Below are positions 1-64,000 of a DNA stretch of 64,000 nucleotides, one piece after another. This DNA comes from Anaeromassilibacillus sp. An250 (GTDB lineage Bacteria; Bacillota; Clostridia; Oscillospirales; Acutalibacteraceae). Both the position numbers and the translations under genes were made by a program. A model generated the notes under the pieces. That model saw only the letters and a list, made by a program, of their open reading frames with translations. It did no database searches and had not been told where the DNA came from. Numbering within the stretch: the first letter of the stretch is position 1; every line of letters begins with the position of its first letter. Location: contig NZ_NFJK01000009.1 of the NCBI RefSeq assembly GCF_002159845.1, positions 62,001 through 126,000 of the forward strand, in the 5' to 3' direction.

Positions 1-1170
1 ACCAAGTTGGAAGCGTACCATATCAACCAGAGGGATGAAGGTATCAACCTGCACGGAGTGTCCGGCGCCCTAATGGCCACTAACAATATGCAAATGCAGA
101 CCTTTGTCACACAGCCAGACAAGGATGATGTGGAAGGCTTTGATGGGTACAATGGCGATTTGACCGGCGATGTTGCGGCAACGCTTGGCGTAAACTGCGG
201 GATGTCCACAGGCCGAAACGGTCTGCTCCAGCCGATTGCCTTTGCGGCAAATCAGAGAGATGAAGTCCGGGATCTGCACGATGTGGCCGGAGCCTTGGGC
301 GCCCAACCGGGAATGAAGCAGCAAACCTTCATTGCGGAAGGTGTAGTGGCCAAGGGCAACGGCGATTGTTTCCTGACGCCGGAGCGCCATACATCCCTGA
401 GTGCAGGGGGCGGTCAGGCCGGACAGGGCTACCCTTGCGTCCTGACTGCCGGTTTCTCTGCCGGTGCAGGAGCATCCGCCGGAGGCATCGGCTATGGCGA
501 AGAACTCGCCCCCACGCTGAAGGGCAGCGCTGGCGGGAACTGCATGCCATCGGTTTTGTGCCTCAACGACCAGGGCGGCAGCGTCATGGAATGCAGTGAA
601 AATGTGACAGGGACTCTCCGAGCCCAGGAACACGGACACCAGCCGCTGGTCTATGAGAACCACGGCATCGACTCCCGCTACACCGGTCCGCATCGGGTCG
701 CTCCCACCATGTCCGCACGGTACGGTACCGGCGGCAACAATGTGCCGTTGGTAGAGCAGGAACCGGTATTCTGCATCACCGGCAACGCCATCGACAGGCA
801 ACCCAAAAACGGTGGGAACGGCATCGGCTATCAGCAGGACATCGCCTATACCTTGACCGCAACCGACCACCATGCGGTATTCAGCAGGCAGCGGGTGGAT
901 GTGTTCAAGGACGGCGAGGTGGTCAGCACCCAGAGTGCCCGTCAGCATAAGGATGCCACAGATCTTGTGCTGCAAGGGACAGGCCGGCCAAAGCTGATTC
1001 GCAGGCTGACCCCACTGGAGTGTGAGCGCCTTCAGGGCTTCCCGGACAATTGGACAGCCATCCCCGGCGCCTCGGACTCAGCCCGCTACAAAGCACTGGG
1101 CAATTCCGTTGCCATTCCGTGCGTGGACTATGTTCTCCATGGCATTTCGCTGGTGCTTCTGGCAAGCTGA
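1..1170 (+). CDS. C5 cytosine DNA methyltransferase, C-terminal part (5' end outside window)
   Basis: The frame is open to the first base, so the start and the catalytic PC motif lie upstream. The last ~60 residues carry C5-methyltransferase motif IX/X signatures: RRLTPLECERLQGFPDNW, then ARYKALGNSVAIPCV. The preceding ~320 residues are an unusual Gly/Asn-rich insertion. Within it a unit of the form NQRDE...LH.V.GAL...QTF occurs twice (bases 28-117 and 247-345), followed by looser copies with TGP.R.APTM and G.GIGY motifs. Such long insertions occur in methyltransferases carried by phages and ICEs. The gene probably modifies element DNA to evade host restriction. It is followed by a small-protein gene and then the conjugation genes on the same strand. 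The family call is firm; the target sequence cannot be read. Confidence 0.85.
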   Translation, partial: TKLEAYHINQRDEGINLHGVSGALMATNNMQMQTFVTQPDKDDVEGFDGYNGDLTGDVAATLGVNCGMSTGRNGLLQPIAFAANQRDEVRDLHDVAGALGAQPGMKQQTFIAEGVVAKGNGDCFLTPERHTSLSAGGGQAGQGYPCVLTAGFSAGAGASAGGIGYGEELAPTLKGSAGGNCMPSVLCLNDQGGSVMECSENVTGTLRAQEHGHQPLVYENHGIDSRYTGPHRVAPTMSARYGTGGNNVPLVEQEPVFCITGNAIDRQPKNGGNGIGYQQDIAYTLTATDHHAVFSRQRVDVFKDGEVVSTQSARQHKDATDLVLQGTGRPKLIRRLTPLECERLQGFPDNWTAIPGASDSARYKALGNSVAIPCVDYVLHGISLVLLAS

Positions 1171-1287
1171 ATGTGCCTTGTTGCTTCTGCTTCGTTTACG
1201 CTTGCTTCTTTGTTGGGTTGTGTGAATAGCTATTTGTCCTTGGGTGCAGTATGCTTTGCCTGCAAAATACAGAAAGGAGAACGCTCC

Positions 1288-1623
1288 ATGAATGCGAAAA
1301 AGAATCTCTGTGCAATGATTCCCGCAGACCTCCACGCCAAGGTCATTGCGGAGAAAGAGCAGCTGGCGCTGAGCACCTTGGGAGAATATGTGGAACTGGT
1401 ACTCAAAGAACACTTCGAAGGAGGAAAAACGATCATGGCAGCAACCAAAACCTTGGCATTCCAAATCTCTGAGGAACTGGATCAGCGGCTGAAGAACTTC
1501 ATCGCCGCCGAAAAGAAGCGCGGCCGGAAGATCAGCCAGAAGGAGTTCGTCATCGGACTCATCGAACAGGCGCTGGCCGAATATGAGGCGCAGAACCAGA
1601 CCGAGGAAACGACCAACGAATGA
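1288..1623 (+). CDS. Small ICE protein of unknown function, two similar halves
   Basis: A 111-aa protein. The start at 1288 is chosen because AAAGGAG lies about 10 bases upstream; an upstream in-frame ATG at 1171 has no ribosome site and overlaps the methyltransferase end. The sequence is helical and charged. Residues ~6-45 (CAMIPADLHAKVIAEKEQL) and ~55-100 (LAFQISEELDQRLKNFIAAEK) resemble each other, like two ribbon-helix-helix units. This suggests a DNA-binding accessory protein, but no named family is recognised. It is followed at once by a hairpin terminator. Confidence 0.7.
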   Translation: MNAKKNLCAMIPADLHAKVIAEKEQLALSTLGEYVELVLKEHFEGGKTIMAATKTLAFQISEELDQRLKNFIAAEKKRGRKISQKEFVIGLIEQALAEYEAQNQTEETTNE

Positions 1624-1637
1624 GATACCGCATGGAC

Positions 1638-1667
1638 GCCGGGGAATGAACCCCGGCGGCTTTTTTC
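1638..1667 (+). terminator. Intrinsic terminator or attenuator
   Basis: A perfect 7-bp GC stem (GCCGGGG/CCCCGGC) with a 6-base loop is followed by GGC and six T. It lies 14 bases after the stop at 1623 and just before the VirB3-like gene, so it separates the methyltransferase operon from the transfer genes or attenuates read-through. Confidence 0.7.
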
Positions 1668-1683
1668 TTGGAGGTGAACTATC

Positions 1684-1941
1684 CTGTACATCTATCCCGA
1701 TAACCTGACCGCCAAAGCAATGCTGTGGCTTTGGGAACTCAAGGATGTGGGCGTCATCGGCGTAGGGCTTTTGCTCTCCGTCCTGGCGCTGACCCAGACC
1801 GGAATTTTTATTCCGCTGGTGCTGACGGCGGTCTACGCCTTCCTCAGCATCCGGTTTGACGGCACCAGCATTCTGGACTTTATCCGGTATGCGGTGGCCT
1901 TCCTGATCACCAGACAGCAATTTTATGAATGGAGAATGTGA
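1684..1941 (+). CDS. VirB3-like small membrane protein (conjugation)
   Basis: An 85-aa protein. I place the start at CTG 1684: GGAGGTGA at 1671-1678 is 5 bases upstream, and the residues before the first in-frame ATG (1720), LYIYPDNLTAKA, look like genuine coding sequence. Two hydrophobic segments (about residues 22-36 and 40-57) predict a two-helix inner-membrane protein. The position just upstream of VirB4 fits a VirB3/PrgI-type component of a type IV secretion channel. The membrane topology is visible; the VirB3 role is inferred from gene order. Confidence 0.6.
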   Translation: MYIYPDNLTAKAMLWLWELKDVGVIGVGLLLSVLALTQTGIFIPLVLTAVYAFLSIRFDGTSILDFIRYAVAFLITRQQFYEWRM

Positions 1942-1942
1942 T

Positions 1943-2344
1943 ATGAGCTATGACGAAACCATGTTCGGTACGGCGCCTCCTTTCTCTTTTGAGGAAACCG
2001 AAGGATACGAAGAAAAAGATCTGTCTGCTTCGCTGACCCTTCGGTGGAGCCGGAAACGCAGACGCTGGGAGTGTGACAATGCGTATTTCTGGCACGAGTC
2101 CCAAAACAAGTGGTGCTGCCGCAGTGAGGACGGCAGATATTATCACGGCTTCCGCAGTCTGCGGGCCCTTCTGAAAAGCTATGTGGGCGGACGCCTGTGT
2201 GAAAGCTCCCGCTGCGATGGTGCGAGAAATGTCCGGGCAAAATACTGGTTCCGCCAGCACCCCAAGACGGTGACCTGCCGCGTCACCATCCGCTGCACCG
2301 GCCTGTTTCCGGCGCTCTTTTCCAAAGGAGGGATCACAGTATGA
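1943..2344 (+). CDS. Unknown conjugation-module protein, basic and Trp/Cys-containing
   Basis: A 133-aa protein. The ATG at 1943 has GGAG 8 bases upstream and follows the previous stop by 1 base; an in-frame ATG at 1925 would overlap. The middle is basic and aromatic (LRWSRKRRRWECDNAYFWH), with several cysteines and no membrane segment or signal peptide. Its stop overlaps the next start (ATGA at 2341), so it is translationally coupled to the transfer operon. I recognise no family; a cytoplasmic accessory role in transfer is inference only. Confidence 0.6.
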   Translation: MSYDETMFGTAPPFSFEETEGYEEKDLSASLTLRWSRKRRRWECDNAYFWHESQNKWCCRSEDGRYYHGFRSLRALLKSYVGGRLCESSRCDGARNVRAKYWFRQHPKTVTCRVTIRCTGLFPALFSKGGITV

Positions 2345-2922
2345 GCAGAAAGAAAAAAGATAAGTCGGCCCAGTCTACCCGGCAGCTCATGGGGATCGAC
2401 AGCGTCAAAGACTACTGCATCGCCACCCGCATGGGCGACCTGGTATTCTTCATCATCAAGCCCACCAACATCAGCGTCCTGCCGGACTCCAGCATCAGCG
2501 CCAGAATCTACGCTCTGCTGAATGTGGTCAAGGGACAGGCCGAGATCGAGATGCTGGCGCTCAACTCCAAGGAGTCCTTTGAACGGAACAAGACCTTCTA
2601 TCAGGAACGGCAGACCTGCGAGGAGCTCCCTGCCATACGCAGGCTTCTGGAGCAGGACAGCACACACCTGGACCGCATTCAGGTGCTGATGGCCTCCAGC
2701 CGGGAGTTTTATATCATCATCCGGCTGCGGAAGGAAAAGGATACGGATGTGTTTCCGTACCTCAGCCGCATCGAGCAGAGCATCAATGACAACGGATTCA
2801 CCACCCGCCGGGCCGCCGAGCAGGATCTCAAACGGATGCTGGGCGTCTACTTCGAGCAGAATGTGACCACCGAGCAGTACGAGGACTACGACGGTGACCG
2901 CTGGGTCATTGTGGGCGAATAA
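2341..2922 (+). CDS. VirB4-associated accessory protein (TraC-like N-terminal domain type)
   Basis: A 193-aa soluble, mixed alpha/beta protein with a basic start (MSRKKKDKSAQSTRQLMGID). It sits directly upstream of VirB4 with 13 bases between them. Its central part (FFIIKPTNISVLPDSSISAR, then helices with ERNKTFY..RQ) resembles the N-terminal region found in VirB4/TrbE-type ATPases. It may be a split-off VirB4 N-terminal domain or a partner that docks VirB4. No enzymatic motif is visible. The identification rests on context and general resemblance. Confidence 0.55.
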   Translation: MSRKKKDKSAQSTRQLMGIDSVKDYCIATRMGDLVFFIIKPTNISVLPDSSISARIYALLNVVKGQAEIEMLALNSKESFERNKTFYQERQTCEELPAIRRLLEQDSTHLDRIQVLMASSREFYIIIRLRKEKDTDVFPYLSRIEQSINDNGFTTRRAAEQDLKRMLGVYFEQNVTTEQYEDYDGDRWVIVGE

Positions 2923-2935
2923 AGGGAGGAATTCC

Positions 2936-4768
2936 ATGGCAAAGAAACGAGTAAACCCCGCACCTCAGGGCCGTGAGGAGGCGAACATCAAGTCCTTCCT
3001 GGACATGATCGCTCCCTCAGTGGTCAGCTTCATGCCGGACCACTTCATCTGCGGCAACACCTACCGCTGCGTCTGGGCCCTTCGGGAATACCCCACCAGC
3101 ACGGACGAGCAGGCCATCCTCCGCCACCTGGGAGAAAAGGACGGCATCACCCTGCGGATCTACACCCGGCAGGTCACGCCCGCAGAGGAAAAGCGAATCA
3201 TCCAGAACGCAGCCAACAAAAACCGCATGAACAGTTCCAACACCAATGACCTGCAGCAGACGGTCACCGCCGAGAGCAACCTGCAGGATGTGGCGACCCT
3301 GGTGGCCGCCATGCACCGCAACCGTGAGCCGCTGCTCCACTGTGCGGTCTATATCGAGCTGACCGCCTCGGACTACAACACCCTCAAGCTGCTCCAGACC
3401 GATGTGCTGACGGAGCTGGTACGGAGCAAGCTGAATGTCGACAAGCTCCTGCTCCGCCAGCAGCAGGGCTTCCGCTGTGTCAATCCCAGCGGTCACAATG
3501 CCTTCGGCGTCCAGTTTGAACGGGTGCTGCCCGCCTCCAGCGTGGCAAATCTCTATCCCTTCAACTACTCCGGCAAACTGGACCCCAAGGGCTTCTACAT
3601 TGGCAAAGACAAATACGGCAGCAACATTCTGGTGGACTTCGACCAGCGGGACGAGGATAAGACCTCCGCCAACATCCTGATCCTGGGCAACTCCGGTCAG
3701 GGCAAATCCTACCTCATGAAGCTGCTTATCCTGAACCTGTTGGAGTCCGGCAAGTCCATCATTTCCCTGGACGCCGAACACGAACAGCAGGAGATGTGCG
3801 AGGCGGTGGGCGGCTGCTTCGCCGACCTCATGGCCGGACAGTACATCATCAATGTGCTGGAACCCAAGTGCTGGGATGACGGCGGCGATCCCAATGCCAC
3901 CGACGCGCCGGAGGCCTTTCGCAAAAGCACCCTGCTGGCCCAGCACATCTCCTTCCTGAAGGACTTCTTCCGGGCCTATAAGGATTTCAGCGACGCGCAT
4001 ATCGATACCATTGAGATCATGCTGTCCAAGCTGTATCAGAAGTTTGGCATCACCGAGCGCACCAACTTCAGCCGGATGCGTCCGGAGGACTATCCCATTC
4101 TCTCCGATCTGTACGACCTCATCGAGCAGGAATTCAAAAACTACGATGCCGGTCAGCACCAGCTCTATACTGAAAAGCTCCTGCAGGAGGTGCTGCTTGG
4201 CCTGCACTCCATGTGCAAGGGGGCCGACGCCCAGTTCTTCAACGGACACACCAACATCACCTCCAGCCGCTTTCTGGTGTTCGGCGTGAAAAGGATGCTC
4301 AGTGCCGCCAAGAATGTCCGCAACGCCATGCTCTTCAATGTGCTGTCCTTCATGTCCGACAAGCTTCTGACCGTGGGCAATACCGTGGCGGCTCTGGACG
4401 AGCTGTATATCTGGCTGTCCAACCCCACTGCTATCGAGTACATCCGCAACTGCCTGAAGCGTGTGCGAAAGAAAGAATCCGCCATGCTTCTGGCCAGTCA
4501 GAATCTGGAGGACTTTGACCAGGAAGGCGTCCGTGAGATGACAAAGCCCCTGTTCAGCATCCCGCCCCACCAGTTCCTGTTCAACGCCGGCTCCATCGAC
4601 AAGCGATCCTACATGGATATGCTTCAGCTGGAGGAGTCGGAATACAACCTCATCAAGTTTCCTCAGAGGGGCGTCTGCCTGTATAAGTGCGGCAATGAGC
4701 GATACCTGCTGGAGGTTCATGCTCCGTCCTACAAGGAGAAACTCTTCGGATCGGCAGGTGGTCGCTGA
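2936..4768 (+). CDS. VirB4/TraE-type conjugation ATPase
   Basis: A 610-aa cytoplasmic ATPase that powers the type IV secretion channel. The start at ATG 2936 follows GGGAGG. The Walker A motif GNSGQGKS is near residue 252, and the Walker B ALDELYIWL is near residue 487. A late segment (SQNLEDFDQ, then the SIPPHQFLFNAGS region) is typical of the family. Length matches Firmicute VirB4 proteins. Its stop overlaps the start of the NlpC/P60 gene (TGATGG), indicating coupled translation. No frameshift or missing motif was seen. Confidence 0.93.
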   Translation: MAKKRVNPAPQGREEANIKSFLDMIAPSVVSFMPDHFICGNTYRCVWALREYPTSTDEQAILRHLGEKDGITLRIYTRQVTPAEEKRIIQNAANKNRMNSSNTNDLQQTVTAESNLQDVATLVAAMHRNREPLLHCAVYIELTASDYNTLKLLQTDVLTELVRSKLNVDKLLLRQQQGFRCVNPSGHNAFGVQFERVLPASSVANLYPFNYSGKLDPKGFYIGKDKYGSNILVDFDQRDEDKTSANILILGNSGQGKSYLMKLLILNLLESGKSIISLDAEHEQQEMCEAVGGCFADLMAGQYIINVLEPKCWDDGGDPNATDAPEAFRKSTLLAQHISFLKDFFRAYKDFSDAHIDTIEIMLSKLYQKFGITERTNFSRMRPEDYPILSDLYDLIEQEFKNYDAGQHQLYTEKLLQEVLLGLHSMCKGADAQFFNGHTNITSSRFLVFGVKRMLSAAKNVRNAMLFNVLSFMSDKLLTVGNTVAALDELYIWLSNPTAIEYIRNCLKRVRKKESAMLLASQNLEDFDQEGVREMTKPLFSIPPHQFLFNAGSIDKRSYMDMLQLEESEYNLIKFPQRGVCLYKCGNERYLLEVHAPSYKEKLFGSAGGR

Positions 4769-5961
4769 TGGCTGTGCCTGCGGCAATCGCAAAAGCCGCC
4801 GCCATGCTCCTCACCAATGAAAAGACCCGAAAAGGTGTGGGCTGGATTCTGGTGGCAGTCTTTTCACCGGTCATTCTTTTGATCGCCCTGCTCTGCGCCA
4901 TTGGTTCCGGCGGTTCAGAACACAACAACTATTCGGTGGAGGCGTGCTTCTATGGAGGCGAGTTCTCCGCCGAAGTCCCTGCGGAGTTCCGGTATCACAT
5001 TGAGGAGATGCGCTCGGCCTTTTCTCTTCTGGACTCGGCGGTGTCCTCTGCCAATGGGCAGATGGACAGCGGCAACAGCCTTGACCCCATCCGTGTCAAG
5101 GCTGTTTTTTATGCCCTCTGCTTTGGGGAGGACGCCCCGTCCACACGGGCGGCGAACAGCTTCGTGGGGTGCTTCTACACCACCGAAACCCGAACCCGAA
5201 CCGTGGAAGTGACTCTGGAGGACGGGACTACCAGTACAGAGGAAGAAGAATATACCGTCGCGGTGCCGATCTCGCTGTACCAAGCATACGCCAATCTGGA
5301 AGCCCATCTGGGCAGAGCAATCACGGAGGATGACAAAAGCAACATCGACCACATCTATACCATGATAGCCGGTGCCGTGGGTGGCGGCAGCTACAGCGGC
5401 GAGTATCTCCGAGGGGATGGGAGCAGCATTGAGCTGGACATCTCCACCTTCACCGATCCCACCACCAAGAATGCCGCTGACCTTGTGACCTACGCCATCC
5501 ATGCCTGGGAGTCCGGCTGGGGTTATGTCTGGGGAACCTACGGCAGTGTCCTCACCGATTCGCTCTTCGCCTATAAGTTGGAGCAGTATCCGGATGGCGT
5601 TGGTACCTACGCAGACTTCATCCGGGCCAACTGGCTGGGAGGACGGACAACGGACTGCGTCGGTCTCATCAAAGGCTATGGCTGGCTGAATCCCGAAACC
5701 CTCACCATTGACTATGCCACCAACGGCATGCCCGACCTGGGAGCAAACCAGATGTACTACTCCGCATCGGTGTCCGGTCCCATTGATACCATGCCGGATA
5801 CTCCCGGCCTTGCCGTCTGGCACGACGGACACATCGGCGTCTACATCGGAAACGGCGAGGTCATCGAGGCCATGGGCACCAAGTACGGTGTGGTCAAGAC
5901 CAAGCTGGAAGGCCGCGGCTGGACCCACTGGCTGGAGATCGAATACATCAACTACAACTGA
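4768..5961 (+). CDS. Membrane-anchored NlpC/P60-like cell-wall hydrolase of the conjugation machine
   Basis: A 397-aa protein with a short cytoplasmic N-terminus, one membrane helix at about residues 25-45, an extracellular linker region, and a C-terminal NlpC/P60-type cysteine peptidase domain. The likely catalytic Cys is in TTDCVGLIKGYGW (near residue 297) and the His in WHDGHIGVYIGNG (near residue 352). Enzymes of this type open peptidoglycan for the mating channel. The gene overlaps VirB4. It has only a hydrolase domain, with no lysozyme-like domain of the kind seen in some relatives. Confidence 0.88.
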   Translation: MAVPAAIAKAAAMLLTNEKTRKGVGWILVAVFSPVILLIALLCAIGSGGSEHNNYSVEACFYGGEFSAEVPAEFRYHIEEMRSAFSLLDSAVSSANGQMDSGNSLDPIRVKAVFYALCFGEDAPSTRAANSFVGCFYTTETRTRTVEVTLEDGTTSTEEEEYTVAVPISLYQAYANLEAHLGRAITEDDKSNIDHIYTMIAGAVGGGSYSGEYLRGDGSSIELDISTFTDPTTKNAADLVTYAIHAWESGWGYVWGTYGSVLTDSLFAYKLEQYPDGVGTYADFIRANWLGGRTTDCVGLIKGYGWLNPETLTIDYATNGMPDLGANQMYYSASVSGPIDTMPDTPGLAVWHDGHIGVYIGNGEVIEAMGTKYGVVKTKLEGRGWTHWLEIEYINYN

Positions 5962-5975
5962 GAAAGGAAGTGCCA

Positions 5976-6233
5976 ATGAAACAAGTGAACCTGACCATCA
6001 CCTTCGATGAGGAGAAGCTCTCGGCGCTCAAACGCTACATGGGCAAGAAGGAGCTTGACCTGGACCGTGAGATGACGGATGCGCTGGTGAAACTCTATGA
6101 AAAATATGTGCCCGCTCCGGTGCGTGAATACATCGACGAGAGCGATGTAAACGCCGCTGCTCCGAACAAGTCCCGCCGCAGCCCGAAGCCTGTCACGCCC
6201 AAACCCGCAGAAGAAGTGGAGGCGTCGCAGTGA
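5976..6233 (+). CDS. Small ICE protein, DUF6103-like
   Basis: An 85-aa protein. ATG 5976 is preceded by AAAGGAAG. The N-terminus (LTITFDEEKLSALKRYMGKK) followed by a helix and the signature VPAPVREYID matches what I recall of DUF6103 proteins, which sit in clostridial conjugative elements. The tail is Pro/Lys-rich and disordered. It overlaps the next gene (GTGA). A ribbon-helix-helix-like regulatory role is possible but unproven. Confidence 0.7.
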   Translation: MKQVNLTITFDEEKLSALKRYMGKKELDLDREMTDALVKLYEKYVPAPVREYIDESDVNAAAPNKSRRSPKPVTPKPAEEVEASQ

Positions 6234-7264
6234 ACAGCAAAGACATCACCCTCTGGATTGACGAGCGTTGGTACGACGCCCTCAGCAAGCATCTGAAAGA
6301 TGAAACGCTGGAGGAGCATCTGGAGAATGTCCTTGATGAAATGTGCAACCAGCTTCCTCAGCGGGAGTACGAGCGCATCAGCCACGAGCTCTGGGCAGAG
6401 CAGCAGGCGGAGAAGGAGGCTCGGGAGGCCACACGGCGCTTCGCCGTTTTCCATGTCACGGAGGGCGGCAGTGCCGACTACTTCCTGACGGAAGAACATA
6501 TGGAGTTCCTGCAAACTGCCCGACGCCTTCGCAGCTATATCCGCAAGGCAGACGGCGACGCCCCCGCACACTTCACTGAAATGTTTCCCCGTGGAGAGAA
6601 ACTGTCCCGTGAGCAGTTCGAAACATATGTGTCGGAGCGGCTGGATAACACCGGCAGAGTGGTCGGTGCATTCGACATTGACCTGGACAGCGGCTACCTC
6701 GATGCCCTCAACATCATGGACGGCTGGAAGCGATTCCGCATTCAGGATGTCAGCACCGCCGTCTACTTCGCCACGAAGAAAAGCGCCGCGTCACCGGACG
6801 AACAGTGGCGCACCTTCCTGGATCGTCTGCAGGGAAAAGAGATCACATACGAAACGGAGCCCCAGTATCTCACCGGTATCCGGACGCTCCACGCAGAGGA
6901 CATCTCCTTTGCGGAGGATATTATTCAGAACGACAACCTGCTGGAGTTCTACATGGAAGTATCGTTCCATGCGGACGAGGTGTTCGGAACCAACGTCTGT
7001 ACCACCGAGAACGATGACTGGCTGAACATCTATGCCAACTACGATCTGGATGCCCGCCGTGTCTGTGACACGCTGGAGGTGTATCTGCAGCGGGGCAACG
7101 GCGATGAGGAGGCGTTCAAGTATCGCCTCAGCGCCGAGGAACAGGCCCTGCTCCTCCCCAGGATGAACACCTACTGTCAGGAGTACTGGGGCCAAAGTCT
7201 GGAGGAGTGCAGTGCGAACTATCTGTCGGAGCAGAGTCCGGCATCCCCGGAGATGCAGATGTAG
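6230..7264 (+). CDS. ICE protein of unknown function, 344 aa, GTG start
   Basis: Starts at GTG 6230, overlapping the previous stop, with GTGGAGG upstream. The first ~65 residues are helical and charged (SKDITLWIDERWYDALSKHL) and resemble the start of the preceding small protein. The rest is acidic and mixed, without membrane segments or catalytic motifs that I can name. It is the last gene before the probable oriT, so it closes the transfer-channel operon. I recognise only that similar genes occur at this place in clostridial ICEs. Confidence 0.7.
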   Translation: MNSKDITLWIDERWYDALSKHLKDETLEEHLENVLDEMCNQLPQREYERISHELWAEQQAEKEAREATRRFAVFHVTEGGSADYFLTEEHMEFLQTARRLRSYIRKADGDAPAHFTEMFPRGEKLSREQFETYVSERLDNTGRVVGAFDIDLDSGYLDALNIMDGWKRFRIQDVSTAVYFATKKSAASPDEQWRTFLDRLQGKEITYETEPQYLTGIRTLHAEDISFAEDIIQNDNLLEFYMEVSFHADEVFGTNVCTTENDDWLNIYANYDLDARRVCDTLEVYLQRGNGDEEAFKYRLSAEEQALLLPRMNTYCQEYWGQSLEECSANYLSEQSPASPEMQM

Positions 7265-7322
7265 CGCCGTGTTGCCCCCTGTGGGCCGCTGTGTGCGGCT
7301 TTCAGCGGCTGACCGACCGAGT

Positions 7323-7349
7323 ACCCCGCCCTGGGGAAACAGGCGGGGT
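7323..7349 (+). terminator. GC-rich hairpin after the transfer operon
   Basis: An 8-bp stem ACCCCGCC/GGCGGGGT with an 11-base loop, 59 bases after the stop at 7264. It lacks a long T run (only TTG follows), so it may be a weak terminator or part of the oriT structure. Confidence 0.4.
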
Positions 7350-7436
7350 TTGTGCCGCTTTTCGAGGGAGGTGGAGGCCGACGAAAGGCAAGCAGGAGAA
7401 AGGCCCGACGCTCCTTGTGCGCCGAGCCATTCACAA

Positions 7437-7552
7437 CTGCCCGCAGTGCGGGCAGTTTCAGGCTTTTGGATAGGCCGTTCCTTTTGAGCCTAAACAGCAG
7501 CAGGAACGCTCCATTTTACGAGAACGCCGCTGTACCAAGGGTTTTACAGCGG
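7437..7552 (+). other. Candidate origin of transfer (oriT)
   Basis: The 310-base gap between the transfer operon and the mobilisation genes carries two clean inverted repeats: CTGCCCGC-AGT-GCGGGCAG at 7437-7455, and CCGCTGTA/TACAGCGG (7527-7534 and 7545-7552, 10-base loop). Hairpins directly upstream of a MobC-like gene and relaxase are the expected layout of oriT. The nick site is not identified. The second repeat lies 13 bases before the MobC ribosome site and could also be an operator for that protein. Confidence 0.45.
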
Positions 7553-7574
7553 TTCCAACAAACAAGGAGGTACT

Positions 7575-7979
7575 ATGGTAAAAGGAAAACAGAAGGTAAC
7601 TGTATGGATGACCCCATCTGTGAAGGAGCAGATTGAGGACACCTATCGGTCAGATAACTGTAGAACCCAAAGTGAGTTCATCGAAAAAGCAGTGGAATTC
7701 TATCTTGGCTATCTGCATACCAAGAACGCCGGCGCCTTTCTGCCCGAAGCACTCTCTGCCATGATGACCGGCACACTGGATTACTATACCGGGCGCATGG
7801 GCTCGCTCCTGTTCAAGCAGGGCGTGGATCTCCATGTGCTGGGACAGATCATCGCTTACGACACCGACATCGACGAAGGCGAATACCAGCGCCTGCGCGG
7901 AAAAGCCATCCGGGATATGAAGCGCACCAACGGGCGCATCTCCTTCAAGGACGCACTGGACTTCCAGAAGTCGGTGTAA
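7575..7979 (+). CDS. MobC-like relaxosome accessory protein (ribbon-helix-helix)
   Basis: A 134-aa protein with GGAGG 4 bases before ATG 7575. The N-terminus (KQKVTVWMTPSVKEQIEDTY followed by RTQSEFIEKAVEFYLGYL) is a typical ribbon-helix-helix DNA-binding fold. It lies between the oriT candidate and the relaxase, 3 bases upstream of the latter. It should bind oriT and help load the relaxase, and may repress its own operon. The fold is clear; the role follows from position. Confidence 0.75.
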   Translation: MVKGKQKVTVWMTPSVKEQIEDTYRSDNCRTQSEFIEKAVEFYLGYLHTKNAGAFLPEALSAMMTGTLDYYTGRMGSLLFKQGVDLHVLGQIIAYDTDIDEGEYQRLRGKAIRDMKRTNGRISFKDALDFQKSV

Positions 7980-7982
7980 CCC

Positions 7983-9941
7983 ATGGCAAAGCTCGTACAG
8001 AAAAGCGGCTATATCCAATCGGACAAGGCCGGCGGGTACATGAAGTACATCGCCACCCGTGAAGGCGTGGAGAAGCTGTCCGGAAACGGTCCGGTTACCA
8101 AAGGCCAGCGGGAGCTGATCCAAAAGCTGCTCCATGACTTTCCCGATGCTGCGGAGCTGTTCGAGTACGAGGACTACTGCAAGACCCCAACGCTTGGAAC
8201 TGCCTCCGCATTCATCACCATGGCGCTGGATGCAAACCTTCATGAGATGAACTCAGAGAGCGGATACATGTCCTACATTGCCACCCGTCCTCGTGTGGAG
8301 CGTCACGGCGCACACGGCCTGTTCAGCTCCGCTCCGGCAGTTGACCTGAATGCAGCCATGTCCGAGCTGGAGGCCCATGAAGGAAATGTGTGGACCATCA
8401 TCTACTCCCTGCGCCGGGAAGATGCCGCCCGCCTGGAATACGACAACGCGGATGCGTGGCGCACTCTGCTCATGATGCACACACAGGATCTGGCCAGGGC
8501 TATGCGGATACCGGTGGATCACTTCCGCTGGTACGCAGCCTTCCACAATGAGGGACATCACCCCCATATCCACATGATGGTCTGGTCGGACAATCCCAAG
8601 GAGGGCTTCCTGACCAGAGAAGGCATTGCGGCCATGCGCTCCAAGCTGACCAACACTATCTTCCGGGATGAGATGAATCAGATCTACGAGCGGAAGGATG
8701 TAGCCTACAAAGATCTGGTCGAGACAGCCCAGGACACCATGCGGGAGCTGATCCACAGGATGAATCACCAGCTCTGCGACAACCCCGTCATCGAGGAGCA
8801 GATGCGCCAGCTGGTGCAGGCTCTGGAAACCACCACCGGGAAAAAGCAGTATGGCTATTTGAAAAAGCCACTGAAAGCGTTGGTGGACACCATCGTGGAT
8901 GAGCTGTCCCGACAGCCGGAAGTAGCGCAGTGCTACGAAATCTGGAATCAGATCCGGGACGAGCTGAACGAGTGCTACGGCAGCCGCACACCACGGGAGC
9001 ATCTCCCGCTCTCCCAGCAGAGGGAGTTTCGCAGAATCAAGAACGACATCATCCGGGAGGCCGAGAACATCCGTCTCGGCCTCCCAACTTTTGAAGATGA
9101 AGCACTGCAGGACGAGCCTGAGCCGGAGGAAGCACAGGAGGAACATCGATCCACCAGCGTATACGATCAGGCACAGCGCTACCGTGCCGCCAAATCCGTG
9201 CTGCAGGATGTCTATGCGCTGGATGAGGAACACGCGGAAGCGGTTCGGGAGCTGGAGCAGCTCTGGGCAGAGGGATATACGGTGGCAGCCCACCAGCTGG
9301 GTAAGTTCTACCGGGACGACCTCTCCACCATGCGGGATCATGAAAAAGCCGAGCGGTGGTTTCGATTGTCCGCAGAGGCCGGAAATGACTTCTCGGAATA
9401 CGCCCTTGGGAAACTGCTCCTTTCTCAGAAACGCACAGCGGAGGCATTGCGCTGGCTGGATAAGGCTGCCGGGCATGGAAACCAGTTTGCCCAATATCGT
9501 TTGGGAAAGCTCTACCTCGCCGGCGAGTCTGTAAAGAAGGATGTGAGAAAAGCTCTGGAGTACCTGACCGCTGCCGCCGAACAGGGAAATTCCTTTGCCC
9601 AATATACCCTGGGCAAGCTGTATCTCCTGGGCCGGGATGTGGAGCAGGATCGGGAGCAGGCCAGGGAGTGGTTCACACGCTCAGCCGCCCAGGGCAACCA
9701 GTACGCTCAATTCTTCCTCGACCGCTTCGACCAGTTCCGTGATCCGTCCGTGATGCTGGCGGCAACCAAGCTGCTCCATCACATGAGCCGGATCTTCCGG
9801 GATAATTCTGTACCGCCTCATAACCCGGCCGGAATCCGCATTGACTCCAAACGGCGCACACGCCTGATGGAGAAACGTATGGCCATAGGCCACAAGGCAG
9901 ACGATCACGAGGAGCAGGTGTCGTATCAGCAGACCATGTAA
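7983..9941 (+). CDS. MobP/MobL-type relaxase with C-terminal Sel1 repeats
   Basis: A 652-aa relaxase that nicks oriT and pilots the DNA strand. The metal-binding histidine cluster HNEGHHPHIHMMVW is at residues 188-201. Likely catalytic tyrosines lie in the N-terminal 100 residues, where a GYMKYIATR / GYMSYIATR motif occurs twice (about residues 18-26 and 94-102). Residues ~420-585 hold four or five Sel1-like repeats of the A.Y.LGKLYL...AL.W...AA..GN type, which usually bind proteins. Coupled to the MobC-like gene upstream. The fusion of a relaxase to Sel1 repeats is the unusual feature. Confidence 0.88.
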   Translation: MAKLVQKSGYIQSDKAGGYMKYIATREGVEKLSGNGPVTKGQRELIQKLLHDFPDAAELFEYEDYCKTPTLGTASAFITMALDANLHEMNSESGYMSYIATRPRVERHGAHGLFSSAPAVDLNAAMSELEAHEGNVWTIIYSLRREDAARLEYDNADAWRTLLMMHTQDLARAMRIPVDHFRWYAAFHNEGHHPHIHMMVWSDNPKEGFLTREGIAAMRSKLTNTIFRDEMNQIYERKDVAYKDLVETAQDTMRELIHRMNHQLCDNPVIEEQMRQLVQALETTTGKKQYGYLKKPLKALVDTIVDELSRQPEVAQCYEIWNQIRDELNECYGSRTPREHLPLSQQREFRRIKNDIIREAENIRLGLPTFEDEALQDEPEPEEAQEEHRSTSVYDQAQRYRAAKSVLQDVYALDEEHAEAVRELEQLWAEGYTVAAHQLGKFYRDDLSTMRDHEKAERWFRLSAEAGNDFSEYALGKLLLSQKRTAEALRWLDKAAGHGNQFAQYRLGKLYLAGESVKKDVRKALEYLTAAAEQGNSFAQYTLGKLYLLGRDVEQDREQAREWFTRSAAQGNQYAQFFLDRFDQFRDPSVMLAATKLLHHMSRIFRDNSVPPHNPAGIRIDSKRRTRLMEKRMAIGHKADDHEEQVSYQQTM

Positions 9942-9953
9942 CAGGAGGGAACC

Positions 9954-10877
9954 ATGTCAACCTATATTCACTTTACAGAAGAGCAAAGGCAGCGTGCCGC
10001 CGCTGTGGACTTGGAGGAGTTCCTCCGGTTCCGTGGCGAGAAGCTGATTCCGTCCGGCAGAGAGAAACGGCTGGCCAAGGACCACAGCGTCACCGTCCGC
10101 GGAAACGAGTGGTACGACCATGCCGAGGAGAGGGGCGGTCACGCCGTCAGCTTTGTGCAGCGCTTCTACAACCTCAGCTATCCCGAAGCGGTGACCATGC
10201 TGCTGGGCGGAGAAGTGGGTACCATCTACCCCTCTGCCGCAGAGCGGGTGGTGGAGCCGCCAAAGCCCTTTGTCCTGCCGCCGGTCCACTCCGATATGCG
10301 CAGGGTCTATGCCTATCTGGTGAAGCATCGGAACATTGACCGAAGTGTGGTAGCCCACTTCGCCAGGGAAAGGCTCCTGTACGAAGATGCGAAATACCAC
10401 AATGCAGTATTTGTGGGCACAGATGAGGAAGGCGTCCCGCGTCACGCCCACAAACGGAGTACCAACAGCTACGGAAAAGCCTTCCGGCTCAATGTGGAGG
10501 GCTGCAATCCCCGCTACAGTTTTCACCATATGGGAACAGACGAAAGCCTCTATGTGTTCGAGGCGCCCATCGATATGCTCTCCTACATCACGCTCCATCC
10601 GGAGGACTGGCAGCGCCACAGCTATGTGGCCTGCTGCGGCACCTCCATCCAGCCGGTGGCGAAGATGCTGGAGCGGATGCCCCAGATTCACACCGTGCTG
10701 CTTTGTCTGGACAACGACGAGGCTGGCCACCTGGCCAACCAGCGCATGATGGCCCAGCTGGAAGCGGACTACACCGTGGAACGGCTCGTTCCGGAGAACA
10801 AGGACTGGAACGATGACTTGACTACAGTCAGAGAACAGAAATGCGAGGTGAACACATTATGCCAGAGTTTTGGATAA
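9954..10877 (+). CDS. DUF3991/TOPRIM primase-like protein
   Basis: A 307-aa protein with a CHC2-like N-terminal region (residues ~30-75, WYDHAEERGGHAVSFV), a DUF3991 part (residues ~110-185) and a TOPRIM domain (LYVFEAPIDMLS near residue 200; LLCLDNDEAG near residue 245). Proteins of this kind accompany relaxases and probably prime or process transferred DNA. The end overlaps the coupling-protein start (10859) by 19 bases. The catalytic competence of the TOPRIM Asp/Glu set looks intact. Confidence 0.82.
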   Translation: MSTYIHFTEEQRQRAAAVDLEEFLRFRGEKLIPSGREKRLAKDHSVTVRGNEWYDHAEERGGHAVSFVQRFYNLSYPEAVTMLLGGEVGTIYPSAAERVVEPPKPFVLPPVHSDMRRVYAYLVKHRNIDRSVVAHFARERLLYEDAKYHNAVFVGTDEEGVPRHAHKRSTNSYGKAFRLNVEGCNPRYSFHHMGTDESLYVFEAPIDMLSYITLHPEDWQRHSYVACCGTSIQPVAKMLERMPQIHTVLLCLDNDEAGHLANQRMMAQLEADYTVERLVPENKDWNDDLTTVREQKCEVNTLCQSFG

Positions 10878-12709
10878 CTCTGTTGGAGCAGCTCAAGGAG
10901 TCAAAGGTGGCTCTCCTGATTCTGGCCGGCGCCGGAATGTTTCTTGTCATCGGAGGACTTGCTGCGCTGTCCCACTGCTACACCCTGAGCGGCATCAAGT
11001 CCAGGACGGTGGGCGACGGACAGCACGGTACCGCGAGGTGGGCCACCGCAAAGGAGATCAAAAAGATCTATGCCCATGTCCCGTTCCGGGTCAGGGACTG
11101 GCGCAGCGGCCACAACCGCCCCGCGGAGCAGGGGCTGGTGCTGGGGTGCAAGGGCAAGAAGGGCGAGCTTACCGCTCTGGTGGACAGCGACGATATCCAC
11201 TGCCTCATGATCGGCGCTTCCGGCATCGGCAAGACAGCCTATTTCCTCTATCCCAATCTGGAATATGCCTGTGCCAGCGGCATGAGCTGGCTGGCGCTGG
11301 ACAGCAAGGGCGACCTTGCCCGGAATTACGGAACCATCGCCAAGGAGTGCTATGGGTACAATATCTCTGTTATCGACCTGCGTAATCCCACCCGCTCGGA
11401 TGGCAACAATCTGCTGACGCTGGTCAACCGGTACATGGATATCGCCCGAAAGGAGCCGGGGAATCTGGCGGCCCGCGCAAAAGCAGAAAAATACGCCAAG
11501 ATCCTGTCCAAGACCATTGTCAACCCGGACGGCGATGACAGCAACCGTGGGCAAAACGCCTTCTTCTACGATGCCGCCGAAGGTCTGCTCACCTCTGTCA
11601 TCCTGATGCTGGCTGAGTTCCTGCCGCCCGACGAAGACCATCCCCAGGAGCGCCGACACATCGTCTCCGTGTTCAAGCTGGTGCAGGATCTTCTGGAACC
11701 CAGTGGCGTCAAGGGCAAGAGCCACTTCCAGCTTCTGATGGGCAAGCTGCCTCCGGACCACAAGGCGCGGTGGTTCGCCGGAGCCGCCCTCAACAGCGCC
11801 GAGCAGGCCATGGCCTCCGTCATGTCCACGGTCCTGTCCCGGCTGAATGCCTTCTTGGACAGCGAACTGGAGCAGATCCTGTGCTTTGACAGCGCCATCG
11901 ACGCCGAGAAGTTTGCGTCGGAGAGGTCCGCCATCTTCCTGATCCTGCCGGAGGAGGACACCACCAAGAACTTTATGGCCGGTCTGATGATTCAGAATCT
12001 CAGCCGGGAGCTGTTTGCCGTGGCCGATGAGAACGGCGGCAAGCTGAAAAACCGGGTGGTGCTGTTCTGCGACGAGTTTGGAACCATGCCGCCCTTTGAT
12101 ATTCTGCCCCTGTTCTCCGCCGGTCGATCTCGCCGGCTGACGCTGGTACCCATCATCCAGTCGTTGGCGCAGCTGGAGAAAAACTACGGCAAGGAAGGCT
12201 GCGAAATCATTCAGGACAACTGCCAGGACACCATCTTCGGCGGTTTCGCCCCCAACAGCCAGACTGCGGAAGTCCTGTCCAAAGCCCTGGGCAGCCGCAC
12301 CGTCCTCTCCGGCTCGGTGAGCCGAGGGAAGAACGATCCCAGCCAGAGCCTGCAGATGATGGAACGGGCACTACTCACCCCTGACGAGCTGAAATCCATC
12401 CCCAAGGGCAGCTTCATTGTCATGAAAACCGGTACCCATCCCATGCGGACCCGGCTCCAGCTCTTCCTGAACTGGGGCATCACCTTCGGGGAGCCGTACA
12501 CTGTGCCGGAGCGGGCAAACCGAGCGGTGGCCTATGCCAATCGTGTGGATCTGGAACGGAATCTTCCGAAGTCTGCCAAGGCAGAGGAAGCAGCGGAACA
12601 CCGGGGCTATGCGGTGTCCGGACACGGCGGTATGGCGCATGAACCAGTACAGGAGAGAACCCGAAAGCGGGGTAAAAGTATCAAATCCATGGAGGAAGAA
12701 AACACATGA
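10859..12709 (+). CDS. VirD4/TraG-type coupling ATPase
   Basis: A 616-aa protein. ATG 10859 is preceded by GAGGTGA at good distance; an in-frame ATG at 10841 has no site. One membrane helix lies near residues 14-37. Walker A GASGIGKT is near residue 120, and Walker B VVLFCDEFG is near residue 405. It joins the relaxosome to the channel. Compared with the largest TraG proteins it has a single visible N-terminal helix. Its stop overlaps the next gene (ATGA at 12706). Confidence 0.92.
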   Translation: MPEFWITLLEQLKESKVALLILAGAGMFLVIGGLAALSHCYTLSGIKSRTVGDGQHGTARWATAKEIKKIYAHVPFRVRDWRSGHNRPAEQGLVLGCKGKKGELTALVDSDDIHCLMIGASGIGKTAYFLYPNLEYACASGMSWLALDSKGDLARNYGTIAKECYGYNISVIDLRNPTRSDGNNLLTLVNRYMDIARKEPGNLAARAKAEKYAKILSKTIVNPDGDDSNRGQNAFFYDAAEGLLTSVILMLAEFLPPDEDHPQERRHIVSVFKLVQDLLEPSGVKGKSHFQLLMGKLPPDHKARWFAGAALNSAEQAMASVMSTVLSRLNAFLDSELEQILCFDSAIDAEKFASERSAIFLILPEEDTTKNFMAGLMIQNLSRELFAVADENGGKLKNRVVLFCDEFGTMPPFDILPLFSAGRSRRLTLVPIIQSLAQLEKNYGKEGCEIIQDNCQDTIFGGFAPNSQTAEVLSKALGSRTVLSGSVSRGKNDPSQSLQMMERALLTPDELKSIPKGSFIVMKTGTHPMRTRLQLFLNWGITFGEPYTVPERANRAVAYANRVDLERNLPKSAKAEEAAEHRGYAVSGHGGMAHEPVQERTRKRGKSIKSMEEENT

Positions 12710-12963
12710 GCTACTTTGGAACCATCTACGCCGACACCGAACTGCCCTCCAGAGCAAGGGCAGTTTATATGTACCTGCGGGATCGGTCAGACGCTGAGGG
12801 CAAGTGCTGGCCCGGCATCAAGACCATCGCCTCGGACATGAAGCTGTCCCGCTCCACGGTCAAGCGGGCTGTATCCGATTTGGAAAAAGCCGGATATCTG
12901 GTCAAAGCCCCCCGATACCGTCCCAACGGCAGCAGTACCTCCAATCTCTATACTGTAAAATAA
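12706..12963 (+). CDS. Winged-helix DNA-binding protein (HTH_36 type)
   Basis: An 85-aa protein covering a single winged helix: RARAVYMYLRDRS, then CWPGIKTIASDMKLSRSTVKRAVSDLEKAGYLVK. This is the DnaD/RepA-like HTH used by small regulators and replication initiators of mobile elements. It is translationally coupled to the coupling-protein gene. A 13-bp perfect palindrome begins 6 bases after its stop, a plausible binding site for this protein. Confidence 0.8.
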   Translation: MSYFGTIYADTELPSRARAVYMYLRDRSDAEGKCWPGIKTIASDMKLSRSTVKRAVSDLEKAGYLVKAPRYRPNGSSTSNLYTVK

Positions 12964-12968
12964 AGAGA

Positions 12969-13003
12969 AAGTGGTTTGTACCAAAAAGTTGTACAAACCA
13001 CTT
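12969..13003 (+). promoter_or_regulatory. Long palindrome after the conjugation operon
   Basis: A perfect 13-bp stem (left AAGTGGTTTGTAC at 12969-12981, right arm 12991-13003) with the 9-base loop CAAAAAGTT. Only a short T run is present, so it is not a good terminator. A near copy with the same loop length and related loop sequence occurs at 40560-40586 before the recombinases, which argues for a shared protein binding site or end-region motif. Confidence 0.55.
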
Positions 13004-13149
13004 TTGAAGGAATCGAATTTTTAAAACCTTCCACCAAGGGGAGGCTGCGCTCATGTGCTGGACCCAGGGGCGGTTCATTGTGAACCGCCCAGAAGGACTC
13101 ACTCTAACTGAGATTTAATGCAGAGAAAGAAACTAACGGAAGAACGGCG
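13004..13149 (+). other. Gene-free stretch with a small hairpin
   Basis: Between the conjugation module and the defence operon. It contains a 10-bp hairpin GGGCGGTTCA-TTG-TGAACCGCCC at 13068-13090 without a T run. A 40-codon frame opens at 13118 (MQRKKLTEERRGLV) and could be the remnant of a sigma-factor-like gene, but it has no clear ribosome site and runs through the next terminator. Confidence 0.4.
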
Positions 13150-13192
13150 GGGACTTGTCGGCAATGCGCTCCCGGCAAGTCCCTGCTTTTCT
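13150..13192 (+). terminator. Intrinsic terminator upstream of the defence operon
   Basis: A 12-base stem (13150-13161 pairing with 13172-13183, GGGACTTG matching CAAGTCCC at the base), a 10-base loop, then TGCTTTTCTT. It insulates the BREX operon from the conjugation genes. Confidence 0.65.
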
Positions 13193-13236
13193 TCTGCCGG
13201 AGAGATTGTGCGTTCGCATAAAATTGCGATACGCTC

Positions 13237-13265
13237 TTGAAGATAATAGAGATTAGCGGTAAAAT
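13237..13265 (+). promoter_or_regulatory. Predicted promoter of the BREX operon
   Basis: TTGAAG (13237-13242) and TAAAAT (13260-13265) are separated by 17 bases. They lie after the terminator at 13150-13192 and ~80 bases before the XRE gene that opens the operon. No second promoter was seen inside the closely spaced operon. Confidence 0.5.
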
Positions 13266-13347
13266 ATAAGTCAAGTGTGCATTAAGGCCCGTTCTTTGAG
13301 AATCACCTTACAAAATATCTGTATTATCTGGAAGAAGGAGAGAGTAC

Positions 13348-13590
13348 ATGGCGCTTTCTTATAACCGTATGTGGAAGTTACTTGTAGATAAGAAAATGAG
13401 CAAAGCGGATTTGAGAAAAGCCGCAGATATTGCGCCGAATACAATGACAAAGCTACGGCGAGATGAAACGGTAAATCTCGCTATTTTGGGCCGTATATGT
13501 GAGACCCTCGACTGTGATTTCGGCGATATTATGGAATATGTAAAAGAATCAAAAAATAGTTCAAACACGCAAACATCTTCAAAGGAGTAG
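13348..13590 (+). CDS. XRE-family transcriptional regulator, first gene of the BREX operon
   Basis: An 80-aa single-domain Cro/C1-type HTH (SKADLRKAADIAPNTMTKL, then NLAILGRICETLDCDFGDIM). GGAGAG lies upstream of ATG 13348. Only 6 bases separate it from the next gene, so it is cotranscribed with the defence genes and probably represses its own promoter. The defence cluster, from here on, is visibly richer in A and T than the conjugation genes. Confidence 0.85.
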   Translation: MALSYNRMWKLLVDKKMSKADLRKAADIAPNTMTKLRRDETVNLAILGRICETLDCDFGDIMEYVKESKNSSNTQTSSKE

Positions 13591-13596
13591 TTGTAT

Positions 13597-16086
13597 ATGG
13601 CAGAGAGGCAACCGTCCTGGGATAAATATGAAGCCGCTATCCTGTTAGAAGGGATCCTTGCCTCTATGAAAGGCGAGCTCACACGCTCAGACGCAGTTAA
13701 GGCAGTATCTCACGATTTAAGAGCAATGGCAGTTCATCGGGGCATAGAAATTGATGCGGTGTATCGTAATACAAACGGAATCTCATTTCAAATGAAAAGC
13801 ATGGAGTCAGCATATTTGGGACGCACAGTTTTCAAACCGGCTACCAGACTTTTTACAGGGGTTGCAAGTTTGTATCATGACTCCCATGACGAGTATCAAA
13901 AATTACTGAAGGAGGCAAGAGCAATGATAATCGATGGAAAAACCGTTAAAGATGATTTCATGCGGTATCTTGCCGAACAAGTGTCTCCTGCCCAGCTTTC
14001 TGACTTTTATATTTGTTATTCTGAAATCGAAACCTTTTGCTTGAAAATAAAAGTCCTGCAAAAACCGTTGTTCCAGACAACAGACATCGAAACCATAAAG
14101 AAAGTTCAGCGCACAATTGAACAAAATAAATTCTTCAGAATAACCCGCAGAAAGCAGATCAATAAAATTGTTGCTGCAGGGCGATATTACTACAACTACA
14201 TAAAAGAAGGGCTCTATTCTCGTATTGGCATTGAGGAAACAGCAGTTGAGGAATCCAACACCGCCACTCAGACATTTCAGCCACAACACACACATAATAT
14301 CGCAAACGATACAATGTCAAAATCTGTTGCGAGTGAACAGTCGGATGAGATAAACAGCAGAAGTTTTTCTCGATACCTGTCGGAAACACTGAAAATGGCC
14401 GATGCTACCAGTCGGAGTTATTCTTCGGCAATAAATAATTGTGAGGTGTTTGCAAGAGAACACCAACTGCCTTCTTGGCAACTTTACACTTCTGATCGGC
14501 AAGCTGCGCAGGAAACGATTCGCTTACTCTTAAACGATGCGGATTTTTTGAGTTACAATGCGAGGCAGCATAATCGCTTCCGAGCGGCTTTGCAGAAGTT
14601 TCTTATGTTCATTGGGGCTGAGCCGCAACAGACTGTTCCTACAAAAGCGGACATAGATTCTGCGAGTCCTTACAGGAATGAAGGTTATGAGCAAGTGCTC
14701 AGAGAATATTTCATGAAGGGATTCCGTATGGATTCGCCTCTTGAGATACGCAAATTTAAGAGGTATTACACAGCAACCCATGCCACAGAGCTGACTGACT
14801 CTGATGATGACATCAGCAACAAAATCAAGCAACTATGCATTCTTTACGAGGGGAAAGCCTTTCTCCCAGATGTCATGTTGAGCGAAGATCGAAAGGAAGA
14901 ACTGCTGGATTACATCGAGAGCGCCTTTGCAGACGGGAAAGCAGCTATTTATTATCAAGCGATTTTTGCCGAATTTTCTGATGTGTTCTTGGACTACCAT
15001 ATTCACGATGCCGATATGCTGAAAGCGTACTTGACCTCTATCGGAAACGGAAGATTTTTCATCAACAGAAGTTTTATATCGAAAACGCCCGATGTCAGCA
15101 TGGACCCGCTATCGGAAGTTCGCTCTTGCTTGCAAAACTTTGGAAGACCGGCGACTTATGATGAGCTTTTTGCTGCACTGCCGCATCTTCCACAGAGTAA
15201 AATAAAGTTGATCCTTGCCAGCAATGTTGAATTCGTCAACAATGGCCGCAGCGAATACTTCCACGAAAGTATTGTCCATTTGTCTGATGAAGAATTGGAT
15301 GGAATTGCTGAAATCATCCAGAGGACCATTGACGAAAGGGATTTCATTGGTGGTAATGAGCTTTATGATGCAATCCGGGCAAAATATCCCTATATCATAG
15401 AGGAAAATCACACCCTCTCCGTGTATGGGTTCCGGGATGCACTAAAGGCAAAATTAGGTGATAAATTTTCGTTCAAAGGAAATATCATCAGCCGCTCGGG
15501 TCAGGAAATCTCGATGGTGGATGTGTTTGCAAAATATGCAAGAAGTCATGATAGTTTCACGCTGTCTGAGCTTCAGGGATTGGCGGATAGCCTCGCTACG
15601 ACCATATACTTTGATACCGTTTACGAAAACAGCCTGAGAATCAGCCGGGATCAATTTGTATCGAAAGCAGCGGCCCAGTTCCCCGTTGCTGACATAGATG
15701 AGGTGCTGGACCGAATCTGTACGGAAAAGTATATTCCCTTGCCGGAAGTAACGAACTTTGGCGCACTCCCCTATGTGGGATTTCCCTGGAACAGCTTCTT
15801 GTTGGAACATTATGTGGCAAGTTACAGTCAGAAATATCTGCTCCTACATAGCAGCTTTAATGGAACTGAATGCGCCGGTGCAATTGTGAAGCGTTCCGCA
15901 GGCATCGGCAGCTTTGATGACTTGATCATTGACCTGCTGGCCAACAACAATCAAATAGAGATGAAAAAAGCCCCCGTGCTTCAATATCTGAGTGACAATG
16001 GATATCTTGCCCGCCGTAGATACTCAGAAATAGAATCGCTCATTATCAGAGCAAAAGCACAGAGGCAAAGGAAGGACACCGACTAA
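13597..16086 (+). CDS. Large unassigned component of the BREX-4 operon
   Basis: An 829-aa protein. ATG 13597 is 9 bases from AAAGGAG; a TTG at 13591 is too close. The N-terminal ~200 residues carry a WDKYEAAILLEG ... RGIEIDAVYRNTNGIS pattern that I have seen at the start of various clostridial proteins. Residues ~250-345 resemble the SAM-like core-binding domain of tyrosine recombinases (SFSRYLSETLKMADATSRSY). The C-terminal half looks like successive winged-helix units. No nuclease, helicase or methylase motif is seen. It ends 1 base before brxP. It may recognise DNA or act as the effector; no function is assigned. Confidence 0.75.
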   Translation: MAERQPSWDKYEAAILLEGILASMKGELTRSDAVKAVSHDLRAMAVHRGIEIDAVYRNTNGISFQMKSMESAYLGRTVFKPATRLFTGVASLYHDSHDEYQKLLKEARAMIIDGKTVKDDFMRYLAEQVSPAQLSDFYICYSEIETFCLKIKVLQKPLFQTTDIETIKKVQRTIEQNKFFRITRRKQINKIVAAGRYYYNYIKEGLYSRIGIEETAVEESNTATQTFQPQHTHNIANDTMSKSVASEQSDEINSRSFSRYLSETLKMADATSRSYSSAINNCEVFAREHQLPSWQLYTSDRQAAQETIRLLLNDADFLSYNARQHNRFRAALQKFLMFIGAEPQQTVPTKADIDSASPYRNEGYEQVLREYFMKGFRMDSPLEIRKFKRYYTATHATELTDSDDDISNKIKQLCILYEGKAFLPDVMLSEDRKEELLDYIESAFADGKAAIYYQAIFAEFSDVFLDYHIHDADMLKAYLTSIGNGRFFINRSFISKTPDVSMDPLSEVRSCLQNFGRPATYDELFAALPHLPQSKIKLILASNVEFVNNGRSEYFHESIVHLSDEELDGIAEIIQRTIDERDFIGGNELYDAIRAKYPYIIEENHTLSVYGFRDALKAKLGDKFSFKGNIISRSGQEISMVDVFAKYARSHDSFTLSELQGLADSLATTIYFDTVYENSLRISRDQFVSKAAAQFPVADIDEVLDRICTEKYIPLPEVTNFGALPYVGFPWNSFLLEHYVASYSQKYLLLHSSFNGTECAGAIVKRSAGIGSFDDLIIDLLANNNQIEMKKAPVLQYLSDNGYLARRRYSEIESLIIRAKAQRQRKDTD

Positions 16087-16087
16087 T

Positions 16088-18448
16088 ATGTACTCATATA
16101 CCTGGGATGCCGAGACGGGCGGACTGCTGCTGAACAGCTCACCGCTTTCCTTCAGTAAGGAACCTCGTCCGGTGTATTACAAAGAACTGGATATTCTTGG
16201 ATTTGACCGGTATTGGAATTATGCAAAGAATGACTCCTACCCCTATATGTGGGCGGAAGCCAACAATTATTTCTACCGGGGACGGCAGGTTGCCAAGACC
16301 AAAGGCGGCAGTCTTTATACCCCACCTGAAATTGTGATTATGGACGAGCCAGAGCCCGATGGACAACCTCTCCGCTTTGTTGATATTCCCGCTATGGTCG
16401 AAAAGAACCGGGATTTGTTGGAGAAACTGGCCGCAGAAACAATAAAGAAAATATACAACATTTATGTTGAATACATGGATCGGGTCGATGTCTTCTATGT
16501 GGCGTTCAGTGGCGGCAAGGATAGTGTAGTAGCCCTCGATCTGGTGCAGCGTGCTTTGCCGCACAATAAATTCAAAGTGCTATTTGGCGATACGGGAATG
16601 GAATTCCCGGATACATATAAAATAGTCGAAGAGATTGAACAGCACTGTAAAGACGCAAAGATTGAATTTTTAAGAGCAAAGTCTGACTTCGACCCGAAAG
16701 TCACATGGAGGGAATTTGGACCGCCAGCGCAGACGATGCGATGGTGTTGTAGTGTGCATAAAACTGCGCCTCAAATCATCTTACTGAGAGAGTATACCAA
16801 TAATCCTCATTTTAGGGGAATGGCCTTCACAGGAATCCGAGGAGATGAAAGTGCTTCTCGAAGTGAATACGAAGGTATTAGTCACGGAGAGAAAGTTCGT
16901 GGACAATATAGCTGCCACCCAATCCTTGAATGGAACTCCGCCGAATTGTTTTCCTATATCTATGAGAGACAACTCTTGATAAATGATGCCTATAAAAAAG
17001 GAAATAGCCGTGCAGGATGTCTTGTGTGCCCGTTAGCCACATCGAAAAATATGTATTTTAAGGAACAAGCATACAGCTTTAGTGATGAGGGATATCGGAC
17101 AACCACAACATTCAATAACATTATTCTGGAAACAACCTCCAAAGAGTTGTCTAATCCGAGCGCCGTCAAGGAGTTTATGGACATTGGTGGATGGAAAGCA
17201 CGAAGAAGTGGAAAAGAATTATCATTCGCCAAAAGTTATACAAATGAATCATTTGAACAAGGTGTACTTACAATTCAAGTATCCCGTATAGAAACTGATT
17301 GGAAGCAGTGGATTAAAACAATTGGCAATGTAACCTTTCTGGAGAATGGTAATGTCGAAGTGCTTTGCAGAGATAAGTTGTATCACATTGAGATTGCCGA
17401 AAATACCAACGGACTAACTGCTACAGTTGTGATAGGGAAAAATACCCAGAAAGACATTTATTTTATGTCAGAATTGAAGACTGTGTTCAGAAAAACCGCA
17501 TATTGCATTGGCTGTAGAGTATGCGAGGCGAATTGTCCGCATGGGTTTATTTCTATGAAGGATGGCCATGTAACAATCGATGACCGATGCGTAAAATGCA
17601 AAAAATGTCACGATGTATTCCATGGTTGCTTAGTAGCCAACTCGTTGCGATTGCCGAAAGGAGAAAAGAAAATGGGGAGCATTGACAGGTATGGAAATAT
17701 GGGCATTGAACTCGATTGGGTTAGATCGTATTTCAAATTAAAGGATGAATTTTGGACTTCTCCTCACAGCCTTGGAACCAACATGGTTAAAAATCTCAAG
17801 AGCTTCTTGAACGATGCCGAAGTTACTGCTAAATCTAAATTTGCACCCTTTGGTAAAGTTATTGATAATATTGGAATAGAGAATTCCGACGCTTGGGCAT
17901 TGATTCTTTGCAATTTGACATACACATCGGAGTTTAATTGGTGGGTCAAAAACATTGATTTTTCCACAACGCACACCCCTGATACCATTTATGCAATGCT
18001 GGATGACTCAATGAGTAAAAATTCTCGTTCACACATTGTCTCCGCATATAAAAACATCCTGATTTCTATTCCTCAATTAAGCAATGAAATCGGCCTGGGT
18101 GTCTGTGACTACACGCTAAAAAACGGAAAGCGTTTTTGGAATAGCGTGGTTCGCATCCCCTGGGAAAATCCGAATCCGCTTGTCATTCTTTACAGCTTAT
18201 ATAAATTTGCAGAGGCTTGCGGGGATTACCACCAGTTTACATTGTCCCGCCTCTTAAACCATGACCTCGAAAGTGACGGTGTTAGTCCTACTGAGATTTT
18301 TGGTCTTGACCGCAATCAGATGGAAAAGATTTTGAATGGTTTGACTATCAACTATCCAGATTTCCTCAACGCCAGCTTTACACTGGACCTGGATAATATC
18401 ACTCTCAACAGCGAAAAGACATCTCAGGATGTGCTGAATCTGTTCTAA
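16088..18448 (+). CDS. brxP: BrxP: PAPS-reductase-like protein with 4Fe-4S and DUF4007 domains
   Basis: A 786-aa protein. Residues ~130-330 form a PAPS reductase/ATP-pyrophosphatase domain with the PP-loop SGGKDS at 141-146, RWCCSVHK at 218-225 and GCLVCP at 310-315. Two 4Fe-4S motifs follow: C473, C476, C479, C483 and C501, C504, C507, C514. The last ~250 residues look like DUF4007. This architecture is the hallmark of type 4 BREX and is related to DndC/SspD, the ATP-using enzymes of DNA phosphorothioation. The likely role is to activate the DNA phosphate and insert sulfur. All key residues appear present. Confidence 0.88.
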   Translation: MYSYTWDAETGGLLLNSSPLSFSKEPRPVYYKELDILGFDRYWNYAKNDSYPYMWAEANNYFYRGRQVAKTKGGSLYTPPEIVIMDEPEPDGQPLRFVDIPAMVEKNRDLLEKLAAETIKKIYNIYVEYMDRVDVFYVAFSGGKDSVVALDLVQRALPHNKFKVLFGDTGMEFPDTYKIVEEIEQHCKDAKIEFLRAKSDFDPKVTWREFGPPAQTMRWCCSVHKTAPQIILLREYTNNPHFRGMAFTGIRGDESASRSEYEGISHGEKVRGQYSCHPILEWNSAELFSYIYERQLLINDAYKKGNSRAGCLVCPLATSKNMYFKEQAYSFSDEGYRTTTTFNNIILETTSKELSNPSAVKEFMDIGGWKARRSGKELSFAKSYTNESFEQGVLTIQVSRIETDWKQWIKTIGNVTFLENGNVEVLCRDKLYHIEIAENTNGLTATVVIGKNTQKDIYFMSELKTVFRKTAYCIGCRVCEANCPHGFISMKDGHVTIDDRCVKCKKCHDVFHGCLVANSLRLPKGEKKMGSIDRYGNMGIELDWVRSYFKLKDEFWTSPHSLGTNMVKNLKSFLNDAEVTAKSKFAPFGKVIDNIGIENSDAWALILCNLTYTSEFNWWVKNIDFSTTHTPDTIYAMLDDSMSKNSRSHIVSAYKNILISIPQLSNEIGLGVCDYTLKNGKRFWNSVVRIPWENPNPLVILYSLYKFAEACGDYHQFTLSRLLNHDLESDGVSPTEIFGLDRNQMEKILNGLTINYPDFLNASFTLDLDNITLNSEKTSQDVLNLF

Positions 18449-18461
18449 GGAGGAAGATGCT

Positions 18462-21400
18462 ATGCCGATGTTGGAAAAATACCGTCATTATTTCAATATT
18501 GATCCGGATTATTTCCCCGCCGTGAACGAGGCGGTCATCACGAAGAACCCGGAAGTGTGGAAAAAATTCTTCCCCCACGAGACCTTCGTGAAACTTCTGA
18601 AGAACACGGTCAGCGTCCTGGAGCGCAAGCAGAAGCTCTGTCTATGGGTGGAAGGTGCCTACGGAACCGGTAAATCCCATGCCGTTCACACGCTCAAAAA
18701 GCTGCTGGATTCCAGCGAAGAAGAAACCCGTGAATACTTCCAGAGACATAAAATGGACAACGACCTGTACAACCGCTTCCAGGCCGTGAAGTCCAGCGGT
18801 CGTATCTTGACCGTTCACCGCTATGGTTCCGCTTCTATCCGCAGCGACCATAATCTTGTCTTTGCCATCCAGGAAAGCATTGAAAAGGCGCTTGTTGATG
18901 CCGGAATTGAAAACAAGGGCGGGAATGCGCTGAAGGATGCTACCATTGCATGGCTCTCTGACAAGGATAACAAAAACTACTTCAACGGACTGATCACTGG
19001 CACTTACTCTGACCTCTTTGGCGGAGATGACGCCGATACGGTGATTGAGAAGTTGCACACCTTCTCCGGCGAGGCGCTGGCAAGGATTATGGACAATATC
19101 TTCAAGGTAGCCGATGAGCGTCAGGTAAAAGCTCTGTCGCTGAGCGTGACCGATTTGGGCAACTGGATTCGTGAGGTCATCCGGGCAAACAGTTTGAAGG
19201 CGATTGTCTTTATGTGGGACGAGTTTACCGAATATTTCTACAACAACGCCCGCAATCTCACCGGATTTCAGGAGCTTTGTGAAATCAGCGAAACCGATCC
19301 CTTCTATTTTGTGCTGGTGACCCATGTGACCCAGGGCCTGTTCCATGAGCGCGACCAGGACTTCATCAAGCTGAACGGACGCTTTGTCAGTCCGCACAGT
19401 TTAATCAGCCTGCCTGAAAATATTGCATTCCAACTCATGGGTGCAGCCATGGAGAAGAATAAGGACGAAGTTGTTTTGGCAGATTGGGAGGTAGCCCTTG
19501 GCGACCTGACTGATAGAACACAGGCATCCCGTAAGCTGGTGAAGTCGGTGGCTCGGATCACCGACAAAGAGATGATCGATATTCTCCCGATACATCCCTA
19601 TGCCGCCCTGCTTCTCAAGCATATTTCCTCTGCGTTTGATTCCAACCAGCGCAGTATGTTTGACTTTATTAAAAATGACCGTGGCGATGAAATCAAGGGG
19701 TTCCAGTGGTTTATTGACAATTTCGGGCCAGAGGACGACAACCCGCTGCTTTCCGTCGATATGCTTTGGGAATTCTTCTATGATAAGGGAAAAGAATATC
19801 TATCGCATGATATTCGCTCTATTCTGGACTATTACAATCGTGCTGGGAATCAGCGCCTTGATTCTGACCAAAAACGTGTACTCAAAACGGTTCTTCTGTT
19901 GCAGGCAATTTCTCAATATGCCGGCGACTCTGTTGAGCTGTTTATTCCCAACGAAAAGAACCTTGACAACGCTTTTGAAGGGACTGATATGGAAGGCTCC
20001 GCAGCGAGATGTGCGGATCAGCTTGTTCGAGAAAAGGTGTTGTTCTCCAAGTCCCTTGGCGGTGGAAAATTCCAGTATGCTGCTTACAACCATGAAAACG
20101 AAATTGATGTAACACCTTTTGAGGAACAGATCGACCGCAAGAGCACCTCGGCTTTTATCACAGAGGAACTTGCTGACAGAACTCGTATCGTGGATGCAAT
20201 CAGCCTTGGTGGAGCTTTGAAGCTTCGCTATGAACTGCGCTATGTTTCGTCTTCCGACTTTGATTCTACAATCAAGCAGCTTCGCAACACGGAAGAAAAG
20301 TATGCAAATAAGATCGTTGCTGTTGTATGCTTTGCGAAAGATGATGCAGAAAGTGTGGTTCTGGGCAAGAAAATACATGACGCCCTTGCTGCTGGCACCT
20401 ACAACATGATTTTCATTGATGCCAGCCGTACTCCGTTTGGTGCGGATGGCTATGGCGTGTATCGTCACGATATGGCGTTATCTATGTCCCAGCAAGGAAA
20501 AGACCCTGCATTAGTTACTCAATATGCCAACAATGCAAAAGATTCTCTGAAGAAATGGAAAACCCGCATTGCAGGCGGTGAGTTTATGGTTCACACCGCA
20601 GATAAGCCGGATGGGGAACGTGCTACTACGCTGGACGCTCTGTACGGCCTTCTTGCAGAAATCAACAAGAAAAAGTTCGTGTCCTGCCTTGAGGGCTCTT
20701 ACAATGTCATTGCCAATATGTATACACCGAGCAGCTTGAAGCAAGGTGTTGAGTGCGCATTCAATGAGAAAACAGCTGGTACCTTCCTGTCCGGCAGTCC
20801 CGCCACAAAGTTGGAAATCGCTCTTGACGGCGCATGGAAGGTTCCCGAATACTGGCTTTCCAAGCCTCATCTCTTGATTTCCAAAATCAAGCTGTGTGTT
20901 GATGAAATTGTAAACGATGGCTTCCAGAACGGTGGTGGCCGTGTATCTATCAAGCAAATCTATGACGTTTTGAAGGCGGCACCTTATGGTTTTATGCCCT
21001 GTAATCTGTCTGCATTTATTATGGGCTTTGTGCTGAAGGAATACGCCTCTGGGACATATAGCTGGAGCGATGGGCTTACCAACGACATTTTGAATGTTGG
21101 CAAACTCAAGGAAATGATTGACGAAGTTATTCGCCTTGAAATCACGCCGAATCCTCGCTATAAGGATAAATATATCGTTGCGATGACCCCCGCAGAGAAG
21201 GCTTTTAACGAAATTACTTCTGTGGCATTTGGGATTCCGCTTAATATGTGTACTTCGGTTCCAAACACCAGAGAACGCATCCGCAACAAGATGAAGGAAT
21301 TCTCCTTCCCGATTTGGACTTTGAAGTATATTCTGGACAAAGAATCGCTTCAGACGGAAACCTCCGTGTTGTCCGAAATCATTGATTCTTTTTGTGGAAT

Positions 21401-22667
21401 TGCCAACAGCAATAACATGGGTACAGCGAAGAGCGATAGCGATATTGCCATGGCAATCGGAAATCTTGCCCTTTCCAATCCAGATGCCGCAAAAGATTTG
21501 CAAACGATTTTGACCAAGGAAAAGTGTACCCAGGGTATGGCTGCCTACCTTGAAACCTTTGAAAATGGTACGCTTGTCTCTCTTGCTAAAACAGTTGGCG
21601 ATGGCGGTCAATACCTCAATGTTCTCCGCAGGAAGTTTGATGCGGATGCGGCGAATTGGGTTTGGAATGTCGAAACCGCACAGCAGAAAATCCGTGAGGT
21701 TATTCTGGAGTATCAAATCATTGTAGAAAGCAATAAGATTATCTCCAAAAGCATCTCCTATGATGCGACCATACGGGAGTGGTGTGACAAGTGCGGATAT
21801 ATTCGCATCTCCTATGCAGCTGCAAAAAATTATCTTGATGAACTTGGGCCATTCCTCGGAATGCTCTATAACCTGAAAAAAGCAGGAACGCTGCTGGATT
21901 CCCAGAAGCAGTCTTTCCTGGAACTTGTTCAGGCAAACGGAAGCGCATTCCGCAACTTCTACAACAACCAGGTTGATCTGTTCAACCGTGTGTGCGGATA
22001 CTATCTTGATGGGCTTTCAGAAGACGAAATCAAGGATGTGTTTGACACGATGCCTGCTGGCTCATTCACCTACGAAAAAGCAGACTATCTGAATCAGGTT
22101 GAAGCGAAGGTTGGGGCCTATAAGGAAGGCCAGAAAAACACACAGTTAAAGAAACTGTGGAGAGAGAAAACTGGGACTGACTCTCCTCGTGACTGGTCGA
22201 AAAAACACAAGATGCCTATTCTGTGTCTTATCCCTGACAACGAGGTTGCAAAAGCAAAAGCTGCATTTGGAGCTGTCAACCGTGCCAAAGCGGATGAACA
22301 GGCAATCGACCGTGCCATGGAATATTTTGCGTCTGCAAAATTCTTTGACCTTCTGGATGATAGTGCCGCTTTGGACAAAGCGTTTAGAGACAGTATCATC
22401 GGAAACTATGCGGTTATGCTTCTAAATATTCAGGAAGTGAAAGATTACCTTGACTCTCACATCACAGCAGAGCCGTTTGAGTGGTTCGGCCTTCCCGAAA
22501 TTGAAAAGAAGCTTCGTCAAATGGCAGAGGCGAAATATAACCAGGGTGGTTGTGAACGTGCCCTCGCCAAGATCGATGAGATGGATATTGCTGATGTGAA
22601 GAAGTATCTAAAGGACCTCATTCGGGATAACATGGTTGTTGGCATGGAGATTATCAAAGGGAACTGA
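18462..22667 (+). CDS. brxC: BrxC/PglY large ATPase
   Basis: A 1401-aa protein with AAGGAGG before ATG 18462. Walker A GAYGTGKS is at residues 65-72 and a Walker B-like AIVFMWDEF near residues 247-255. The remainder is long, helical and without other named motifs, as in BrxC/PglY. In BREX this ATPase is needed for both marking and exclusion. It sits between BrxP and PglZ, the order expected for type 4. Intact, with no internal stop. Confidence 0.9.
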   Translation: MPMLEKYRHYFNIDPDYFPAVNEAVITKNPEVWKKFFPHETFVKLLKNTVSVLERKQKLCLWVEGAYGTGKSHAVHTLKKLLDSSEEETREYFQRHKMDNDLYNRFQAVKSSGRILTVHRYGSASIRSDHNLVFAIQESIEKALVDAGIENKGGNALKDATIAWLSDKDNKNYFNGLITGTYSDLFGGDDADTVIEKLHTFSGEALARIMDNIFKVADERQVKALSLSVTDLGNWIREVIRANSLKAIVFMWDEFTEYFYNNARNLTGFQELCEISETDPFYFVLVTHVTQGLFHERDQDFIKLNGRFVSPHSLISLPENIAFQLMGAAMEKNKDEVVLADWEVALGDLTDRTQASRKLVKSVARITDKEMIDILPIHPYAALLLKHISSAFDSNQRSMFDFIKNDRGDEIKGFQWFIDNFGPEDDNPLLSVDMLWEFFYDKGKEYLSHDIRSILDYYNRAGNQRLDSDQKRVLKTVLLLQAISQYAGDSVELFIPNEKNLDNAFEGTDMEGSAARCADQLVREKVLFSKSLGGGKFQYAAYNHENEIDVTPFEEQIDRKSTSAFITEELADRTRIVDAISLGGALKLRYELRYVSSSDFDSTIKQLRNTEEKYANKIVAVVCFAKDDAESVVLGKKIHDALAAGTYNMIFIDASRTPFGADGYGVYRHDMALSMSQQGKDPALVTQYANNAKDSLKKWKTRIAGGEFMVHTADKPDGERATTLDALYGLLAEINKKKFVSCLEGSYNVIANMYTPSSLKQGVECAFNEKTAGTFLSGSPATKLEIALDGAWKVPEYWLSKPHLLISKIKLCVDEIVNDGFQNGGGRVSIKQIYDVLKAAPYGFMPCNLSAFIMGFVLKEYASGTYSWSDGLTNDILNVGKLKEMIDEVIRLEITPNPRYKDKYIVAMTPAEKAFNEITSVAFGIPLNMCTSVPNTRERIRNKMKEFSFPIWTLKYILDKESLQTETSVLSEIIDSFCGIANSNNMGTAKSDSDIAMAIGNLALSNPDAAKDLQTILTKEKCTQGMAAYLETFENGTLVSLAKTVGDGGQYLNVLRRKFDADAANWVWNVETAQQKIREVILEYQIIVESNKIISKSISYDATIREWCDKCGYIRISYAAAKNYLDELGPFLGMLYNLKKAGTLLDSQKQSFLELVQANGSAFRNFYNNQVDLFNRVCGYYLDGLSEDEIKDVFDTMPAGSFTYEKADYLNQVEAKVGAYKEGQKNTQLKKLWREKTGTDSPRDWSKKHKMPILCLIPDNEVAKAKAAFGAVNRAKADEQAIDRAMEYFASAKFFDLLDDSAALDKAFRDSIIGNYAVMLLNIQEVKDYLDSHITAEPFEWFGLPEIEKKLRQMAEAKYNQGGCERALAKIDEMDIADVKKYLKDLIRDNMVVGMEIIKGN

Positions 22668-22678
22668 GGAGGTGCAAA

Positions 22679-25009
22679 ATGACCATCCAAGAAGTCATTA
22701 AAAAAATTGACCGCTATCTGAAGAAAGATAATGTCGAGCCTCTTATCGTAGATGTTCAAAACAAGGCAGATTTGGAAGCCATCATGCTCCACTATCAATT
22801 GCCCCAAAATGTCTTTCTTTGTGCCTCTGATGCGGCGTTTTGCAAACCTGATGAATTCCCTGTCATCCCCAACATTCTTGAACGCCTTGCTCATGAGAAT
22901 ACCAACTTTTTTGTCAGTGAGATCACGAGCTTCCTCAAGTTAAAAGGCGAAAAGGCCTTGGTGCAAGAATTAAAAGAACTTCTATCTATGAGCACTGAGG
23001 GCCATGCAGTTATCCTCACCTTTCAATGTGTGGAATACTTGCATACCCTTATTAAAAATGACAGGCGCCTTGATAGCAGAATTTGCGTTTTAGAGGGGAT
23101 ACCATCCGCTCGTCCTAAGCTGATTTTTACCGCAGAGGGCATTCAACCTACGGACGCAAGTGCGCTGGTAAAAGGGCTTCGAGGCATGGCCAAGGCGGTG
23201 GAATCAGCCGCAGCAGAGATTCTATACATCGAGACTGCAAAAAGCAAGGATCAGTATCCGTTTTCGCTCTATACGATCTCAGATTTGAAGAATCCTTATG
23301 AAGTATTGTGTCATTTGGACGCAATGACATCTGTACTGCCAGAAAGTTACGGAGATGAAGAGAACTGGCAGTATGCTTTGACAGAGTTTCGGAAATATTC
23401 TTCTTGGCAACAGTTGATTTCCGCCCAAATAGGGAGCGTCAACAATTTGGATATTGTTATCTCTACTTACAAACAAAAAGCTTCTAACAAGAAATGGCTT
23501 TGGTTGTACTTTATCGGGCTCAAACTGTTCCATGCGGGAAACAACTCCTACTTCAACAAGGCAATAGAAACGGCTACTTCCCCATCCGGGCTGATTCACA
23601 GCTTGTATCGTACTATCTTAGAGGAAGATCCGACCGACAAAGACTTTATTTCCCAATATAGACAAAGAAAAGACCTTTTGAATTCCATTGAAAACCCACT
23701 TGATGAGGTCAGTGGATTTTGCAAGATAGTCCAAAGCAAGGGGAAATATGCGCTCTGCTACCTGACAGACAATACCCTTCAGGAAAAGGAGCTTATTTTC
23801 AAGCTGTTGGATAGATACAGTGAGGACTTCGGGAGAGCAGAACTTCTTGATATATTGGAGCGAATTTATCCTGATCTTCGGGCGTATCTGACAGCGTACC
23901 ATTTCAAAAGTGAACTGCTTGATAACTATTTCCAGGAGTACAAATATCAGAAGGTTGTCAATAAGATTTTCCCGGACTTCATGACACTTGTCGAAAAGCA
24001 AGCAGTCGATCGGGATTATAACAGAATTCTCCCGCCACGCAGTTCTGTGATAGAAGGAATTGATGTAACGGATACCCAGACTTATTTTACAGATGCAATG
24101 GGCGTGGAGTATCTTGGCTATATCATGTCCAGATGTCATGCACTTAAACTCATGGCGAAAGTTACTGTGTGCAGATGTGAGCTTCCATCCATCACCAGTC
24201 GGAACAAGGAATTTTGGGATGTCCTATCCACAGATCGATTCCCCATCATCTCTGTTGATAAGATAGATAAAATCAAGCATCACGGTGAGGAAGGCTATGA
24301 TTATAGTCGAGAGGATCGTAAGCTCCCGATTCATTTGATTCGTGAACTGGAGCTGATTGATGAACTCCTGAAGAAAATCAAAACAAACCTCACAAACGGC
24401 GACTATCAAAAGGCCATCTTAATTGCAGACCATGGTGCCAGTCGGCTTGCTGTAATTCACGGAACCGAAAATCTATGGGAAATGCAATCAAGCGGGAAGC
24501 ACTCTGGGAGATGTTGTCCGAAAAGTGAGGTCGATGAGAGGCCGGACAGTGCCACGGATGCGGAAGATTTCTGGGCGCTTGCCAATTATGACCGTTTTAA
24601 GGGAAGCCGGAAAGCGAATGTTGAGGTTCATGGCGGCGCAACATTGGAGGAAGTTACCGTACCGATTATCGAGATTTCGTATCTTAACGATGCCGTTGAA
24701 GTTAAAATAATGCCGATTGATTCAACTGCAACATTTACGGGTATCCCCGAAATTTTCGTTAGTTTCCGCAAGAAAGCTGCCATTAAAGTATTTTCTACGG
24801 AAAAGTTGGTGGATGTCAGCGTCGTAATAGACGGTCATACCTACGAAGCAAAACCGACTGCTGATAATTTCTATGTTGTTGAGGAAATGACTGAAATTCG
24901 TCGTGCCAAGACATACAGCGTAGATGTATTTGCCGGTGGAATGCCTGTTGCCACTGGCCTGCCACTTCGAGTGAAAAAAGAAAGCGGCAGCGAAAAGAAC
25001 ATTCTGTAA
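22679..25009 (+). CDS. pglZ: PglZ, alkaline-phosphatase-superfamily BREX protein
   Basis: A 776-aa protein with GGAGGTG before ATG 22679. The C-terminal half carries the metal-site signature ILIADHGASRLAVI (Asp-His near residues 583-584), embedded in a PglZ-like domain. The N-terminal ~300 residues are helical. PglZ is the universal BREX component; its nuclease or phosphatase activity is debated. Eleven bases separate it from brxC. The sequence is full length. Confidence 0.88.
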   Translation: MTIQEVIKKIDRYLKKDNVEPLIVDVQNKADLEAIMLHYQLPQNVFLCASDAAFCKPDEFPVIPNILERLAHENTNFFVSEITSFLKLKGEKALVQELKELLSMSTEGHAVILTFQCVEYLHTLIKNDRRLDSRICVLEGIPSARPKLIFTAEGIQPTDASALVKGLRGMAKAVESAAAEILYIETAKSKDQYPFSLYTISDLKNPYEVLCHLDAMTSVLPESYGDEENWQYALTEFRKYSSWQQLISAQIGSVNNLDIVISTYKQKASNKKWLWLYFIGLKLFHAGNNSYFNKAIETATSPSGLIHSLYRTILEEDPTDKDFISQYRQRKDLLNSIENPLDEVSGFCKIVQSKGKYALCYLTDNTLQEKELIFKLLDRYSEDFGRAELLDILERIYPDLRAYLTAYHFKSELLDNYFQEYKYQKVVNKIFPDFMTLVEKQAVDRDYNRILPPRSSVIEGIDVTDTQTYFTDAMGVEYLGYIMSRCHALKLMAKVTVCRCELPSITSRNKEFWDVLSTDRFPIISVDKIDKIKHHGEEGYDYSREDRKLPIHLIRELELIDELLKKIKTNLTNGDYQKAILIADHGASRLAVIHGTENLWEMQSSGKHSGRCCPKSEVDERPDSATDAEDFWALANYDRFKGSRKANVEVHGGATLEEVTVPIIEISYLNDAVEVKIMPIDSTATFTGIPEIFVSFRKKAAIKVFSTEKLVDVSVVIDGHTYEAKPTADNFYVVEEMTEIRRAKTYSVDVFAGGMPVATGLPLRVKKESGSEKNIL

Positions 25010-25021
25010 GGAGGGATACTC

Positions 25022-26473
25022 GTGACCGAAAAACTTCGGGATTGTTTCGATGAAATGGTCGTCTACAAGGATTTGAAGAAAAGCAACTTCTTTTCTGCGT
25101 TAGGTCTGCCATCGTTTTTGAGAGACTGGCTGCTCAAAAAGTTTGCTGATGATGAAGGTAATCTGGACATAGACGAACTTACGGATTTTATCCGCACCTA
25201 TCTTCCGAATAAAGAAGAATGGGTCAGAATCAAAGATAGAATCATTAACGATAACGAGCGTGTCAAACTCCTGACCAAGATTTCTGTCGATATAAGCATA
25301 AAAACCGGAGAAATCACCTTTTCATTGCCCGACTTCGGTTTGACAAATAAAGAAACCATGATTGATGTGTCTACATGGGATCAGTATCGTGGAGAGCTTA
25401 TCAGTGGGCAGGAGGTCTGGGGTGTGGTCGAGCTCGGCTATCGACCCCCGGATGACACTGCGAAGCCTAAAATTCCAGGGAAAATTCGCCTTACTGGATT
25501 TACAAATTTCTGCCCTTATACTATTGACCTTGATTATTACAAGGATGTTCGGAATGAATTTACAACTTCCGAGTGGATTGATGTGCTGTTAGGGGCCATA
25601 GATTACAATGCGGGCGGGTATGAAAGTGAGGAACAAAAGCTTTCCATGCTGACACGCATTCTTCCCTTTGTGGAGAAACGCCTCAATCTGATAGAGCTTG
25701 CACCCAAAGGAACTGGCAAGTCCTATGTATTTGGCCATGTGAGTAAATATGGTCTTCTAACAGATGGCGGAAAGGTAACTCGGGCAAAAATGTTTTATGA
25801 TACCGCTCGGAAGACTCCCGGCTTTGTTACCGGCCACGACTTTATCGCAATAGATGAGGTAAAGTTGGTGCAGTTTGGCGATGTGAACGAAATGCGCTCT
25901 ATCATGCAGGGATATATGGAGTATGGACAGTTTAACATCGGTGGCTACGAGGGGAAATCTGATGCAGGCATCATCTTCCTGGGTAACATCGCACAGGATA
26001 ATATGGATGAGTGGCAGAATATGTTCTCCGAGCTGCCCTCACTATTTCAAGAAAGTGCATTGGTAGACCGAATCCATGGTTTCATCAAGGGTTGGGATAT
26101 ACCAAGAATGAATGATGATTTGAAGCTGTCCGGCTGGGCGTTAAATTCAGAATACTTCTGCACCATTTTGCACGAGCTTCGCAATGATGTGAGTTATAGA
26201 GCGATTGTTGATCAAATTATTGATGTTCCTGATAGGGCAGATACCCGTGACACGGAGGCCGTAAAGCGCATTGCAACAGCATATTTGAAGCTGTTGTTCC
26301 CGAATGTGCGGAGCGCACGGGACATCAATCCAAAGGGATTCCAGCAATATTGCCTTCGTCCTGCTGTCCGTATGCGTAAAATCATCAAACGGCAGCTTGG
26401 GATTCTCGATGTGGAGTTCAAGGGTAAGGATGTGCCTTCTTTCTCGCTGAAGGAGATTCCTTATGAAAATTGA
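25022..26473 (+). CDS. brxL: BrxL, short form: AAA+ protein without Lon protease domain
   Basis: A 483-aa protein with a GTG start at 25022 and GGAGGG upstream. The N-terminal ~200 residues are BrxL-like (SWDQYRGELISG type region around 115-130). The AAA+ module has Walker A APKGTGKS at 227-234 and Walker B FIAIDEV at 274-280. The protein ends soon after the AAA+ lid, so it lacks the C-terminal Lon-like protease part of ~680-aa BrxL proteins. A shorter BrxL family exists, so this may be normal for type 4 rather than a truncation. It overlaps the next gene by 11 bases. Confidence 0.85.
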   Translation: MTEKLRDCFDEMVVYKDLKKSNFFSALGLPSFLRDWLLKKFADDEGNLDIDELTDFIRTYLPNKEEWVRIKDRIINDNERVKLLTKISVDISIKTGEITFSLPDFGLTNKETMIDVSTWDQYRGELISGQEVWGVVELGYRPPDDTAKPKIPGKIRLTGFTNFCPYTIDLDYYKDVRNEFTTSEWIDVLLGAIDYNAGGYESEEQKLSMLTRILPFVEKRLNLIELAPKGTGKSYVFGHVSKYGLLTDGGKVTRAKMFYDTARKTPGFVTGHDFIAIDEVKLVQFGDVNEMRSIMQGYMEYGQFNIGGYEGKSDAGIIFLGNIAQDNMDEWQNMFSELPSLFQESALVDRIHGFIKGWDIPRMNDDLKLSGWALNSEYFCTILHELRNDVSYRAIVDQIIDVPDRADTRDTEAVKRIATAYLKLLFPNVRSARDINPKGFQQYCLRPAVRMRKIIKRQLGILDVEFKGKDVPSFSLKEIPYEN

Positions 26474-26660
26474 TTGTATCATCTGCGGTAAAAATAATCT
26501 TAACAAGAACACCATCGGTATTAACAAAAAACTATTGGGCGAAGACATGGAGAATTTCTACTGTATGGATTGCCTTGCCGAATATCTTGGGTGTACTGTT
26601 GAGGAATTGCTTGATAAAATCGAGGAGTTCAAAGAGGAAGGCTGTAAATTATTTGAATGA
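26463..26660 (+). CDS. 65-aa protein with two CxxC pairs in the BREX operon
   Basis: Starts at ATG 26463 inside the end of brxL. It contains CIICGKNN near the start and FYCMDCLAEYLGC in the middle, a likely zinc ribbon or other metal/sulfur site, then an acidic helix. It ends 9 bases before the cysteine desulfurase. A role as sulfur carrier, Fe-S chaperone or small regulator would fit, but none is established. Confidence 0.7.
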   Translation: MKIDCIICGKNNLNKNTIGINKKLLGEDMENFYCMDCLAEYLGCTVEELLDKIEEFKEEGCKLFE

Positions 26661-26669
26661 GGTGGGATT

Positions 26670-27794
26670 GTGAAGCGTTTTATCTATGCGGATAATGCAG
26701 CCACAACACAACTGGATATTGATGCGTTTGAGGCGATGCAACCATATCTTTTAGAAGAATACGGAAACGCTTCGCAGCCCTATTCATTTGCGAGAGCGCC
26801 CAAAAAAGCTCTGCGGGAATCGAGGGAAATCATTGCCCAGTGTATTGGCGCTCAACCTGACGAAATATTTTTCACTTCAGGTGGTACGGAAAGCAACAAC
26901 TGGGCAATAAAGGGAACTGCATTTCTCGACCCGGAAAAACACGGATTTATAACATCAGCCATTGAGCACCATGCGATTTTGCGTCCGTGCGCTGATATTG
27001 AAAGAATGGGCTATCCCGTTTTTTATCTGCCGGTAGATTCTACCGGCAAAGTAAATACCGCAACGCTGTCAGAACACATTGCACCGGATACTCGGCTGGT
27101 TTCTATTATGGCCGCCAACAACGAGATAGGCTCCATTCAGGACATTCCAGCGTTAGCTGCCATTGCTCATTCCGTTGGCGCAATGTTTCATACCGATGCT
27201 GTTCAGGCGGTTGGACATATCAAAATAGATGTGAACGATCTTGGTGTAGATATGCTTTCTGCTTCCGCCCACAAATTCCATGGTCCCAAAGGTATCGGCT
27301 TCCTGTATGTCCGAAAAGGGACGCCGCTGGCTCCATACGCAAGTGGCGGCAGTCAGGAAAACCACATGAGGGCGGGCACAGAGAATATCGCATCTATTGT
27401 AGGTATGGCGGCTGCATTAAAAAAATGTGTAGATGGACTGAAAGATACAGCGGAGCATTTAACTCGGCTGGAAACCAAACTAATCATGGGCTTGTCAGAT
27501 GCGAATGTACGATTTTCCAGAAATGGGAGCGCAGCACATATCCCCGGGAACATCAGTCTCTCTTTCCCCGGCTACAGTGGTGAAGCCCTCTTGCACCGAT
27601 TGGATTTGATGGGAATCTGTGTCTCTACTGGTTCAGCCTGCAATAGCAGAGAAACACAAATATCCCATGTGTTGCAGGCGATTAAACTGGAGCCAGAACT
27701 GGCAAAGGGAACAATACGATTGTCGTTAGGAAAGAACAATACAGAAGGCGATATCGACGAAATCGTTGATGCACTTTTGCGAATTTTGAAGTAG
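26670..27794 (+). CDS. Cysteine desulfurase (IscS/NifS/DndA class)
   Basis: A 374-aa PLP enzyme with a GTG start at 26670. It takes sulfur from cysteine as a persulfide. The PLP lysine is K202 in SASAHKFHGPKG. The persulfide cysteine is C324 in STGSACNSRE, and the N-terminal YADNAATT motif is present. It is the last gene of the BREX operon, which makes it the natural sulfur donor for BrxP, as DndA is for DndC. It could also serve general Fe-S assembly for the two BrxP clusters. Confidence 0.93.
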   Translation: MKRFIYADNAATTQLDIDAFEAMQPYLLEEYGNASQPYSFARAPKKALRESREIIAQCIGAQPDEIFFTSGGTESNNWAIKGTAFLDPEKHGFITSAIEHHAILRPCADIERMGYPVFYLPVDSTGKVNTATLSEHIAPDTRLVSIMAANNEIGSIQDIPALAAIAHSVGAMFHTDAVQAVGHIKIDVNDLGVDMLSASAHKFHGPKGIGFLYVRKGTPLAPYASGGSQENHMRAGTENIASIVGMAAALKKCVDGLKDTAEHLTRLETKLIMGLSDANVRFSRNGSAAHIPGNISLSFPGYSGEALLHRLDLMGICVSTGSACNSRETQISHVLQAIKLEPELAKGTIRLSLGKNNTEGDIDEIVDALLRILK

Positions 27795-27864
27795 AGCTTC
27801 TATTGAATACGATAACAATCATCAGCACTTGCTGGATGTGATGAAGTCCCTGTAAGGTGGTGTC

Positions 27865-28041
27865 ATGATGAGCGAAGAACAACCCCTGATTGATTTTAGC
27901 CAAATCCCAGAATATGAAATGAAAGCCCTCTGCCGTACACTGCTGCAATCTTGCAGGGAGTTCTATTCCGACCCCAAGAATGTTGAGAAATTTGAACGGT
28001 GGAAAGCAGAGCGTGACAAGGAAAACAGAAAAGAGGTGTGA
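27865..28041 (+). CDS. Small acidic protein, 58 aa, unknown
   Basis: An ATG at 27865 (a second at 27868) follows AAGGTGG. The product begins MMSEEQPLIDFSQIPEYEMK and is helical and charged. It overlaps the SIMPL gene start at TGATG. The 70 bases before it also hold a short open end (EYDNNHQHLLDVMKSL) that looks like the remnant of another gene. No family recognised. Confidence 0.6.
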   Translation: MMSEEQPLIDFSQIPEYEMKALCRTLLQSCREFYSDPKNVEKFERWKAERDKENRKEV

Positions 28042-28043
28042 TG

Positions 28044-28703
28044 ATGTCAAGGACGATAACCGTAAAAGGAGTTGGCAGAGTCTCCACTCCGCCGGATTAC
28101 ATCGTCATCTCCATGAGCCTTGAAGCGCAGGATACGAACTACGAAAAAGCGATGGAACAGGCCGCACTCCAGATTGACTATCTAAACAAGGCGCTGGAAT
28201 CTGTCGGATTTAAGAAGAAGTCTGTAAAAACCGTGAATTTCAATGTTCGCACAGACTATGAACGAGTAAAAGACAGAAACGGCAACTATAAAAGCGTATT
28301 CAACGGATATATCTGCAATCACCGGCTCAAAGTTGAATTTGATTTCGACACAAGGCGGCTGGCGCAGTCCCTTTCCGCAATCTCAAAATGTCTTGCCAAA
28401 CCAGAGCTGTCCATCGCCTTCACAGTAAAAGACCCGTCTGCGGTCAACAAGAAGCTTTTGAAATCCGCAACGATCAACGCACGGGAAAAAGCGGAAATTC
28501 TTTGCGAAGCCTCGAATGTGGCGCTGGGAGATCTGCTCGCCATCGACTATAATTGGGGCGAACTCAATGTTGTCTCACGCACTGAATATATGCTTGATGA
28601 AAAGTGCTTGGCGATGCCGATGGGAGCCATGGCCGATATGGACATCGAACCGGATGACATTGATGTAAGCGACACAGCCACTTTCGTCTGGGAGATTCGA
28701 TAA
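28044..28703 (+). CDS. SIMPL-domain (DUF541) protein
   Basis: A 219-aa protein. It begins SRTITVKGVGRVSTPPDYIV, the typical opening of the SIMPL family, and keeps the pattern of strands and helices, ending with a FVWEIR-like strand. ATG 28044 has the best spacing from GAGGTG; GTG 28038 and ATG 28041 are alternatives. Many family members are exported, but no signal peptide is present here, so this one is probably cytoplasmic. Function of the family is poorly known. Confidence 0.8.
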   Translation: MSRTITVKGVGRVSTPPDYIVISMSLEAQDTNYEKAMEQAALQIDYLNKALESVGFKKKSVKTVNFNVRTDYERVKDRNGNYKSVFNGYICNHRLKVEFDFDTRRLAQSLSAISKCLAKPELSIAFTVKDPSAVNKKLLKSATINAREKAEILCEASNVALGDLLAIDYNWGELNVVSRTEYMLDEKCLAMPMGAMADMDIEPDDIDVSDTATFVWEIR

Positions 28704-28723
28704 TCAGAATGTGAGGTGCGGAA

Positions 28724-29692
28724 ATGACTTGGGATGAATATTACGAAAAGTTCTATGACTGGGCGACGAGTACACAGATTCGACGGCTTTCCGCCCTCAC
28801 CTCCTATGGCTCCCCGGCTGAAGTCACCGAAGTAGCTATGGAATTGTGTGATGAAAAGGCCGCAAGTCGGCTGATAAACAGAGCCTTGGATGCCGGTGTC
28901 ACCTTTCAAGTCGAGAATATTGAGGATTTGAATTGCTGCGTGGATACAGCGACGATGAAGCGTGTCGTTTCCTCCGTCCAAGGAACACTTTCCGATGAAG
29001 CGTTGGATACCCTCACCGGCTGCATGGATGATGAAGTATTCCAGACACTTCTGAAAAAGGCTACGAGCGACCAATATGCACCGGCAACGATTATGGAGTT
29101 GGTTGACTGCGCAGATGAAGAGACCTTCAAAACGATGGTAATGAAAGTCACGGGATGCTTTGACGCTGAGCAGCTTGATATTTTGAGGGATTATCTTGAC
29201 CAGGCAACTATCGAGACTCTGATTGAGAAATCGTTACAGGGCAAGGTGCGGTTCGCTCCGCAGCAAATCATGGAGTGGCTCGATTTTGGAATTTCGGAAT
29301 CCCTCATTGAAAAAATGTCGCTGACCGCCCAAGGGACATTTGATGCCAATCAAGCTGAGGAGTTGTATGATGTACTCCCAGACGATACATATTTGAAGAT
29401 TGCGAAAAAGCATCATCTGGAACTTCACAATGAGCCCATCTACGAGGACATATCTTATCAGGAATCCGCAGCACCTCGATTGGGCTTTTGGGGAACGCTA
29501 TTCGCTGCGATTGCCGGAATCAATGCAGTTTCCCGGCACAGCGAACGACACCAGCATAACGGACATTGTAACGGGGACTGCGCCAACTGCCCTCCCCACT
29601 ATGGGTATCGCTATGGACGATGGTACTATGGCCACGGTCATCAATACGGCTGCGAGTTTGGAGGTAACAAAGGCGATGGCAGCATGGATTGA
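28724..29692 (+). CDS. Helical repeat protein with His/Cys-rich C-terminal tail
   Basis: A 322-aa protein. Residues ~15-235 show repeating helical units of ~30 residues (LDTLTGCMDDEVFQTLLKKA, TFKTMVMKVTGCFDAEQLDI, and so on), like HEAT/leucine-rich variants. Next comes a short hydrophobic stretch (LGFWGTLFAAIAGINAV), then a tail rich in His, Cys, Gly and Tyr (HNGHCNGDCANCPPHYGYRY). The tail should bind metal. A decayed copy of the end of this gene lies at 46377-46576. No named family. Confidence 0.7.
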   Translation: MTWDEYYEKFYDWATSTQIRRLSALTSYGSPAEVTEVAMELCDEKAASRLINRALDAGVTFQVENIEDLNCCVDTATMKRVVSSVQGTLSDEALDTLTGCMDDEVFQTLLKKATSDQYAPATIMELVDCADEETFKTMVMKVTGCFDAEQLDILRDYLDQATIETLIEKSLQGKVRFAPQQIMEWLDFGISESLIEKMSLTAQGTFDANQAEELYDVLPDDTYLKIAKKHHLELHNEPIYEDISYQESAAPRLGFWGTLFAAIAGINAVSRHSERHQHNGHCNGDCANCPPHYGYRYGRWYYGHGHQYGCEFGGNKGDGSMD

Positions 29693-29704
29693 TGAGGTGC
29701 ATTG

Positions 29705-29944
29705 ATGTTTGGAAAAAAGAAAAAGGCTCCTGCGCCGGCCTTCGATGTGACGCAAAAGCTGAAGAAAACCTGGTATGGCGGCAAGAAACGGATTCCTACC
29801 ACAAAGGCGGAACAGCGCAAGATGAAGGAGGCAATCCTGAAGGTTTATCCCGAGGCGATTGTCATAGATGATAATGCAAAGCGGCAAAGGGAACTGGATT
29901 GGATAGATCGAATTAAGGAATACGATGCCTTGTTCAATGACTAA
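29705..29944 (+). CDS. Small basic protein, 79 aa, unknown
   Basis: ATG 29705 follows GAGGTG. The start is lysine-rich (FGKKKKAPAPAF) and the rest helical (TTKAEQRKMKEAILKVYPEA). It lies 12 bases after the His/Cys-tail gene and ends this four-gene group. No motif assigned. Confidence 0.6.
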   Translation: MFGKKKKAPAPAFDVTQKLKKTWYGGKKRIPTTKAEQRKMKEAILKVYPEAIVIDDNAKRQRELDWIDRIKEYDALFND

Positions 29945-30008
29945 GGCTATAAAGCCACCGAGAAGATAGCAGAGGGAAACCCGCTACAACATGGTCAGAG
30001 CATCCAAT

Positions 30009-30236
30009 TTAATGTAATGATCCGTTTTTATCCAGCATCATTGCCACCTGAAAGATGAACTCTTCCGGTGTCGGTCTGTCGCTTTTGAATGACATCATAT
30101 CCCATAACTTTTGCGCCTCCTTGTCATGGTGATCGTAAGCATGATCAATAGCCAACTGCATTTCACGGAGTACATTTTCTGGCGTGGTTCCGTTCTCCCT
30201 GGCAATTTTCGCAATAATCTCTTCAAAGTTTTTCAT
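30009..30236 (-). CDS. Spo0A C-terminal-like small protein
   Basis: A 75-aa protein. I choose the ATG at 30236 (MKNFEEIIAKIARENGTTPE), preceded by GGAGGAATAT; longer frames upstream have no site. The pattern with WDMM and RPTPEEFIFQVA matches a family annotated as sporulation initiation factor Spo0A C-terminal-like, frequent in clostridial mobile elements. It lacks the receiver domain. Probably a small regulator; DNA binding is uncertain. Confidence 0.7.
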   Translation of the reverse strand: MKNFEEIIAKIARENGTTPENVLREMQLAIDHAYDHHDKEAQKLWDMMSFKSDRPTPEEFIFQVAMMLDKNGSLH

Positions 30237-30367
30237 GGATATTCCTCCGTCTTTAGACTTTTCTCTTGTTCTTTGGCGCAAGTATAACATCATAAGAATG
30301 TCGAAATCACTCACATTTTGACAGAGGAAAAAGAAAAAGCGTGGAAGAGCCGAAAGCTCTTCCACAC

Positions 30368-30685
30368 TCATCTATCTACCAATACAGACACTACTTTTAA
30401 GACCCGCATCCTTTCTTCGTGAGGGAGCGCCTCGATGGCGGCAGAAAGCTCCGAAGCAACTCCGGCAGTCGCTCGATCCACCACATCCACCAGAAGGTCA
30501 TCCGCAGATACGCCAAGCACATTTGCAATCGCTACGAAAGTGTCCATCCTCGGAATCTTGGTTCCGCGTTCAATCACGCTCACATGGGTCGGGCTAATGT
30601 CAATGCAGGCGGCAAGATCTTCTTGTGTCATGTTCTTTTTCTCCCTTGCAGCCTTGATTCTTTGTCCAACTGCTCTTGCATCCAT
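30368..30685 (-). CDS. XRE-family regulator with C-terminal helix
   Basis: A 105-aa protein. ATG 30685 (MDARAVGQRIKAAREKK) follows GGAGGCGGTGG. HTH at residues ~20-45 (MTQEDLAACIDISPTHVSVI). It belongs to the same subfamily as the proteins at 54287-54646 and 54790-55173: same HTH spacing, same short C-terminal extension. A TTTAGAAC palindrome just upstream is its probable operator. Confidence 0.85.
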   Translation of the reverse strand: MDARAVGQRIKAAREKKNMTQEDLAACIDISPTHVSVIERGTKIPRMDTFVAIANVLGVSADDLLVDVVDRATAGVASELSAAIEALPHEERMRVLKVVSVLVDR

Positions 30686-30700
30686 CCTGCCACCGCCTCC

Positions 30701-30724
30701 TTTAGAACTCGCTTTTGTTCTAAA
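30701..30724 (-). promoter_or_regulatory. Operator-like palindrome upstream of the XRE gene
   Basis: TTTAGAAC-N8-GTTCTAAA, perfect 8-base half sites, 16 bases upstream of the start at 30685. A TATACT box on the minus strand (30736-30731) lies next to it. A related TTCTAAAGAAC half site occurs near 30780. Typical of autoregulation by an XRE protein. Confidence 0.6.
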
Positions 30725-30754
30725 GAATAGTATAGTGGTGATGGCCTGATTCAT

Positions 30755-31120
30755 ACAGAATCCAAAGAACGAGGTATAATTCTAAAGAACTGTTTACGCG
30801 GATAACTTTCAGCAAAGATAGAAAAATCGAGTATCAGGTAAGGCAGTATTGATTGACTGCGCTTTTGATAGCACGCACCAATCAATCGTTTTTTTCAATC
30901 TGCATCCAGCGGCGCACTGACTCGAACAGTGCAGATGGCTTCACGCAAGACCTCATGGTCGAGCTGTCCTGGCGCTGCCGCAGTAATAGTTTACAACACG
31001 ATCCGCCCCGATGCCCGAATGCCTTGTAGTCTCCACCGCATCGATACTGGTGCCAAAGAACAGAAATTCCCAGCCATATAGGAGGACTCTTCTTCGGTTT
31101 GGTCGCAGGGAAAGCAGTAA
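30755..31120. other. Degenerate stretch without an intact gene
   Basis: About 370 bases between the XRE gene and yolD. Short minus-strand frames (for example 31142-30882 and 31188-30991) have coding-like pieces such as FEEFCDYCFPCDQTEEE but no start with a ribosome site, and they are broken by stops. I read this as the remains of one or more small genes. Confidence 0.4.
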
Positions 31121-31543
31121 TCACAAAATTCCTCGAAAGCATTCACTCTCGATATCGGCGATCTCATCCAGTGGGATTTTCGTCCCATCGGTCAGAACAA
31201 ATACTCGCTCATAATAGTCAATCCGTTTCAGACTGCCGGTGTGGGATGTATAGGAGCCTCCGGCCTTCCTCTCATCCGGGACGAAGTAGGTAATGGTGAT
31301 CTCCGGTCGGTCTGCTATGATGTCCTGAAGGTACTGCTGTTTCCGGTCCAGCTCCTCCCGCACTTCCTCCCCAATCTCCACTTTTGTATCTGTCAGCCGT
31401 CCGGTTTCCTGGATGGCATCCTCGTAGCCGGTGAGAGCGGCGAAGGGGGAAAACTGTGCCGCTCTGTCCAGCATGGACATCTGCGGCCTTGTTTTGGAGA
31501 CATGATGGGGCAGATGGATGATGTCATCATACTGTGTTTTCAT
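31121..31543 (-). CDS. YolD-like protein
   Basis: A 140-aa protein with start at ATG 31543 (MKTQYDDIIHLPHHVSKTRP). It shows the YolD signatures MSMLDRAAQFSPFAALTGYE, then RKQQYLQDI and YYERVFVLTDGTKIPLDEI. YolD proteins are encoded beside Y-family polymerases (UvrX/YqjW), as here, and are thought to modulate them. Third gene of the polymerase operon, 14 bases after the phosphatase-like gene. Confidence 0.82.
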   Translation of the reverse strand: MKTQYDDIIHLPHHVSKTRPQMSMLDRAAQFSPFAALTGYEDAIQETGRLTDTKVEIGEEVREELDRKQQYLQDIIADRPEITITYFVPDERKAGGSYTSHTGSLKRIDYYERVFVLTDGTKIPLDEIADIESECFRGIL

Positions 31544-31557
31544 GATTTTTGCCCCCC

Positions 31558-32217
31558 TCAAAAGGTGACCACAATTCCCTTGTGGTCGGATAAACGCTTG
31601 TCCACATTCCATTCTTCCAGAACTGGCCGTTTGGTGGTAACCATACTGCTTGACACGGCAATGTGGTCAATGCACTCTGTCTGTCTTTCGGTCAAAAGGG
31701 TCAATCCTGTATCACGAAACAAATCCAGAAGCGTTGTCCTTGCGGCCTGTGTGAAACAGTAGTTATCCGAGAAGGAGCAGTTAAAATCTCCGCAGACACA
31801 TATCCCATCGCCCAATTCGGACAGGCGGCGAATGTCATCACACTGCCGGTGCAGTTGTTCCATGAAGGAAGAATGACGATTGCCCAGCGTACCTATGATT
31901 GTCCCATACACCAGCAGATTCCCTTTTTCCGTCTTTAGCTCAGCACAGAGGGCGGTACGCGAATCATAGGTTTGATGCAGCCGAACAACGGGATAGTTGG
32001 TGTAAAGCGAGACGCGATTTTCTGTGACGGCATAGGGAATGGTCTTATCTCCCATCAATGATGTGGTCTCGCAGCAGAAGGCATAATCGGGATGCAGCCG
32101 CTTGTCTGTCTCGGTCAGCACAAGGATGTCGGCATGGATGCCATCACATAAGCCTTGTATCTGGTCGAGCTGTTTTTTGTGCCTGAGCCGCTCCACATTC
32201 CATGTGGCAATTTTCAC
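31558..32217 (-). CDS. Endonuclease/exonuclease/phosphatase-family protein
   Basis: A 219-aa protein with GTG start at 32217, overlapping the polymerase stop (GTGA). It opens with KIATWNVERL and carries GDFNCSFSDNY and the late SDHKGI motif, the metal-binding set of the EEP fold. It is coupled to the Y-family polymerase, so a DNA repair nuclease role is likely. The substrate cannot be deduced. Confidence 0.85.
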   Translation of the reverse strand: MKIATWNVERLRHKKQLDQIQGLCDGIHADILVLTETDKRLHPDYAFCCETTSLMGDKTIPYAVTENRVSLYTNYPVVRLHQTYDSRTALCAELKTEKGNLLVYGTIIGTLGNRHSSFMEQLHRQCDDIRRLSELGDGICVCGDFNCSFSDNYCFTQAARTTLLDLFRDTGLTLLTERQTECIDHIAVSSSMVTTKRPVLEEWNVDKRLSDHKGIVVTF

Positions 32218-33722
32218 GCCCTATGCCCTCCAATCTGCCCGTTCCTGTCCTTGGCCGTTGCCCCTTCTTCCAAATTCATTCCCCGGAGGATCGCATTCTT
32301 GCCGAACTTCTTCTTGATGGTCAGCATAGCCGTCTGCATTTTCTGCTCCCGCTCCAATTCCTGCTTTTCCCGTTCCTGCTGCGCCTGTTGTGCGGCATAG
32401 TCGGTAAACAGGTCGAGCTGTTCAAAGCCCCCGTTTTTCACCGGCGCAGACTCTTTCGGAAGGACATGGTTCGCCACCACATTCAGCCTTCGGATGAGAA
32501 GGTTTTTGCCTACAATGCAATCAAACAACTCTGCCGCAGCGCACATTATTTTGCGTGTAGATGATGTGTGTCCGTCCAGATTGATGGTGCCATGGGCGTG
32601 TTTGGGGATCTGGCGTCCGTAATGATCCTTCACAACCGCACCGTGGTACTTTGCTTTTCTGGCCGGGTCGGTGAGGTTTTCGATGTCATAGCCCACCGTC
32701 ACCACCAGCTGATCGGTGACAAGCCCCTTGTCCACCAGATCCAGCGAGAGCATATCGGCCATCTCCCGCAGGACAAGCCGTGCCTTCTCCGCATTGTAGG
32801 GACAGTGAAGCACCTGCCCGGAGCCTAAGCTGTTGGAGCTTGGCCTGTATGCCTTGATCGCCTCAATGGTGGTCGGCTCCCAGCCCCACGCATGGTCGAT
32901 GAGCAACTCCGCATTTTTCCCAAAGAGTTGATACAGTAGGTCCTCGTTGCGCTCGGACATCCGCGCCACATCGCCCATGGTGAACATCCCATGCTCTTCC
33001 AGCTTCTTTGCATAGCCACGGCCTACCCGCCAGAAGTCGGTGAGAGGCTGATGCGACCACATGGTCTGCCGGTAGGTCATCTCGTCCAGCTGGGCGATGC
33101 GTACCCCGTTTTCATCCGCTGGGATATGCTTCGCCACAATATCCATGGCCACCTTACAGAGAAAGAGGTTGGTGCCGATCCCCGCCGTGGCCGTGATGCC
33201 TGTTGTCTCAATGACATCCAGTATGATCTTCATGGCAAGGTCATGGGCAGACAGCTTGTAGGTATTCAGGTAGTCGGTCACATCCATGAATACCTCGTCG
33301 ATGGAGTAGACCACGATGTCCTCCGGGGCGATGTATTTCAGGTAGACCTCGTAGATCTTTGTGCTGTATTCCATGTAGTAGGCCATGCGGGGCGGGGCGA
33401 TGATGAAGTCGATTTCCAGCTTCGGGTTTTGTTGCAGCTCAGAGATGAAGTGTGACTTGCCCTCCAGCACTCTGCCCGGAGCGTCGTGCCGCCGTCCGGC
33501 GTTGGCCTCCCTGACCCGCTGCCTGACCTCAAAGAGCCGCCCCCGGCCGGAAATGCCATAGCTTTTGAGGCTTGGGGTGACGGCAAGGCAGATGGTCTTG
33601 TCAGTGCGGCTTTCATCCGCCACAACAAGATTGGTGTCCATGGGGTCAAGCCCGCGCTCCCGGCATTCCACCGAAGCGTAGAAACTCTTGAGGTCGATTG
33701 CGATGTAAGTGCGCTGCTTCAT
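32214..33722 (-). CDS. Y-family (translesion) DNA polymerase, UvrX/ImpB type
   Basis: A 502-aa protein with ATG 33722 after AAGGAGG. Catalytic motifs are AIDLKSFYASVE (Asp10) and YSIDEVFMDVT (near residues 145-155). The little-finger region follows. EQLDLFTDY near residue 436 fits a beta-clamp binding motif (QLxLF). It copies past DNA lesions. Together with YolD and the EEP protein it forms a mobile SOS-like repair unit. Confidence 0.92.
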   Translation of the reverse strand: MKQRTYIAIDLKSFYASVECRERGLDPMDTNLVVADESRTDKTICLAVTPSLKSYGISGRGRLFEVRQRVREANAGRRHDAPGRVLEGKSHFISELQQNPKLEIDFIIAPPRMAYYMEYSTKIYEVYLKYIAPEDIVVYSIDEVFMDVTDYLNTYKLSAHDLAMKIILDVIETTGITATAGIGTNLFLCKVAMDIVAKHIPADENGVRIAQLDEMTYRQTMWSHQPLTDFWRVGRGYAKKLEEHGMFTMGDVARMSERNEDLLYQLFGKNAELLIDHAWGWEPTTIEAIKAYRPSSNSLGSGQVLHCPYNAEKARLVLREMADMLSLDLVDKGLVTDQLVVTVGYDIENLTDPARKAKYHGAVVKDHYGRQIPKHAHGTINLDGHTSSTRKIMCAAAELFDCIVGKNLLIRRLNVVANHVLPKESAPVKNGGFEQLDLFTDYAAQQAQQEREKQELEREQKMQTAMLTIKKKFGKNAILRGMNLEEGATAKDRNGQIGGHRA

Positions 33723-33749
33723 GCTTCGGTACGCCTCCTTTCAGCGGCA

Positions 33750-34133
33750 TCAGCTTTTCTTGGCTTTCTTTTTCCTCTTGGGCGCTGTTGCGCCATAGCT
33801 CATATCCAGCAGCATTTTGATCAGTTCGTCCGGCACACTGCCGTCTAAGGCAACCGAGATCCAGTTTGCCTTGTTCATGTGGTAAGCCGGAAAGATGCCG
33901 GGTTCTTTCCGCAGTGAGCCGATGAGGATCGGGTCGCATTTGAGGTTTACCACATCAATAACATCCGAGCCTGCCAGACCCAGCTTGTTTTTGGGAACAT
34001 CCATCACAAGGGCAAACCATTTGCGGTTGCCCGGATGCCGGAAAACCTCGTTGTTGGGGTATTTTATCCACGGGTGGTTTGCCTCACAGGGATAGGTTTC
34101 AAGAATATATTGCTTGAACTGTCCCCGATTCAT
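33750..34133 (-). CDS. MmcQ/YjbR-family protein
   Basis: A 127-aa protein. ATG 34133 (MNRGQFKQYILETYPCEANH) has GGGAGG 8 bases upstream. It has the CyaY-like YjbR fold signature: WFALVMDVPK, then VVNLKCDP and YHMNKANWISVAL. The C-terminus is Lys-rich. Family members are small DNA-binding-like proteins of unclear role. It lies between the flavodoxin gene and the polymerase. Confidence 0.85.
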   Translation of the reverse strand: MNRGQFKQYILETYPCEANHPWIKYPNNEVFRHPGNRKWFALVMDVPKNKLGLAGSDVIDVVNLKCDPILIGSLRKEPGIFPAYHMNKANWISVALDGSVPDELIKMLLDMSYGATAPKRKKKAKKS

Positions 34134-34157
34134 TCTGCAAACCTCCCGCTGCATTGC

Positions 34158-34736
34158 TCAATAGATGTGTTTTCCAAATTCATATGCCTCTTGCAGATGG
34201 TCGGTCTTGTCAATCTGTGGCTTGCCGTTGGTGTCGCCGCAGCCTCCGGCCAATAGCATCCCTCTGTCATGGAATCCGATGTAGTTGACAAGGGTAAACT
34301 GATAGTAAGAAACCGCTTGCTCAAATGTCCAGAAGAAATTGTCAGCGGAGGTCATCAGCAAGGCGCAGTCTTTGGAGGGGTATTTCTCATACCGTCCCAA
34401 CGGCGGGTTGGGATCTTCCTCTGCGATGCAATAAAAGCGCTCGATCAGCGCCTTTAGCTGAGCGGAAATCGTCCAGAACAGTAAGGGTGAGGCAAAGACA
34501 ATGCAGTCTGCATCCTTAATTTTGGGAACAAGCTCGTTGAAGCTGTCCTTCTGTACGCAAGGCTTTCCATACCGACAGGCGTTGCATCCCATGCAGCCCT
34601 TTACTTCCTGTTTTCTCAGTGAAATAACTTCTACGGTATGCCCCGCTTCTTTCGCACCACGGGCAAAGTGTTCCACCAACTGGGCAGTATTTCCGTTGGG
34701 TCTGCCGCCCCCTTGGATAATGAGAATGTTTTTCAT
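34158..34736 (-). CDS. Flavodoxin-family NAD(P)H-dependent oxidoreductase
   Basis: A 192-aa protein. Start ATG 34736 (MKNILIIQGGGRPNGNTAQL), the FMN phosphate loop. CMGCNACRYGKPCVQKD is the typical Cys cluster of iron-sulfur flavoprotein-like quinone reductases, followed by DCIVFASPLLFWTIS. Cytoplasmic redox enzyme; substrate unknown. An upstream extension of the frame (to 34904) overlaps the neighbouring gene and is not believed. Confidence 0.88.
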   Translation of the reverse strand: MKNILIIQGGGRPNGNTAQLVEHFARGAKEAGHTVEVISLRKQEVKGCMGCNACRYGKPCVQKDSFNELVPKIKDADCIVFASPLLFWTISAQLKALIERFYCIAEEDPNPPLGRYEKYPSKDCALLMTSADNFFWTFEQAVSYYQFTLVNYIGFHDRGMLLAGGCGDTNGKPQIDKTDHLQEAYEFGKHIY

Positions 34737-34773
34737 CCGGAACCTCTTTTCTGCTCTTGATACAGCTTCCAAT

Positions 34774-35190
34774 TTATTCGTACTCCACATCGTTGTCCCG
34801 GCACCAGCGCTCTGCCAGCTCCCGGTAGGCATCCGCCTGATAGTCGTACCACAGCTGCTCGATGCCGTGGAAGCGGATGGTCTGCTTGAAGCGCCGGAAT
34901 GCACCCCTGCCCCGGATCGCTGCGCCGAGTTCGTTTTTCATCCTTCCCGGCGGGAGGTAGTCCACAAAGGAGTCCATGATGCTGTATTCGTGGATATCAT
35001 ATTTTGTCGGAAAATGCAGGAACCGCTTCGGTTCGTTCTCAACCAGAGCGGCAAGCGCCTCGTCGGTCTCACCAGTGACCCACGCATCGGGCAGATAAAC
35101 CGTTTCGTTGGTTTTGGTGTCGTAGAGCATCGTGTAGGCATCGCTGGCCTGTTCGATTGCGTCTATGACTGTTTGCAGCTTGATTTTCAT
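34774..35190 (-). CDS. UPF0158-family protein
   Basis: A 138-aa protein. Start ATG 35190 (MKIKLQTVIDAIEQASDAYT), with the family patterns TNETVYLPDAW and AFRRFKQTIRFHGIEQLWY. Only 4 bases separate it from the SEC-C gene upstream, so they are cotranscribed. Function unknown. Confidence 0.82.
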   Translation of the reverse strand: MKIKLQTVIDAIEQASDAYTMLYDTKTNETVYLPDAWVTGETDEALAALVENEPKRFLHFPTKYDIHEYSIMDSFVDYLPPGRMKNELGAAIRGRGAFRRFKQTIRFHGIEQLWYDYQADAYRELAERWCRDNDVEYE

Positions 35191-35194
35191 ATGC

Positions 35195-36181
35195 TCACCG
35201 TCCGCAGCACTTTTTGAACTTCTTACCGCTGCCGCAGGGACAGGGATCATTCCGCCCCACCTTCTTCGGCTTAGCAGCAGTTTGAGCCGCTGCAATCTCT
35301 TTCAATAAACTCATACGCAGTTCTTCACTTGGCATATCCATCGTCAAGATCCCCTGCCGCAACTCTTCGGGATTCATGGTTCCGTCCGCAATGGCCTGAC
35401 GGATGTTCGGACCAAAGGAAAGGGATTTGGGGATGCGTTCTTCCGGGGGAAGTAAGGCAAAAAGTTCATCAGGAGTATGCCCTCGGTTGCATTGCATCCG
35501 CACATGGTTGTGAAAGGGGGTATAGACCTCGGCAAAATCGCCTACATCCACTTTGCGGCGGAACTCCACGCCAATCTCATCCAACCGGTTCAGCACATCC
35601 TCCAATCCGGCGTTCATGCAGTGGAGGCCATAGTAGATGTCTACGAAAACCGCTTCCATCTTGTCCTCCGGCACGGTGGTTTTGGTCAGGAGGAAGGTGC
35701 GGAATGCTTCCGCTTCTGGGGTGTTCTCCCAGTAGAAGGGATTGTCGTAGGCCAGAAGCTCCTTTTTGTCCGGCACATAGTAGGGTTTTCCCTGATGGCC
35801 CCGTAAGACCTCGTGATAGGGATCAAGATCCTCGTCGATCAGCTGCACGTCGATGACCTCATATTCCATCAGCTCCGTTTCGGGGCCGTCGTAATAGAGT
35901 TCAGACTTGCCGAGGATGTAGTAGTCCTCACACTCATGCCGCGCGATTTCGGCAAAGGCCAGAAACTCCTCCCTGGTTACAAGGGATTTATTCTGGGAGG
36001 CGATGATCCCATAGAGCTTGTGCAGGGGGATAATGCCGTACAGATTGGCGGCGGCATTAAAATACTTCCGCAGGAGCCGGGAAGTGGCGTCCTTCAGCGG
36101 GATCTCCCGATAGAGGGCGTTCAGTTTTCTTCGCCCGTATATCTCCGGCATCGGGATATAATAGGGTTCCTCTCTGCTCAT
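35195..36181 (-). CDS. SEC-C motif protein, 328 aa
   Basis: Begins at ATG 36181, overlapping the previous stop (ATGA). The body is helical and without a named domain. The last ~22 residues are a SEC-C zinc motif ([18 protein letters not shown]), which binds metal and often mediates protein or nucleic-acid contacts. Likely an adaptor protein. Confidence 0.82.
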
Positions 36182-36483
36182 TCCGCTTCCTCCACGATTC
36201 CAAAGTCAATGAGAATATTCTTGTCAGCATGGGTAGGATAGACAATGCCGGTCATCTCGTAGGCGTACCGCTTGGTCTTACGGAAATCCTTTGTCCGCTC
36301 CGGAGCGAAGGCGGCGGTCTCATACTTTTCGTATTCCGACAGACCGGCAAGGTCATCCGCAGCTGCCTTGATGAGTGCGTCGGTCACATCGTAGATGTCT
36401 TTTCCATACTCCACAGCCACCAGCTCGTGCTTCTTCACATCCTTGTCCAGATTCCCGAAGGAACGATACAGCAAATATTTCAT
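36178..36483 (-). CDS. Unknown protein, 101 aa
   Basis: ATG 36483 follows AAAGGAG. The product ([20 protein letters not shown]) is acidic with a mixed fold and no recognised motif. It overlaps the SEC-C gene by 4 bases and so is coupled to it. Confidence 0.7.
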
Positions 36484-36526
36484 CTTGATTTTCTCCTTTT
36501 CGCTTGTCCCGGCAAAACCATCTCGT

Positions 36527-37042
36527 TCATTTTAAGAAATCGCTTCGGTGTTCCTGTTCACGGAAGCGATACCCCCTCGTGTTCAGCTCTGAGACCTTGA
36601 GCGCCACCAAATTGATGTCCGAAGACATTGCCCGCGCAATCTGGCCCACATCGTAGCCGCCGTATATGTATTCCAGAATTTCCTCGTCTGGAAGGGCGAT
36701 CTGTGCGGCAAACATATTTGCCTCGTATTCCATGCGCTTGTCTCTCATGTCAAAGATATTGAATTCCTGCAGTCCGCCGGCACGGATTGCATCTTTACGG
36801 TGGAGGCGGTCATGGCCGATCTCATGGAGCAGAACAATGTCGTGCATCACGGGGTCGAGATGTTTATTGATAAAGATATAGCGGTTTCGTTCAATGACCA
36901 TGTATGCGCCTTTTTGACGGGAGAAATCACGAGACATGACGATCAGCCCCAGCTCCCTTGCGATCCGGTCAGCATTTCTCGTGCCGCATTGCCGCACAAT
37001 ACGGTTGGCTTTTTGAATGGCTTCCTCCGCTCGAATCAGCAT
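36527..37042 (-). CDS. ImmA/IrrE-family metallopeptidase
   Basis: A 171-aa protein. The zinc motif HEIGH is at residues 73-77 (LLHEIGHDRLH), with a third ligand likely in YEANMFAAQIALP. Such proteases cleave XRE repressors after a stress signal. The XRE gene directly upstream (37114-37536) is the obvious target, which would derepress this cargo operon, including the repair polymerase. Confidence 0.9.
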   Translation of the reverse strand: MLIRAEEAIQKANRIVRQCGTRNADRIARELGLIVMSRDFSRQKGAYMVIERNRYIFINKHLDPVMHDIVLLHEIGHDRLHRKDAIRAGGLQEFNIFDMRDKRMEYEANMFAAQIALPDEEILEYIYGGYDVGQIARAMSSDINLVALKVSELNTRGYRFREQEHRSDFLK

Positions 37043-37113
37043 AGTGGTATCACCCCTTCCGGGCAGAATGGTACTGTTTCAATATAACAGATGAAAAGTC
37101 CCATAGAGCGGGC

Positions 37114-37536
37114 TTACTTCGTTCCTTCCTGCTGTTTCAGATACTTTTGGGGCGTGTATTTCTTGTTTCGCTTCTTCGCATCGATATAGGCTTCCTGAAT
37201 GGCAAGCATCATCTCATCCATATCTTCTTCTGCCATCTCGCCTCCGGAAAAGGCTACCCTTACTTCTTTTAGCAGTCGCTCGGCGCCCTTCTTGCCCCGA
37301 TAGCCATATTGCTGCCCCGCCATTGCGATGAAATCGTCGCCCTCGTTGTGCAGATAGTCTGCATCGCAGCCGAGAATCCGGGCAAGAATGCCATACACCT
37401 CGCGGTTCTGGGGGTATGTGCTGCCCTTTTCATAGTTGGTGATCGTCTTGAGTCCTACTCCCGCCAGTTTCGCAAGTTCCGCCTGAGTAAGTCCCTTTTC
37501 CTTGCGCAGTACGCGGAGCTTTTCTCCGAACCTCAT
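37114..37536 (-). CDS. XRE-family repressor paired with ImmA/IrrE
   Basis: A 140-aa protein. ATG 37536 (MRFGEKLRVLRKEKGLTQAE) follows TAGGAGG. HTH at ~15-40 (LTQAELAKLAGVGLKTITNY); the C-terminal ~70 residues are helical and Lys-rich. First gene of the minus-strand cargo operon. Its upstream region carries four copies of a 14-base site (37570-37675), likely its operators. Confidence 0.88.
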   Translation of the reverse strand: MRFGEKLRVLRKEKGLTQAELAKLAGVGLKTITNYEKGSTYPQNREVYGILARILGCDADYLHNEGDDFIAMAGQQYGYRGKKGAERLLKEVRVAFSGGEMAEEDMDEMMLAIQEAYIDAKKRNKKYTPQKYLKQQEGTK

Positions 37537-37569
37537 AGTATATCCTCCTACCTGTAAGCGTGATAATAT

Positions 37570-37675
37570 GCAATCTATTTGCGTTTTCCGCCTAAAAGTG
37601 CTTGACACAAGCAATCCGTTTACATATAATGATAATACGCAATCGCTTTACGCATTTATTGTATATCGGTTTGCG
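37570..37675 (+). promoter_or_regulatory. Consensus promoter with four repeated operator-like sites
   Basis: TTGACA (37602-37607), 17 bases, TATAAT (37625-37630): a perfect sigma-A promoter pointing at the plus-strand genes from 37800. Sites of the form GCAATCnnTTTRCG occur at 37570, 37611 and 37639, with a weaker one at ~37662. The second is exactly the promoter spacer. Binding of an XRE protein here would block the plus promoter and could also control the divergent XRE operon. Confidence 0.75.
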
Positions 37676-37799
37676 TGTCCCGTCAAGAGTGCGCAGACCA
37701 AAATGTGATGTTCGTTTTCGTTTGGACTGAAATTGGTAACGGACACCGGGCAACGAGAAAGTTGCCGGTGCCCGTTATGTGTAGCAAGGAGTGAGAAAC

Positions 37800-38051
37800 A
37801 TGAGTGCACACTGCAGGAAAGCCTATGTCTCGGTCAATCTGGATGTGGATCAGGAGGGCGTATTCCATCCGCGCTTCATCCGGTGGAAAAACGGCCTAAT
37901 TTTTCAGATCGATCAGGTACTCTATAAGTGCCGTGCCTCTTCCAAAAAGGTGGGTGGCGGCGGCATTCGCTATACGGTGCTGATCCGTGGCAGAGAATCC
38001 TATCTGTTTCAGGAGGGCAGCAAGTGGTTTGTTGAAGCAAAGGAGACCTAA
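37800..38051 (+). CDS. Small protein, 83 aa, unknown
   Basis: ATG 37800 follows AAGGAGTGAG. The product (MSAHCRKAYVSVNLDVDQEG) is beta-rich with basic patches and repeated Gly (KKVGGGGIRYTV). First gene of the operon under the consensus promoter, 2 bases before the ImmA/IrrE gene. Similar genes precede ImmA-like proteins in other clostridial elements, as far as I recall; no function known. Confidence 0.7.
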   Translation: MSAHCRKAYVSVNLDVDQEGVFHPRFIRWKNGLIFQIDQVLYKCRASSKKVGGGGIRYTVLIRGRESYLFQEGSKWFVEAKET

Positions 38052-38053
38052 CG

Positions 38054-38788
38054 ATGATCTTATCCCAGAAGAAAATCGAAGAAATTGCAGTAGCCGTAAC
38101 CAAGGATTTCAATGAGTTCTTTTTCGGCAGCGAAACCAAGGACATCCGACGAATGGCACGAGGGACACCGATTGACCAGTTCGCCAAGGAATACCTTGGC
38201 TTGGAAGTGTCGTTTGCCCATCTTTCCCCGGATGGAAGCATCTGTGGTCTGACCGCCTATGCGGATACCGAGTATATCACGGAAGAGATGGGCGTGAAGC
38301 GAACCATCCCACTCAGGAAAAATCAAATTCTGATGGACACCAGCTTTATTCAACCCGGACAAGTCCAAAAGCTCTGCGGCAAGAGACGCTTTACCCTTGC
38401 CCATGAGTGCGCACATCAGATTTTGTTCCAGATGGAAAGTGAAACTGCGCAGTCAGCCTATGCAAAGAAATACTCGGCACGGACAGTGTATTCGCTCCGC
38501 GACTTAAAGACTCGCGAGGACTGGAATGAATGGCAGGCTAATGTCCTTGGCGCGGCCATCCTTATGCCGCAAAAAGAAATTGATCTTGCCATGTGGTATT
38601 TTGCCGGTGGCAAGAAGTTAATCAATTACGAGGGGGTGTTCGCATATCGTGACAAGTTATCACTGTCTCTTTTGTGTAGGCAGTTTGCCGTGTCGAAGTC
38701 GGCGGCTGTAATCCGGCTGAGACATCTCGGTTACATTGAGGATCGTCCGTACCGGGAATATTCAGATCCCTTGGAGGTGTGGGCATGA
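38054..38788 (+). CDS. ImmA/IrrE-family metallopeptidase, second copy
   Basis: A 244-aa protein. The zinc motif HECAH is at residues 117-121 (FTLAHECAHQILF), with further ligand region NEWQANVLGAAILMP. The C-terminal ~60 residues form a winged-helix-like region (LCRQFAVSKSAAVIRLRHLG). It is probably the partner of an XRE repressor in the element. It is unrelated in length and detail to the copy at 36527-37042. Confidence 0.88.
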   Translation: MILSQKKIEEIAVAVTKDFNEFFFGSETKDIRRMARGTPIDQFAKEYLGLEVSFAHLSPDGSICGLTAYADTEYITEEMGVKRTIPLRKNQILMDTSFIQPGQVQKLCGKRRFTLAHECAHQILFQMESETAQSAYAKKYSARTVYSLRDLKTREDWNEWQANVLGAAILMPQKEIDLAMWYFAGGKKLINYEGVFAYRDKLSLSLLCRQFAVSKSAAVIRLRHLGYIEDRPYREYSDPLEVWA

Positions 38789-39033
38789 AAAAGAATATCC
38801 GCATCTCTGAGCCGTCTGAGGAAATGATGGAGAAGATCCGAAAAGCGCGTCATGCCATCGCAAACCAAAAAACAAGGATGGTGAAATGTCCCTTCTGTGG
38901 ACACAATTCAATCGCTGTATTTGAGGACACCAGAGGCCATGTCCAAGCAAAGTGCAAACGCTGTGGACAGGAGACCGTCTTTAATGTCCTCAGTATGAGA
39001 CGGTTAAAACTTCGCTTTTATCAAGACCGATAA
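38785..39033 (+). CDS. Small zinc-ribbon protein, 82 aa
   Basis: Starts at ATG 38785, overlapping the previous stop (ATGA). A helical N-terminus precedes a zinc ribbon: CPFCGHNS ... CKRCGQET. Such proteins often bind nucleic acid. Last gene of the three-gene operon. Confidence 0.75.
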   Translation: MKKNIRISEPSEEMMEKIRKARHAIANQKTRMVKCPFCGHNSIAVFEDTRGHVQAKCKRCGQETVFNVLSMRRLKLRFYQDR

Positions 39034-39101
39034 GGGCAGAGATTAACAAATAAATATTGATAGCTGTGCTGTGGAGCCGCTGACTGGTGAGTCTTCCTAA
39101 T

Positions 39102-39177
39102 GCCGCATGATCAGATGTTTCCAAAATGGAAACACCTGATTTATCGGTATGGAATTACACGCTCACCGTCATGCGGC
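39102..39177 (+). other. Nested hairpin in the leader of the sigma-like gene
   Basis: An outer 9-bp stem GCCGCATGA/TCATGCGGC (39102-39110 with 39169-39177) encloses a strong 13-base inner stem (39110-39122 with 39128-39140, one mismatch, loop AAAAT). TCTTTTTG follows. It lies 54 bases before the next gene and could be an attenuator or a structured RNA. Confidence 0.5.
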
Positions 39178-39231
39178 TCTTTTTGTTGCCTCGTCATTCC
39201 GCTGCTTCGCACCAGCGGAAAGGACGAAGCA

Positions 39232-39708
39232 ATGAAAGGAATCCCGAAAACCCCAGTCGAGTTCGACTATGACCTCTGGACAACGGAGGACGGCAAGTGC
39301 ATGGTGCGGATCAAGGCTACTGGCGAGGTAACAGAGGTGGAGCGCACTGTGATGCAGGTGTTGCGTTCGGAGGAAAAGCGGTTCCGTCGAGCAATGTCAC
39401 TGGATCAGGAAGCGGATAGAGACGGCATATCCAAACCAACGATTCTATCGCTGGATGTGCTCCCTGAAGATGTGACAGACTCCAACTGGTTGGCTGATAC
39501 GGTCGATTACACAGAAGAAATCTCCACGAAGCTGCTGGAACAAAGACTGCGAGAGAGCCTGACTCCTACCCAATATGGAATTTACCAGGCTTGCATTCTG
39601 AATGGGATCAGTTACAAGGCTTATGCGGATCAAATGGGAGTCAGTTATCAGAGCGTCCAGAATGCAATCCGACTCATTCAGAAAAAAGCGAAAAATATTT
39701 TTGGGTGA
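39232..39708 (+). CDS. Sigma-70-like factor of the mobile element
   Basis: A 158-aa protein. ATG 39232 has GGAAAGGA upstream; a longer frame from 39100 runs through the hairpin and is unlikely. The C-terminal ~50 residues form a region-4-like HTH (LTPTQYGIYQACILNGISYK then MGVSYQSVQNAIRLI). Small sigma-like proteins of this type sit before the recombinases of Tn916/CTn-like elements, where they may drive excision genes. Confidence 0.75.
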   Translation: MKGIPKTPVEFDYDLWTTEDGKCMVRIKATGEVTEVERTVMQVLRSEEKRFRRAMSLDQEADRDGISKPTILSLDVLPEDVTDSNWLADTVDYTEEISTKLLEQRLRESLTPTQYGIYQACILNGISYKAYADQMGVSYQSVQNAIRLIQKKAKNIFG

Positions 39709-40263
39709 TGGTTGTGATTTGCTGAAAAAATGTCCGTTGTAAAGTGAAGGGGTTCTTCGGACGCCTTCATTGAACCTTTTCAACTGAATATCCGGCAGCT
39801 AAATAACATCAGCGGATGAGCGAGCGATGCGGACGGTGCGCGATGACCACCTGTAGGGGAGAAAGGGGCAAAGCCCTCTTTCTCTTCTATCAATGACGGC
39901 CAATAAGGTGCCCAGCGGGTCCACCGATCCAAAAGCAGGCGTGGCAGTCTGTTTCGTCAAGACCTCATCCGCCTACAATGGTACCCCTGCCCAGCCACAG
40001 TCTCAAGCAATGGGGGCAGCTCGGAGAGATCCTCGGAGGGGTTCGATTCCCGGAGTGCGGCGCCCGCCGCAGTTTAGATGTCCGCCCTGGCCTGGGGAAG
40101 TAGTGTCGAATACAGGCAAAAAAAGACGAACAATCGTCTTGATATCAGAAGCAATGGGGGTCACCCACTATGTAGCGAAGTAAGCCAACACTGCCGCAAC
40201 CAGACGGGGTGGCCCCTATTTTTGTGGTATCAATTCAATTTTGCAGTTAGGAGGGATCACACC
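39709..40263 (+). other. 555-base gene-free, structured region before the recombinases
   Basis: No credible gene. Visible structures are a hairpin at 39859-39884 (GAGAAAG-GGGC around AAA), and GGGGTCACCC (40157-40166) pairing with GGGTGGCCCC (40207-40216) followed by TATTTTT, a large-loop terminator. A tRNA T-loop-like string GGTTCGATTCC lies near 40040. Such regions in related ICEs often contain attachment or control sequences; which of these applies here cannot be told. Confidence 0.5.
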
Positions 40264-40422
40264 ATGATTACCATGTCACAAACCAAAAGTGCAAACTATC
40301 TGTTTATCGTGGTCGTGCTGAAATCGATGCGGAACAGCGGTGTGATCACCGCCGCTGAATACGAGCGAGCCAAGCGATATTACCAGAAGCTTACCGGCTC
40401 GGATCTTGTTATTGCGGATTAG
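40264..40422 (+). CDS. Small ICE protein, 52 aa, SHOCT-like
   Basis: AGGAGGG precedes ATG 40264. The product (MITMSQTKSANYLFIVVVLK then GVITAAEYERAKRYYQKLTG) has the short helical 'GxIxxxEYxxAKxxL' pattern of SHOCT domains. Comparable small genes precede the recombinases of clostridial ICEs. Possibly a regulator or directionality helper; unproven. Confidence 0.7.
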   Translation: MITMSQTKSANYLFIVVVLKSMRNSGVITAAEYERAKRYYQKLTGSDLVIAD

Positions 40423-40559
40423 GATGTCAGGACGGCATCGTCTAATCTGATGGAGTTTGCACGGCGCAGTCTGTTGACTATGTAGAAATTTCCTGATCTG
40501 CATTTATTCAATGGATTTTATCTTCTTCTTGAATATAATGTTGCTTGAACCGTAAAAGT

Positions 40560-40586
40560 GGATTGTACCAAAATGTAGTACAATCC
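40560..40586 (+). promoter_or_regulatory. Palindrome upstream of the recombinase operon
   Basis: GGATTGTAC (40560-40568), loop CAAAATGTA, GTACAATCC (40578-40586). Same arm core, loop length and loop type as the palindrome at 12969-13003. It lies 30 bases before the first recombinase gene, so it is a good operator candidate. Confidence 0.55.
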
Positions 40587-40615
40587 AAAATTCAGCCAGA
40601 AAGGGGATTCTGCTG

Positions 40616-42157
40616 ATGCCACAGGCCAAACTCATCTCGCCCATCACCAGACAGGAAATTCGGAAAGTCCGAGTCGCTGCCTACTGCCGGGTATCTTCCA
40701 ATTCAGCAGATCAGCAGAACTCCTATGCCAACCAGATTCGGGTCTATACCAGCCTCATTCAGAGAAAAAAAGAGTGGGAACTGGTGGAGATCTTCGCGGA
40801 TGAAGGGCTGTCTGGCATGAAAGCGCAGAACCGAACCGAATTCCAGCGAATGATCAAGATGTGCGAACAGCACCAAATCGACCTGATCGTCACCAAGTCC
40901 GTCTCCCGCTTCGCCCGAAACGCCAAGGAGTCTCTGGAATATGTCCGGAAGCTGAAGCTGCTCGGCGTGGGGGTGCAGTTCGAGAAAGAGGGAATCTACA
41001 CTCTGGCCCTCGGGGATGAAATGCTCCTCAATACCTTCTCTGCCATTGCGCAGGAGGAGTCCAAGGCTATTTCCCAGAACCAGCGGCTTTCCATCGTGAA
41101 ACGGATGCAATCGGGTGAGTATGTGGACAGCAACGCTCCATACGGTTTCCGGCTGGTGGAAAAGGCACTGGTGGTCTATGAACCGGAGGCGGCCATCGTC
41201 CGCATGATGTTTGAAAACTACCTGAGCGGCCAGTCTACATCGGAGATCGCCCGCGACCTTAACAGCCGCGGCATCAAAACTAAGACCGGGAAATCCCTCT
41301 GGCGCTCCACCAAGGTGGCGTACATCCTTGGGAATGAACGGTATTGCGGCGATTGCAAATACCAGAAAACCTACCGTGACACCACAGTCCCGTTCAAACA
41401 GTTCCGAAATCGAGGCCAGGAGGATATGTTCTACGCCTCCATGACCCACGCTCCGCTCATTGACCGAGAAACCTTCGACAAGGTCCAGACCCTCCTGAAA
41501 AAGCGTCAGGATATCTTTGGGAAATCCACAGCGCAAAATATCTATCCTCTTACGAGCCGCATTCAGTGTTCTGAGTGCGGCTCGTATTTTCGCAGGCGGC
41601 AGGTTTCCGGGACCGCCAAGTGGGGATGTTCCAAACACATTCAGGATCGCACCCAATGCGACTCGAACTACTACAGTGAGGATCGGATCTATGATGCCTT
41701 CATCGCCATGGTCAACAAGCTTCGGTTCTCCGAATACGACATTCTGGGTCAAACCCTGCTCCGCCTGGAATCCGCCGAGCTGAAACAAAAGCGGAAAAAC
41801 ACAGCCGCAAGGGAGATCAGCCGGAGCATCGCAGATCTCAATGCCAAGCTGGTGATGGTGGAACAGCTCCATGCAAAAGGATACCTCAAAGACGAGGTCC
41901 ACAAAGCTCAGGTGCAGGATATCAACGACCAACTGCGCCAACTGAAGCGTGAGCGCCAGTGTGAATTCTCCTCGGGCATCACCGATATAATCGAGGAAGT
42001 GACACGGCTGAAAAAACTGCTGGAGGAGTTGGAAGAACCCCTGGACCGATTCGATGAAAAGCTGTTTGCCGAGATTGTCCAGGCCATCCGCATCACCCGC
42101 CGGGATGAAATGACGGTCACCCTCATCGGCGGGCTGCGATTTACAGAAATGCTCTGA
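40616..42157 (+). CDS. Large serine recombinase 1
   Basis: A 513-aa protein. The resolvase-type catalytic domain has Ser27 in VAAYCRVSSNS, the SRFARNAKE arginine region near 95, then the recombinase domain (residues ~165-280), a zinc ribbon (CSECGSYF ... CSKH ... C) and a C-terminal coiled coil. It integrates or excises the element by serine-covalent strand exchange. A ribosome site AAAGGGG precedes ATG 40616. First of three tandem genes. Confidence 0.93.
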   Translation: MPQAKLISPITRQEIRKVRVAAYCRVSSNSADQQNSYANQIRVYTSLIQRKKEWELVEIFADEGLSGMKAQNRTEFQRMIKMCEQHQIDLIVTKSVSRFARNAKESLEYVRKLKLLGVGVQFEKEGIYTLALGDEMLLNTFSAIAQEESKAISQNQRLSIVKRMQSGEYVDSNAPYGFRLVEKALVVYEPEAAIVRMMFENYLSGQSTSEIARDLNSRGIKTKTGKSLWRSTKVAYILGNERYCGDCKYQKTYRDTTVPFKQFRNRGQEDMFYASMTHAPLIDRETFDKVQTLLKKRQDIFGKSTAQNIYPLTSRIQCSECGSYFRRRQVSGTAKWGCSKHIQDRTQCDSNYYSEDRIYDAFIAMVNKLRFSEYDILGQTLLRLESAELKQKRKNTAAREISRSIADLNAKLVMVEQLHAKGYLKDEVHKAQVQDINDQLRQLKRERQCEFSSGITDIIEEVTRLKKLLEELEEPLDRFDEKLFAEIVQAIRITRRDEMTVTLIGGLRFTEML

Positions 42158-42174
42158 CGGAGAGGAACCTCAAA

Positions 42175-43080
42175 ATGAAGAAGATACGCTATATCCCATA
42201 CGGTTACACTATGCGGAACGGAAGGACAGTCATCGCACAGGATGAAGCTATGGTCATCCGTGAGATATTCAGCGCCTACATCAACGGCGCTTCCCTCCAA
42301 AGCATTGCCGAACTGTTGACTGAAAGGAAGATCCCCTACAGCGAGAGGACGGATGTGTGGGATAAAGCCCGTATCGCAAGAATCATAGGAAACGCCAAAT
42401 ACCTCGGAGATGGAGAATATGACCCCATCATCGAGGAGGAGCAGTATGAGGAGGCTGCTGCGGTGCGGACAGCCCGCCAGCGGAACACCTTCGAGAAAAA
42501 TCTGGAGGGGATCGACCTGCTCCGGAACCGGGTCCGGTGCGCGGAATGCGGGGCGCCAATGCGGAGGAGAGTAAGCAACAGGCACCGGATTCGGGAAAGC
42601 TGGGAATGCACCAATGCGGATTGCGGACAGCGCATACGAATTTCCGATACGCATCTGCTGGAAAAGGTGACGATCCTGATGAACCGCATCATCGCTAACA
42701 GCCACCTGCTCATACCCCGCCCCAAAAAACGAAGGGAGTTGTCGGCAGAGGCTCAGCAAATCAACAGGGAAATCGATGCCGAACTGGAGCGGGATAATCC
42801 CAGTGACGCCCTGGTCATCGCCAAAACAATTGAGATGGCGGAGCAGCTGTACGCAGAGAGCGATACACATCTGCAGATCGCCGCATCCATCGCCCGAAAA
42901 CGTGTGCGCATGATGACGCCCCAGGAGGAATTCAGTCCGGCCTACTTTAGTGACATCGTCGCCTATCTGACGCTGGGAAGCGGAGGACAGGTGATCCTAC
43001 ATACCAAGACCGACGTAGAGATCGGAGGGGATGAAAATGAATGTAACCAGGATACCGAAAAAGACCATATCGGTCATTGA
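42175..43080 (+). CDS. Recombinase lacking the catalytic domain
   Basis: A 301-aa protein that begins directly in the DNA-binding recombinase domain (KKIRYIPYGYTMRNGRTVIA), followed by a zinc ribbon (CAECGAPM ... CTNADCG) and a helical tail. The serine catalytic domain is absent, and upstream sequence belongs to the previous gene, so this is not a recent frameshift. GAGAGG precedes ATG 42175. It overlaps the next gene by 44 bases. It could assist synapsis or att recognition. Confidence 0.88.
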   Translation: MKKIRYIPYGYTMRNGRTVIAQDEAMVIREIFSAYINGASLQSIAELLTERKIPYSERTDVWDKARIARIIGNAKYLGDGEYDPIIEEEQYEEAAAVRTARQRNTFEKNLEGIDLLRNRVRCAECGAPMRRRVSNRHRIRESWECTNADCGQRIRISDTHLLEKVTILMNRIIANSHLLIPRPKKRRELSAEAQQINREIDAELERDNPSDALVIAKTIEMAEQLYAESDTHLQIAASIARKRVRMMTPQEEFSPAYFSDIVAYLTLGSGGQVILHTKTDVEIGGDENECNQDTEKDHIGH

Positions 43081-44683
43081 GCCGAAGCGCTCGCTGATCG
43101 TCAACAAGGAGCAATATCACCAGCGCCGGGTTGCCGCCTACTGCCGGGTATCCACTGACAGCGAGGAACAGCTTACCTCCTACACCAACCAGAAAAAAGT
43201 GTACACCGAAATGATTGCCGCCAAGCCGGAGTGGGAATTTGCCGGCCTGTACGCTGATGAGGGCATCTCAGGAACTCGAGCAGATAAACGGCCCCAGTTC
43301 CAAAAGATGATCAACGACTGCCTGGCAGGAAAAATCGACTATATCATCACCAAGTCGGTCTCCAGATTTGCCAGAAACACTGTTGACTGCCTGGACCATG
43401 TGCGTATGCTCAGGGCAAGAGGGATTGGCATCTACTTCGAGGAGCAAAATATAGACACACTGCAAATCGACAGCGAGCTCTATCTGGTCATCTACGCAGG
43501 GTTCGCACAGTCTGAATCCGAAAGCATCAGCAAGAATGTCACATGGAGCTTTCGGAAGCGATTCCAGGACGGCAAGCCCGTATTCAATTATAAGTGCCTG
43601 CTTGGATACCGAAAGGGCGAGGACGGAGAACCGGAGATCGTCCCGGAGGAGGCATCCATCGTGGAGAGAATCTTCAATATGTACCTGTCAGGTGAAACCA
43701 TCAACCGGATCTCAACCAAACTCAGAGAAGAGAATCTCCAGATACCAGGAAAACGATTCTCCTTCTCTGCGAGCATGATTAAGGGTATTCTCCGGAATGA
43801 ACGATACTGCGGGGACAGCATCCTTCAAAAGACGGTCACAATTGACTGTATTGGCAAGGTCCGTCGCAAAAACACGGGTGAGGCACCCATGTACTATGTA
43901 CAGAATAGCCATGTTGGTATCATCAGCCGAGAGCTCTTTCACAAAACGCAGGAAGAACTCGCCAGGCGGATGAGTCGGGAGCCAAACTCCACCAAAGCAG
44001 CCACTACGGCCACCGGAAAATACTCCCGGTATGCGCTGTCCAATGTGATGATCTGCGCCGAATGCAGGAGCCGATACAAGCGCGTGACCTGGACATCCCG
44101 TGGGAAAAAGCGGGTGGTCTGGCGCTGCATCAATCGATTGGACTACGGAAAGCGGTACTGCAAGTCCTCCCCTACAGTAGACGAGGAAGCGCTCCATGCT
44201 GCTATCGTCCGGGCGGTCAACCGCTTCAATGAGGAAGACGAGGCCACCTATCTGGCACTTATGAGGGCGACCATTGGGGAGGCCATCGGGCTGAACGGGA
44301 ACAGCGATGAAATCGACCTGCTTCGCCGAAAAAACGATGGTCTGAACCGCAAAATGGTGTCCCTCATCAATGAGAGCGTAGAGAGCGGCGAGGGCATTGA
44401 AAGCCATGAGGCGGAATTCAAGGAGCTTTCCGATACCATCGAACTCCTGCAAGGGAGAATCAAAAAGCTGGAGGACGCCCTCCTCTCGGACCAGGGGAAT
44501 GATGGCCGCATCCTCCAGCTGCAGCAAATCATCGCAGATCGTGCGTCGAGAAAGATGGAGTACGACGATACCATCGTCCACCAGATGATCGAGTGCGTAA
44601 AGGTATATCCCGACGGCAGGCTGGACATCATCTTCGGCGGCGGGTATCTCATCGAGGAAGCGCTCAATGAGGAAAACAAATAA
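43037..44683 (+). CDS. Large serine recombinase 2
   Basis: A 548-aa protein. ATG 43037 lies 8 bases from GGAGG; ATG 43031 is too close. Ser39 is in VAAYCRVSTDS, with TKSVSRFARNTVD, recombinase domain, zinc ribbon (CAECRSRY ... C), and a long coiled coil near residues 430-500. Complete set of catalytic residues. It ends the recombinase operon; the two active serine recombinases with a catalytic-less partner between them is a recurrent ICE arrangement. Confidence 0.93.
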   Translation: MNVTRIPKKTISVIEPKRSLIVNKEQYHQRRVAAYCRVSTDSEEQLTSYTNQKKVYTEMIAAKPEWEFAGLYADEGISGTRADKRPQFQKMINDCLAGKIDYIITKSVSRFARNTVDCLDHVRMLRARGIGIYFEEQNIDTLQIDSELYLVIYAGFAQSESESISKNVTWSFRKRFQDGKPVFNYKCLLGYRKGEDGEPEIVPEEASIVERIFNMYLSGETINRISTKLREENLQIPGKRFSFSASMIKGILRNERYCGDSILQKTVTIDCIGKVRRKNTGEAPMYYVQNSHVGIISRELFHKTQEELARRMSREPNSTKAATTATGKYSRYALSNVMICAECRSRYKRVTWTSRGKKRVVWRCINRLDYGKRYCKSSPTVDEEALHAAIVRAVNRFNEEDEATYLALMRATIGEAIGLNGNSDEIDLLRRKNDGLNRKMVSLINESVESGEGIESHEAEFKELSDTIELLQGRIKKLEDALLSDQGNDGRILQLQQIIADRASRKMEYDDTIVHQMIECVKVYPDGRLDIIFGGGYLIEEALNEENK

Positions 44684-44695
44684 CTTCAAATATAA

Positions 44696-44727
44696 TTGAC
44701 ATAATCGCCAAGGTAATATACTATAAT
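44696..44727 (+). promoter_or_regulatory. Promoter of hipBA
   Basis: TTGACA at 44696-44701, with TATACT 15 bases further or TATAAT (44722-44727) 20 bases further. The AT-rich TAATATACTATA/TATAATGTATGTTA stretch around it is roughly symmetrical and could be the HipB operator. It lies 13 bases after the recombinase stop. Confidence 0.5.
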
Positions 44728-44749
44728 GTATGTTAGGAGGCGATGATGT

Positions 44750-45070
44750 ATGGGCAAAAGAGCGGCGGTCATCATGCCGCAGACAAGAAAGATTCTGGAG
44801 CAGATGGGTGAGCAGATCCGCCTTGCCCGCCTGCGCCGGAAGCTGAGTCTGGAACTGGTGGCGGAGCGGGCGGGGATCAGCCGGGCCACCCTCATCTCCA
44901 TCGAGAAGGGTGCGCCCACGGTATCCATCGGCTCCTATGCCGCCGTGCTGCACGCACTGAACAATATGGACAGCGACCTGCTGCTTATTGCCAAAGATGA
45001 TGAATTCGGCAGGAAGCTGCAAGACCTGGCGCTGCCTACCAGACGGCGGGCGCCCAAGAAAGGAGAGTAG
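44750..45070 (+). CDS. hipB: HipB-like antitoxin (XRE)
   Basis: A 106-aa protein. ATG 44750 is 9 bases from AGGAGG. HTH: LARLRRKLSLELVAERAGIS, then LISIEKGAPTVSIGSYAAV. Basic C-terminal tail (TRRRAPKKGE). Ends 3 bases before hipA. It should neutralise HipA and repress the operon. Confidence 0.88.
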   Translation: MGKRAAVIMPQTRKILEQMGEQIRLARLRRKLSLELVAERAGISRATLISIEKGAPTVSIGSYAAVLHALNNMDSDLLLIAKDDEFGRKLQDLALPTRRRAPKKGE

Positions 45071-45073
45071 CCC

Positions 45074-46333
45074 ATGGCGCAGGACGAAAAGACCATCTAT
45101 GTATATGAAAATTGGCGTGGAGAGACCCCCACCCTGATGGGGCGGCTCCGCTGCAGCTTTATCCGGGGGCAGGAAACCTTCTCCTTCGAGTATGACCCCG
45201 CCTGGCTGACATCCGCCGAGAGTTCCTTCTCTCTGGACCCGGATCTGGCCCTCTACCGGGGACGGCAGTATGTGCCGCTGGACAAGCGGCTCTTCGGGCT
45301 GTTCGCCGACTCCTGCCCGGACCGCTGGGGCCGCCTGCTGATGCGGCGCAAGGAGGCAATTGACGCCAGAAAAGAAGACCGAAAGCCCCGAAACCTCACA
45401 GAAAGCGATTTCCTGCTGGGGGTCTACGATGAATCCCGCATGGGGGCACTGCGGTTCAGCCTGGAAGAGGGGGGAGACTTTCTCTCCAACGACAAGTCCT
45501 TCGCAACGCCGCCCTGGGTTCATCTTCGGACACTGGAAAACGCCTCTATCGCCTTTGAGAATGACGAAAGCGGCCTGAACGAAACATGGCTGCGGGAGCT
45601 TCTGGCCCCCGGTTCCTCTCTGGGCGGAGCAAGGCCCAAGGCCACGGTGCAGGCAGCGGACGGCGCTTTGTGGATCGCCAAGTTTCCGTCTAAGCACGAT
45701 GAATCCAACAGCGGCGCATGGGAGAAGGTCGTGCATGACCTGGCGCGGCTGTGCGGATTGAATGTCCCGGAATCCAGGCTGGAGACCTTCTCCAAGACCG
45801 GCAGCACCTTCCTGGTCAAGCGATTTGACCGGGATGGCCGCCGCCGTATCCATTTTGCCTCCGCCATGACTCTGCTGGGAAAAACCGACGGAGCCTCTGC
45901 GGCGGACGGGAGCAGTTATCTGGATCTGGCGGCGTTCATCCGCGCCAATGGGGCGGCTCCCAGGCAGGATCTGGCTGAGCTGTGGAAACGGATCGTATTC
46001 AGTATGGCGGTGTCCAACACCGACGACCACCTGCGCAACCACGGTTTCCTCCTGACTCTCACCGGCTGGCGACTGGCTCCGCTCTACGATGTAAACCCAG
46101 TCCCCACAGGCGACCGTCTCTCCCTCAATGTGAGCGAGTACGACAACACCATCGACCTGGATCTGGCGCTGGAGGTCGCTGACTACTTCGGCTTATCTCC
46201 CCAGGAGGCTCAGCAGGCGGCGGAGGAGATCTGCAAAACCGTATCCGGACACTGGGAGCAGCTGGCCGGACAGTATGGCCTCAGTCGGGGCGCTGTGGAA
46301 TATATGCGCCCGGCCTTTTCCCTCCGGCCATGA
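45074..46333 (+). CDS. hipA: HipA-like serine/threonine kinase toxin
   Basis: A 419-aa protein. A HipA N-terminal couple domain (residues ~10-125) precedes the kinase core with the Gly-rich loop SSLGGARPK (181-189), catalytic NTDDHLRNHG (315-324) and metal-binding LYDVNP (337-342). HipA kinases phosphorylate tRNA synthetases such as GltX and arrest growth. The target here is unknown. A decayed partial copy lies at 47343-47611, so the locus has been duplicated. Confidence 0.92.
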   Translation: MAQDEKTIYVYENWRGETPTLMGRLRCSFIRGQETFSFEYDPAWLTSAESSFSLDPDLALYRGRQYVPLDKRLFGLFADSCPDRWGRLLMRRKEAIDARKEDRKPRNLTESDFLLGVYDESRMGALRFSLEEGGDFLSNDKSFATPPWVHLRTLENASIAFENDESGLNETWLRELLAPGSSLGGARPKATVQAADGALWIAKFPSKHDESNSGAWEKVVHDLARLCGLNVPESRLETFSKTGSTFLVKRFDRDGRRRIHFASAMTLLGKTDGASAADGSSYLDLAAFIRANGAAPRQDLAELWKRIVFSMAVSNTDDHLRNHGFLLTLTGWRLAPLYDVNPVPTGDRLSLNVSEYDNTIDLDLALEVADYFGLSPQEAQQAAEEICKTVSGHWEQLAGQYGLSRGAVEYMRPAFSLRP

Positions 46334-46376
46334 AATTAAAAATGGACCATTCCCACAGGAACCGTCTCCATCGAAG

Positions 46377-46576
46377 TTAGGTTTCTTCGGAATACGCTTT
46401 ACAGTCATAGCGTGTGTTGGCATCGCATCCAAATCAAAGGCAAAGACATTGTAATGGGGGACTGCACCAATTGTCTCCCTCACAGTGGTTACCGATACTG
46501 CAGATGGTATTATGGACATGACCATGTACGCGGCTGCGAGTTCGGCGGAAATAAAGATAGTGGCAGCATGGATTAA
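46377..46576 (+). pseudogene. Decayed copy of the His/Cys-tail gene end
   Basis: Matches the last ~210 bases of the gene at 28724-29692. One frame reads LGFFGIRFTVIACVGIA (compare LGFWGTLFAAIAGINAV). After an extra G in the GGGGG run near 46456, the next frame reads GDCTNCLPHSGYRYCRWYYG and ends GCEFGGNKDSGSMD-stop. The frameshift and an in-frame stop show it is dead. No upstream part of the gene is present. Confidence 0.8.
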
Positions 46577-46628
46577 TTATCCGCGAAATTTACAAGTTCT
46601 CTTACAGAACACGATAGGAGGTGCGCTT

Positions 46629-47339
46629 ATGAGTTTAAAAGGTAAACTCACAGCTTTAGCTGGTGCTAAAATCGCCGAAAAAGTCATACCGAAAGGATCG
46701 GTAGATGGGGTGGTAAACTCCGTGCTGAATAAACTCGGTCAAGCCACAGGGCAGAAAACTGCGGCCGAACATATCCAGGGAATCAAGAAAAATTTCCTGG
46801 TTATCAAATCAAAGTCCTATTCCATAGGCACGATGGTCGGCCTCTTTACTGGGAAAACGCCTGATATGAATGATTATCTTGGGCGTTATCAAATTGTTGA
46901 CGGCAATGGTACGCTCAAGTATAAATCTAACGCTGAGAACACTATCACCGACCGTGAAATCTTGGATTTGTTTGATGCAAACGGAAATAAAATCGGCTAT
47001 GTTAAAGAGCATCTGATTTCTACAGGTGTTCCGTTGTTTGAAAAAGAGGTGAAGAAATGCACAGTATTCTTGGGTAAAGAAAAAATCGCATTGCTAAAAA
47101 AATATGTGTCATTTGGTAATCTGGAGTTCGAGGTTCTTGAAGGTAGTGTCAAAATCACACACCAGGAAGGCAAGAGTTTCAAAATCCAATATAAGGGTAA
47201 GCAGGTAGCTACTCTGCATGATTGTCCTTTAAATCTTAAGGATGGCTATGCCGATAAATTCGTTATGGAGTATGATAATTCTGAAGATGAAGTCATTGCA
47301 ATTCTGCTTGCAACAGCAATCGACCTTATAAATACATAA
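46629..47339 (+). CDS. LURP-one-like (Tubby C-terminal-like) protein
   Basis: A 236-aa protein; ATG 46629 follows AGGAGGTG. A helical N-terminus (SLKGKLTALAGAKIAEKVIP) precedes a ~150-residue beta-rich region with LGRYQIVDGNG, ITDREILDLFDANGNKIGYV and FKIQYKGKQVATLHD, like the beta-barrel of LURP-one/YxjI proteins. Role unknown. It is AT-richer than hipA and sits between two pseudogene fragments, so it arrived by insertion or rearrangement. Confidence 0.7.
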   Translation: MSLKGKLTALAGAKIAEKVIPKGSVDGVVNSVLNKLGQATGQKTAAEHIQGIKKNFLVIKSKSYSIGTMVGLFTGKTPDMNDYLGRYQIVDGNGTLKYKSNAENTITDREILDLFDANGNKIGYVKEHLISTGVPLFEKEVKKCTVFLGKEKIALLKKYVSFGNLEFEVLEGSVKITHQEGKSFKIQYKGKQVATLHDCPLNLKDGYADKFVMEYDNSEDEVIAILLATAIDLINT

Positions 47340-47342
47340 ATC

Positions 47343-47611
47343 TTTTAAGCATGAACGATGTATCTACCAACGGCGAATGGGGTAAGGTCGCATAATCTGG
47401 GGCGGCTGTGGATTAGATGTCCCGGAATCCAGCCCGAAGACCTTCTCCAAGGTCGGCAGTACCTTCCAGGTCAAGCAATTTGACAGGAACGGTCGCCTCC
47501 GCATCCACTTCGCCTCCGCTATGACACTACTGAGAAAAACCGATAGAGCCTCTGCGGCGGACGGGAGCAGTTATCTGGATCTGGCGGCGTTCATCTACCC
47601 TCCGGCCATGA
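47343..47611 (+). pseudogene. Internally deleted remnant of hipA
   Basis: Bases 47343-47597 align to hipA codons ~206-289 (for example GSSYLDLAAFI is retained), with single-base losses near 47387 and 47402. The match then jumps straight to the last bases of hipA (CCTCCGGCCATGA). The start, kinase loop and catalytic motif are missing. Together with intact hipA it brackets the segment 46334-47342. Confidence 0.8.
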
Positions 47612-47616
47612 AATCA

Positions 47617-47654
47617 CAAGCGGACGATTCCCTGGGGAGTCGTCCGCTTGTTTA
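47617..47654. terminator. Bidirectional terminator
   Basis: A perfect 11-bp stem CAAGCGGACGA/TCGTCCGCTTG (47617-47627 with 47640-47650), a 12-base loop, then TTTATT. It sits between the plus-strand hip remnant and the convergent ParB-like gene, whose last bases it touches. Confidence 0.7.
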
Positions 47655-48521
47655 TTCCTCGGGGTTATCTCCGAAGGAGTCCTCGTTCTCCTCCTCATCC
47701 AGATCTGTATCAATGTCCAGCCCTTCACTGTTCCCCACATTCTTCTCGTAGAGCCTGGTCCACTTAAGCGGATATTTACACTTTCGGTTGTAGGCAATAA
47801 GCATGGCCTCGGCATACCCCATGGAGCCGGGCCGCCGCTCCTTGGCGGTTCTGGAGAGCAGCTTTACCGACATCTCGCCCACCTTTTCCTTGAAGTTTTC
47901 ATCCTTCAGCGCATCTCCAAAGGTATGGACCAGGCGGGCAATGCCGTTGAGCATATTAGCGGAGAGAGAATTCATATCGCCCTCCCAAGTGCCCACACAG
48001 AGCCGAAGTGTCCGGTCCAGAACATGATAGCCGAACTTGTCGTAGATGCTTTCCAACGTGGACACAGCGCAAACCACCCCATAGTTTCTGACTTGGCCAA
48101 TGGAAAGCGAGTAGGACTCCACCAGATCCCGGATAATGAGCTGTTTCTGATTTCCGGCTTCGATATTTGCCATGAACACCTCATAGGGCTTTAAGGGTTT
48201 CACGAACTTCATCTGATTGGCGAAGATATCCGCCTCGTGCTCATAGTTGAGATCGTCGTAGATCATGCACCAGACCGGCGTGTCCCGAGAACCGGAGGCC
48301 AGCGCGACGATCTCCACCGTGTGCTGCCCATTGAACACATAGTTGACGCCGTTTCGTCGGCTTACCTTGACCGGATTGATCTGATATAGATCAAAGTGGG
48401 CTGCCGCATTCAGTACATGCTGTTCGGATATGTTTCGCTGATACTCCTGGTTGGACACCAGATTTTTAATGGGGATCTGCTCGAAATGGACATTGGGTAC
48501 AAACATGCTGAAATCAGCCAT
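47652..48521 (-). CDS. ParB-like protein, DUF6551 type
   Basis: A 289-aa protein. Residues ~15-85 have a ParB/sulfiredoxin-like fold with NPVKVSRRNGVNYVFNGQHT, the nucleotide-site region. The rest is helical and ends in an acidic tail (DTDLDEEENEDSFGDN). It overlaps the upstream ParB-like gene by 1 base. Probably DNA or CTP binding; it may help hold or maintain the element. No ParA is encoded nearby. Confidence 0.75.
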   Translation of the reverse strand: MADFSMFVPNVHFEQIPIKNLVSNQEYQRNISEQHVLNAAAHFDLYQINPVKVSRRNGVNYVFNGQHTVEIVALASGSRDTPVWCMIYDDLNYEHEADIFANQMKFVKPLKPYEVFMANIEAGNQKQLIIRDLVESYSLSIGQVRNYGVVCAVSTLESIYDKFGYHVLDRTLRLCVGTWEGDMNSLSANMLNGIARLVHTFGDALKDENFKEKVGEMSVKLLSRTAKERRPGSMGYAEAMLIAYNRKCKYPLKWTRLYEKNVGNSEGLDIDTDLDEEENEDSFGDNPEE

Positions 48522-49474
48522 TAGGAATCCTCCTCAATTGCCGCGAGCATCTCCTGCACCTTTTCTCCCAGCGCTGTTAAGGCTGCCTGCAAGTTCTCCT
48601 TGGCTGCGGGAGAGATGGATGCGAGATGCGCCATATTTCTGGTTCGCTCGATGGAGCTCATCCAGGAGGGAATGGTGAGGGTCAGTCCAGCCACCTCCGC
48701 ATCCGGATCATAGGCGGGCATCGTCTTGATGGCAGGCTGCTCCGCCGCCTGTATGCCGGGCTTAGAAGACGCCTCGGTGGAGAGGCTGCGCCGTGAATCG
48801 CTGTATCGGGCAAAGGCATAGGGATTGTTCCCGATTTTCTTACTGAGTTCCTTCAGCTCCGCAGGGGCCATCTCCGCCAGTGCCACAATGTTTTCGAAGG
48901 ATATCTTGTATGTCCCCGACAGGATGTGGGGAATCAATTCCGGCGCGGTTTTTGCAATCGCATCCAGCGCCACGCTGTATTTTGCATATTTTTGGACCGT
49001 TGCTCCAGACACATGATGCTCCTTTCCCAGACGGGCGGCGGTTCGTCGACTGCTCTCTTCCTCTACCGGACGGCCTCTTCCAACTGTGGCGAGGGGATTT
49101 GGGCAGTACTGATTATAGCCGTTCTCATTCCGGTGCGCTTTCTTTTCCGCCTCATACTGCCTGCCGATCAGATACTTCTTCGTCTCCTCTGAAATGTTGC
49201 GGCGACCGAGTTGATTGGAGCAGATCCAGGCGATTGCCGCATCCCGGTTTGGAAAAACCTGTTCTTTTACGCCATAAGGGATTTTCAATTTATTGCAGAT
49301 CTCGTATCGGTTATGTCCGTCTACAATGGTACCGTCCCAAACAACGATGGCCTCCCGGCAGCCCTCCATCACCAGATTCAGCTCCAGCTGCCGGTATTCC
49401 TCCCGCCGGAGAGGTCGAATCAGGTTTTTGAATTCCGGATCGATCCTGAGTTCCCTAAACCCCTTCTCTTCCAT
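48521..49474 (-). CDS. ParB N-terminal-domain protein
   Basis: A 317-aa protein. The ParB CTP-binding box GTIVDGHNRYEICNKL lies near residue 50. An HTH-like segment lies around 160 (RRTAARLGKEHHVSGATVQK). The tail is helical. It pairs with the second ParB-like protein just downstream and overlaps the small gene upstream by 20 bases. Likely a DNA-binding regulator of the recombinase cluster or a partition-like factor. Confidence 0.82.
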   Translation of the reverse strand: MEEKGFRELRIDPEFKNLIRPLRREEYRQLELNLVMEGCREAIVVWDGTIVDGHNRYEICNKLKIPYGVKEQVFPNRDAAIAWICSNQLGRRNISEETKKYLIGRQYEAEKKAHRNENGYNQYCPNPLATVGRGRPVEEESSRRTAARLGKEHHVSGATVQKYAKYSVALDAIAKTAPELIPHILSGTYKISFENIVALAEMAPAELKELSKKIGNNPYAFARYSDSRRSLSTEASSKPGIQAAEQPAIKTMPAYDPDAEVAGLTLTIPSWMSSIERTRNMAHLASISPAAKENLQAALTALGEKVQEMLAAIEEDS

Positions 49475-49862
49475 ATTGCCTCCTGCGCTCCTGCGGTTTC
49501 ACGGTTTGGAGGGAAAAATAGGCGACCCGGTTCACCGAATCGATCTCTCCTGTCAAATGATAATTGAACCGCAGATCGAAGCCACCGACAATCTCCGACA
49601 GATTGCTCAGCAAGGTAGAACTATAAAACTCTACGGATTGGTTGGTGTGAAAGCTGACACTGGACAATCGAACCTTATTTGCCGTTCCCCCAATCATAGG
49701 CTTGTCCGAGCCAAGAACGGCGATATAAAGTTCTTCCGGATTCACTAAAAACTGCACATAGGCAGGACTGCCCAGGCGGCGTATGGTTTTCTTGTGGATG
49801 CGGATTCGATTGCGAAATGGATCAAGGGTCAGCGAGGCTTGCGGTTGATTTTCTCGACTCAT
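49455..49862 (-). CDS. Free-standing copy of a recombinase C-terminal domain (small)
   Basis: A 135-aa protein. ATG 49862 (MSRENQPQASLTLDPFRNRI) follows GGAGG. The part SPAYVQFLVNPEELYIAVLG ... FDLRFNYHLTGEI ... VAYFSLQTV matches, motif for motif, the region NPVEMKFAVR ... LKYRIAGRL ... YIFDLND near the end of the recombinase at 50659-52539. No other family recognised. Confidence 0.7.
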   Translation of the reverse strand: MSRENQPQASLTLDPFRNRIRIHKKTIRRLGSPAYVQFLVNPEELYIAVLGSDKPMIGGTANKVRLSSVSFHTNQSVEFYSSTLLSNLSEIVGGFDLRFNYHLTGEIDSVNRVAYFSLQTVKPQERRRQYGREGV

Positions 49863-49872
49863 ATTCTGCCTC

Positions 49873-50658
49873 CTATGATGGATTCTGTTCTTCGCTTCCG
49901 TCCGGTATGGGAGCCTCCGCAATAGGCGTTTCTGGCGTAGAGGCACGATCCCGAAGCCCATACACCGCATATCCTTCAAAAATATCAACCTGCATGGATT
50001 TCTGATGTTCCCGGAACGGCAGGCCAAATTGTGTTTTCCAACCTTCCGGGAACACCGGCGTCCGGGAGGCTCTGGGCTTCTCGCCATCCTTCAGAACCCG
50101 CTGGTATACTTCGGTGGCAGTCAGGTCAAATGCGATAAGCCATTCATCCTTGGCGTGGATCACCCGTCCGAGGAGCTTGTATCGATAGTCCAGATTCCAT
50201 CCCATCAGAGAAAACACCTTGGCAAAGAAGATCTTGCAGGTGATTTGCTTCGGCTTTCGTCTGCCAGAGCCATTGGTACACCAGGCGCAGGCATCCCGGT
50301 CTTCTGCCTGACAGGGGCGGATCGCCAATATTTTGCTTTCCTGATTGACCAGCACCTGCACATAATCTACCTTCGGGAATCGATTCAGGCAGGCAGCATT
50401 TACATAGAATTTATAGTTGTTAAAGGTCACGGATGGCTCATTGATATGGGCAAAGAATTCCCGGCGTACCACCTGGTAGCCCTCGTAATTGAATTCCCGC
50501 TCCGTCTCCAGAACATCATCGCCTTCATGACCTGCCTGATGAACGTCCACTTCCATCTCCGGCATGACAGGAGCAATCCCGGCCGTCTGCTCCCCTTCCA
50601 GAGAACGGAGCATCCCGGCAATCACACCACCGGGTTTTTCGCCTCTCTCCTCGCTCAA
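49873..50658 (-). CDS. Free-standing copy of the same recombinase C-terminal domain (large)
   Basis: A 261-aa protein. It resembles residues ~430-625 of the neighbouring recombinase: YEGYQVVRREFFAHI versus MRGFEITRSEFFDNY, DYVQVLVNQESKILAIRP versus NHVELLVNPVEMKFAVR, GWNLDYRYKLLGRV versus GWSPDLKYRIAGRL, and FPEGWKTQFG versus VPEEWIHSFG. It has CAWCTNGSG in place of part of the loop. It starts 1 base before the recombinase stop on the same strand. Probably a partner of the recombinase. Confidence 0.78.
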   Translation of the reverse strand: MSEERGEKPGGVIAGMLRSLEGEQTAGIAPVMPEMEVDVHQAGHEGDDVLETEREFNYEGYQVVRREFFAHINEPSVTFNNYKFYVNAACLNRFPKVDYVQVLVNQESKILAIRPCQAEDRDACAWCTNGSGRRKPKQITCKIFFAKVFSLMGWNLDYRYKLLGRVIHAKDEWLIAFDLTATEVYQRVLKDGEKPRASRTPVFPEGWKTQFGLPFREHQKSMQVDIFEGYAVYGLRDRASTPETPIAEAPIPDGSEEQNPS

Positions 50659-52539
50659 TTATGGTTCCTCCTTTCCGCGCCGGTTGAATTCCTGGCGGAT
50701 ATAGTCTCTCAGTTCCTCAAAACCGGTCACATGGAGTTTTTGACCGGTTTCGTAAAGCTGCCCCTCTATGCGAATCTTCCAATCCTCCTCGCTCTGGTCA
50801 TGAACCTGCTGGAAAGATTGCTGGTGGAGATAATACTGCGTTCCAAAAGAATGAATCCACTCCTCCGGTACGGCGCGCACCCGCTTGCCAGAGATGGAGA
50901 GCGGCTGCACAGAATCATGGGAATCCTGCTCGCCTTGCTGACCGGAGAGCAGATAAGATTTGATAAACGCCTCTGCGTCATTGAGATCGAAAATATACGC
51001 TGATTCACTTTGGCTTTGAAAGAGCCGCCCGGCAATCCGATACTTTAAATCCGGGCTCCAGCCGAACAGCTGAAACAGCGTTTCCATATAGGCCGCACCC
51101 GCAATCTCTCTGGGCTGGTATTTCCCATCCACCAGTTTGGAGAACAGGACGGCATTGCGGTTGCCTTTTTCCGCCGTGCGGACAGCAAACTTCATCTCCA
51201 CTGGGTTGACCAGTAGTTCCACATGGTTGTCTTTCCCAAATGTACGAACACAAGCTGTGCTGAATTTGATCCTCTTATCCTGAAACTGAACATAAGGACG
51301 GTGGTAATTATCAAAGAACTCGCTGCGGGTAATCTCAAAACCCCTCATGTCAAAATCCCCAGGAGCCAGAGTGACACTGGAAAGAGGCGCTCTTTCTTCC
51401 GCCTGCTCATCGGGAGGATGGATACTGGCGGAAGCCTGAAAGTAATCCGCAGGTTTGAACCCGGCCCAGCGAGGGTTGATGGTTACAAAGCCTTTGAGCA
51501 GGCCGCTGTCAATCACCCGCAGCTCCGGGAGGATAGAGCGATGTCCATACTTGGAGTTGTTCAGAAGGTGCTGAACGGCAATGAAATCATCTCTGGAAAC
51601 AATGCCCTCGTGGTGATTCCGGTAAAGGCTCTGGGGGCGGTCGCCCCGATTCTTCCTGGACTTGTGGTTCAGGTAGTTCGGGGTGAAGGTCTTTCGGGTC
51701 AGCACATCCCCGCAATGACGCTCATTGCGAAGAACCTGAACAATGGAATTGGAGGTCCATTTGATATTTCCCAGGTAGGTCTTACGGCCCAGCTCGGTAA
51801 GCGCCGCCGCGATGTCGCTGGTGGAGTAGCCGTACAGATACATGTAGAAGATGAGCTTCACCGTAGGCGCTTCCTCCGGGTTGACCACCAGGTTTCCATC
51901 CCCGTCGTGAGAATAGCCCAGCAGCTTGGGCGTCAAAGGCAAGCCGCCGTCCAGCCGCATCCGCAGGGAGGTTTCCATGCTCCGGCTGCGGATATGGGAC
52001 TCCTCCTGCGCCATGGTGGCCTGAAAGGAAAGCGCCATCTGGGAATCATCCTTAAGGGAAAAGATACATTCGCTCTCGAAAAACACGCCCACCGGGCTGG
52101 GCAGTTCCGCCAGCATCCGGACCATGCTGATGCAGTCCACCACATTCCGGGCAAAACGGGACACGCTTTTGGTGATGATCATGTCGATTTTACCGCTGCG
52201 GCAGTCAGTCATCATGGCATTAAACTCGTCCCGATGGACGAGGGAAGTCCCACTAATGCCCTCATCGGCATAGATTTTAACCAGCGTCCAATTGGGGTGA
52301 TGCAGGACGAAATCCTCATAGTATTTCTTCTGCAGCTCATAGGAGGATGTCTGCTGGACATTGTCCGTGGAAACACGGGCATACACGGCGACTCGTTGCG
52401 GAATATCGTTGTCGTAGTAGTCGATAGGCTTCTTGGCAGGGATGAATTCGTAGTTCTCCGGGTCAACCTTTGTGTTGATCCGGCGGCGGACCCGTTCCTT
52501 TCGTTCTGCAAGCCGATTGCGGGTGGCCTTGTCAATCAT
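50659..52539 (-). CDS. Serine recombinase 3 with extended C-terminal domain
   Basis: A 626-aa protein. ATG 52539 (MIDKATRNRLAERKERVRRR) overlaps the upstream stop. Catalytic Ser57 is in VAVYARVSTDN, then TKSVSRFARNVVD, and a recombinase domain to ~350. It carries no obvious Cys4 zinc ribbon. After residue ~430 it has a ~190-residue extension shared with the two downstream proteins. It is distinct from the recombinases at 40-44 kb and probably belongs to a separate mobile unit. Confidence 0.9.
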   Translation of the reverse strand: MIDKATRNRLAERKERVRRRINTKVDPENYEFIPAKKPIDYYDNDIPQRVAVYARVSTDNVQQTSSYELQKKYYEDFVLHHPNWTLVKIYADEGISGTSLVHRDEFNAMMTDCRSGKIDMIITKSVSRFARNVVDCISMVRMLAELPSPVGVFFESECIFSLKDDSQMALSFQATMAQEESHIRSRSMETSLRMRLDGGLPLTPKLLGYSHDGDGNLVVNPEEAPTVKLIFYMYLYGYSTSDIAAALTELGRKTYLGNIKWTSNSIVQVLRNERHCGDVLTRKTFTPNYLNHKSRKNRGDRPQSLYRNHHEGIVSRDDFIAVQHLLNNSKYGHRSILPELRVIDSGLLKGFVTINPRWAGFKPADYFQASASIHPPDEQAEERAPLSSVTLAPGDFDMRGFEITRSEFFDNYHRPYVQFQDKRIKFSTACVRTFGKDNHVELLVNPVEMKFAVRTAEKGNRNAVLFSKLVDGKYQPREIAGAAYMETLFQLFGWSPDLKYRIAGRLFQSQSESAYIFDLNDAEAFIKSYLLSGQQGEQDSHDSVQPLSISGKRVRAVPEEWIHSFGTQYYLHQQSFQQVHDQSEEDWKIRIEGQLYETGQKLHVTGFEELRDYIRQEFNRRGKEEP

Positions 52540-53137
52540 GCAGCATTTCCCTCCCAGGCTGGTGATCGGGGAGGATCGTCCAATCAGGACCGGGCAGAAA
52601 ATACGGATCATGGAGATCCTCCCGGTAGTAGGAAGCCATTGTGTAGATATCCTCCGAAACAAAGTAAATGCCCACCGGCTTTGGCAGCGCCGCAAGAAGC
52701 CGGGCACAGAAAGAGAGCTCCGATAGTTTCTTGGAAATATTGCTTGCCTTCTGGGTGATCACCAGATCTACCTTGCCCTCATAGCAATCTTGCAGGAGTC
52801 TCGCCCATTCTGGAGCGTTTTCCATGTTCGGTGCGGTGCTTCCCTCATCCACATAGAAACCGACAAATTCCCAGTTCGGACAAAGAGCCAGCGTGTCCAA
52901 AAACTGCTTTTTGTGGGCGGAGAGATAATCCTCATAGCGGGTTTGGTTGAAGTAGCGAATGTATACCGCCACCCGGTGATGGTTTTTCGGAAGCGGGCGC
53001 TCCCGCCGAATGCCTTTTAACCAGGCACGATGCTCTGCCAAAAGCGCATTCTTTTCCGCCTCTCCTTCCAGCAGAAAATCAAAGGACGGCATGATCTCCT
53101 GCTCCATTGCTTCGCCCTTTATTGCCAGCTCTTCCAT
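52532..53137 (-). CDS. Catalytically dead resolvase-like protein
   Basis: A 201-aa protein covering only a resolvase N-terminal fold: RVAVYIRYFNQ (57-65), GFYVDEGSTAPN, LVITQKASNISKKLSE, GIYFVSEDIYT. In its neighbour the same places read RVAVYARVSTD, IYADEGISGTS and IITKSVSRFARNV. The catalytic Ser is replaced by Phe63, and the active-site SRFAR becomes SNISK. It is therefore not a recombinase but may pair with one. First gene of the minus cluster. Confidence 0.82.
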   Translation of the reverse strand: MEELAIKGEAMEQEIMPSFDFLLEGEAEKNALLAEHRAWLKGIRRERPLPKNHHRVAVYIRYFNQTRYEDYLSAHKKQFLDTLALCPNWEFVGFYVDEGSTAPNMENAPEWARLLQDCYEGKVDLVITQKASNISKKLSELSFCARLLAALPKPVGIYFVSEDIYTMASYYREDLHDPYFLPGPDWTILPDHQPGREMLHD

Positions 53138-53185
53138 ATGTGCTCCCCCTGCGAATGTTCTTACGGGCTATTATAGCGGCCACAG

Positions 53186-53233
53186 ACTATAAATAAAATC
53201 GACCAGAGGTCAACAACTTGACTCCTGGTCGAT
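53186..53233 (-). promoter_or_regulatory. Promoter and long palindrome of the minus recombination cluster
   Basis: Minus-strand TTGACC (53213-53208) and TATAGT (53191-53186), 16 bases apart. The -35 lies inside a 36-base imperfect palindrome (53198-53213 with 53218-53233, outer arms ATCGACC/GGTCGAT). A protein on the palindrome would shut the promoter. A closely similar palindrome occurs at 55181-55217. Confidence 0.6.
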
Positions 53234-53586
53234 GAACGAGAAAAAAAGATTCAGATTACAATGACTTCCGGCGAGCTGCAAACCCATTTCTACCCCAAGA
53301 CGAGCCCCATTGAGTCTTCTGCACCATATATGTACGATGAAGATAGTGAGATCGCAGTATTTTGCCACTCGGCTTTATCCTATCCAGGATGTACTGCCAT
53401 CCGTGCTACTCCTGAAAACGAAATGTGCATTGACATTATGTGATATAACACATATAATGAACATAGAGAGAAGGCGGTGGGTATGGAAAACTTCTCGGCA
53501 AAATACTACGAAACGACAGACGGTACTTAACCAGCTTAAAATTGCATTCTAATAGACTATTCGAAGTGGAAGGAATGGTTATCGGC
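53234..53586 (+). other. Stretch with gene remnants only
   Basis: A 60-codon frame at 53261-53443 has no ribosome site. A 15-codon opening at about 53483 (MENFSAKYYETTDG) ends at once in a stop and looks like the start of a lost gene. I see no functional gene here. Confidence 0.4.
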
Positions 53587-53898
53587 ATGGACAATAGCAT
53601 TGAAAAAAAGCGAATTGAGGGCGAAGAAGATCTCATTTCAACGATTAAAGTGGCAACTGCGGCTCTCCCTCTTATCTTCACAATTGCAGAAAAACTATCT
53701 AAGCAACATGGATTTATCCACGATAGCGTACCTGCTCGTTTCGGGGACAAAACTGGACGATTAGTTTGGGATTACATATTATACAATGAGATTACATTTG
53801 ATAGTGAGGACGGAAAAATAATTAGCCTTTTCACATCTCTTTCTGATGCAGAAACGAAGAAGCGCTGGGATGTTTTAGTCGACAAGTATGGGTTATAA
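53587..53898 (+). CDS. Small unknown protein, 103 aa
   Basis: Start uncertain: ATG 53587 is about 12 bases from GGAAGGA, ATG 53575 directly abuts it. The product (MDNSIEKKRIEGEEDLISTI) has a helical first half and a C-terminal part KISLFTSLSDAETKKRWDVL-like, acidic overall. AT-rich. It precedes a HigA-like XRE gene by 53 bases, but it does not resemble a RelE/HigB toxin. Confidence 0.5.
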   Translation: MDNSIEKKRIEGEEDLISTIKVATAALPLIFTIAEKLSKQHGFIHDSVPARFGDKTGRLVWDYILYNEITFDSEDGKIISLFTSLSDAETKKRWDVLVDKYGL

Positions 53899-53951
53899 CA
53901 TTAGACAGACATTATCGAGCGGACTACCAGCAGAGGAAGGAGGATTGACCT

Positions 53952-54245
53952 ATGGGCAAGAATTTTCGTGAAACTCTGAATGAACAGCTCCGAGATCCCG
54001 CATTCAAAGCCGAGTGGGATGCCCTCGAACCGGAGCGTCAGATCATGAGAGCGATTCTGGAAGGGCGCGATGAACAGTCGCTGACGCAAAAGCAGCTGGC
54101 GGAAGTGACTGGTATCGCCCAGGCAGACATCAGCCGTTTCGAAAACGGAACCGGCAATCCGTCTCTCCGCACCCTGAAAAGACTGGCGGATGGCCTGGGG
54201 ATGCGTCTCAAAGTGGAGTTCGTCCCCAAAAAACCAACTGCATAA
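53952..54245 (+). CDS. HigA-like XRE protein
   Basis: A 97-aa protein with AGGAGG before ATG 53952. A helical N-terminus precedes the HTH (SLTQKQLAEVTGIAQADISR then LRTLKRLADGLGMRLKVEFV). This is the layout of HigA-type antitoxins, but no HigB gene is adjacent, so it may be an orphan antitoxin or plain regulator. Terminated by the hairpin at 54248-54288. Confidence 0.82.
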   Translation: MGKNFRETLNEQLRDPAFKAEWDALEPERQIMRAILEGRDEQSLTQKQLAEVTGIAQADISRFENGTGNPSLRTLKRLADGLGMRLKVEFVPKKPTA

Positions 54246-54247
54246 GA

Positions 54248-54288
54248 AAAGCGGCGGGCCTTTGGAACACTCCTCGGCTCGCCGCTTT
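54248..54288. terminator. Bidirectional terminator
   Basis: AAAGCGGCG (54248-54256) pairs with CGCCGCTTT (54280-54288), flanked by A and T residues, between convergent genes ending at 54245 and 54287. Confidence 0.6.
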
Positions 54289-54646
54289 AATCGTTGTCTT
54301 CTCTTCTGGTCATGGTGGATTTCACTTCCCGGACGATTTTCAGGATGGAATCCAGTTCCTTGGGGGAGCAATCGGCCAACAGCTCGTCAAACTCACTTTG
54401 GTAGAGGCTCCGCACCTCCGGCACATCGGGCCGAAGCAGGGAGTCCGCTGACACCTGAAGCGCCTCGATGATCCGGATGAAGGACTCCAGTTTCATATTG
54501 GTCTTTCCCGTTTCAATAGCGCTGACATGAGGCAGGGAGATATTGGCCTTGGCTGCAAGATCTGCCTGGCTCATCCGCCGGCCGACTCGCGCCTCCCGAA
54601 TGCGGGAGCCAATCAGCTGACGCTCGTTCAAACCATGTTCCTCCAT
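54287..54646 (-). CDS. XRE-family regulator (subfamily with C-terminal helix)
   Basis: A 119-aa protein. HTH (RMSQADLAAKANISLPHVSAI) plus a C-terminal helix (PKELDSILKIVREVKS). Paralogue of the proteins at 30368-30685 and 54790-55173. Divergent from the latter; the two share a palindromic operator region. Confidence 0.85.
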   Translation of the reverse strand: MEEHGLNERQLIGSRIREARVGRRMSQADLAAKANISLPHVSAIETGKTNMKLESFIRIIEALQVSADSLLRPDVPEVRSLYQSEFDELLADCSPKELDSILKIVREVKSTMTRREDND

Positions 54647-54697
54647 CGGCTCCCCCCCTTTTTGAAATATATTCTCCAGTTAATCTATTTCTAAGAG

Positions 54698-54746
54698 TAT
54701 ATCAACTTGGGGTGAAATTGATATAAGGCAAAGGCGATGATATAAG
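54698..54746. promoter_or_regulatory. Divergent promoter-operator between two XRE genes
   Basis: TATATCAA (54698-54705), 12 bases, TTGATATA (54718-54725): perfect inverted repeat. The right arm contains the -35 TTGATA (54718-54723) of a plus promoter with TATAAG at 54741-54746 (17-base spacer). The left arm contains the mirrored TTGATA for the minus gene. Confidence 0.6.
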
Positions 54747-54789
54747 CCAGACACTATAATAAGGCTACAATTTTTTTGGAGGTCTTATT

Positions 54790-55173
54790 ATGAGTCTTGA
54801 CTACAAAGCCATTGGCAAACACATCCGCGAAGCCCGTCGCCGCAACCATCTCTCCCAGGCAATGCTCGCCGAGGCGGTGGACAAAACCCCCTCTTACATC
54901 AGTTACATAGAGAGCGGCCTCAAAAGTATGAGCCTGGACACCTTTGTTCTCATCGCCAATGCCCTCGGCGTATCGCCGGAAAGGTTGTTGATGGAGCAGA
55001 TCACCGACACGGAACGGTGCGCCAGTGAGGAGATCACCTTGCTCCTCTCAGATTGCACCATCTGTGAGGCTCTCATTCTGCTGGACATGATGAAAGCCTT
55101 AAAGACAGCTCTGCGAGAACACCGGGAGAAGTGCATCGATTCGGATGCTTCCGATTTTACATTCCTGCTCTGA
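54790..55173 (+). CDS. XRE-family regulator (subfamily with C-terminal helix)
   Basis: A 127-aa protein with GGAGG before ATG 54790. HTH: HLSQAMLAEAVDKTPSYISY then LDTFVLIANALGVSPERLLM. The C-terminal helix CTICEALILLDMMKAL differs most from its paralogues. It is followed by a strong terminator at 55175-55222. Confidence 0.87.
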   Translation: MSLDYKAIGKHIREARRRNHLSQAMLAEAVDKTPSYISYIESGLKSMSLDTFVLIANALGVSPERLLMEQITDTERCASEEITLLLSDCTICEALILLDMMKALKTALREHREKCIDSDASDFTFLL

Positions 55174-55174
55174 G

Positions 55175-55222
55175 AAAACAATCGACCGGAAGTCATGTGC
55201 TTTGACTGCCGGTCGATTTTTG
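55175..55222 (+). terminator. Intrinsic terminator in a repeated palindrome
   Basis: 55181-55195 pairs with 55203-55217 (outer ATCGACCGG/CCGGTCGAT, one mismatch), with A run before and TTTTT after. The arms are close relatives of the palindrome at 53198-53233. It also contains a TTGACT that could act as -35 for the phosphoesterase operon. Confidence 0.65.
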
Positions 55223-55327
55223 CCTGTAAAAGTGTATATGTTTTTGGGAAAGTGAATATGTTTTCGAAAAGTCCAGGATATGGGCCTCCAAAGTTGGTAT
55301 AATGGAGGGCGAAAGGTGGGATAGTCC

Positions 55328-56047
55328 ATGATCTACTACACGGGCGATATCCACGGGAACCCTCGTGAGATCGTACAGTTCTGTGACCGGCACAAGCTGA
55401 CCGAGCAGGACACCCTCGTCCTTCTGGGGGATGTGGGGGCCAATTATTTCCTGAACGGGCGGGATGCCGAGATGAAGCAGCTTTTGACACAGGTGAAACC
55501 CACGCTCCTGTGCATCCACGGCAATCATGAGGTTCGCCCATCTACCCTGCCATCCTACCAGACCAAGGAATGGAACGGCGGAACGGTCTGGGTGGAGGAG
55601 ACCTACCCCCGCCTGCTGTTCGCTGCTGATGGGGAGATATTTCATCTGGAGGGTCTTTGCCATCTGGTAATCGGCGGGGCTTACAGCGTGGACAAGTTTT
55701 ACCGGCTGGACAGAGGATATGGCTGGTGGCCGGACGAGCAGCCTTCTCAGGAGATCAAGGAGAAGGTCATCCGGACGCTGGATGCCTGCGGCTGGCAGGT
55801 GGATACCGTTCTCTCCCACACCTGCCCCTATCGGTATGAGCCGCGGGAAGCATTCCTCCCCATGATCGACCAGAGCACCGTGGATGCCTCTACCGAGGAG
55901 TGGCTGGAGGAGATCGAGAGGAAGCTGCAATACAATCACTGGTTCTGCGGCCACTGGCATATCAACAAGCGCATCGACCGGATGCACTTCCTCTTCCACA
56001 GTGTGGAGGCGGCGCCGCAGCTCCTGTCGGGAGATAGCATACGATGA
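55328..56047 (+). CDS. Metallophosphoesterase (calcineurin-like) 1
   Basis: A 239-aa protein. Motifs in order: YYTGDIHGN (Asp7, His9), LLGDVGANYF, CIHGNHEVRP, SHTCPY and FCGHWHINK. All metal ligands of the calcineurin-like fold are present. Substrate unknown. It starts an operon of overlapping genes (next start at 56044) and has GGTGGGAT upstream. Confidence 0.9.
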   Translation: MIYYTGDIHGNPREIVQFCDRHKLTEQDTLVLLGDVGANYFLNGRDAEMKQLLTQVKPTLLCIHGNHEVRPSTLPSYQTKEWNGGTVWVEETYPRLLFAADGEIFHLEGLCHLVIGGAYSVDKFYRLDRGYGWWPDEQPSQEIKEKVIRTLDACGWQVDTVLSHTCPYRYEPREAFLPMIDQSTVDASTEEWLEEIERKLQYNHWFCGHWHINKRIDRMHFLFHSVEAAPQLLSGDSIR

Positions 56048-56406
56048 CAGAGGAAGAAAAAACGGAACGGGAGGCTTGCTTTGCCGCAATCCGTGAAACC
56101 GTCCAGAGGCTCTCCCGCCTGATGGATACCGCATACCAGCAATACAGTCAATTGGTGGAACAGGTGGTGAAGGACAGGATCACCGGGGAGCAGGAGATCG
56201 AGCGGATCATGGACGGCCTTATGGACTTCGGGGATGACCAGAGATTCCTTGCTCTGTACAAGGCCCTTTGCCGCCATGTCTATGACAAACATCCTACTCT
56301 TGTGAGAGAACACATTGCTCTCTTCCGAACCCAATTTGAGGAGAGAGCGGACGAGGAAACGCAACAAGCACAAGGAGGTGAACGCCATGAAGGCACCGGA
56401 GATTAA
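56044..56406 (+). CDS. Unknown helical protein, 120 aa
   Basis: ATG 56044 overlaps the phosphoesterase stop (ATGA). The product is helical and charged throughout (TEEEKTEREACFAAIRETVQ; REHIALFRTQFEERADEETQ). It overlaps the next gene by 20 bases. No motif. Confidence 0.7.
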   Translation: MTEEEKTEREACFAAIRETVQRLSRLMDTAYQQYSQLVEQVVKDRITGEQEIERIMDGLMDFGDDQRFLALYKALCRHVYDKHPTLVREHIALFRTQFEERADEETQQAQGGERHEGTGD

Positions 56407-57631
56407 GCACTATATCAGCTGGCTGGGCCGGGTGGGATACCGAAACATCGACTGCTCTTTCTCCTACGACGAGGCATCCTATGGGGCCATCGACCGGATC
56501 TTCCGGCTGCTCTACCGGCTGGAACCTGACCCGGAGCACAACAGCTGGGAGCTTTGGCTTCGTGCCGAGCGGGGAACCATCGAGGACTTCGGCAGTTTTG
56601 AGGATCTACGGGAGGATGGGCAGGTGGAGAGCTACGAGGAATTTGAAGCCTGGTGGCGTTCCGAGTTCCCGGAGGAGGTGGAGTGGTTCCACTTTTCCGC
56701 CGGTGAAGATCAGAAGATCGGATACCGGGCGGTATTCCTGAGCCATAACCATGTGCTGGAGGTGGACTGCCGCAAAGAGAGATCTTTCCCCCATGACATC
56801 TCCCCATTTACCTCCTGGCTGGAGGAAGCCGTGCGGGACGCCGTGCAGGCGGTGGAGGATGGCAGCTATCCGAAGCTGGTGGAGCGGAATCTGCCCGTCT
56901 GGCATCGGACGGGAACCGTCCTGCGCCGGGATCTGTGGAAGGTCTTTCCCGAATGGAAAGAGAAGTTCTTCCAGAATATCTCCCGGCAGGAGGTGGATGA
57001 GTTTCTTGCCTCGGCGGCAGGCTATCCCCTGGAAGCAAACAGAAGACTCCCGTCCATGACCGCAAACGACTTCTATCATGCCTGCGCTCTGGGCTACCGG
57101 GCCATGGGATATGCCGGAACGGAGAAACCGGACAAGGAGCAGTACCTTCTCCACGCGGATGGGCGGGACGAGGGCCTGTCCAAATTGGACGGGAATTCCC
57201 CCGATGCCTTTGATCGCTGGCTGAAAGAGCGGCCACGCATCGGCCACCCCTGGGAGGTATGCCGGGGCGGCAACAGCACACACATCGACTGCATCGTGTG
57301 CCGGGATGAGCATGGTTACTATCTGGCGGTGGCCGGTCTTGCGGAGACCCGGACGGTGGAGGCCATCCACTTCTTCCTCGCACTCCATCGGGCAGACATT
57401 CCCGTATGTATCCGCAATGCTGAGGAATTGAAGGCCCGCCTGACCGGAGAGGAGCCCATCGGCATCGTGCCGGAAGGAGTTCTTCCCGCCTACTGCCACG
57501 CCTGGTTCCCAGGCGAGCGTATCGTCGATTTTATGAATCTGCCCCTTGAGCGCCGGGACGAACTTGCAAACTACTGCCGGTGGCAGCCAATCCCGGTTCC
57601 CCGGTTGAAGAAGGACGGTGAATCCCCATGA
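56387..57631 (+). CDS. Unknown protein, 414 aa
   Basis: ATG 56387 follows AAGGAGGTG; longer frames upstream overlap the previous gene without a site. The sequence is acidic and aromatic (FEAWWRSEFPEEVEWFHFSA), followed by a middle part with NDFYHACALGYRAMGYAG, and CIVCRDEHGYYLAV late. No catalytic set recognised. It overlaps the second phosphoesterase gene (57628) by 4 bases, so the two are coupled. Confidence 0.75.
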   Translation: MKAPEIKHYISWLGRVGYRNIDCSFSYDEASYGAIDRIFRLLYRLEPDPEHNSWELWLRAERGTIEDFGSFEDLREDGQVESYEEFEAWWRSEFPEEVEWFHFSAGEDQKIGYRAVFLSHNHVLEVDCRKERSFPHDISPFTSWLEEAVRDAVQAVEDGSYPKLVERNLPVWHRTGTVLRRDLWKVFPEWKEKFFQNISRQEVDEFLASAAGYPLEANRRLPSMTANDFYHACALGYRAMGYAGTEKPDKEQYLLHADGRDEGLSKLDGNSPDAFDRWLKERPRIGHPWEVCRGGNSTHIDCIVCRDEHGYYLAVAGLAETRTVEAIHFFLALHRADIPVCIRNAEELKARLTGEEPIGIVPEGVLPAYCHAWFPGERIVDFMNLPLERRDELANYCRWQPIPVPRLKKDGESP

Positions 57632-58191
57632 TTTTCTTTACCTCTGACCTGCATCTCGGTCACGAGAACTGCATCCGGCTTTGCAACCGGCCCTTCTCCA
57701 GCATTGAGGAGATGGACGAAACCCTCATCGAAAACTGGAACCGCAAGGTCACAGGGAAGGATACCGTCTATATCCTCGGCGACCTCATCTACCGGAGCAA
57801 AAAGCCGCCGGAGGAATACCTGCGGCGGCTGCGGGGAAAGAAGCATCTCATCCTTGAGAATCACGACCGGGGATGGGTCCAGAATTGTCAGACGGAGCGA
57901 TTCTTTGAAAGCGTGAGCAATCTGCTGTATATCACGGACGGAAAGCGGCAGTACACCCTCTGCCACTACCCCATGATGTCCTGGCCGCATATCATGCGGT
58001 GCTACATGGTCTTTGGTCACATCCACGGAAATACCGATGCGGACTACTGGCCGCTCATTCAGGCAAACGAGCGGATGCTGAATGCCGGGGTGGATGTCAA
58101 TCGCTTCGAGCCGGTCACCTTCGAGGAGATGGAAGCCAACAATCTCCTGCATAAAGGCCAGCAGAAAGCGGAACCGGAGGTGCAGCCGTGA
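57628..58191 (+). CDS. Metallophosphoesterase (calcineurin-like) 2
   Basis: A 187-aa protein. FTSDLHLGHEN, ILGDLIYR, LILENHDRGW and MVFGHIHGN are the family motifs. The usual GNHD reads ENHD, a change next to the catalytic Asn-His. Similar short proteins act on nucleotides or nucleic acid ends. Coupled to both neighbours by 4-base overlaps. Confidence 0.87.
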   Translation: MIFFTSDLHLGHENCIRLCNRPFSSIEEMDETLIENWNRKVTGKDTVYILGDLIYRSKKPPEEYLRRLRGKKHLILENHDRGWVQNCQTERFFESVSNLLYITDGKRQYTLCHYPMMSWPHIMRCYMVFGHIHGNTDADYWPLIQANERMLNAGVDVNRFEPVTFEEMEANNLLHKGQQKAEPEVQP

Positions 58192-59072
58192 AAAGAAGAA
58201 AGGGATTTTATGAGGCGGAACCTCTGGCCAGTTCCATCGCTCGTCGAGACTGGCAGCACACGCTGGAGCGAGCCGAGGAAAGCGGCCTGCCACTCCAATC
58301 CCGAAAGGGGAACACAGGACTGCTGTTTCCGGCAAGAATCCTTGCCCCCGTTTGGGAGGAAGGACTGCGGCATATCATTCTGGCGGCGATTCGGTACAGT
58401 ATGGGACGGCACACCTATATGCCCAGCATCGCTGTGGATTTCACCTGCCGGAATCTGAGCTGCCTGGACGAGAGCACCCGTTCCGCCGCTGCGGCGGAGA
58501 TTCAATATCATCTGAACCGATATGGAGAACAGGAGCCATATCCCCGGCTGTGGAACAGTCTCAGCCGACTGCTCATATCTGAAGAAATCGGACAAGAGGA
58601 CAGGAGGAAGGAAACAATGCCGATTTTACAATCACTGGAAAGCATGGAGCGCATCTCACGTCAGGCGCTGGCAGCTGATCTGGATGCCGTGTTGGAACGG
58701 GTAAGCCGTGAAAACATCGGGCTGGTGATCACCGATGAAGGGAAGGATGATCTTGTCCTCTGTCCGGCCTCCTGGTTCGATTTCGACTATGTGGATGACT
58801 TTGGCTGTGTCATCAACTGTGCCCTCCGCTATGCCATGCGAACGGAAGATGAGGAGAGCGAAGCGGTCGTCCGATATGCCCGATGTCACTACCGCCTGTT
58901 CGATGAAAAGACGCTGTCGGTGGCCGTGGCCGATCTGGAGCGGGAACTGGAAGAACCGATGGAGCCTCTCAAGAAGCCGCAGGTCTGGAAAGAACTTCTG
59001 GAGTTGTTTCAGCAGCGGCTTGCTGAGCTCCGGCAGGAAGATTCAAATGGAGATGAAAAATCCAATGGATGA
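58188..59072 (+). CDS. Two-part unknown protein, possible internal second start
   Basis: GTG 58188 overlaps the previous stop (GTGA). The first ~135 residues are basic and helical (EAEPLASSIARRDWQHTLER). The second half begins at an internal ATG (58618) with a strong AGGAGGAAGG site before it and reads PILQSLESMERISRQALAAD, like a separate small antitoxin-like protein. The gene could make a full 294-aa protein, a short ~151-aa form, or both. Confidence 0.7.
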   Translation: MKRRKGFYEAEPLASSIARRDWQHTLERAEESGLPLQSRKGNTGLLFPARILAPVWEEGLRHIILAAIRYSMGRHTYMPSIAVDFTCRNLSCLDESTRSAAAAEIQYHLNRYGEQEPYPRLWNSLSRLLISEEIGQEDRRKETMPILQSLESMERISRQALAADLDAVLERVSRENIGLVITDEGKDDLVLCPASWFDFDYVDDFGCVINCALRYAMRTEDEESEAVVRYARCHYRLFDEKTLSVAVADLERELEEPMEPLKKPQVWKELLELFQQRLAELRQEDSNGDEKSNG

Positions 59073-59289
59073 GAAGAAGTACGAAATTGTGGAGATTCAA
59101 GTGGATGCGGATGTGTTGGAAGAACTGAAAACAGTGATAGCACCACTTGGTCTGACACCGGAAATGCTGATCGTGCGTTTCTTTGAATTCTGCACCGATC
59201 CTGCCACGCAGGAAGAGGCCGTTTCGCTGCTTCTGAAATGGAAAGCTGAGTTGGAAGCGGAGAGCTACGAACCCCGAGGTGATTTCTGA
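59065..59289 (+). CDS. Small ribbon-helix-helix-like protein
   Basis: 74 aa from ATG 59065 with GGAGATG 9 bases upstream; ATG 59047 is an alternative. VEIQVDADVLEELKTVIAPL followed by TPEMLIVRFFEF is the strand-helix-helix pattern of RHH antitoxins and regulators. It overlaps genes on both sides. Confidence 0.65.
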   Translation: MDEKKYEIVEIQVDADVLEELKTVIAPLGLTPEMLIVRFFEFCTDPATQEEAVSLLLKWKAELEAESYEPRGDF

Positions 59290-59600
59290 TGCTGTCCAAG
59301 AAAACCTTCTGCGAAGCCCTGCGGAAGATCCAAGCCCAGAGGAAAAGAGACGCACAATTCAGTGAGGCGCTCAATCTGGTGGGCGATGGTCATTTCGTTT
59401 TTGAGGGCGGGCCGCAGCTTCTTTCCGCCTTACTGAATGTGTTGGAGGAAGCGGTCAACGACAAGTACGACTACATCAGCTGGTGGATTTACGATGCCGC
59501 TCCGGACTATGAGGTCTGGACCGAAGACGAAAAAACCAAATGGTGTCTGAAGGAGCCGGAAGCCCTATATGATTTCATCCGGGATGAATGTCAGGGCTAA
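59289..59600 (+). CDS. Unknown protein, 103 aa
   Basis: ATG 59289 overlaps the previous stop. The product (MLSKKTFCEALRKIQAQRKR; YISWWIYDAAPDYEVWTEDE) is an acidic, helical protein with a Trp-rich centre. Position after an RHH gene would suit a toxin-antitoxin pair, but the sequence matches no toxin family I know. Confidence 0.65.
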   Translation: MLSKKTFCEALRKIQAQRKRDAQFSEALNLVGDGHFVFEGGPQLLSALLNVLEEAVNDKYDYISWWIYDAAPDYEVWTEDEKTKWCLKEPEALYDFIRDECQG

Positions 59601-59640
59601 GCGGCATCTCCTTCTCATATCGGAACCTTGGTGCTGAGAA

Positions 59641-59898
59641 ATGAAACATTACCATAATGAAGATTATATGTTGCAGTTATCCCCTGAAGACAAGGAAAGA
59701 TTTGAGCAGATTTTTCTTGCTCTTTGTATCCGAGAATCCCAGGAAAAAAGCCGTGGGGGAAGTATACCAATCAATTATTACAGGCTGAGTAATGAACACC
59801 TCTTTCCCGATATGCCGCAGGATGAAGATGCCCTTGAGGGAGAAGAAGGGCTGACGCGATTCACCGATGGCTGTCAGAAGCTGAAGAAGTATGAATAG
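59641..59898 (+). CDS. Unknown protein, 85 aa
   Basis: ATG 59641 (MKHYHNEDYMLQLSPEDKER); a weak ribosome site (GGTGCTGAG). Acidic helical protein, last gene before the putative element boundary. No motif. Confidence 0.55.
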   Translation: MKHYHNEDYMLQLSPEDKERFEQIFLALCIRESQEKSRGGSIPINYYRLSNEHLFPDMPQDEDALEGEEGLTRFTDGCQKLKKYE

Positions 59899-59904
59899 GC
59901 GGAT

Positions 59905-59924
59905 ATCTTTTTTGGTCTTACACT
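59905..59924 (+). repeat. Imperfect 20-bp direct repeat, copy 1 (att candidate)
   Basis: The 20-base unit (ending TTGGTCTTACACT) begins 7 bases after the last accessory gene and recurs at 60028-60047 with one mismatch. Direct repeats of this size next to terminators are what an attachment site pair or a small insertion would leave. Confidence 0.45.
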
Positions 59925-60027
59925 AAAATCCCCCTTCGGCAGAAAATCCGCCAAGTCCCAGCCGAAAAAAAGAAAAAATAAGCGGCGCTGACCCGCAAAG
60001 CCTTGCAAATAAAGGGTTTTCGCAAAC

Positions 60028-60047
60028 ATCTTTATTGGTCTTACACT
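60028..60047 (+). repeat. Imperfect 20-bp direct repeat, copy 2 (att candidate)
   Basis: Second copy of the unit at 59905-59924, 123 bases further, directly in front of the terminator at 60055-60092. The 103 bases between the copies contain no gene. Confidence 0.45.
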
Positions 60048-60054
60048 CCAGACC

Positions 60055-60092
60055 GAGTCTGGACGCACGGCGCGTTCAGACTCTTTTTCTTT
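60055..60092 (+). terminator. Intrinsic terminator
   Basis: GAGTCTG (60055-60061) pairs with CAGACTC (60077-60083), with further pairing inside (ACGC/GCG-GT), then TTTTTCTTTT. Confidence 0.75.
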
Positions 60093-60152
60093 TCCGGGCT
60101 GGACCGCTCGCGCCGGAGACAGCATCTAAAGTGTCCATCCCATTTGTATGTA

Positions 60153-60186
60153 CCGGTCACTTTAGAAAGAGTGGCCGGCTTTTTTA
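60153..60186 (+). terminator. Intrinsic terminator
   Basis: CCGGTCACT pairs with AGTGGCCGG (one mismatch), 8-base loop, then CTTTTTTA. Second terminator in 130 bases, isolating the accessory operon from the permease. Confidence 0.75.
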
Positions 60187-60627
60187 TTATTTCGGTTGAC
60201 GTTTGCTTTTAGAGCGCCAAAGGAAGTTAGAAACGCTTTTCCCATGCTATTGTTGTTCTATATGGCGGGTAAGTCTGTCCGGTAACCCATCGATGACGAT
60301 CTTCCAGAAACAGATGGAGTTTTGAAAAGGTCAGACAAATGGCGTTTGGCATTTTGGAGGATGTCTATGCCCATGGTGTTTATAGAACGTCTTTGAGGCA
60401 AAATGAGCGCTTCTGCTTCATAGAGAGCCAAGCGTTTATCCACCCTGATATCCCAGCGGTTTCTCTTGTGTCCCTTCTATGCGGCTTTAAAATGAAAATC
60501 GGGAAGAAGGTTATTTGGCATGTCATTGTAAAGTGAAGTGGAGCAGAACCCATTGCGGAGTATGGTTTCGGGACAGTGATAGAGAGACGCATAGGCGATA
60601 AAATACAAGGAAGGCAGGTAGGACTTT
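60187..60627. other. Gene-free stretch before the permease
   Basis: Short frames (60339-60536 plus; 60258-60443 minus) have no ribosome site. A broken minus-strand reading near 60190-60300 could be an old gene remnant. AAGGAAGGCAGG before 60628 is the permease ribosome site. I looked for a purine riboswitch and see none. Confidence 0.4.
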
Positions 60628-61983
60628 ATGGAGAGGTTTTTTAAACTCAAGCAAAACGGGACGACAGTAGGCAGAGAACTTGTCGCCGGTTTCACAACGT
60701 TTTTCGCAATGGCCTATATCATTGCGGTAAACCCGACTTTGTTGAGCCAATCCGGTATGGAATGGGGAGCGGTGTTTTTAGCAACGATTATCTCGTCCAT
60801 TATCGGCACATTGGTCATGGGCTTGGTGGCGAATGTCCCCTATGCGCTGGCGCCAGGAATGGGCTTGAATGCATTTTTTGTCTATACGGTTTGCTTCACA
60901 CTCGGCTTTACCTGGCAGCAAGCCTTGTCGATGGTCTTTATTTGCGGATTAATCAATATTATTATCACGGTTACAAAAGTCCGCAAATATATCATTAAAG
61001 CGATCCCCCGCAGCTTGCAGAATGCCATTGGCGGCGGAATCGGCATTTTTGTTGCCTATATCGGTTTGTTGAACGTGGGTATTATTACTTTTGATTCCGG
61101 TGTGCCTGCGTTGGCGACTTTGAACCAGCCGTCCTTCTGGCTGTTCCTGATCGGCCTGGCATTGACAATTGTCCTGCTTGTGTGCAAAGTCAAGGGCGCC
61201 ATCCTGATTGGCATTGTTGTGACGGCTTTGCTGGGTATCCCGATGGGCGTAACCACCACCACGGAAACCATCAGCTTTACGGAGGCATGCCAGCAGCTGC
61301 CCACGACCTTTGGCGCGATTTTTACCAGCGAAGGCTTAGGCTCCCTGTTCTCGGATGCGTCGAAGATCCCGCTGGTGTTGGTCACGATTTTCTCTTTCAG
61401 CCTCTCGGATACGTTTGATACGATCGGAACCTTTATTGGCACGGGACGCCGTACGGGCATCTTCAGTGATCAGGATGAAAAGACCATGGAGACCAGTGTG
61501 GGCTTTAAATCCAAGATGGACAAGGCCCTGTTTGCAGATGCAACGGCCACTTCCATCGGCGCGATCCTCGGAACATCCAACACGACGACTTACGTGGAGA
61601 GCGCCGCAGGCATCGGCGCCGGCGGGCGTACAGGCCTGACCAGCGTAGTGGTTGCGCTGTGCTTTGCAGTGAGCGCGTTCCTGGCGACGTTTGTCAGCGC
61701 GATCCCCTTTGCGGCGACTGCGCCTGCTCTGGTGGTTGTCGGCATTATGATGCTGTCGGCATTTAAGGAAATTAAATGGGATGATTTTGACGAGGCAATC
61801 CCGGCATTCTTTGCGGGTATTTTCATGGCGATCTGCTACAGCATTTCCTATGGTATTGCGGCAGGCTTTATCTTCTATTGCATCACCAAGATCTGCAAAA
61901 AGCAGGCGAAACAAATTCATCCGATTCTTTGGGGCGCAACGGTATTGTTTATTTTGAACTTTGTGCTGTTGACCTTTATTTAA
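60628..61983 (+). CDS. NCS2-family purine permease (AzgA/PbuG type)
   Basis: A 451-aa membrane protein with about 12-14 hydrophobic segments. Motifs: GRELVAGFTTFFAMAYIIAV at the start, PGMGLNAFFVY, FDTIGTFIGTG and GTSNTTTYVESAAGIGAGGR, diagnostic for the AzgA branch that imports adenine, guanine or hypoxanthine with protons. Intact. It stands alone between terminators and is probably chromosomal. Confidence 0.93.
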   Translation: MERFFKLKQNGTTVGRELVAGFTTFFAMAYIIAVNPTLLSQSGMEWGAVFLATIISSIIGTLVMGLVANVPYALAPGMGLNAFFVYTVCFTLGFTWQQALSMVFICGLINIIITVTKVRKYIIKAIPRSLQNAIGGGIGIFVAYIGLLNVGIITFDSGVPALATLNQPSFWLFLIGLALTIVLLVCKVKGAILIGIVVTALLGIPMGVTTTTETISFTEACQQLPTTFGAIFTSEGLGSLFSDASKIPLVLVTIFSFSLSDTFDTIGTFIGTGRRTGIFSDQDEKTMETSVGFKSKMDKALFADATATSIGAILGTSNTTTYVESAAGIGAGGRTGLTSVVVALCFAVSAFLATFVSAIPFAATAPALVVVGIMMLSAFKEIKWDDFDEAIPAFFAGIFMAICYSISYGIAAGFIFYCITKICKKQAKQIHPILWGATVLFILNFVLLTFI

Positions 61984-62006
61984 CAGATTGATTGAACCCT
62001 TTATAG

Positions 62007-62054
62007 AAAGGCGCGTTTTGCAACCCGATTCGAGGATATGCAAAACGCGCCTTT
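62007..62054. terminator. Strong hairpin terminator after the permease
   Basis: A perfect 16-bp stem (62007-62022 with 62039-62054, AAAGGCGCG at the base) with a 16-base loop, 23 bases after the stop. Confidence 0.8.
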
Positions 62055-62067
62055 CGCTTTTGATGAA

Positions 62068-62109
62068 AGAGAAGACCGATTGATGGATGCAACCGGCCTT
62101 CTCTTTTTT
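62068..62109. terminator. Second, bidirectional terminator
   Basis: AGAGAAG (62068-62074) pairs with CTTCTCT (62098-62104), with extra ACCG/CGG pairing, then TTTTT. On the minus strand it also serves the convergent aldolase gene. Confidence 0.65.
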
Positions 62110-62130
62110 GCGGATACTCGTAGGCCTTTT

Positions 62131-63720
62131 TTATTCGTATACGGAAGGCGTTAAAAAGTGGATGTGGATGGCTTTAGAGAGTTCCGCCAGTTGCTTTCGG
62201 ATGCGGATTTGTTTTTCCAGGATCTCCTCTTCGTTCACCTTTAAGTTGAGTTCCCTGCGGTAGTAGTTGCCATTGTGTTTGTGGTGGAAGCCGTCGAAAC
62301 CTGCCAAATAGATTTCGGCCGCCCCGCAATATGCCAATAGCTTCAGCAACATCAACCCTGCGTTGTCGGAGATCATTTCATCCGCATTTGTGTAGCGGTC
62401 GTAGTCCACATAGAGGCAGTCTTCCCGGCCGGTATCTGGGATATTCGAGGTTAAAATGGTGTGGATATCTGGGAAACGTTGAAGCTCTTGCCCGATAACA
62501 TCCATGCGCTTGTGATTGCTGACAAAGCAGGCGTTCATGCGGTATTTTGGGTCCAAAAAATTGACGGAGATAACAAACGGCTTCTCTTGGCCAATAAACG
62601 CCATAATTTCCTCGTACTTTGATAAAAGGCTTTTTCCCGGCGCCAGAAGCAGGAGTTTTTTTCCGCGAATCCAACCGGTGATCGTTTGAACGGAAGCGCT
62701 GTCGTCGATTTTCCGGCTCTGATACTGCGTATAGAGCTGTTCAATCAAGACCCGGTCGTACAAAACTTTGTAGGCGTCCGGAATGGATTGGATGATCTTT
62801 TCGATGTCCTTCATGGTGAGGGTCTGCTTGTTGATGAGATAGGCAGCGTAATTTGGATGGCAGACATGGTTGGCGGCAATATGGTAGGGCATCGTATAGC
62901 CCCATTCGTATTTTTTGCGGATGTTGGCGATGTACTCATCGTAGATGTCCATGACCATGGTCACATCGTACCGGGAGGAAATATTCTTATTGATATATTG
63001 GGTGATGAGTTCTGTAGGAAGGTTGCCGGCGCCCCGCCCCATTCCATAGACAGAGGAATCCAAAATCAGGGTGCGTTTGGTCTGGATTTTCCCCAGAACC
63101 TGTGCATTGGAAAAGGCGAGCTGCATGTTGTTGTGCCCATGGAAGCCCAGATGGATTTCGGGGTCCATGTTCTCATCGATCAGATAGAAGCGGTGGGAAA
63201 CCTCGTTGCGGTACATGCTTCCCAAAGTATCTACAATATAGAATGCATACGGCTTGAGCTGGTTCATCTTTTCCACCAGTTGGAGCAGCTCGATGTCGCT
63301 GTAAAAGACTGTCCCCACAGGCTGCATAAAGACGCGGTAGCCCTTTTCCATGATAATTTTGGCCCAATCGATCGCCGTTTCGATTTCCTTTTTGTGGAAG
63401 GTCAGGCGAATCCCATCGATGCTGTTTCCATCATAGGGAGCGAGTTTGGATGGATGCAGCTCTTTCTCCCCGATGGCGATCATGGCCACGTACATGGAGT
63501 TCCTCTGCTGTTTTGGCAGCACTGCTTCAATATCGGCGGTGCTGTTAAAGAGGGAACACTCCTTTTCCTCGACCATACCGGTTAAGAACCCGCATTCGAT
63601 GATGTCGATTTTGGCGTTTTCCAGTTTATCCAAGATAGATGCGATGGTCCTGCGGCCGAACCGCCAGTCGTTGATATACCCTCCGTCCCGGAGTGTACAA
63701 TCCAACACTTGAATGCTCAC
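62131..63720 (-). CDS. DRE-TIM aldolase-like protein with C-terminal domain, glycan cluster type
   Basis: A 529-aa protein with GTG start at 63720, overlapping the upstream stop (GTGA). Residues ~1-290 are an HMG-CoA-lyase-like TIM barrel: LDCTLRDGGYINDW (metal/substrate motif), GFHGHNNMQLA (metal His pair) and YGMGRGAGNLPTE. Residues ~340-529 form a second domain with GKKLLLLAPGKSL and YLAGFDGFHH, like the DUF115-type domains of glycan genes. Next to a KdsB-like gene it probably makes or transfers an unusual surface sugar acid. Confidence 0.82.
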   Translation of the reverse strand: MSIQVLDCTLRDGGYINDWRFGRRTIASILDKLENAKIDIIECGFLTGMVEEKECSLFNSTADIEAVLPKQQRNSMYVAMIAIGEKELHPSKLAPYDGNSIDGIRLTFHKKEIETAIDWAKIIMEKGYRVFMQPVGTVFYSDIELLQLVEKMNQLKPYAFYIVDTLGSMYRNEVSHRFYLIDENMDPEIHLGFHGHNNMQLAFSNAQVLGKIQTKRTLILDSSVYGMGRGAGNLPTELITQYINKNISSRYDVTMVMDIYDEYIANIRKKYEWGYTMPYHIAANHVCHPNYAAYLINKQTLTMKDIEKIIQSIPDAYKVLYDRVLIEQLYTQYQSRKIDDSASVQTITGWIRGKKLLLLAPGKSLLSKYEEIMAFIGQEKPFVISVNFLDPKYRMNACFVSNHKRMDVIGQELQRFPDIHTILTSNIPDTGREDCLYVDYDRYTNADEMISDNAGLMLLKLLAYCGAAEIYLAGFDGFHHKHNGNYYRRELNLKVNEEEILEKQIRIRKQLAELSKAIHIHFLTPSVYE

Positions 63721-64000
63721 AGTTTGATTTCCCCCCGTTCCAGTTTTTCTTGCAGGACGCCCCGGACATAATCCAGATCCTTTGGCGTATCTACGGACAG
63801 CGTGTGCGCGTCCACCTCGATCATACGGAGCTTTCTCCCATGCTCGACAAAGCGCAGTTCGTTGATGTCCTCGATTTTTTCCAGGGCCCCTTTGGGGGTT
63901 TCTGCGAAAAACCGCAGTGCTTCCATGGAATAGGCGAGGACCCCCAGGTGTTTATAATAGTCGAAGTGAACGCTGGCCTTTGGATGCGGGATCGGGCTGC
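63717..64000 (-). CDS. kdsB: KdsB-like CMP-sugar-acid synthetase, C-terminal part (5' end outside window)
   Basis: Open to the window edge; ~94 residues seen. SPIPHPKASVHFDYYKHLGV, then SMEALRFFAETPKGALEKIE, RFVEHGRKLRMIEV and LSVDTPKDLDYVR follow the KdsB (CMP-KDO synthetase) C-terminus closely. It activates a 3-deoxy sugar acid with CTP. In a Gram-positive host it would act in capsule or surface glycan synthesis rather than LPS. Confidence 0.82.
   Translation of the reverse strand, partial: SPIPHPKASVHFDYYKHLGVLAYSMEALRFFAETPKGALEKIEDINELRFVEHGRKLRMIEVDAHTLSVDTPKDLDYVRGVLQEKLERGEIKL

Follow-up and report, generated by a model that had tools for sequence, protein, structure and literature searches.

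A domain that occurs fused to, and free beside, a large serine recombinase without a zinc-ribbon match, and its putative role as a separable recombinase partner

Three copies of one domain and the genes around them

In the window (the whole stretch of 64,000 nucleotides analysed, from Anaeromassilibacillus sp. An250) a recombinase gene is directly followed by two genes whose products had been described, from the letters alone, as paralogues of the last ~190 residues of the recombinase. This raises the question of whether the three proteins could belong to one multi-part recombination complex, and whether the free copies would complete the recombinase or compete with it. The recombinase, REC (626 aa; 50659..52539, minus strand), matches PF00239 and PF07508, lacks a zinc-ribbon match and carries the domain that we call X. 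Its part matching P2, which comprises X and the stretch behind it, spans residues 395–577 (50809..51357, minus strand, coordinates computed from the residue numbers). P2 (261 aa; 49873..50658, minus strand) is a free X-domain protein with an extra C-terminal stretch, and its TTG start codon lies immediately 3' of the REC stop; P3 (135 aa; 49455..49862, minus strand) is a free, minimal X-domain protein. On the same strand lie PsR upstream of REC (52532..53137), a resolvase-fold half protein (PF00239, 3.7e-7), and downstream of P3 two ParB-like proteins, PB1 (48521..49474; phrog_21315 1.7e-9, phrog_4715 3.6e-5) and PB2 (47652..48521; DUF6551, PF20188 4.7e-32; phrog_1033 1.6e-14). Genes overlap at PsR and the REC start, at P3 and PB1, and at PB1 and PB2; together with the position of the P2 start, the overlaps from PsR to PB2 are as in a tightly coupled operon. 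An Xre-type HTH regulator gene is found upstream (54287..54646, minus strand; PF01381 5.4e-12), separated from PsR by ~1 kb more than in relatives (break at 53249–54294), and a second, divergent HTH regulator gene matches transcription-regulator PHROGs (54790..55173, plus strand).

The similarity between the three copies was evident already in pairwise comparisons of REC with each free protein. BLASTP aligned REC 395–577 with P2 55–223 at 27% identity (E 2e-25) and REC with P3 at E 2e-6; P2 and P3 as a pair reached only E 0.011. Profile–profile comparison joined all three. The REC alignment (22 rows) matched that of P3 (21 rows) with a probability of 98.3 (E 2.4e-14), P2 matched P3 with four rows each (96.6%, E 5.6e-10), and with larger sets the values were 1.8e-44 for the X of REC (RecX) and P2, 7.8e-24 for RecX and P3, and 2.5e-22 for P2 and P3. 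With such values for every pair the likeness is not due to chance. The proposed extent of ~190 residues was right for P2, which has ~183 residues in common with REC, and too long for P3, which has only a core of ~107. That the domain has no known name was borne out, as Pfam, NCBIfam and PHROG scans named no family: P2 and P3 gave a single weak Pfam match (E 0.2, in P2) and no NCBIfam match, all PHROG matches of P2 were above E 0.1, and two lone X proteins had no match in Pfam. A PDB sequence search returned 0 matches for P2 and at best E 0.07 (CusF) for P3. No description of the domain or the module was found in open-licence PMC text.

REC itself fits a large serine recombinase, as judged from PF00239 with an active serine and PF07508. 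In the Pfam scan PF00239 covered residues 50–189 (E 7.6e-23) and PF07508 residues 221–327 (E 6.9e-22), while the zinc ribbon PF13408 gave no match up to E 1. This zinc ribbon is present in all three proteins of a tandem of large serine recombinase (LSR) genes that lies convergent with the module (40616..44683, plus strand; Pfam domains); the first and third carry PF00239, PF07508 and PF13408, and the middle one only PF07508 and PF13408, the catalytic domain being absent. The active-site motif of REC is YARVSTD, and its serine, Ser57, was kept in 21 of the 21 alignment rows that reach the position. The structure model of REC was of moderate quality (mean pLDDT 71, poor at the C-terminus). Residues 40–330 aligned with serine recombinase structures, and a search for the coiled-coil synapsis motif found no long helix pair in residues 330–410 of this model. 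Of the 50 structural rows shown, five extended, in scattered alignments, beyond residue 600. A PHROG of unknown function matched residues 547–599 (E 0.0095). PsR has YIRYFN in place of the active-serine motif, which we read in the window and in five other loci (L035, L060, L061, L062 and L066). The lack of the zinc ribbon in REC makes X a natural candidate for two tasks, the second contact to DNA that would otherwise be missing and the control of synapsis.

The AlphaFold2 model of P3 (mean pLDDT 87.6) bore a weak resemblance to MraZ. This family took each of the top four structural rows (Z 4.7 to 3.9, at most 88 aligned residues; best row Z 4.7, 88 residues, 3.3 A), the next unrelated family followed at Z 3.2, and the two-half topology of the model is like that of the swapped-hairpin proteins of the MraZ and AbrB type. 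An internal half-repeat in X was sought by sequence and not found. X is also basic, with a median pI of 9.2–9.4 in RecX, P2 and P3, and some X genes stand alone, so that X could be imagined as an AbrB/MraZ-like DNA-binding domain of the transcription-factor kind and P2 and P3 as regulators of the operon outside recombination. We consider this highly improbable. A relationship to MraZ or AbrB-type proteins found no sequence-profile support (hhalign E 0.41 and 0.25, respectively), X is fused to or directly behind a recombinase in most loci, and an HTH gene already stands upstream (within 2.5 kb) in 63 of 64 loci (five-sequence profile, 1e-5). HTH regulator genes are common in mobile elements, so this upstream match says little about a special family. 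Two other structural leads were set aside: a sliding-clamp fold, the top Foldseek row (E 0.016, TM 0.18), was unconvincing, and the best BFVD match, gp105 of Lactococcus phage KSY1 (TM 0.57, E 6.8e-5), belongs to a PHROG of unknown function.

Gene order and inheritance of the module

Relatives of P2 were found in 19 of 295 sampled genomes of the order, the genome of the window included, in 19 of 50,697 phage records and in 1 of 72,556 plasmid records; a profile detected 25 loci in viral contigs, and 204 loci were found in species genomes. Three phage records with the module are labelled Ca. Heliusvirales and have its genes annotated as hypothetical protein; the main text of the Ca. Heliusviridae paper, in the part available to us, does not mention a recombinase, an integrase or ParB (PMC9226167). 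Gene order was surveyed in the best 80 of the 204 species-genome loci. This set was itself found by a P2 motif, and the frequency of P2 alone is therefore not readable from it; L235, with a broken P2 and no PB1 found, was left out of the counts. Of 76 testable loci, 75 had REC immediately upstream of P2 (the exception, L236, being a 91-nt overlap), P3 followed P2 in 77 of 79 and was part of an N-extended frame in the other two, and PB1 and PB2 were in order in 73 of 74 and 67 of 67 loci. The order REC-X, P2, P3, ParB-like protein and DUF6551 protein thus holds in nearly all of the best 80 loci. The N-terminal motif is missing from RECs cut by a locus edge and from that of L022/L072, and these were left out of the motif reading. 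PsR was found upstream of REC in 35 of 71 loci, a match of 19.6 bits in L045 having been discarded as unrelated. A fourth copy of X (Xmid) occurs in four loci.

The copies appear to be three separately kept lineages. In a quick tree, built on a short alignment of 136 columns with 118 X domains of 38 loci, P3 formed one clade (SH-aLRT 97), P2 and RecX were separate except for a few rows (L056, L058, L067 and L068), and the labels changed 6 times as compared with 58.4 in shuffles. Fifteen X rows without a recognised REC, most of them at contig ends, were kept out of the tree, three excepted. In L067 a P2-type X seems to be fused to the catalytic domain of a REC. Mean identity was highest for P2 (0.53), followed by the last 260 residues of REC (0.37) and P3 (0.33). 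All six module genes gave a dN/dS of 0.028–0.097 against seven relatives, rough values given that dS, at 0.94–2.45, is near saturation, and L168 and L170 yielded no usable ratio for most genes. For the distance comparison a complete long module was required, which excluded nine of the 80 loci; the remaining 71 were thinned to 49. The catalytic part of REC and P2 correlated with r 0.66 over these 49 loci and with 0.61 in the 18 loci with an LSR nearby; in the same 18 loci the module genes and the neighbouring LSR correlated at 0.26–0.45. Neither co-inheritance nor purifying selection is proof of a complex.

The element, its targets and the split form

Six elements share their sequence up to TTGGTCTTACACTCCA, with one mismatch in G085, which marks the right end of the element in the window (last 16 conserved bases before host DNA, 60035..60050, plus strand). 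Beyond it the sequences differ, those of G085 and G214 being alike for the first bases. A left end was sought for the element of the window and not found, and the placement of the LSR triple in the same element as the module rests on shared flanks. In many loci tens to hundreds of bases separate the end of PB2 from apparent host genes (greA, argS, spmA, ftsH, cpaF and comEC, mostly read by eye), which made REC attractive as the sole integrase. This assignment was weakened by other elements, among them Phi-m46.1, in which no REC was matched. In the G327 prophage (~60–61 kb, intervening phage genes read by eye) the module lies beside comEC (PF03772), and a pair of zinc-ribbon LSRs lies at the other end, next to mgtE. 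Islands of ~20–22 kb in G323, G324 and G325 split a PF00437-matching gene, read as cpaF, and carry the module at one of their ends; at the opposite end are three tyrosine recombinases (PF00589), a set like the Tn554 trio, and the junction ends look to us more like the work of these. Of 51 testable loci, 23 had another serine recombinase at most 10 kb downstream, and 28 had none. The module contig showed no other match to PF07508 and none to PF00589 in four of nine genomes examined (G329 C78, G330 C28, G333 C58 and G335 C13), the module of G330 being decayed, with a TAA in P2. Searches for an empty site for G335 and for inverted repeats around the module gave, respectively, none and no convincing site pair. 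A defence role of the module found no support, as none of its six proteins matched a PADLOC model at E 0.001.

One alternative, favoured by the other integrases often present in the same element and by the LSR pair without a REC match in Phi-m46.1, is that the module serves not integration but the resolution of multimers and the upkeep of an excised or replicating circle, with REC as a resolvase and PB1 and the DUF6551 protein as segregation factors. Two ParB-like proteins are encoded in nearly every module, and binding of CTP or ATP was reported for phage proteins in which DUF6551 is fused to a ParB fold, according to the excerpt available of PMC12704722. We regard the alternative as unlikely, given that a reading of the module genes revealed no ParA-like gene, that in four of the nine genomes the module contig gave no other PF07508 or PF00589 match, and that the two ParB profiles found no match in the split loci L301 and L302 or in the 12-kb stretches L305–L307.

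In the split form, seen in L069 and L301, a recombinase of 400–405 aa, which ends just behind the segment that precedes X in REC, is followed 6 nt on by a single X protein; L302 has the same layout in a frameshifted copy. No zinc ribbon was matched in the three split recombinases scanned. This form was found in gut phages and in streptococcal prophages. A tblastn search with the X of phi-SsuHCJ31 retrieved 20 phage records, half of them streptococcal and half from the PV036 series. Among the matches listed, X started 17 bases past the last matched REC base in 8 of the 10 streptococcal records holding X, and 14 nt after the REC stop in those where the stop was viewed; the tenth streptococcal record, YS771, was outside those viewed. 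By their coordinates among the matches listed, X and REC are neighbours in 9 of the 10 PV036 records; the remaining one, PV036438, has X at its end and no REC among these matches. In Phi1207.3 (AY657002) orf2 is a recombinase of 370 aa without a zinc ribbon, and orf3, 14 nt after its stop, is X (78.8 bits to the X profile). In Phi-m46.1 the X gene is shortened at its 5' end (117 aa) and comes right behind a gene for an acetyltransferase, with no REC match upstream of X; the LSR pair ORF56/ORF57, at the opposite end, accounts for all its recombinase matches. REC is therefore not needed by every element that bears X, and lone X genes exist in addition.

A proposed multi-subunit recombinase and its relation to known systems

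Its sequence relationships and gene order mark X as a conserved partner of a large serine recombinase that lacks the zinc ribbon, and as one that can be separated from it. It behaves like a recombinase subunit because it is separable, is fused and multiplied elsewhere, and stands beside a serine recombinase in most loci, the lone X genes and Phi-m46.1 being the exceptions. The preliminary description had suggested a multi-part recombination complex with free copies that compete with or complete the recombinase. That the genes form a multi-part set has good support in the near-constant gene order, the three lineages of X, the low dN/dS and the split form with X in trans; the X without REC in Phi-m46.1 counts against it. 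'Complete' describes the free copies better than 'compete', given that each of them is a lineage of its own and that the split recombinase has no X. An outright competitor or direction switch, which would bind REC through its fused X and turn integration off or towards excision, as a recombination directionality factor (RDF) does, is quite unlikely in our estimation. Free copies directly behind REC would suit it, engineered integrase–RDF fusions exist (PMC5737554, as far as the source was available), and YokA together with YotN of SPbeta is seen in PDB 9dxd. Against it, the module retains two distinct free copies, a free X finds no fused X to compete with in the split recombinase, and supply from the same operon is ill suited to a switch produced only on induction.

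The best reading, which we hold tentatively and put a little short of an even chance, is a heteromeric recombination complex of REC, P2 and P3 in which the X subunits replace the zinc-ribbon and coiled-coil part. Homology, gene order, retention, the intact catalytic motif and the separability of X are the data behind it; assembly, DNA binding, the reaction and the role of every subunit are what we infer. REC, P2 and P3 would assemble on recombination sites as one complex, REC would cut and join the DNA, and the X subunits would take over from the zinc-ribbon/coiled-coil part the gripping of DNA, synapsis and directional control. PsR, the dead resolvase, and the two ParB-like proteins, possibly a nucleotide switch, are likely regulators, and the upstream Xre gene is probably the operon switch. 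Such a complex would probably take part when prophages, ICEs and defence islands integrate or excise. Against this reading stand the other recombinases in many elements (the downstream serine recombinases, the G327 pair and the cpaF trio) and Phi-m46.1. A more far-reaching version, rather unlikely at present, is a class of integrases with detachable control parts, in which the domain for synapsis and direction was freed and multiplied into three specialised copies that work with a dead resolvase and with two ParB-like proteins able to bind nucleotides; the composition of the complex, and perhaps CTP or ATP, would then gate recombination. Large serine recombinases serve as genome-writing tools, for which the control of direction is a standing problem. 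If the complex exists, a widespread natural class with its control split into conserved subunits would offer a new handle on recombinase direction. Gut phages, ICEs and defence islands are linked by one portable module.

Among known systems, the canonical serine integrases (SPbeta YokA and phiC31) align with REC 40–330 through their catalytic and recombinase domains (for example 9y66_A, Z 14.8), with large domain shifts. They too are modulated by a partner protein, the recombination directionality factor (YokA/YotN of SPbeta, from the part of the source available). REC differs in that it has no zinc-ribbon match and that its partner is a paralogue of its own C-terminal domain. The best NCBIfam matches of REC and PsR were Ccr models, the family of staphylococcal CcrA/CcrB, yet the CcrB model scored 77.1 bits against a cut-off of 900, and REC is not a member of the SCCmec Ccr proteins by this cut-off. 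The ssrA island of Dehalococcoides contains, beside its attachment site, a large serine recombinase and a small one with only the catalytic domain (DsiA/DsiB) together with a ParB-domain protein, a combination in common with REC, PsR and the ParB-like proteins. In the available excerpts of that paper no X domain is described, and the other genes encode a RecF-like, a Mom-like and an RNA-polymerase-domain protein (PMC3146451).

The closest likeness is to the conjugative prophages of the Phi1207.3 type. Phi1207.3 has three serine recombinases and comEC as its target; orf56 and orf57 have been proposed for excision and integration, orf2 was just counted among three resolvases, and orf3 is not described in the portion of the paper available (PMC4260502). 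The G327 module beside comEC with an LSR pair at the far end has the layout reported there for Phi1207.3 (PMC4260502, same portion). Phi-m46.1, a relative of Phi1207.3, has kept X without REC. Phi1207.3 has one free X, no fusion and no ParB match, whereas in the window X is fused and multiplied. The pairing is the same in both, a zinc-ribbon-less recombinase (orf2) followed by X (orf3), and the zinc-ribbon pair orf56 and orf57 at the other end has its counterpart in the tandem zinc-ribbon LSRs at 40616–44683. This places orf2 and orf3 of a resistance-carrying prophage in a common system with the module of the window.

Conjugation-type and defence genes of the window

The beginning of the window (1-12709) contains conjugation-type genes, identified by eye, that resemble those for VirB4, a relaxase, a CHC2 primase and VirD4. 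Since these genes are present, the mobile element that holds the recombinase module may be an ICE. BREX-like defence genes were detected with PADLOC at 16088-26473 (BrxP, BrxC, PglZ and BrxL), and both these and the gene that follows them, recognized by eye as cysteine-desulfurase-like (26670-27794), lie in a low-GC stretch of the window.

A HipA-like gene region was found to be partly duplicated (45752-46366 and 47407-47644). One duplicated segment spans 189 nt with 87% identity, another 47 nt with 79%, and a 284-aa gene without known function lies between the duplicated pieces. This stretch is missing from the relatives aligned to the window. At its right end (region 60035-60120), the element, judged by eye, stops immediately ahead of a terminator-like hairpin of host DNA; several relatives of the element seemingly do so too.

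Recombinase genes and cpaF-like islands

The middle protein of the three tandem large serine recombinase genes (42175-43080) has the recombinase and zinc-ribbon domains and lacks the catalytic domain. In many relatives a gene of 281-303 aa again sits between two larger recombinases, as this middle gene does. At locus L072 (11913-16827) three more recombinases were observed immediately upstream of the REC recombinase and on the same strand.

Three genomes have a cpaF-like gene that is interrupted by an island of about 20-22 kb (loci L256-L261); in a fourth genome the pieces are spread over two contigs. By eye, the cargo of these islands is restriction-modification-like.

Domain X apart from the recombinase

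Domain X, which forms the C-terminus of REC, also occurs as lone proteins of 127-130 aa (L070:6095-6487, L071:1255-1641 and L303:5001-5384), and the scanned stretches around these three genes gave no recombinase match. Phage Phi-m46.1 (L308:2857-3210) has kept a 5'-shortened X gene but lacks the recombinase partner of X. In the deposited phage record PV036425 the X gene (L306:2805-3242) lies beneath a CDS that the annotation places on the other strand.
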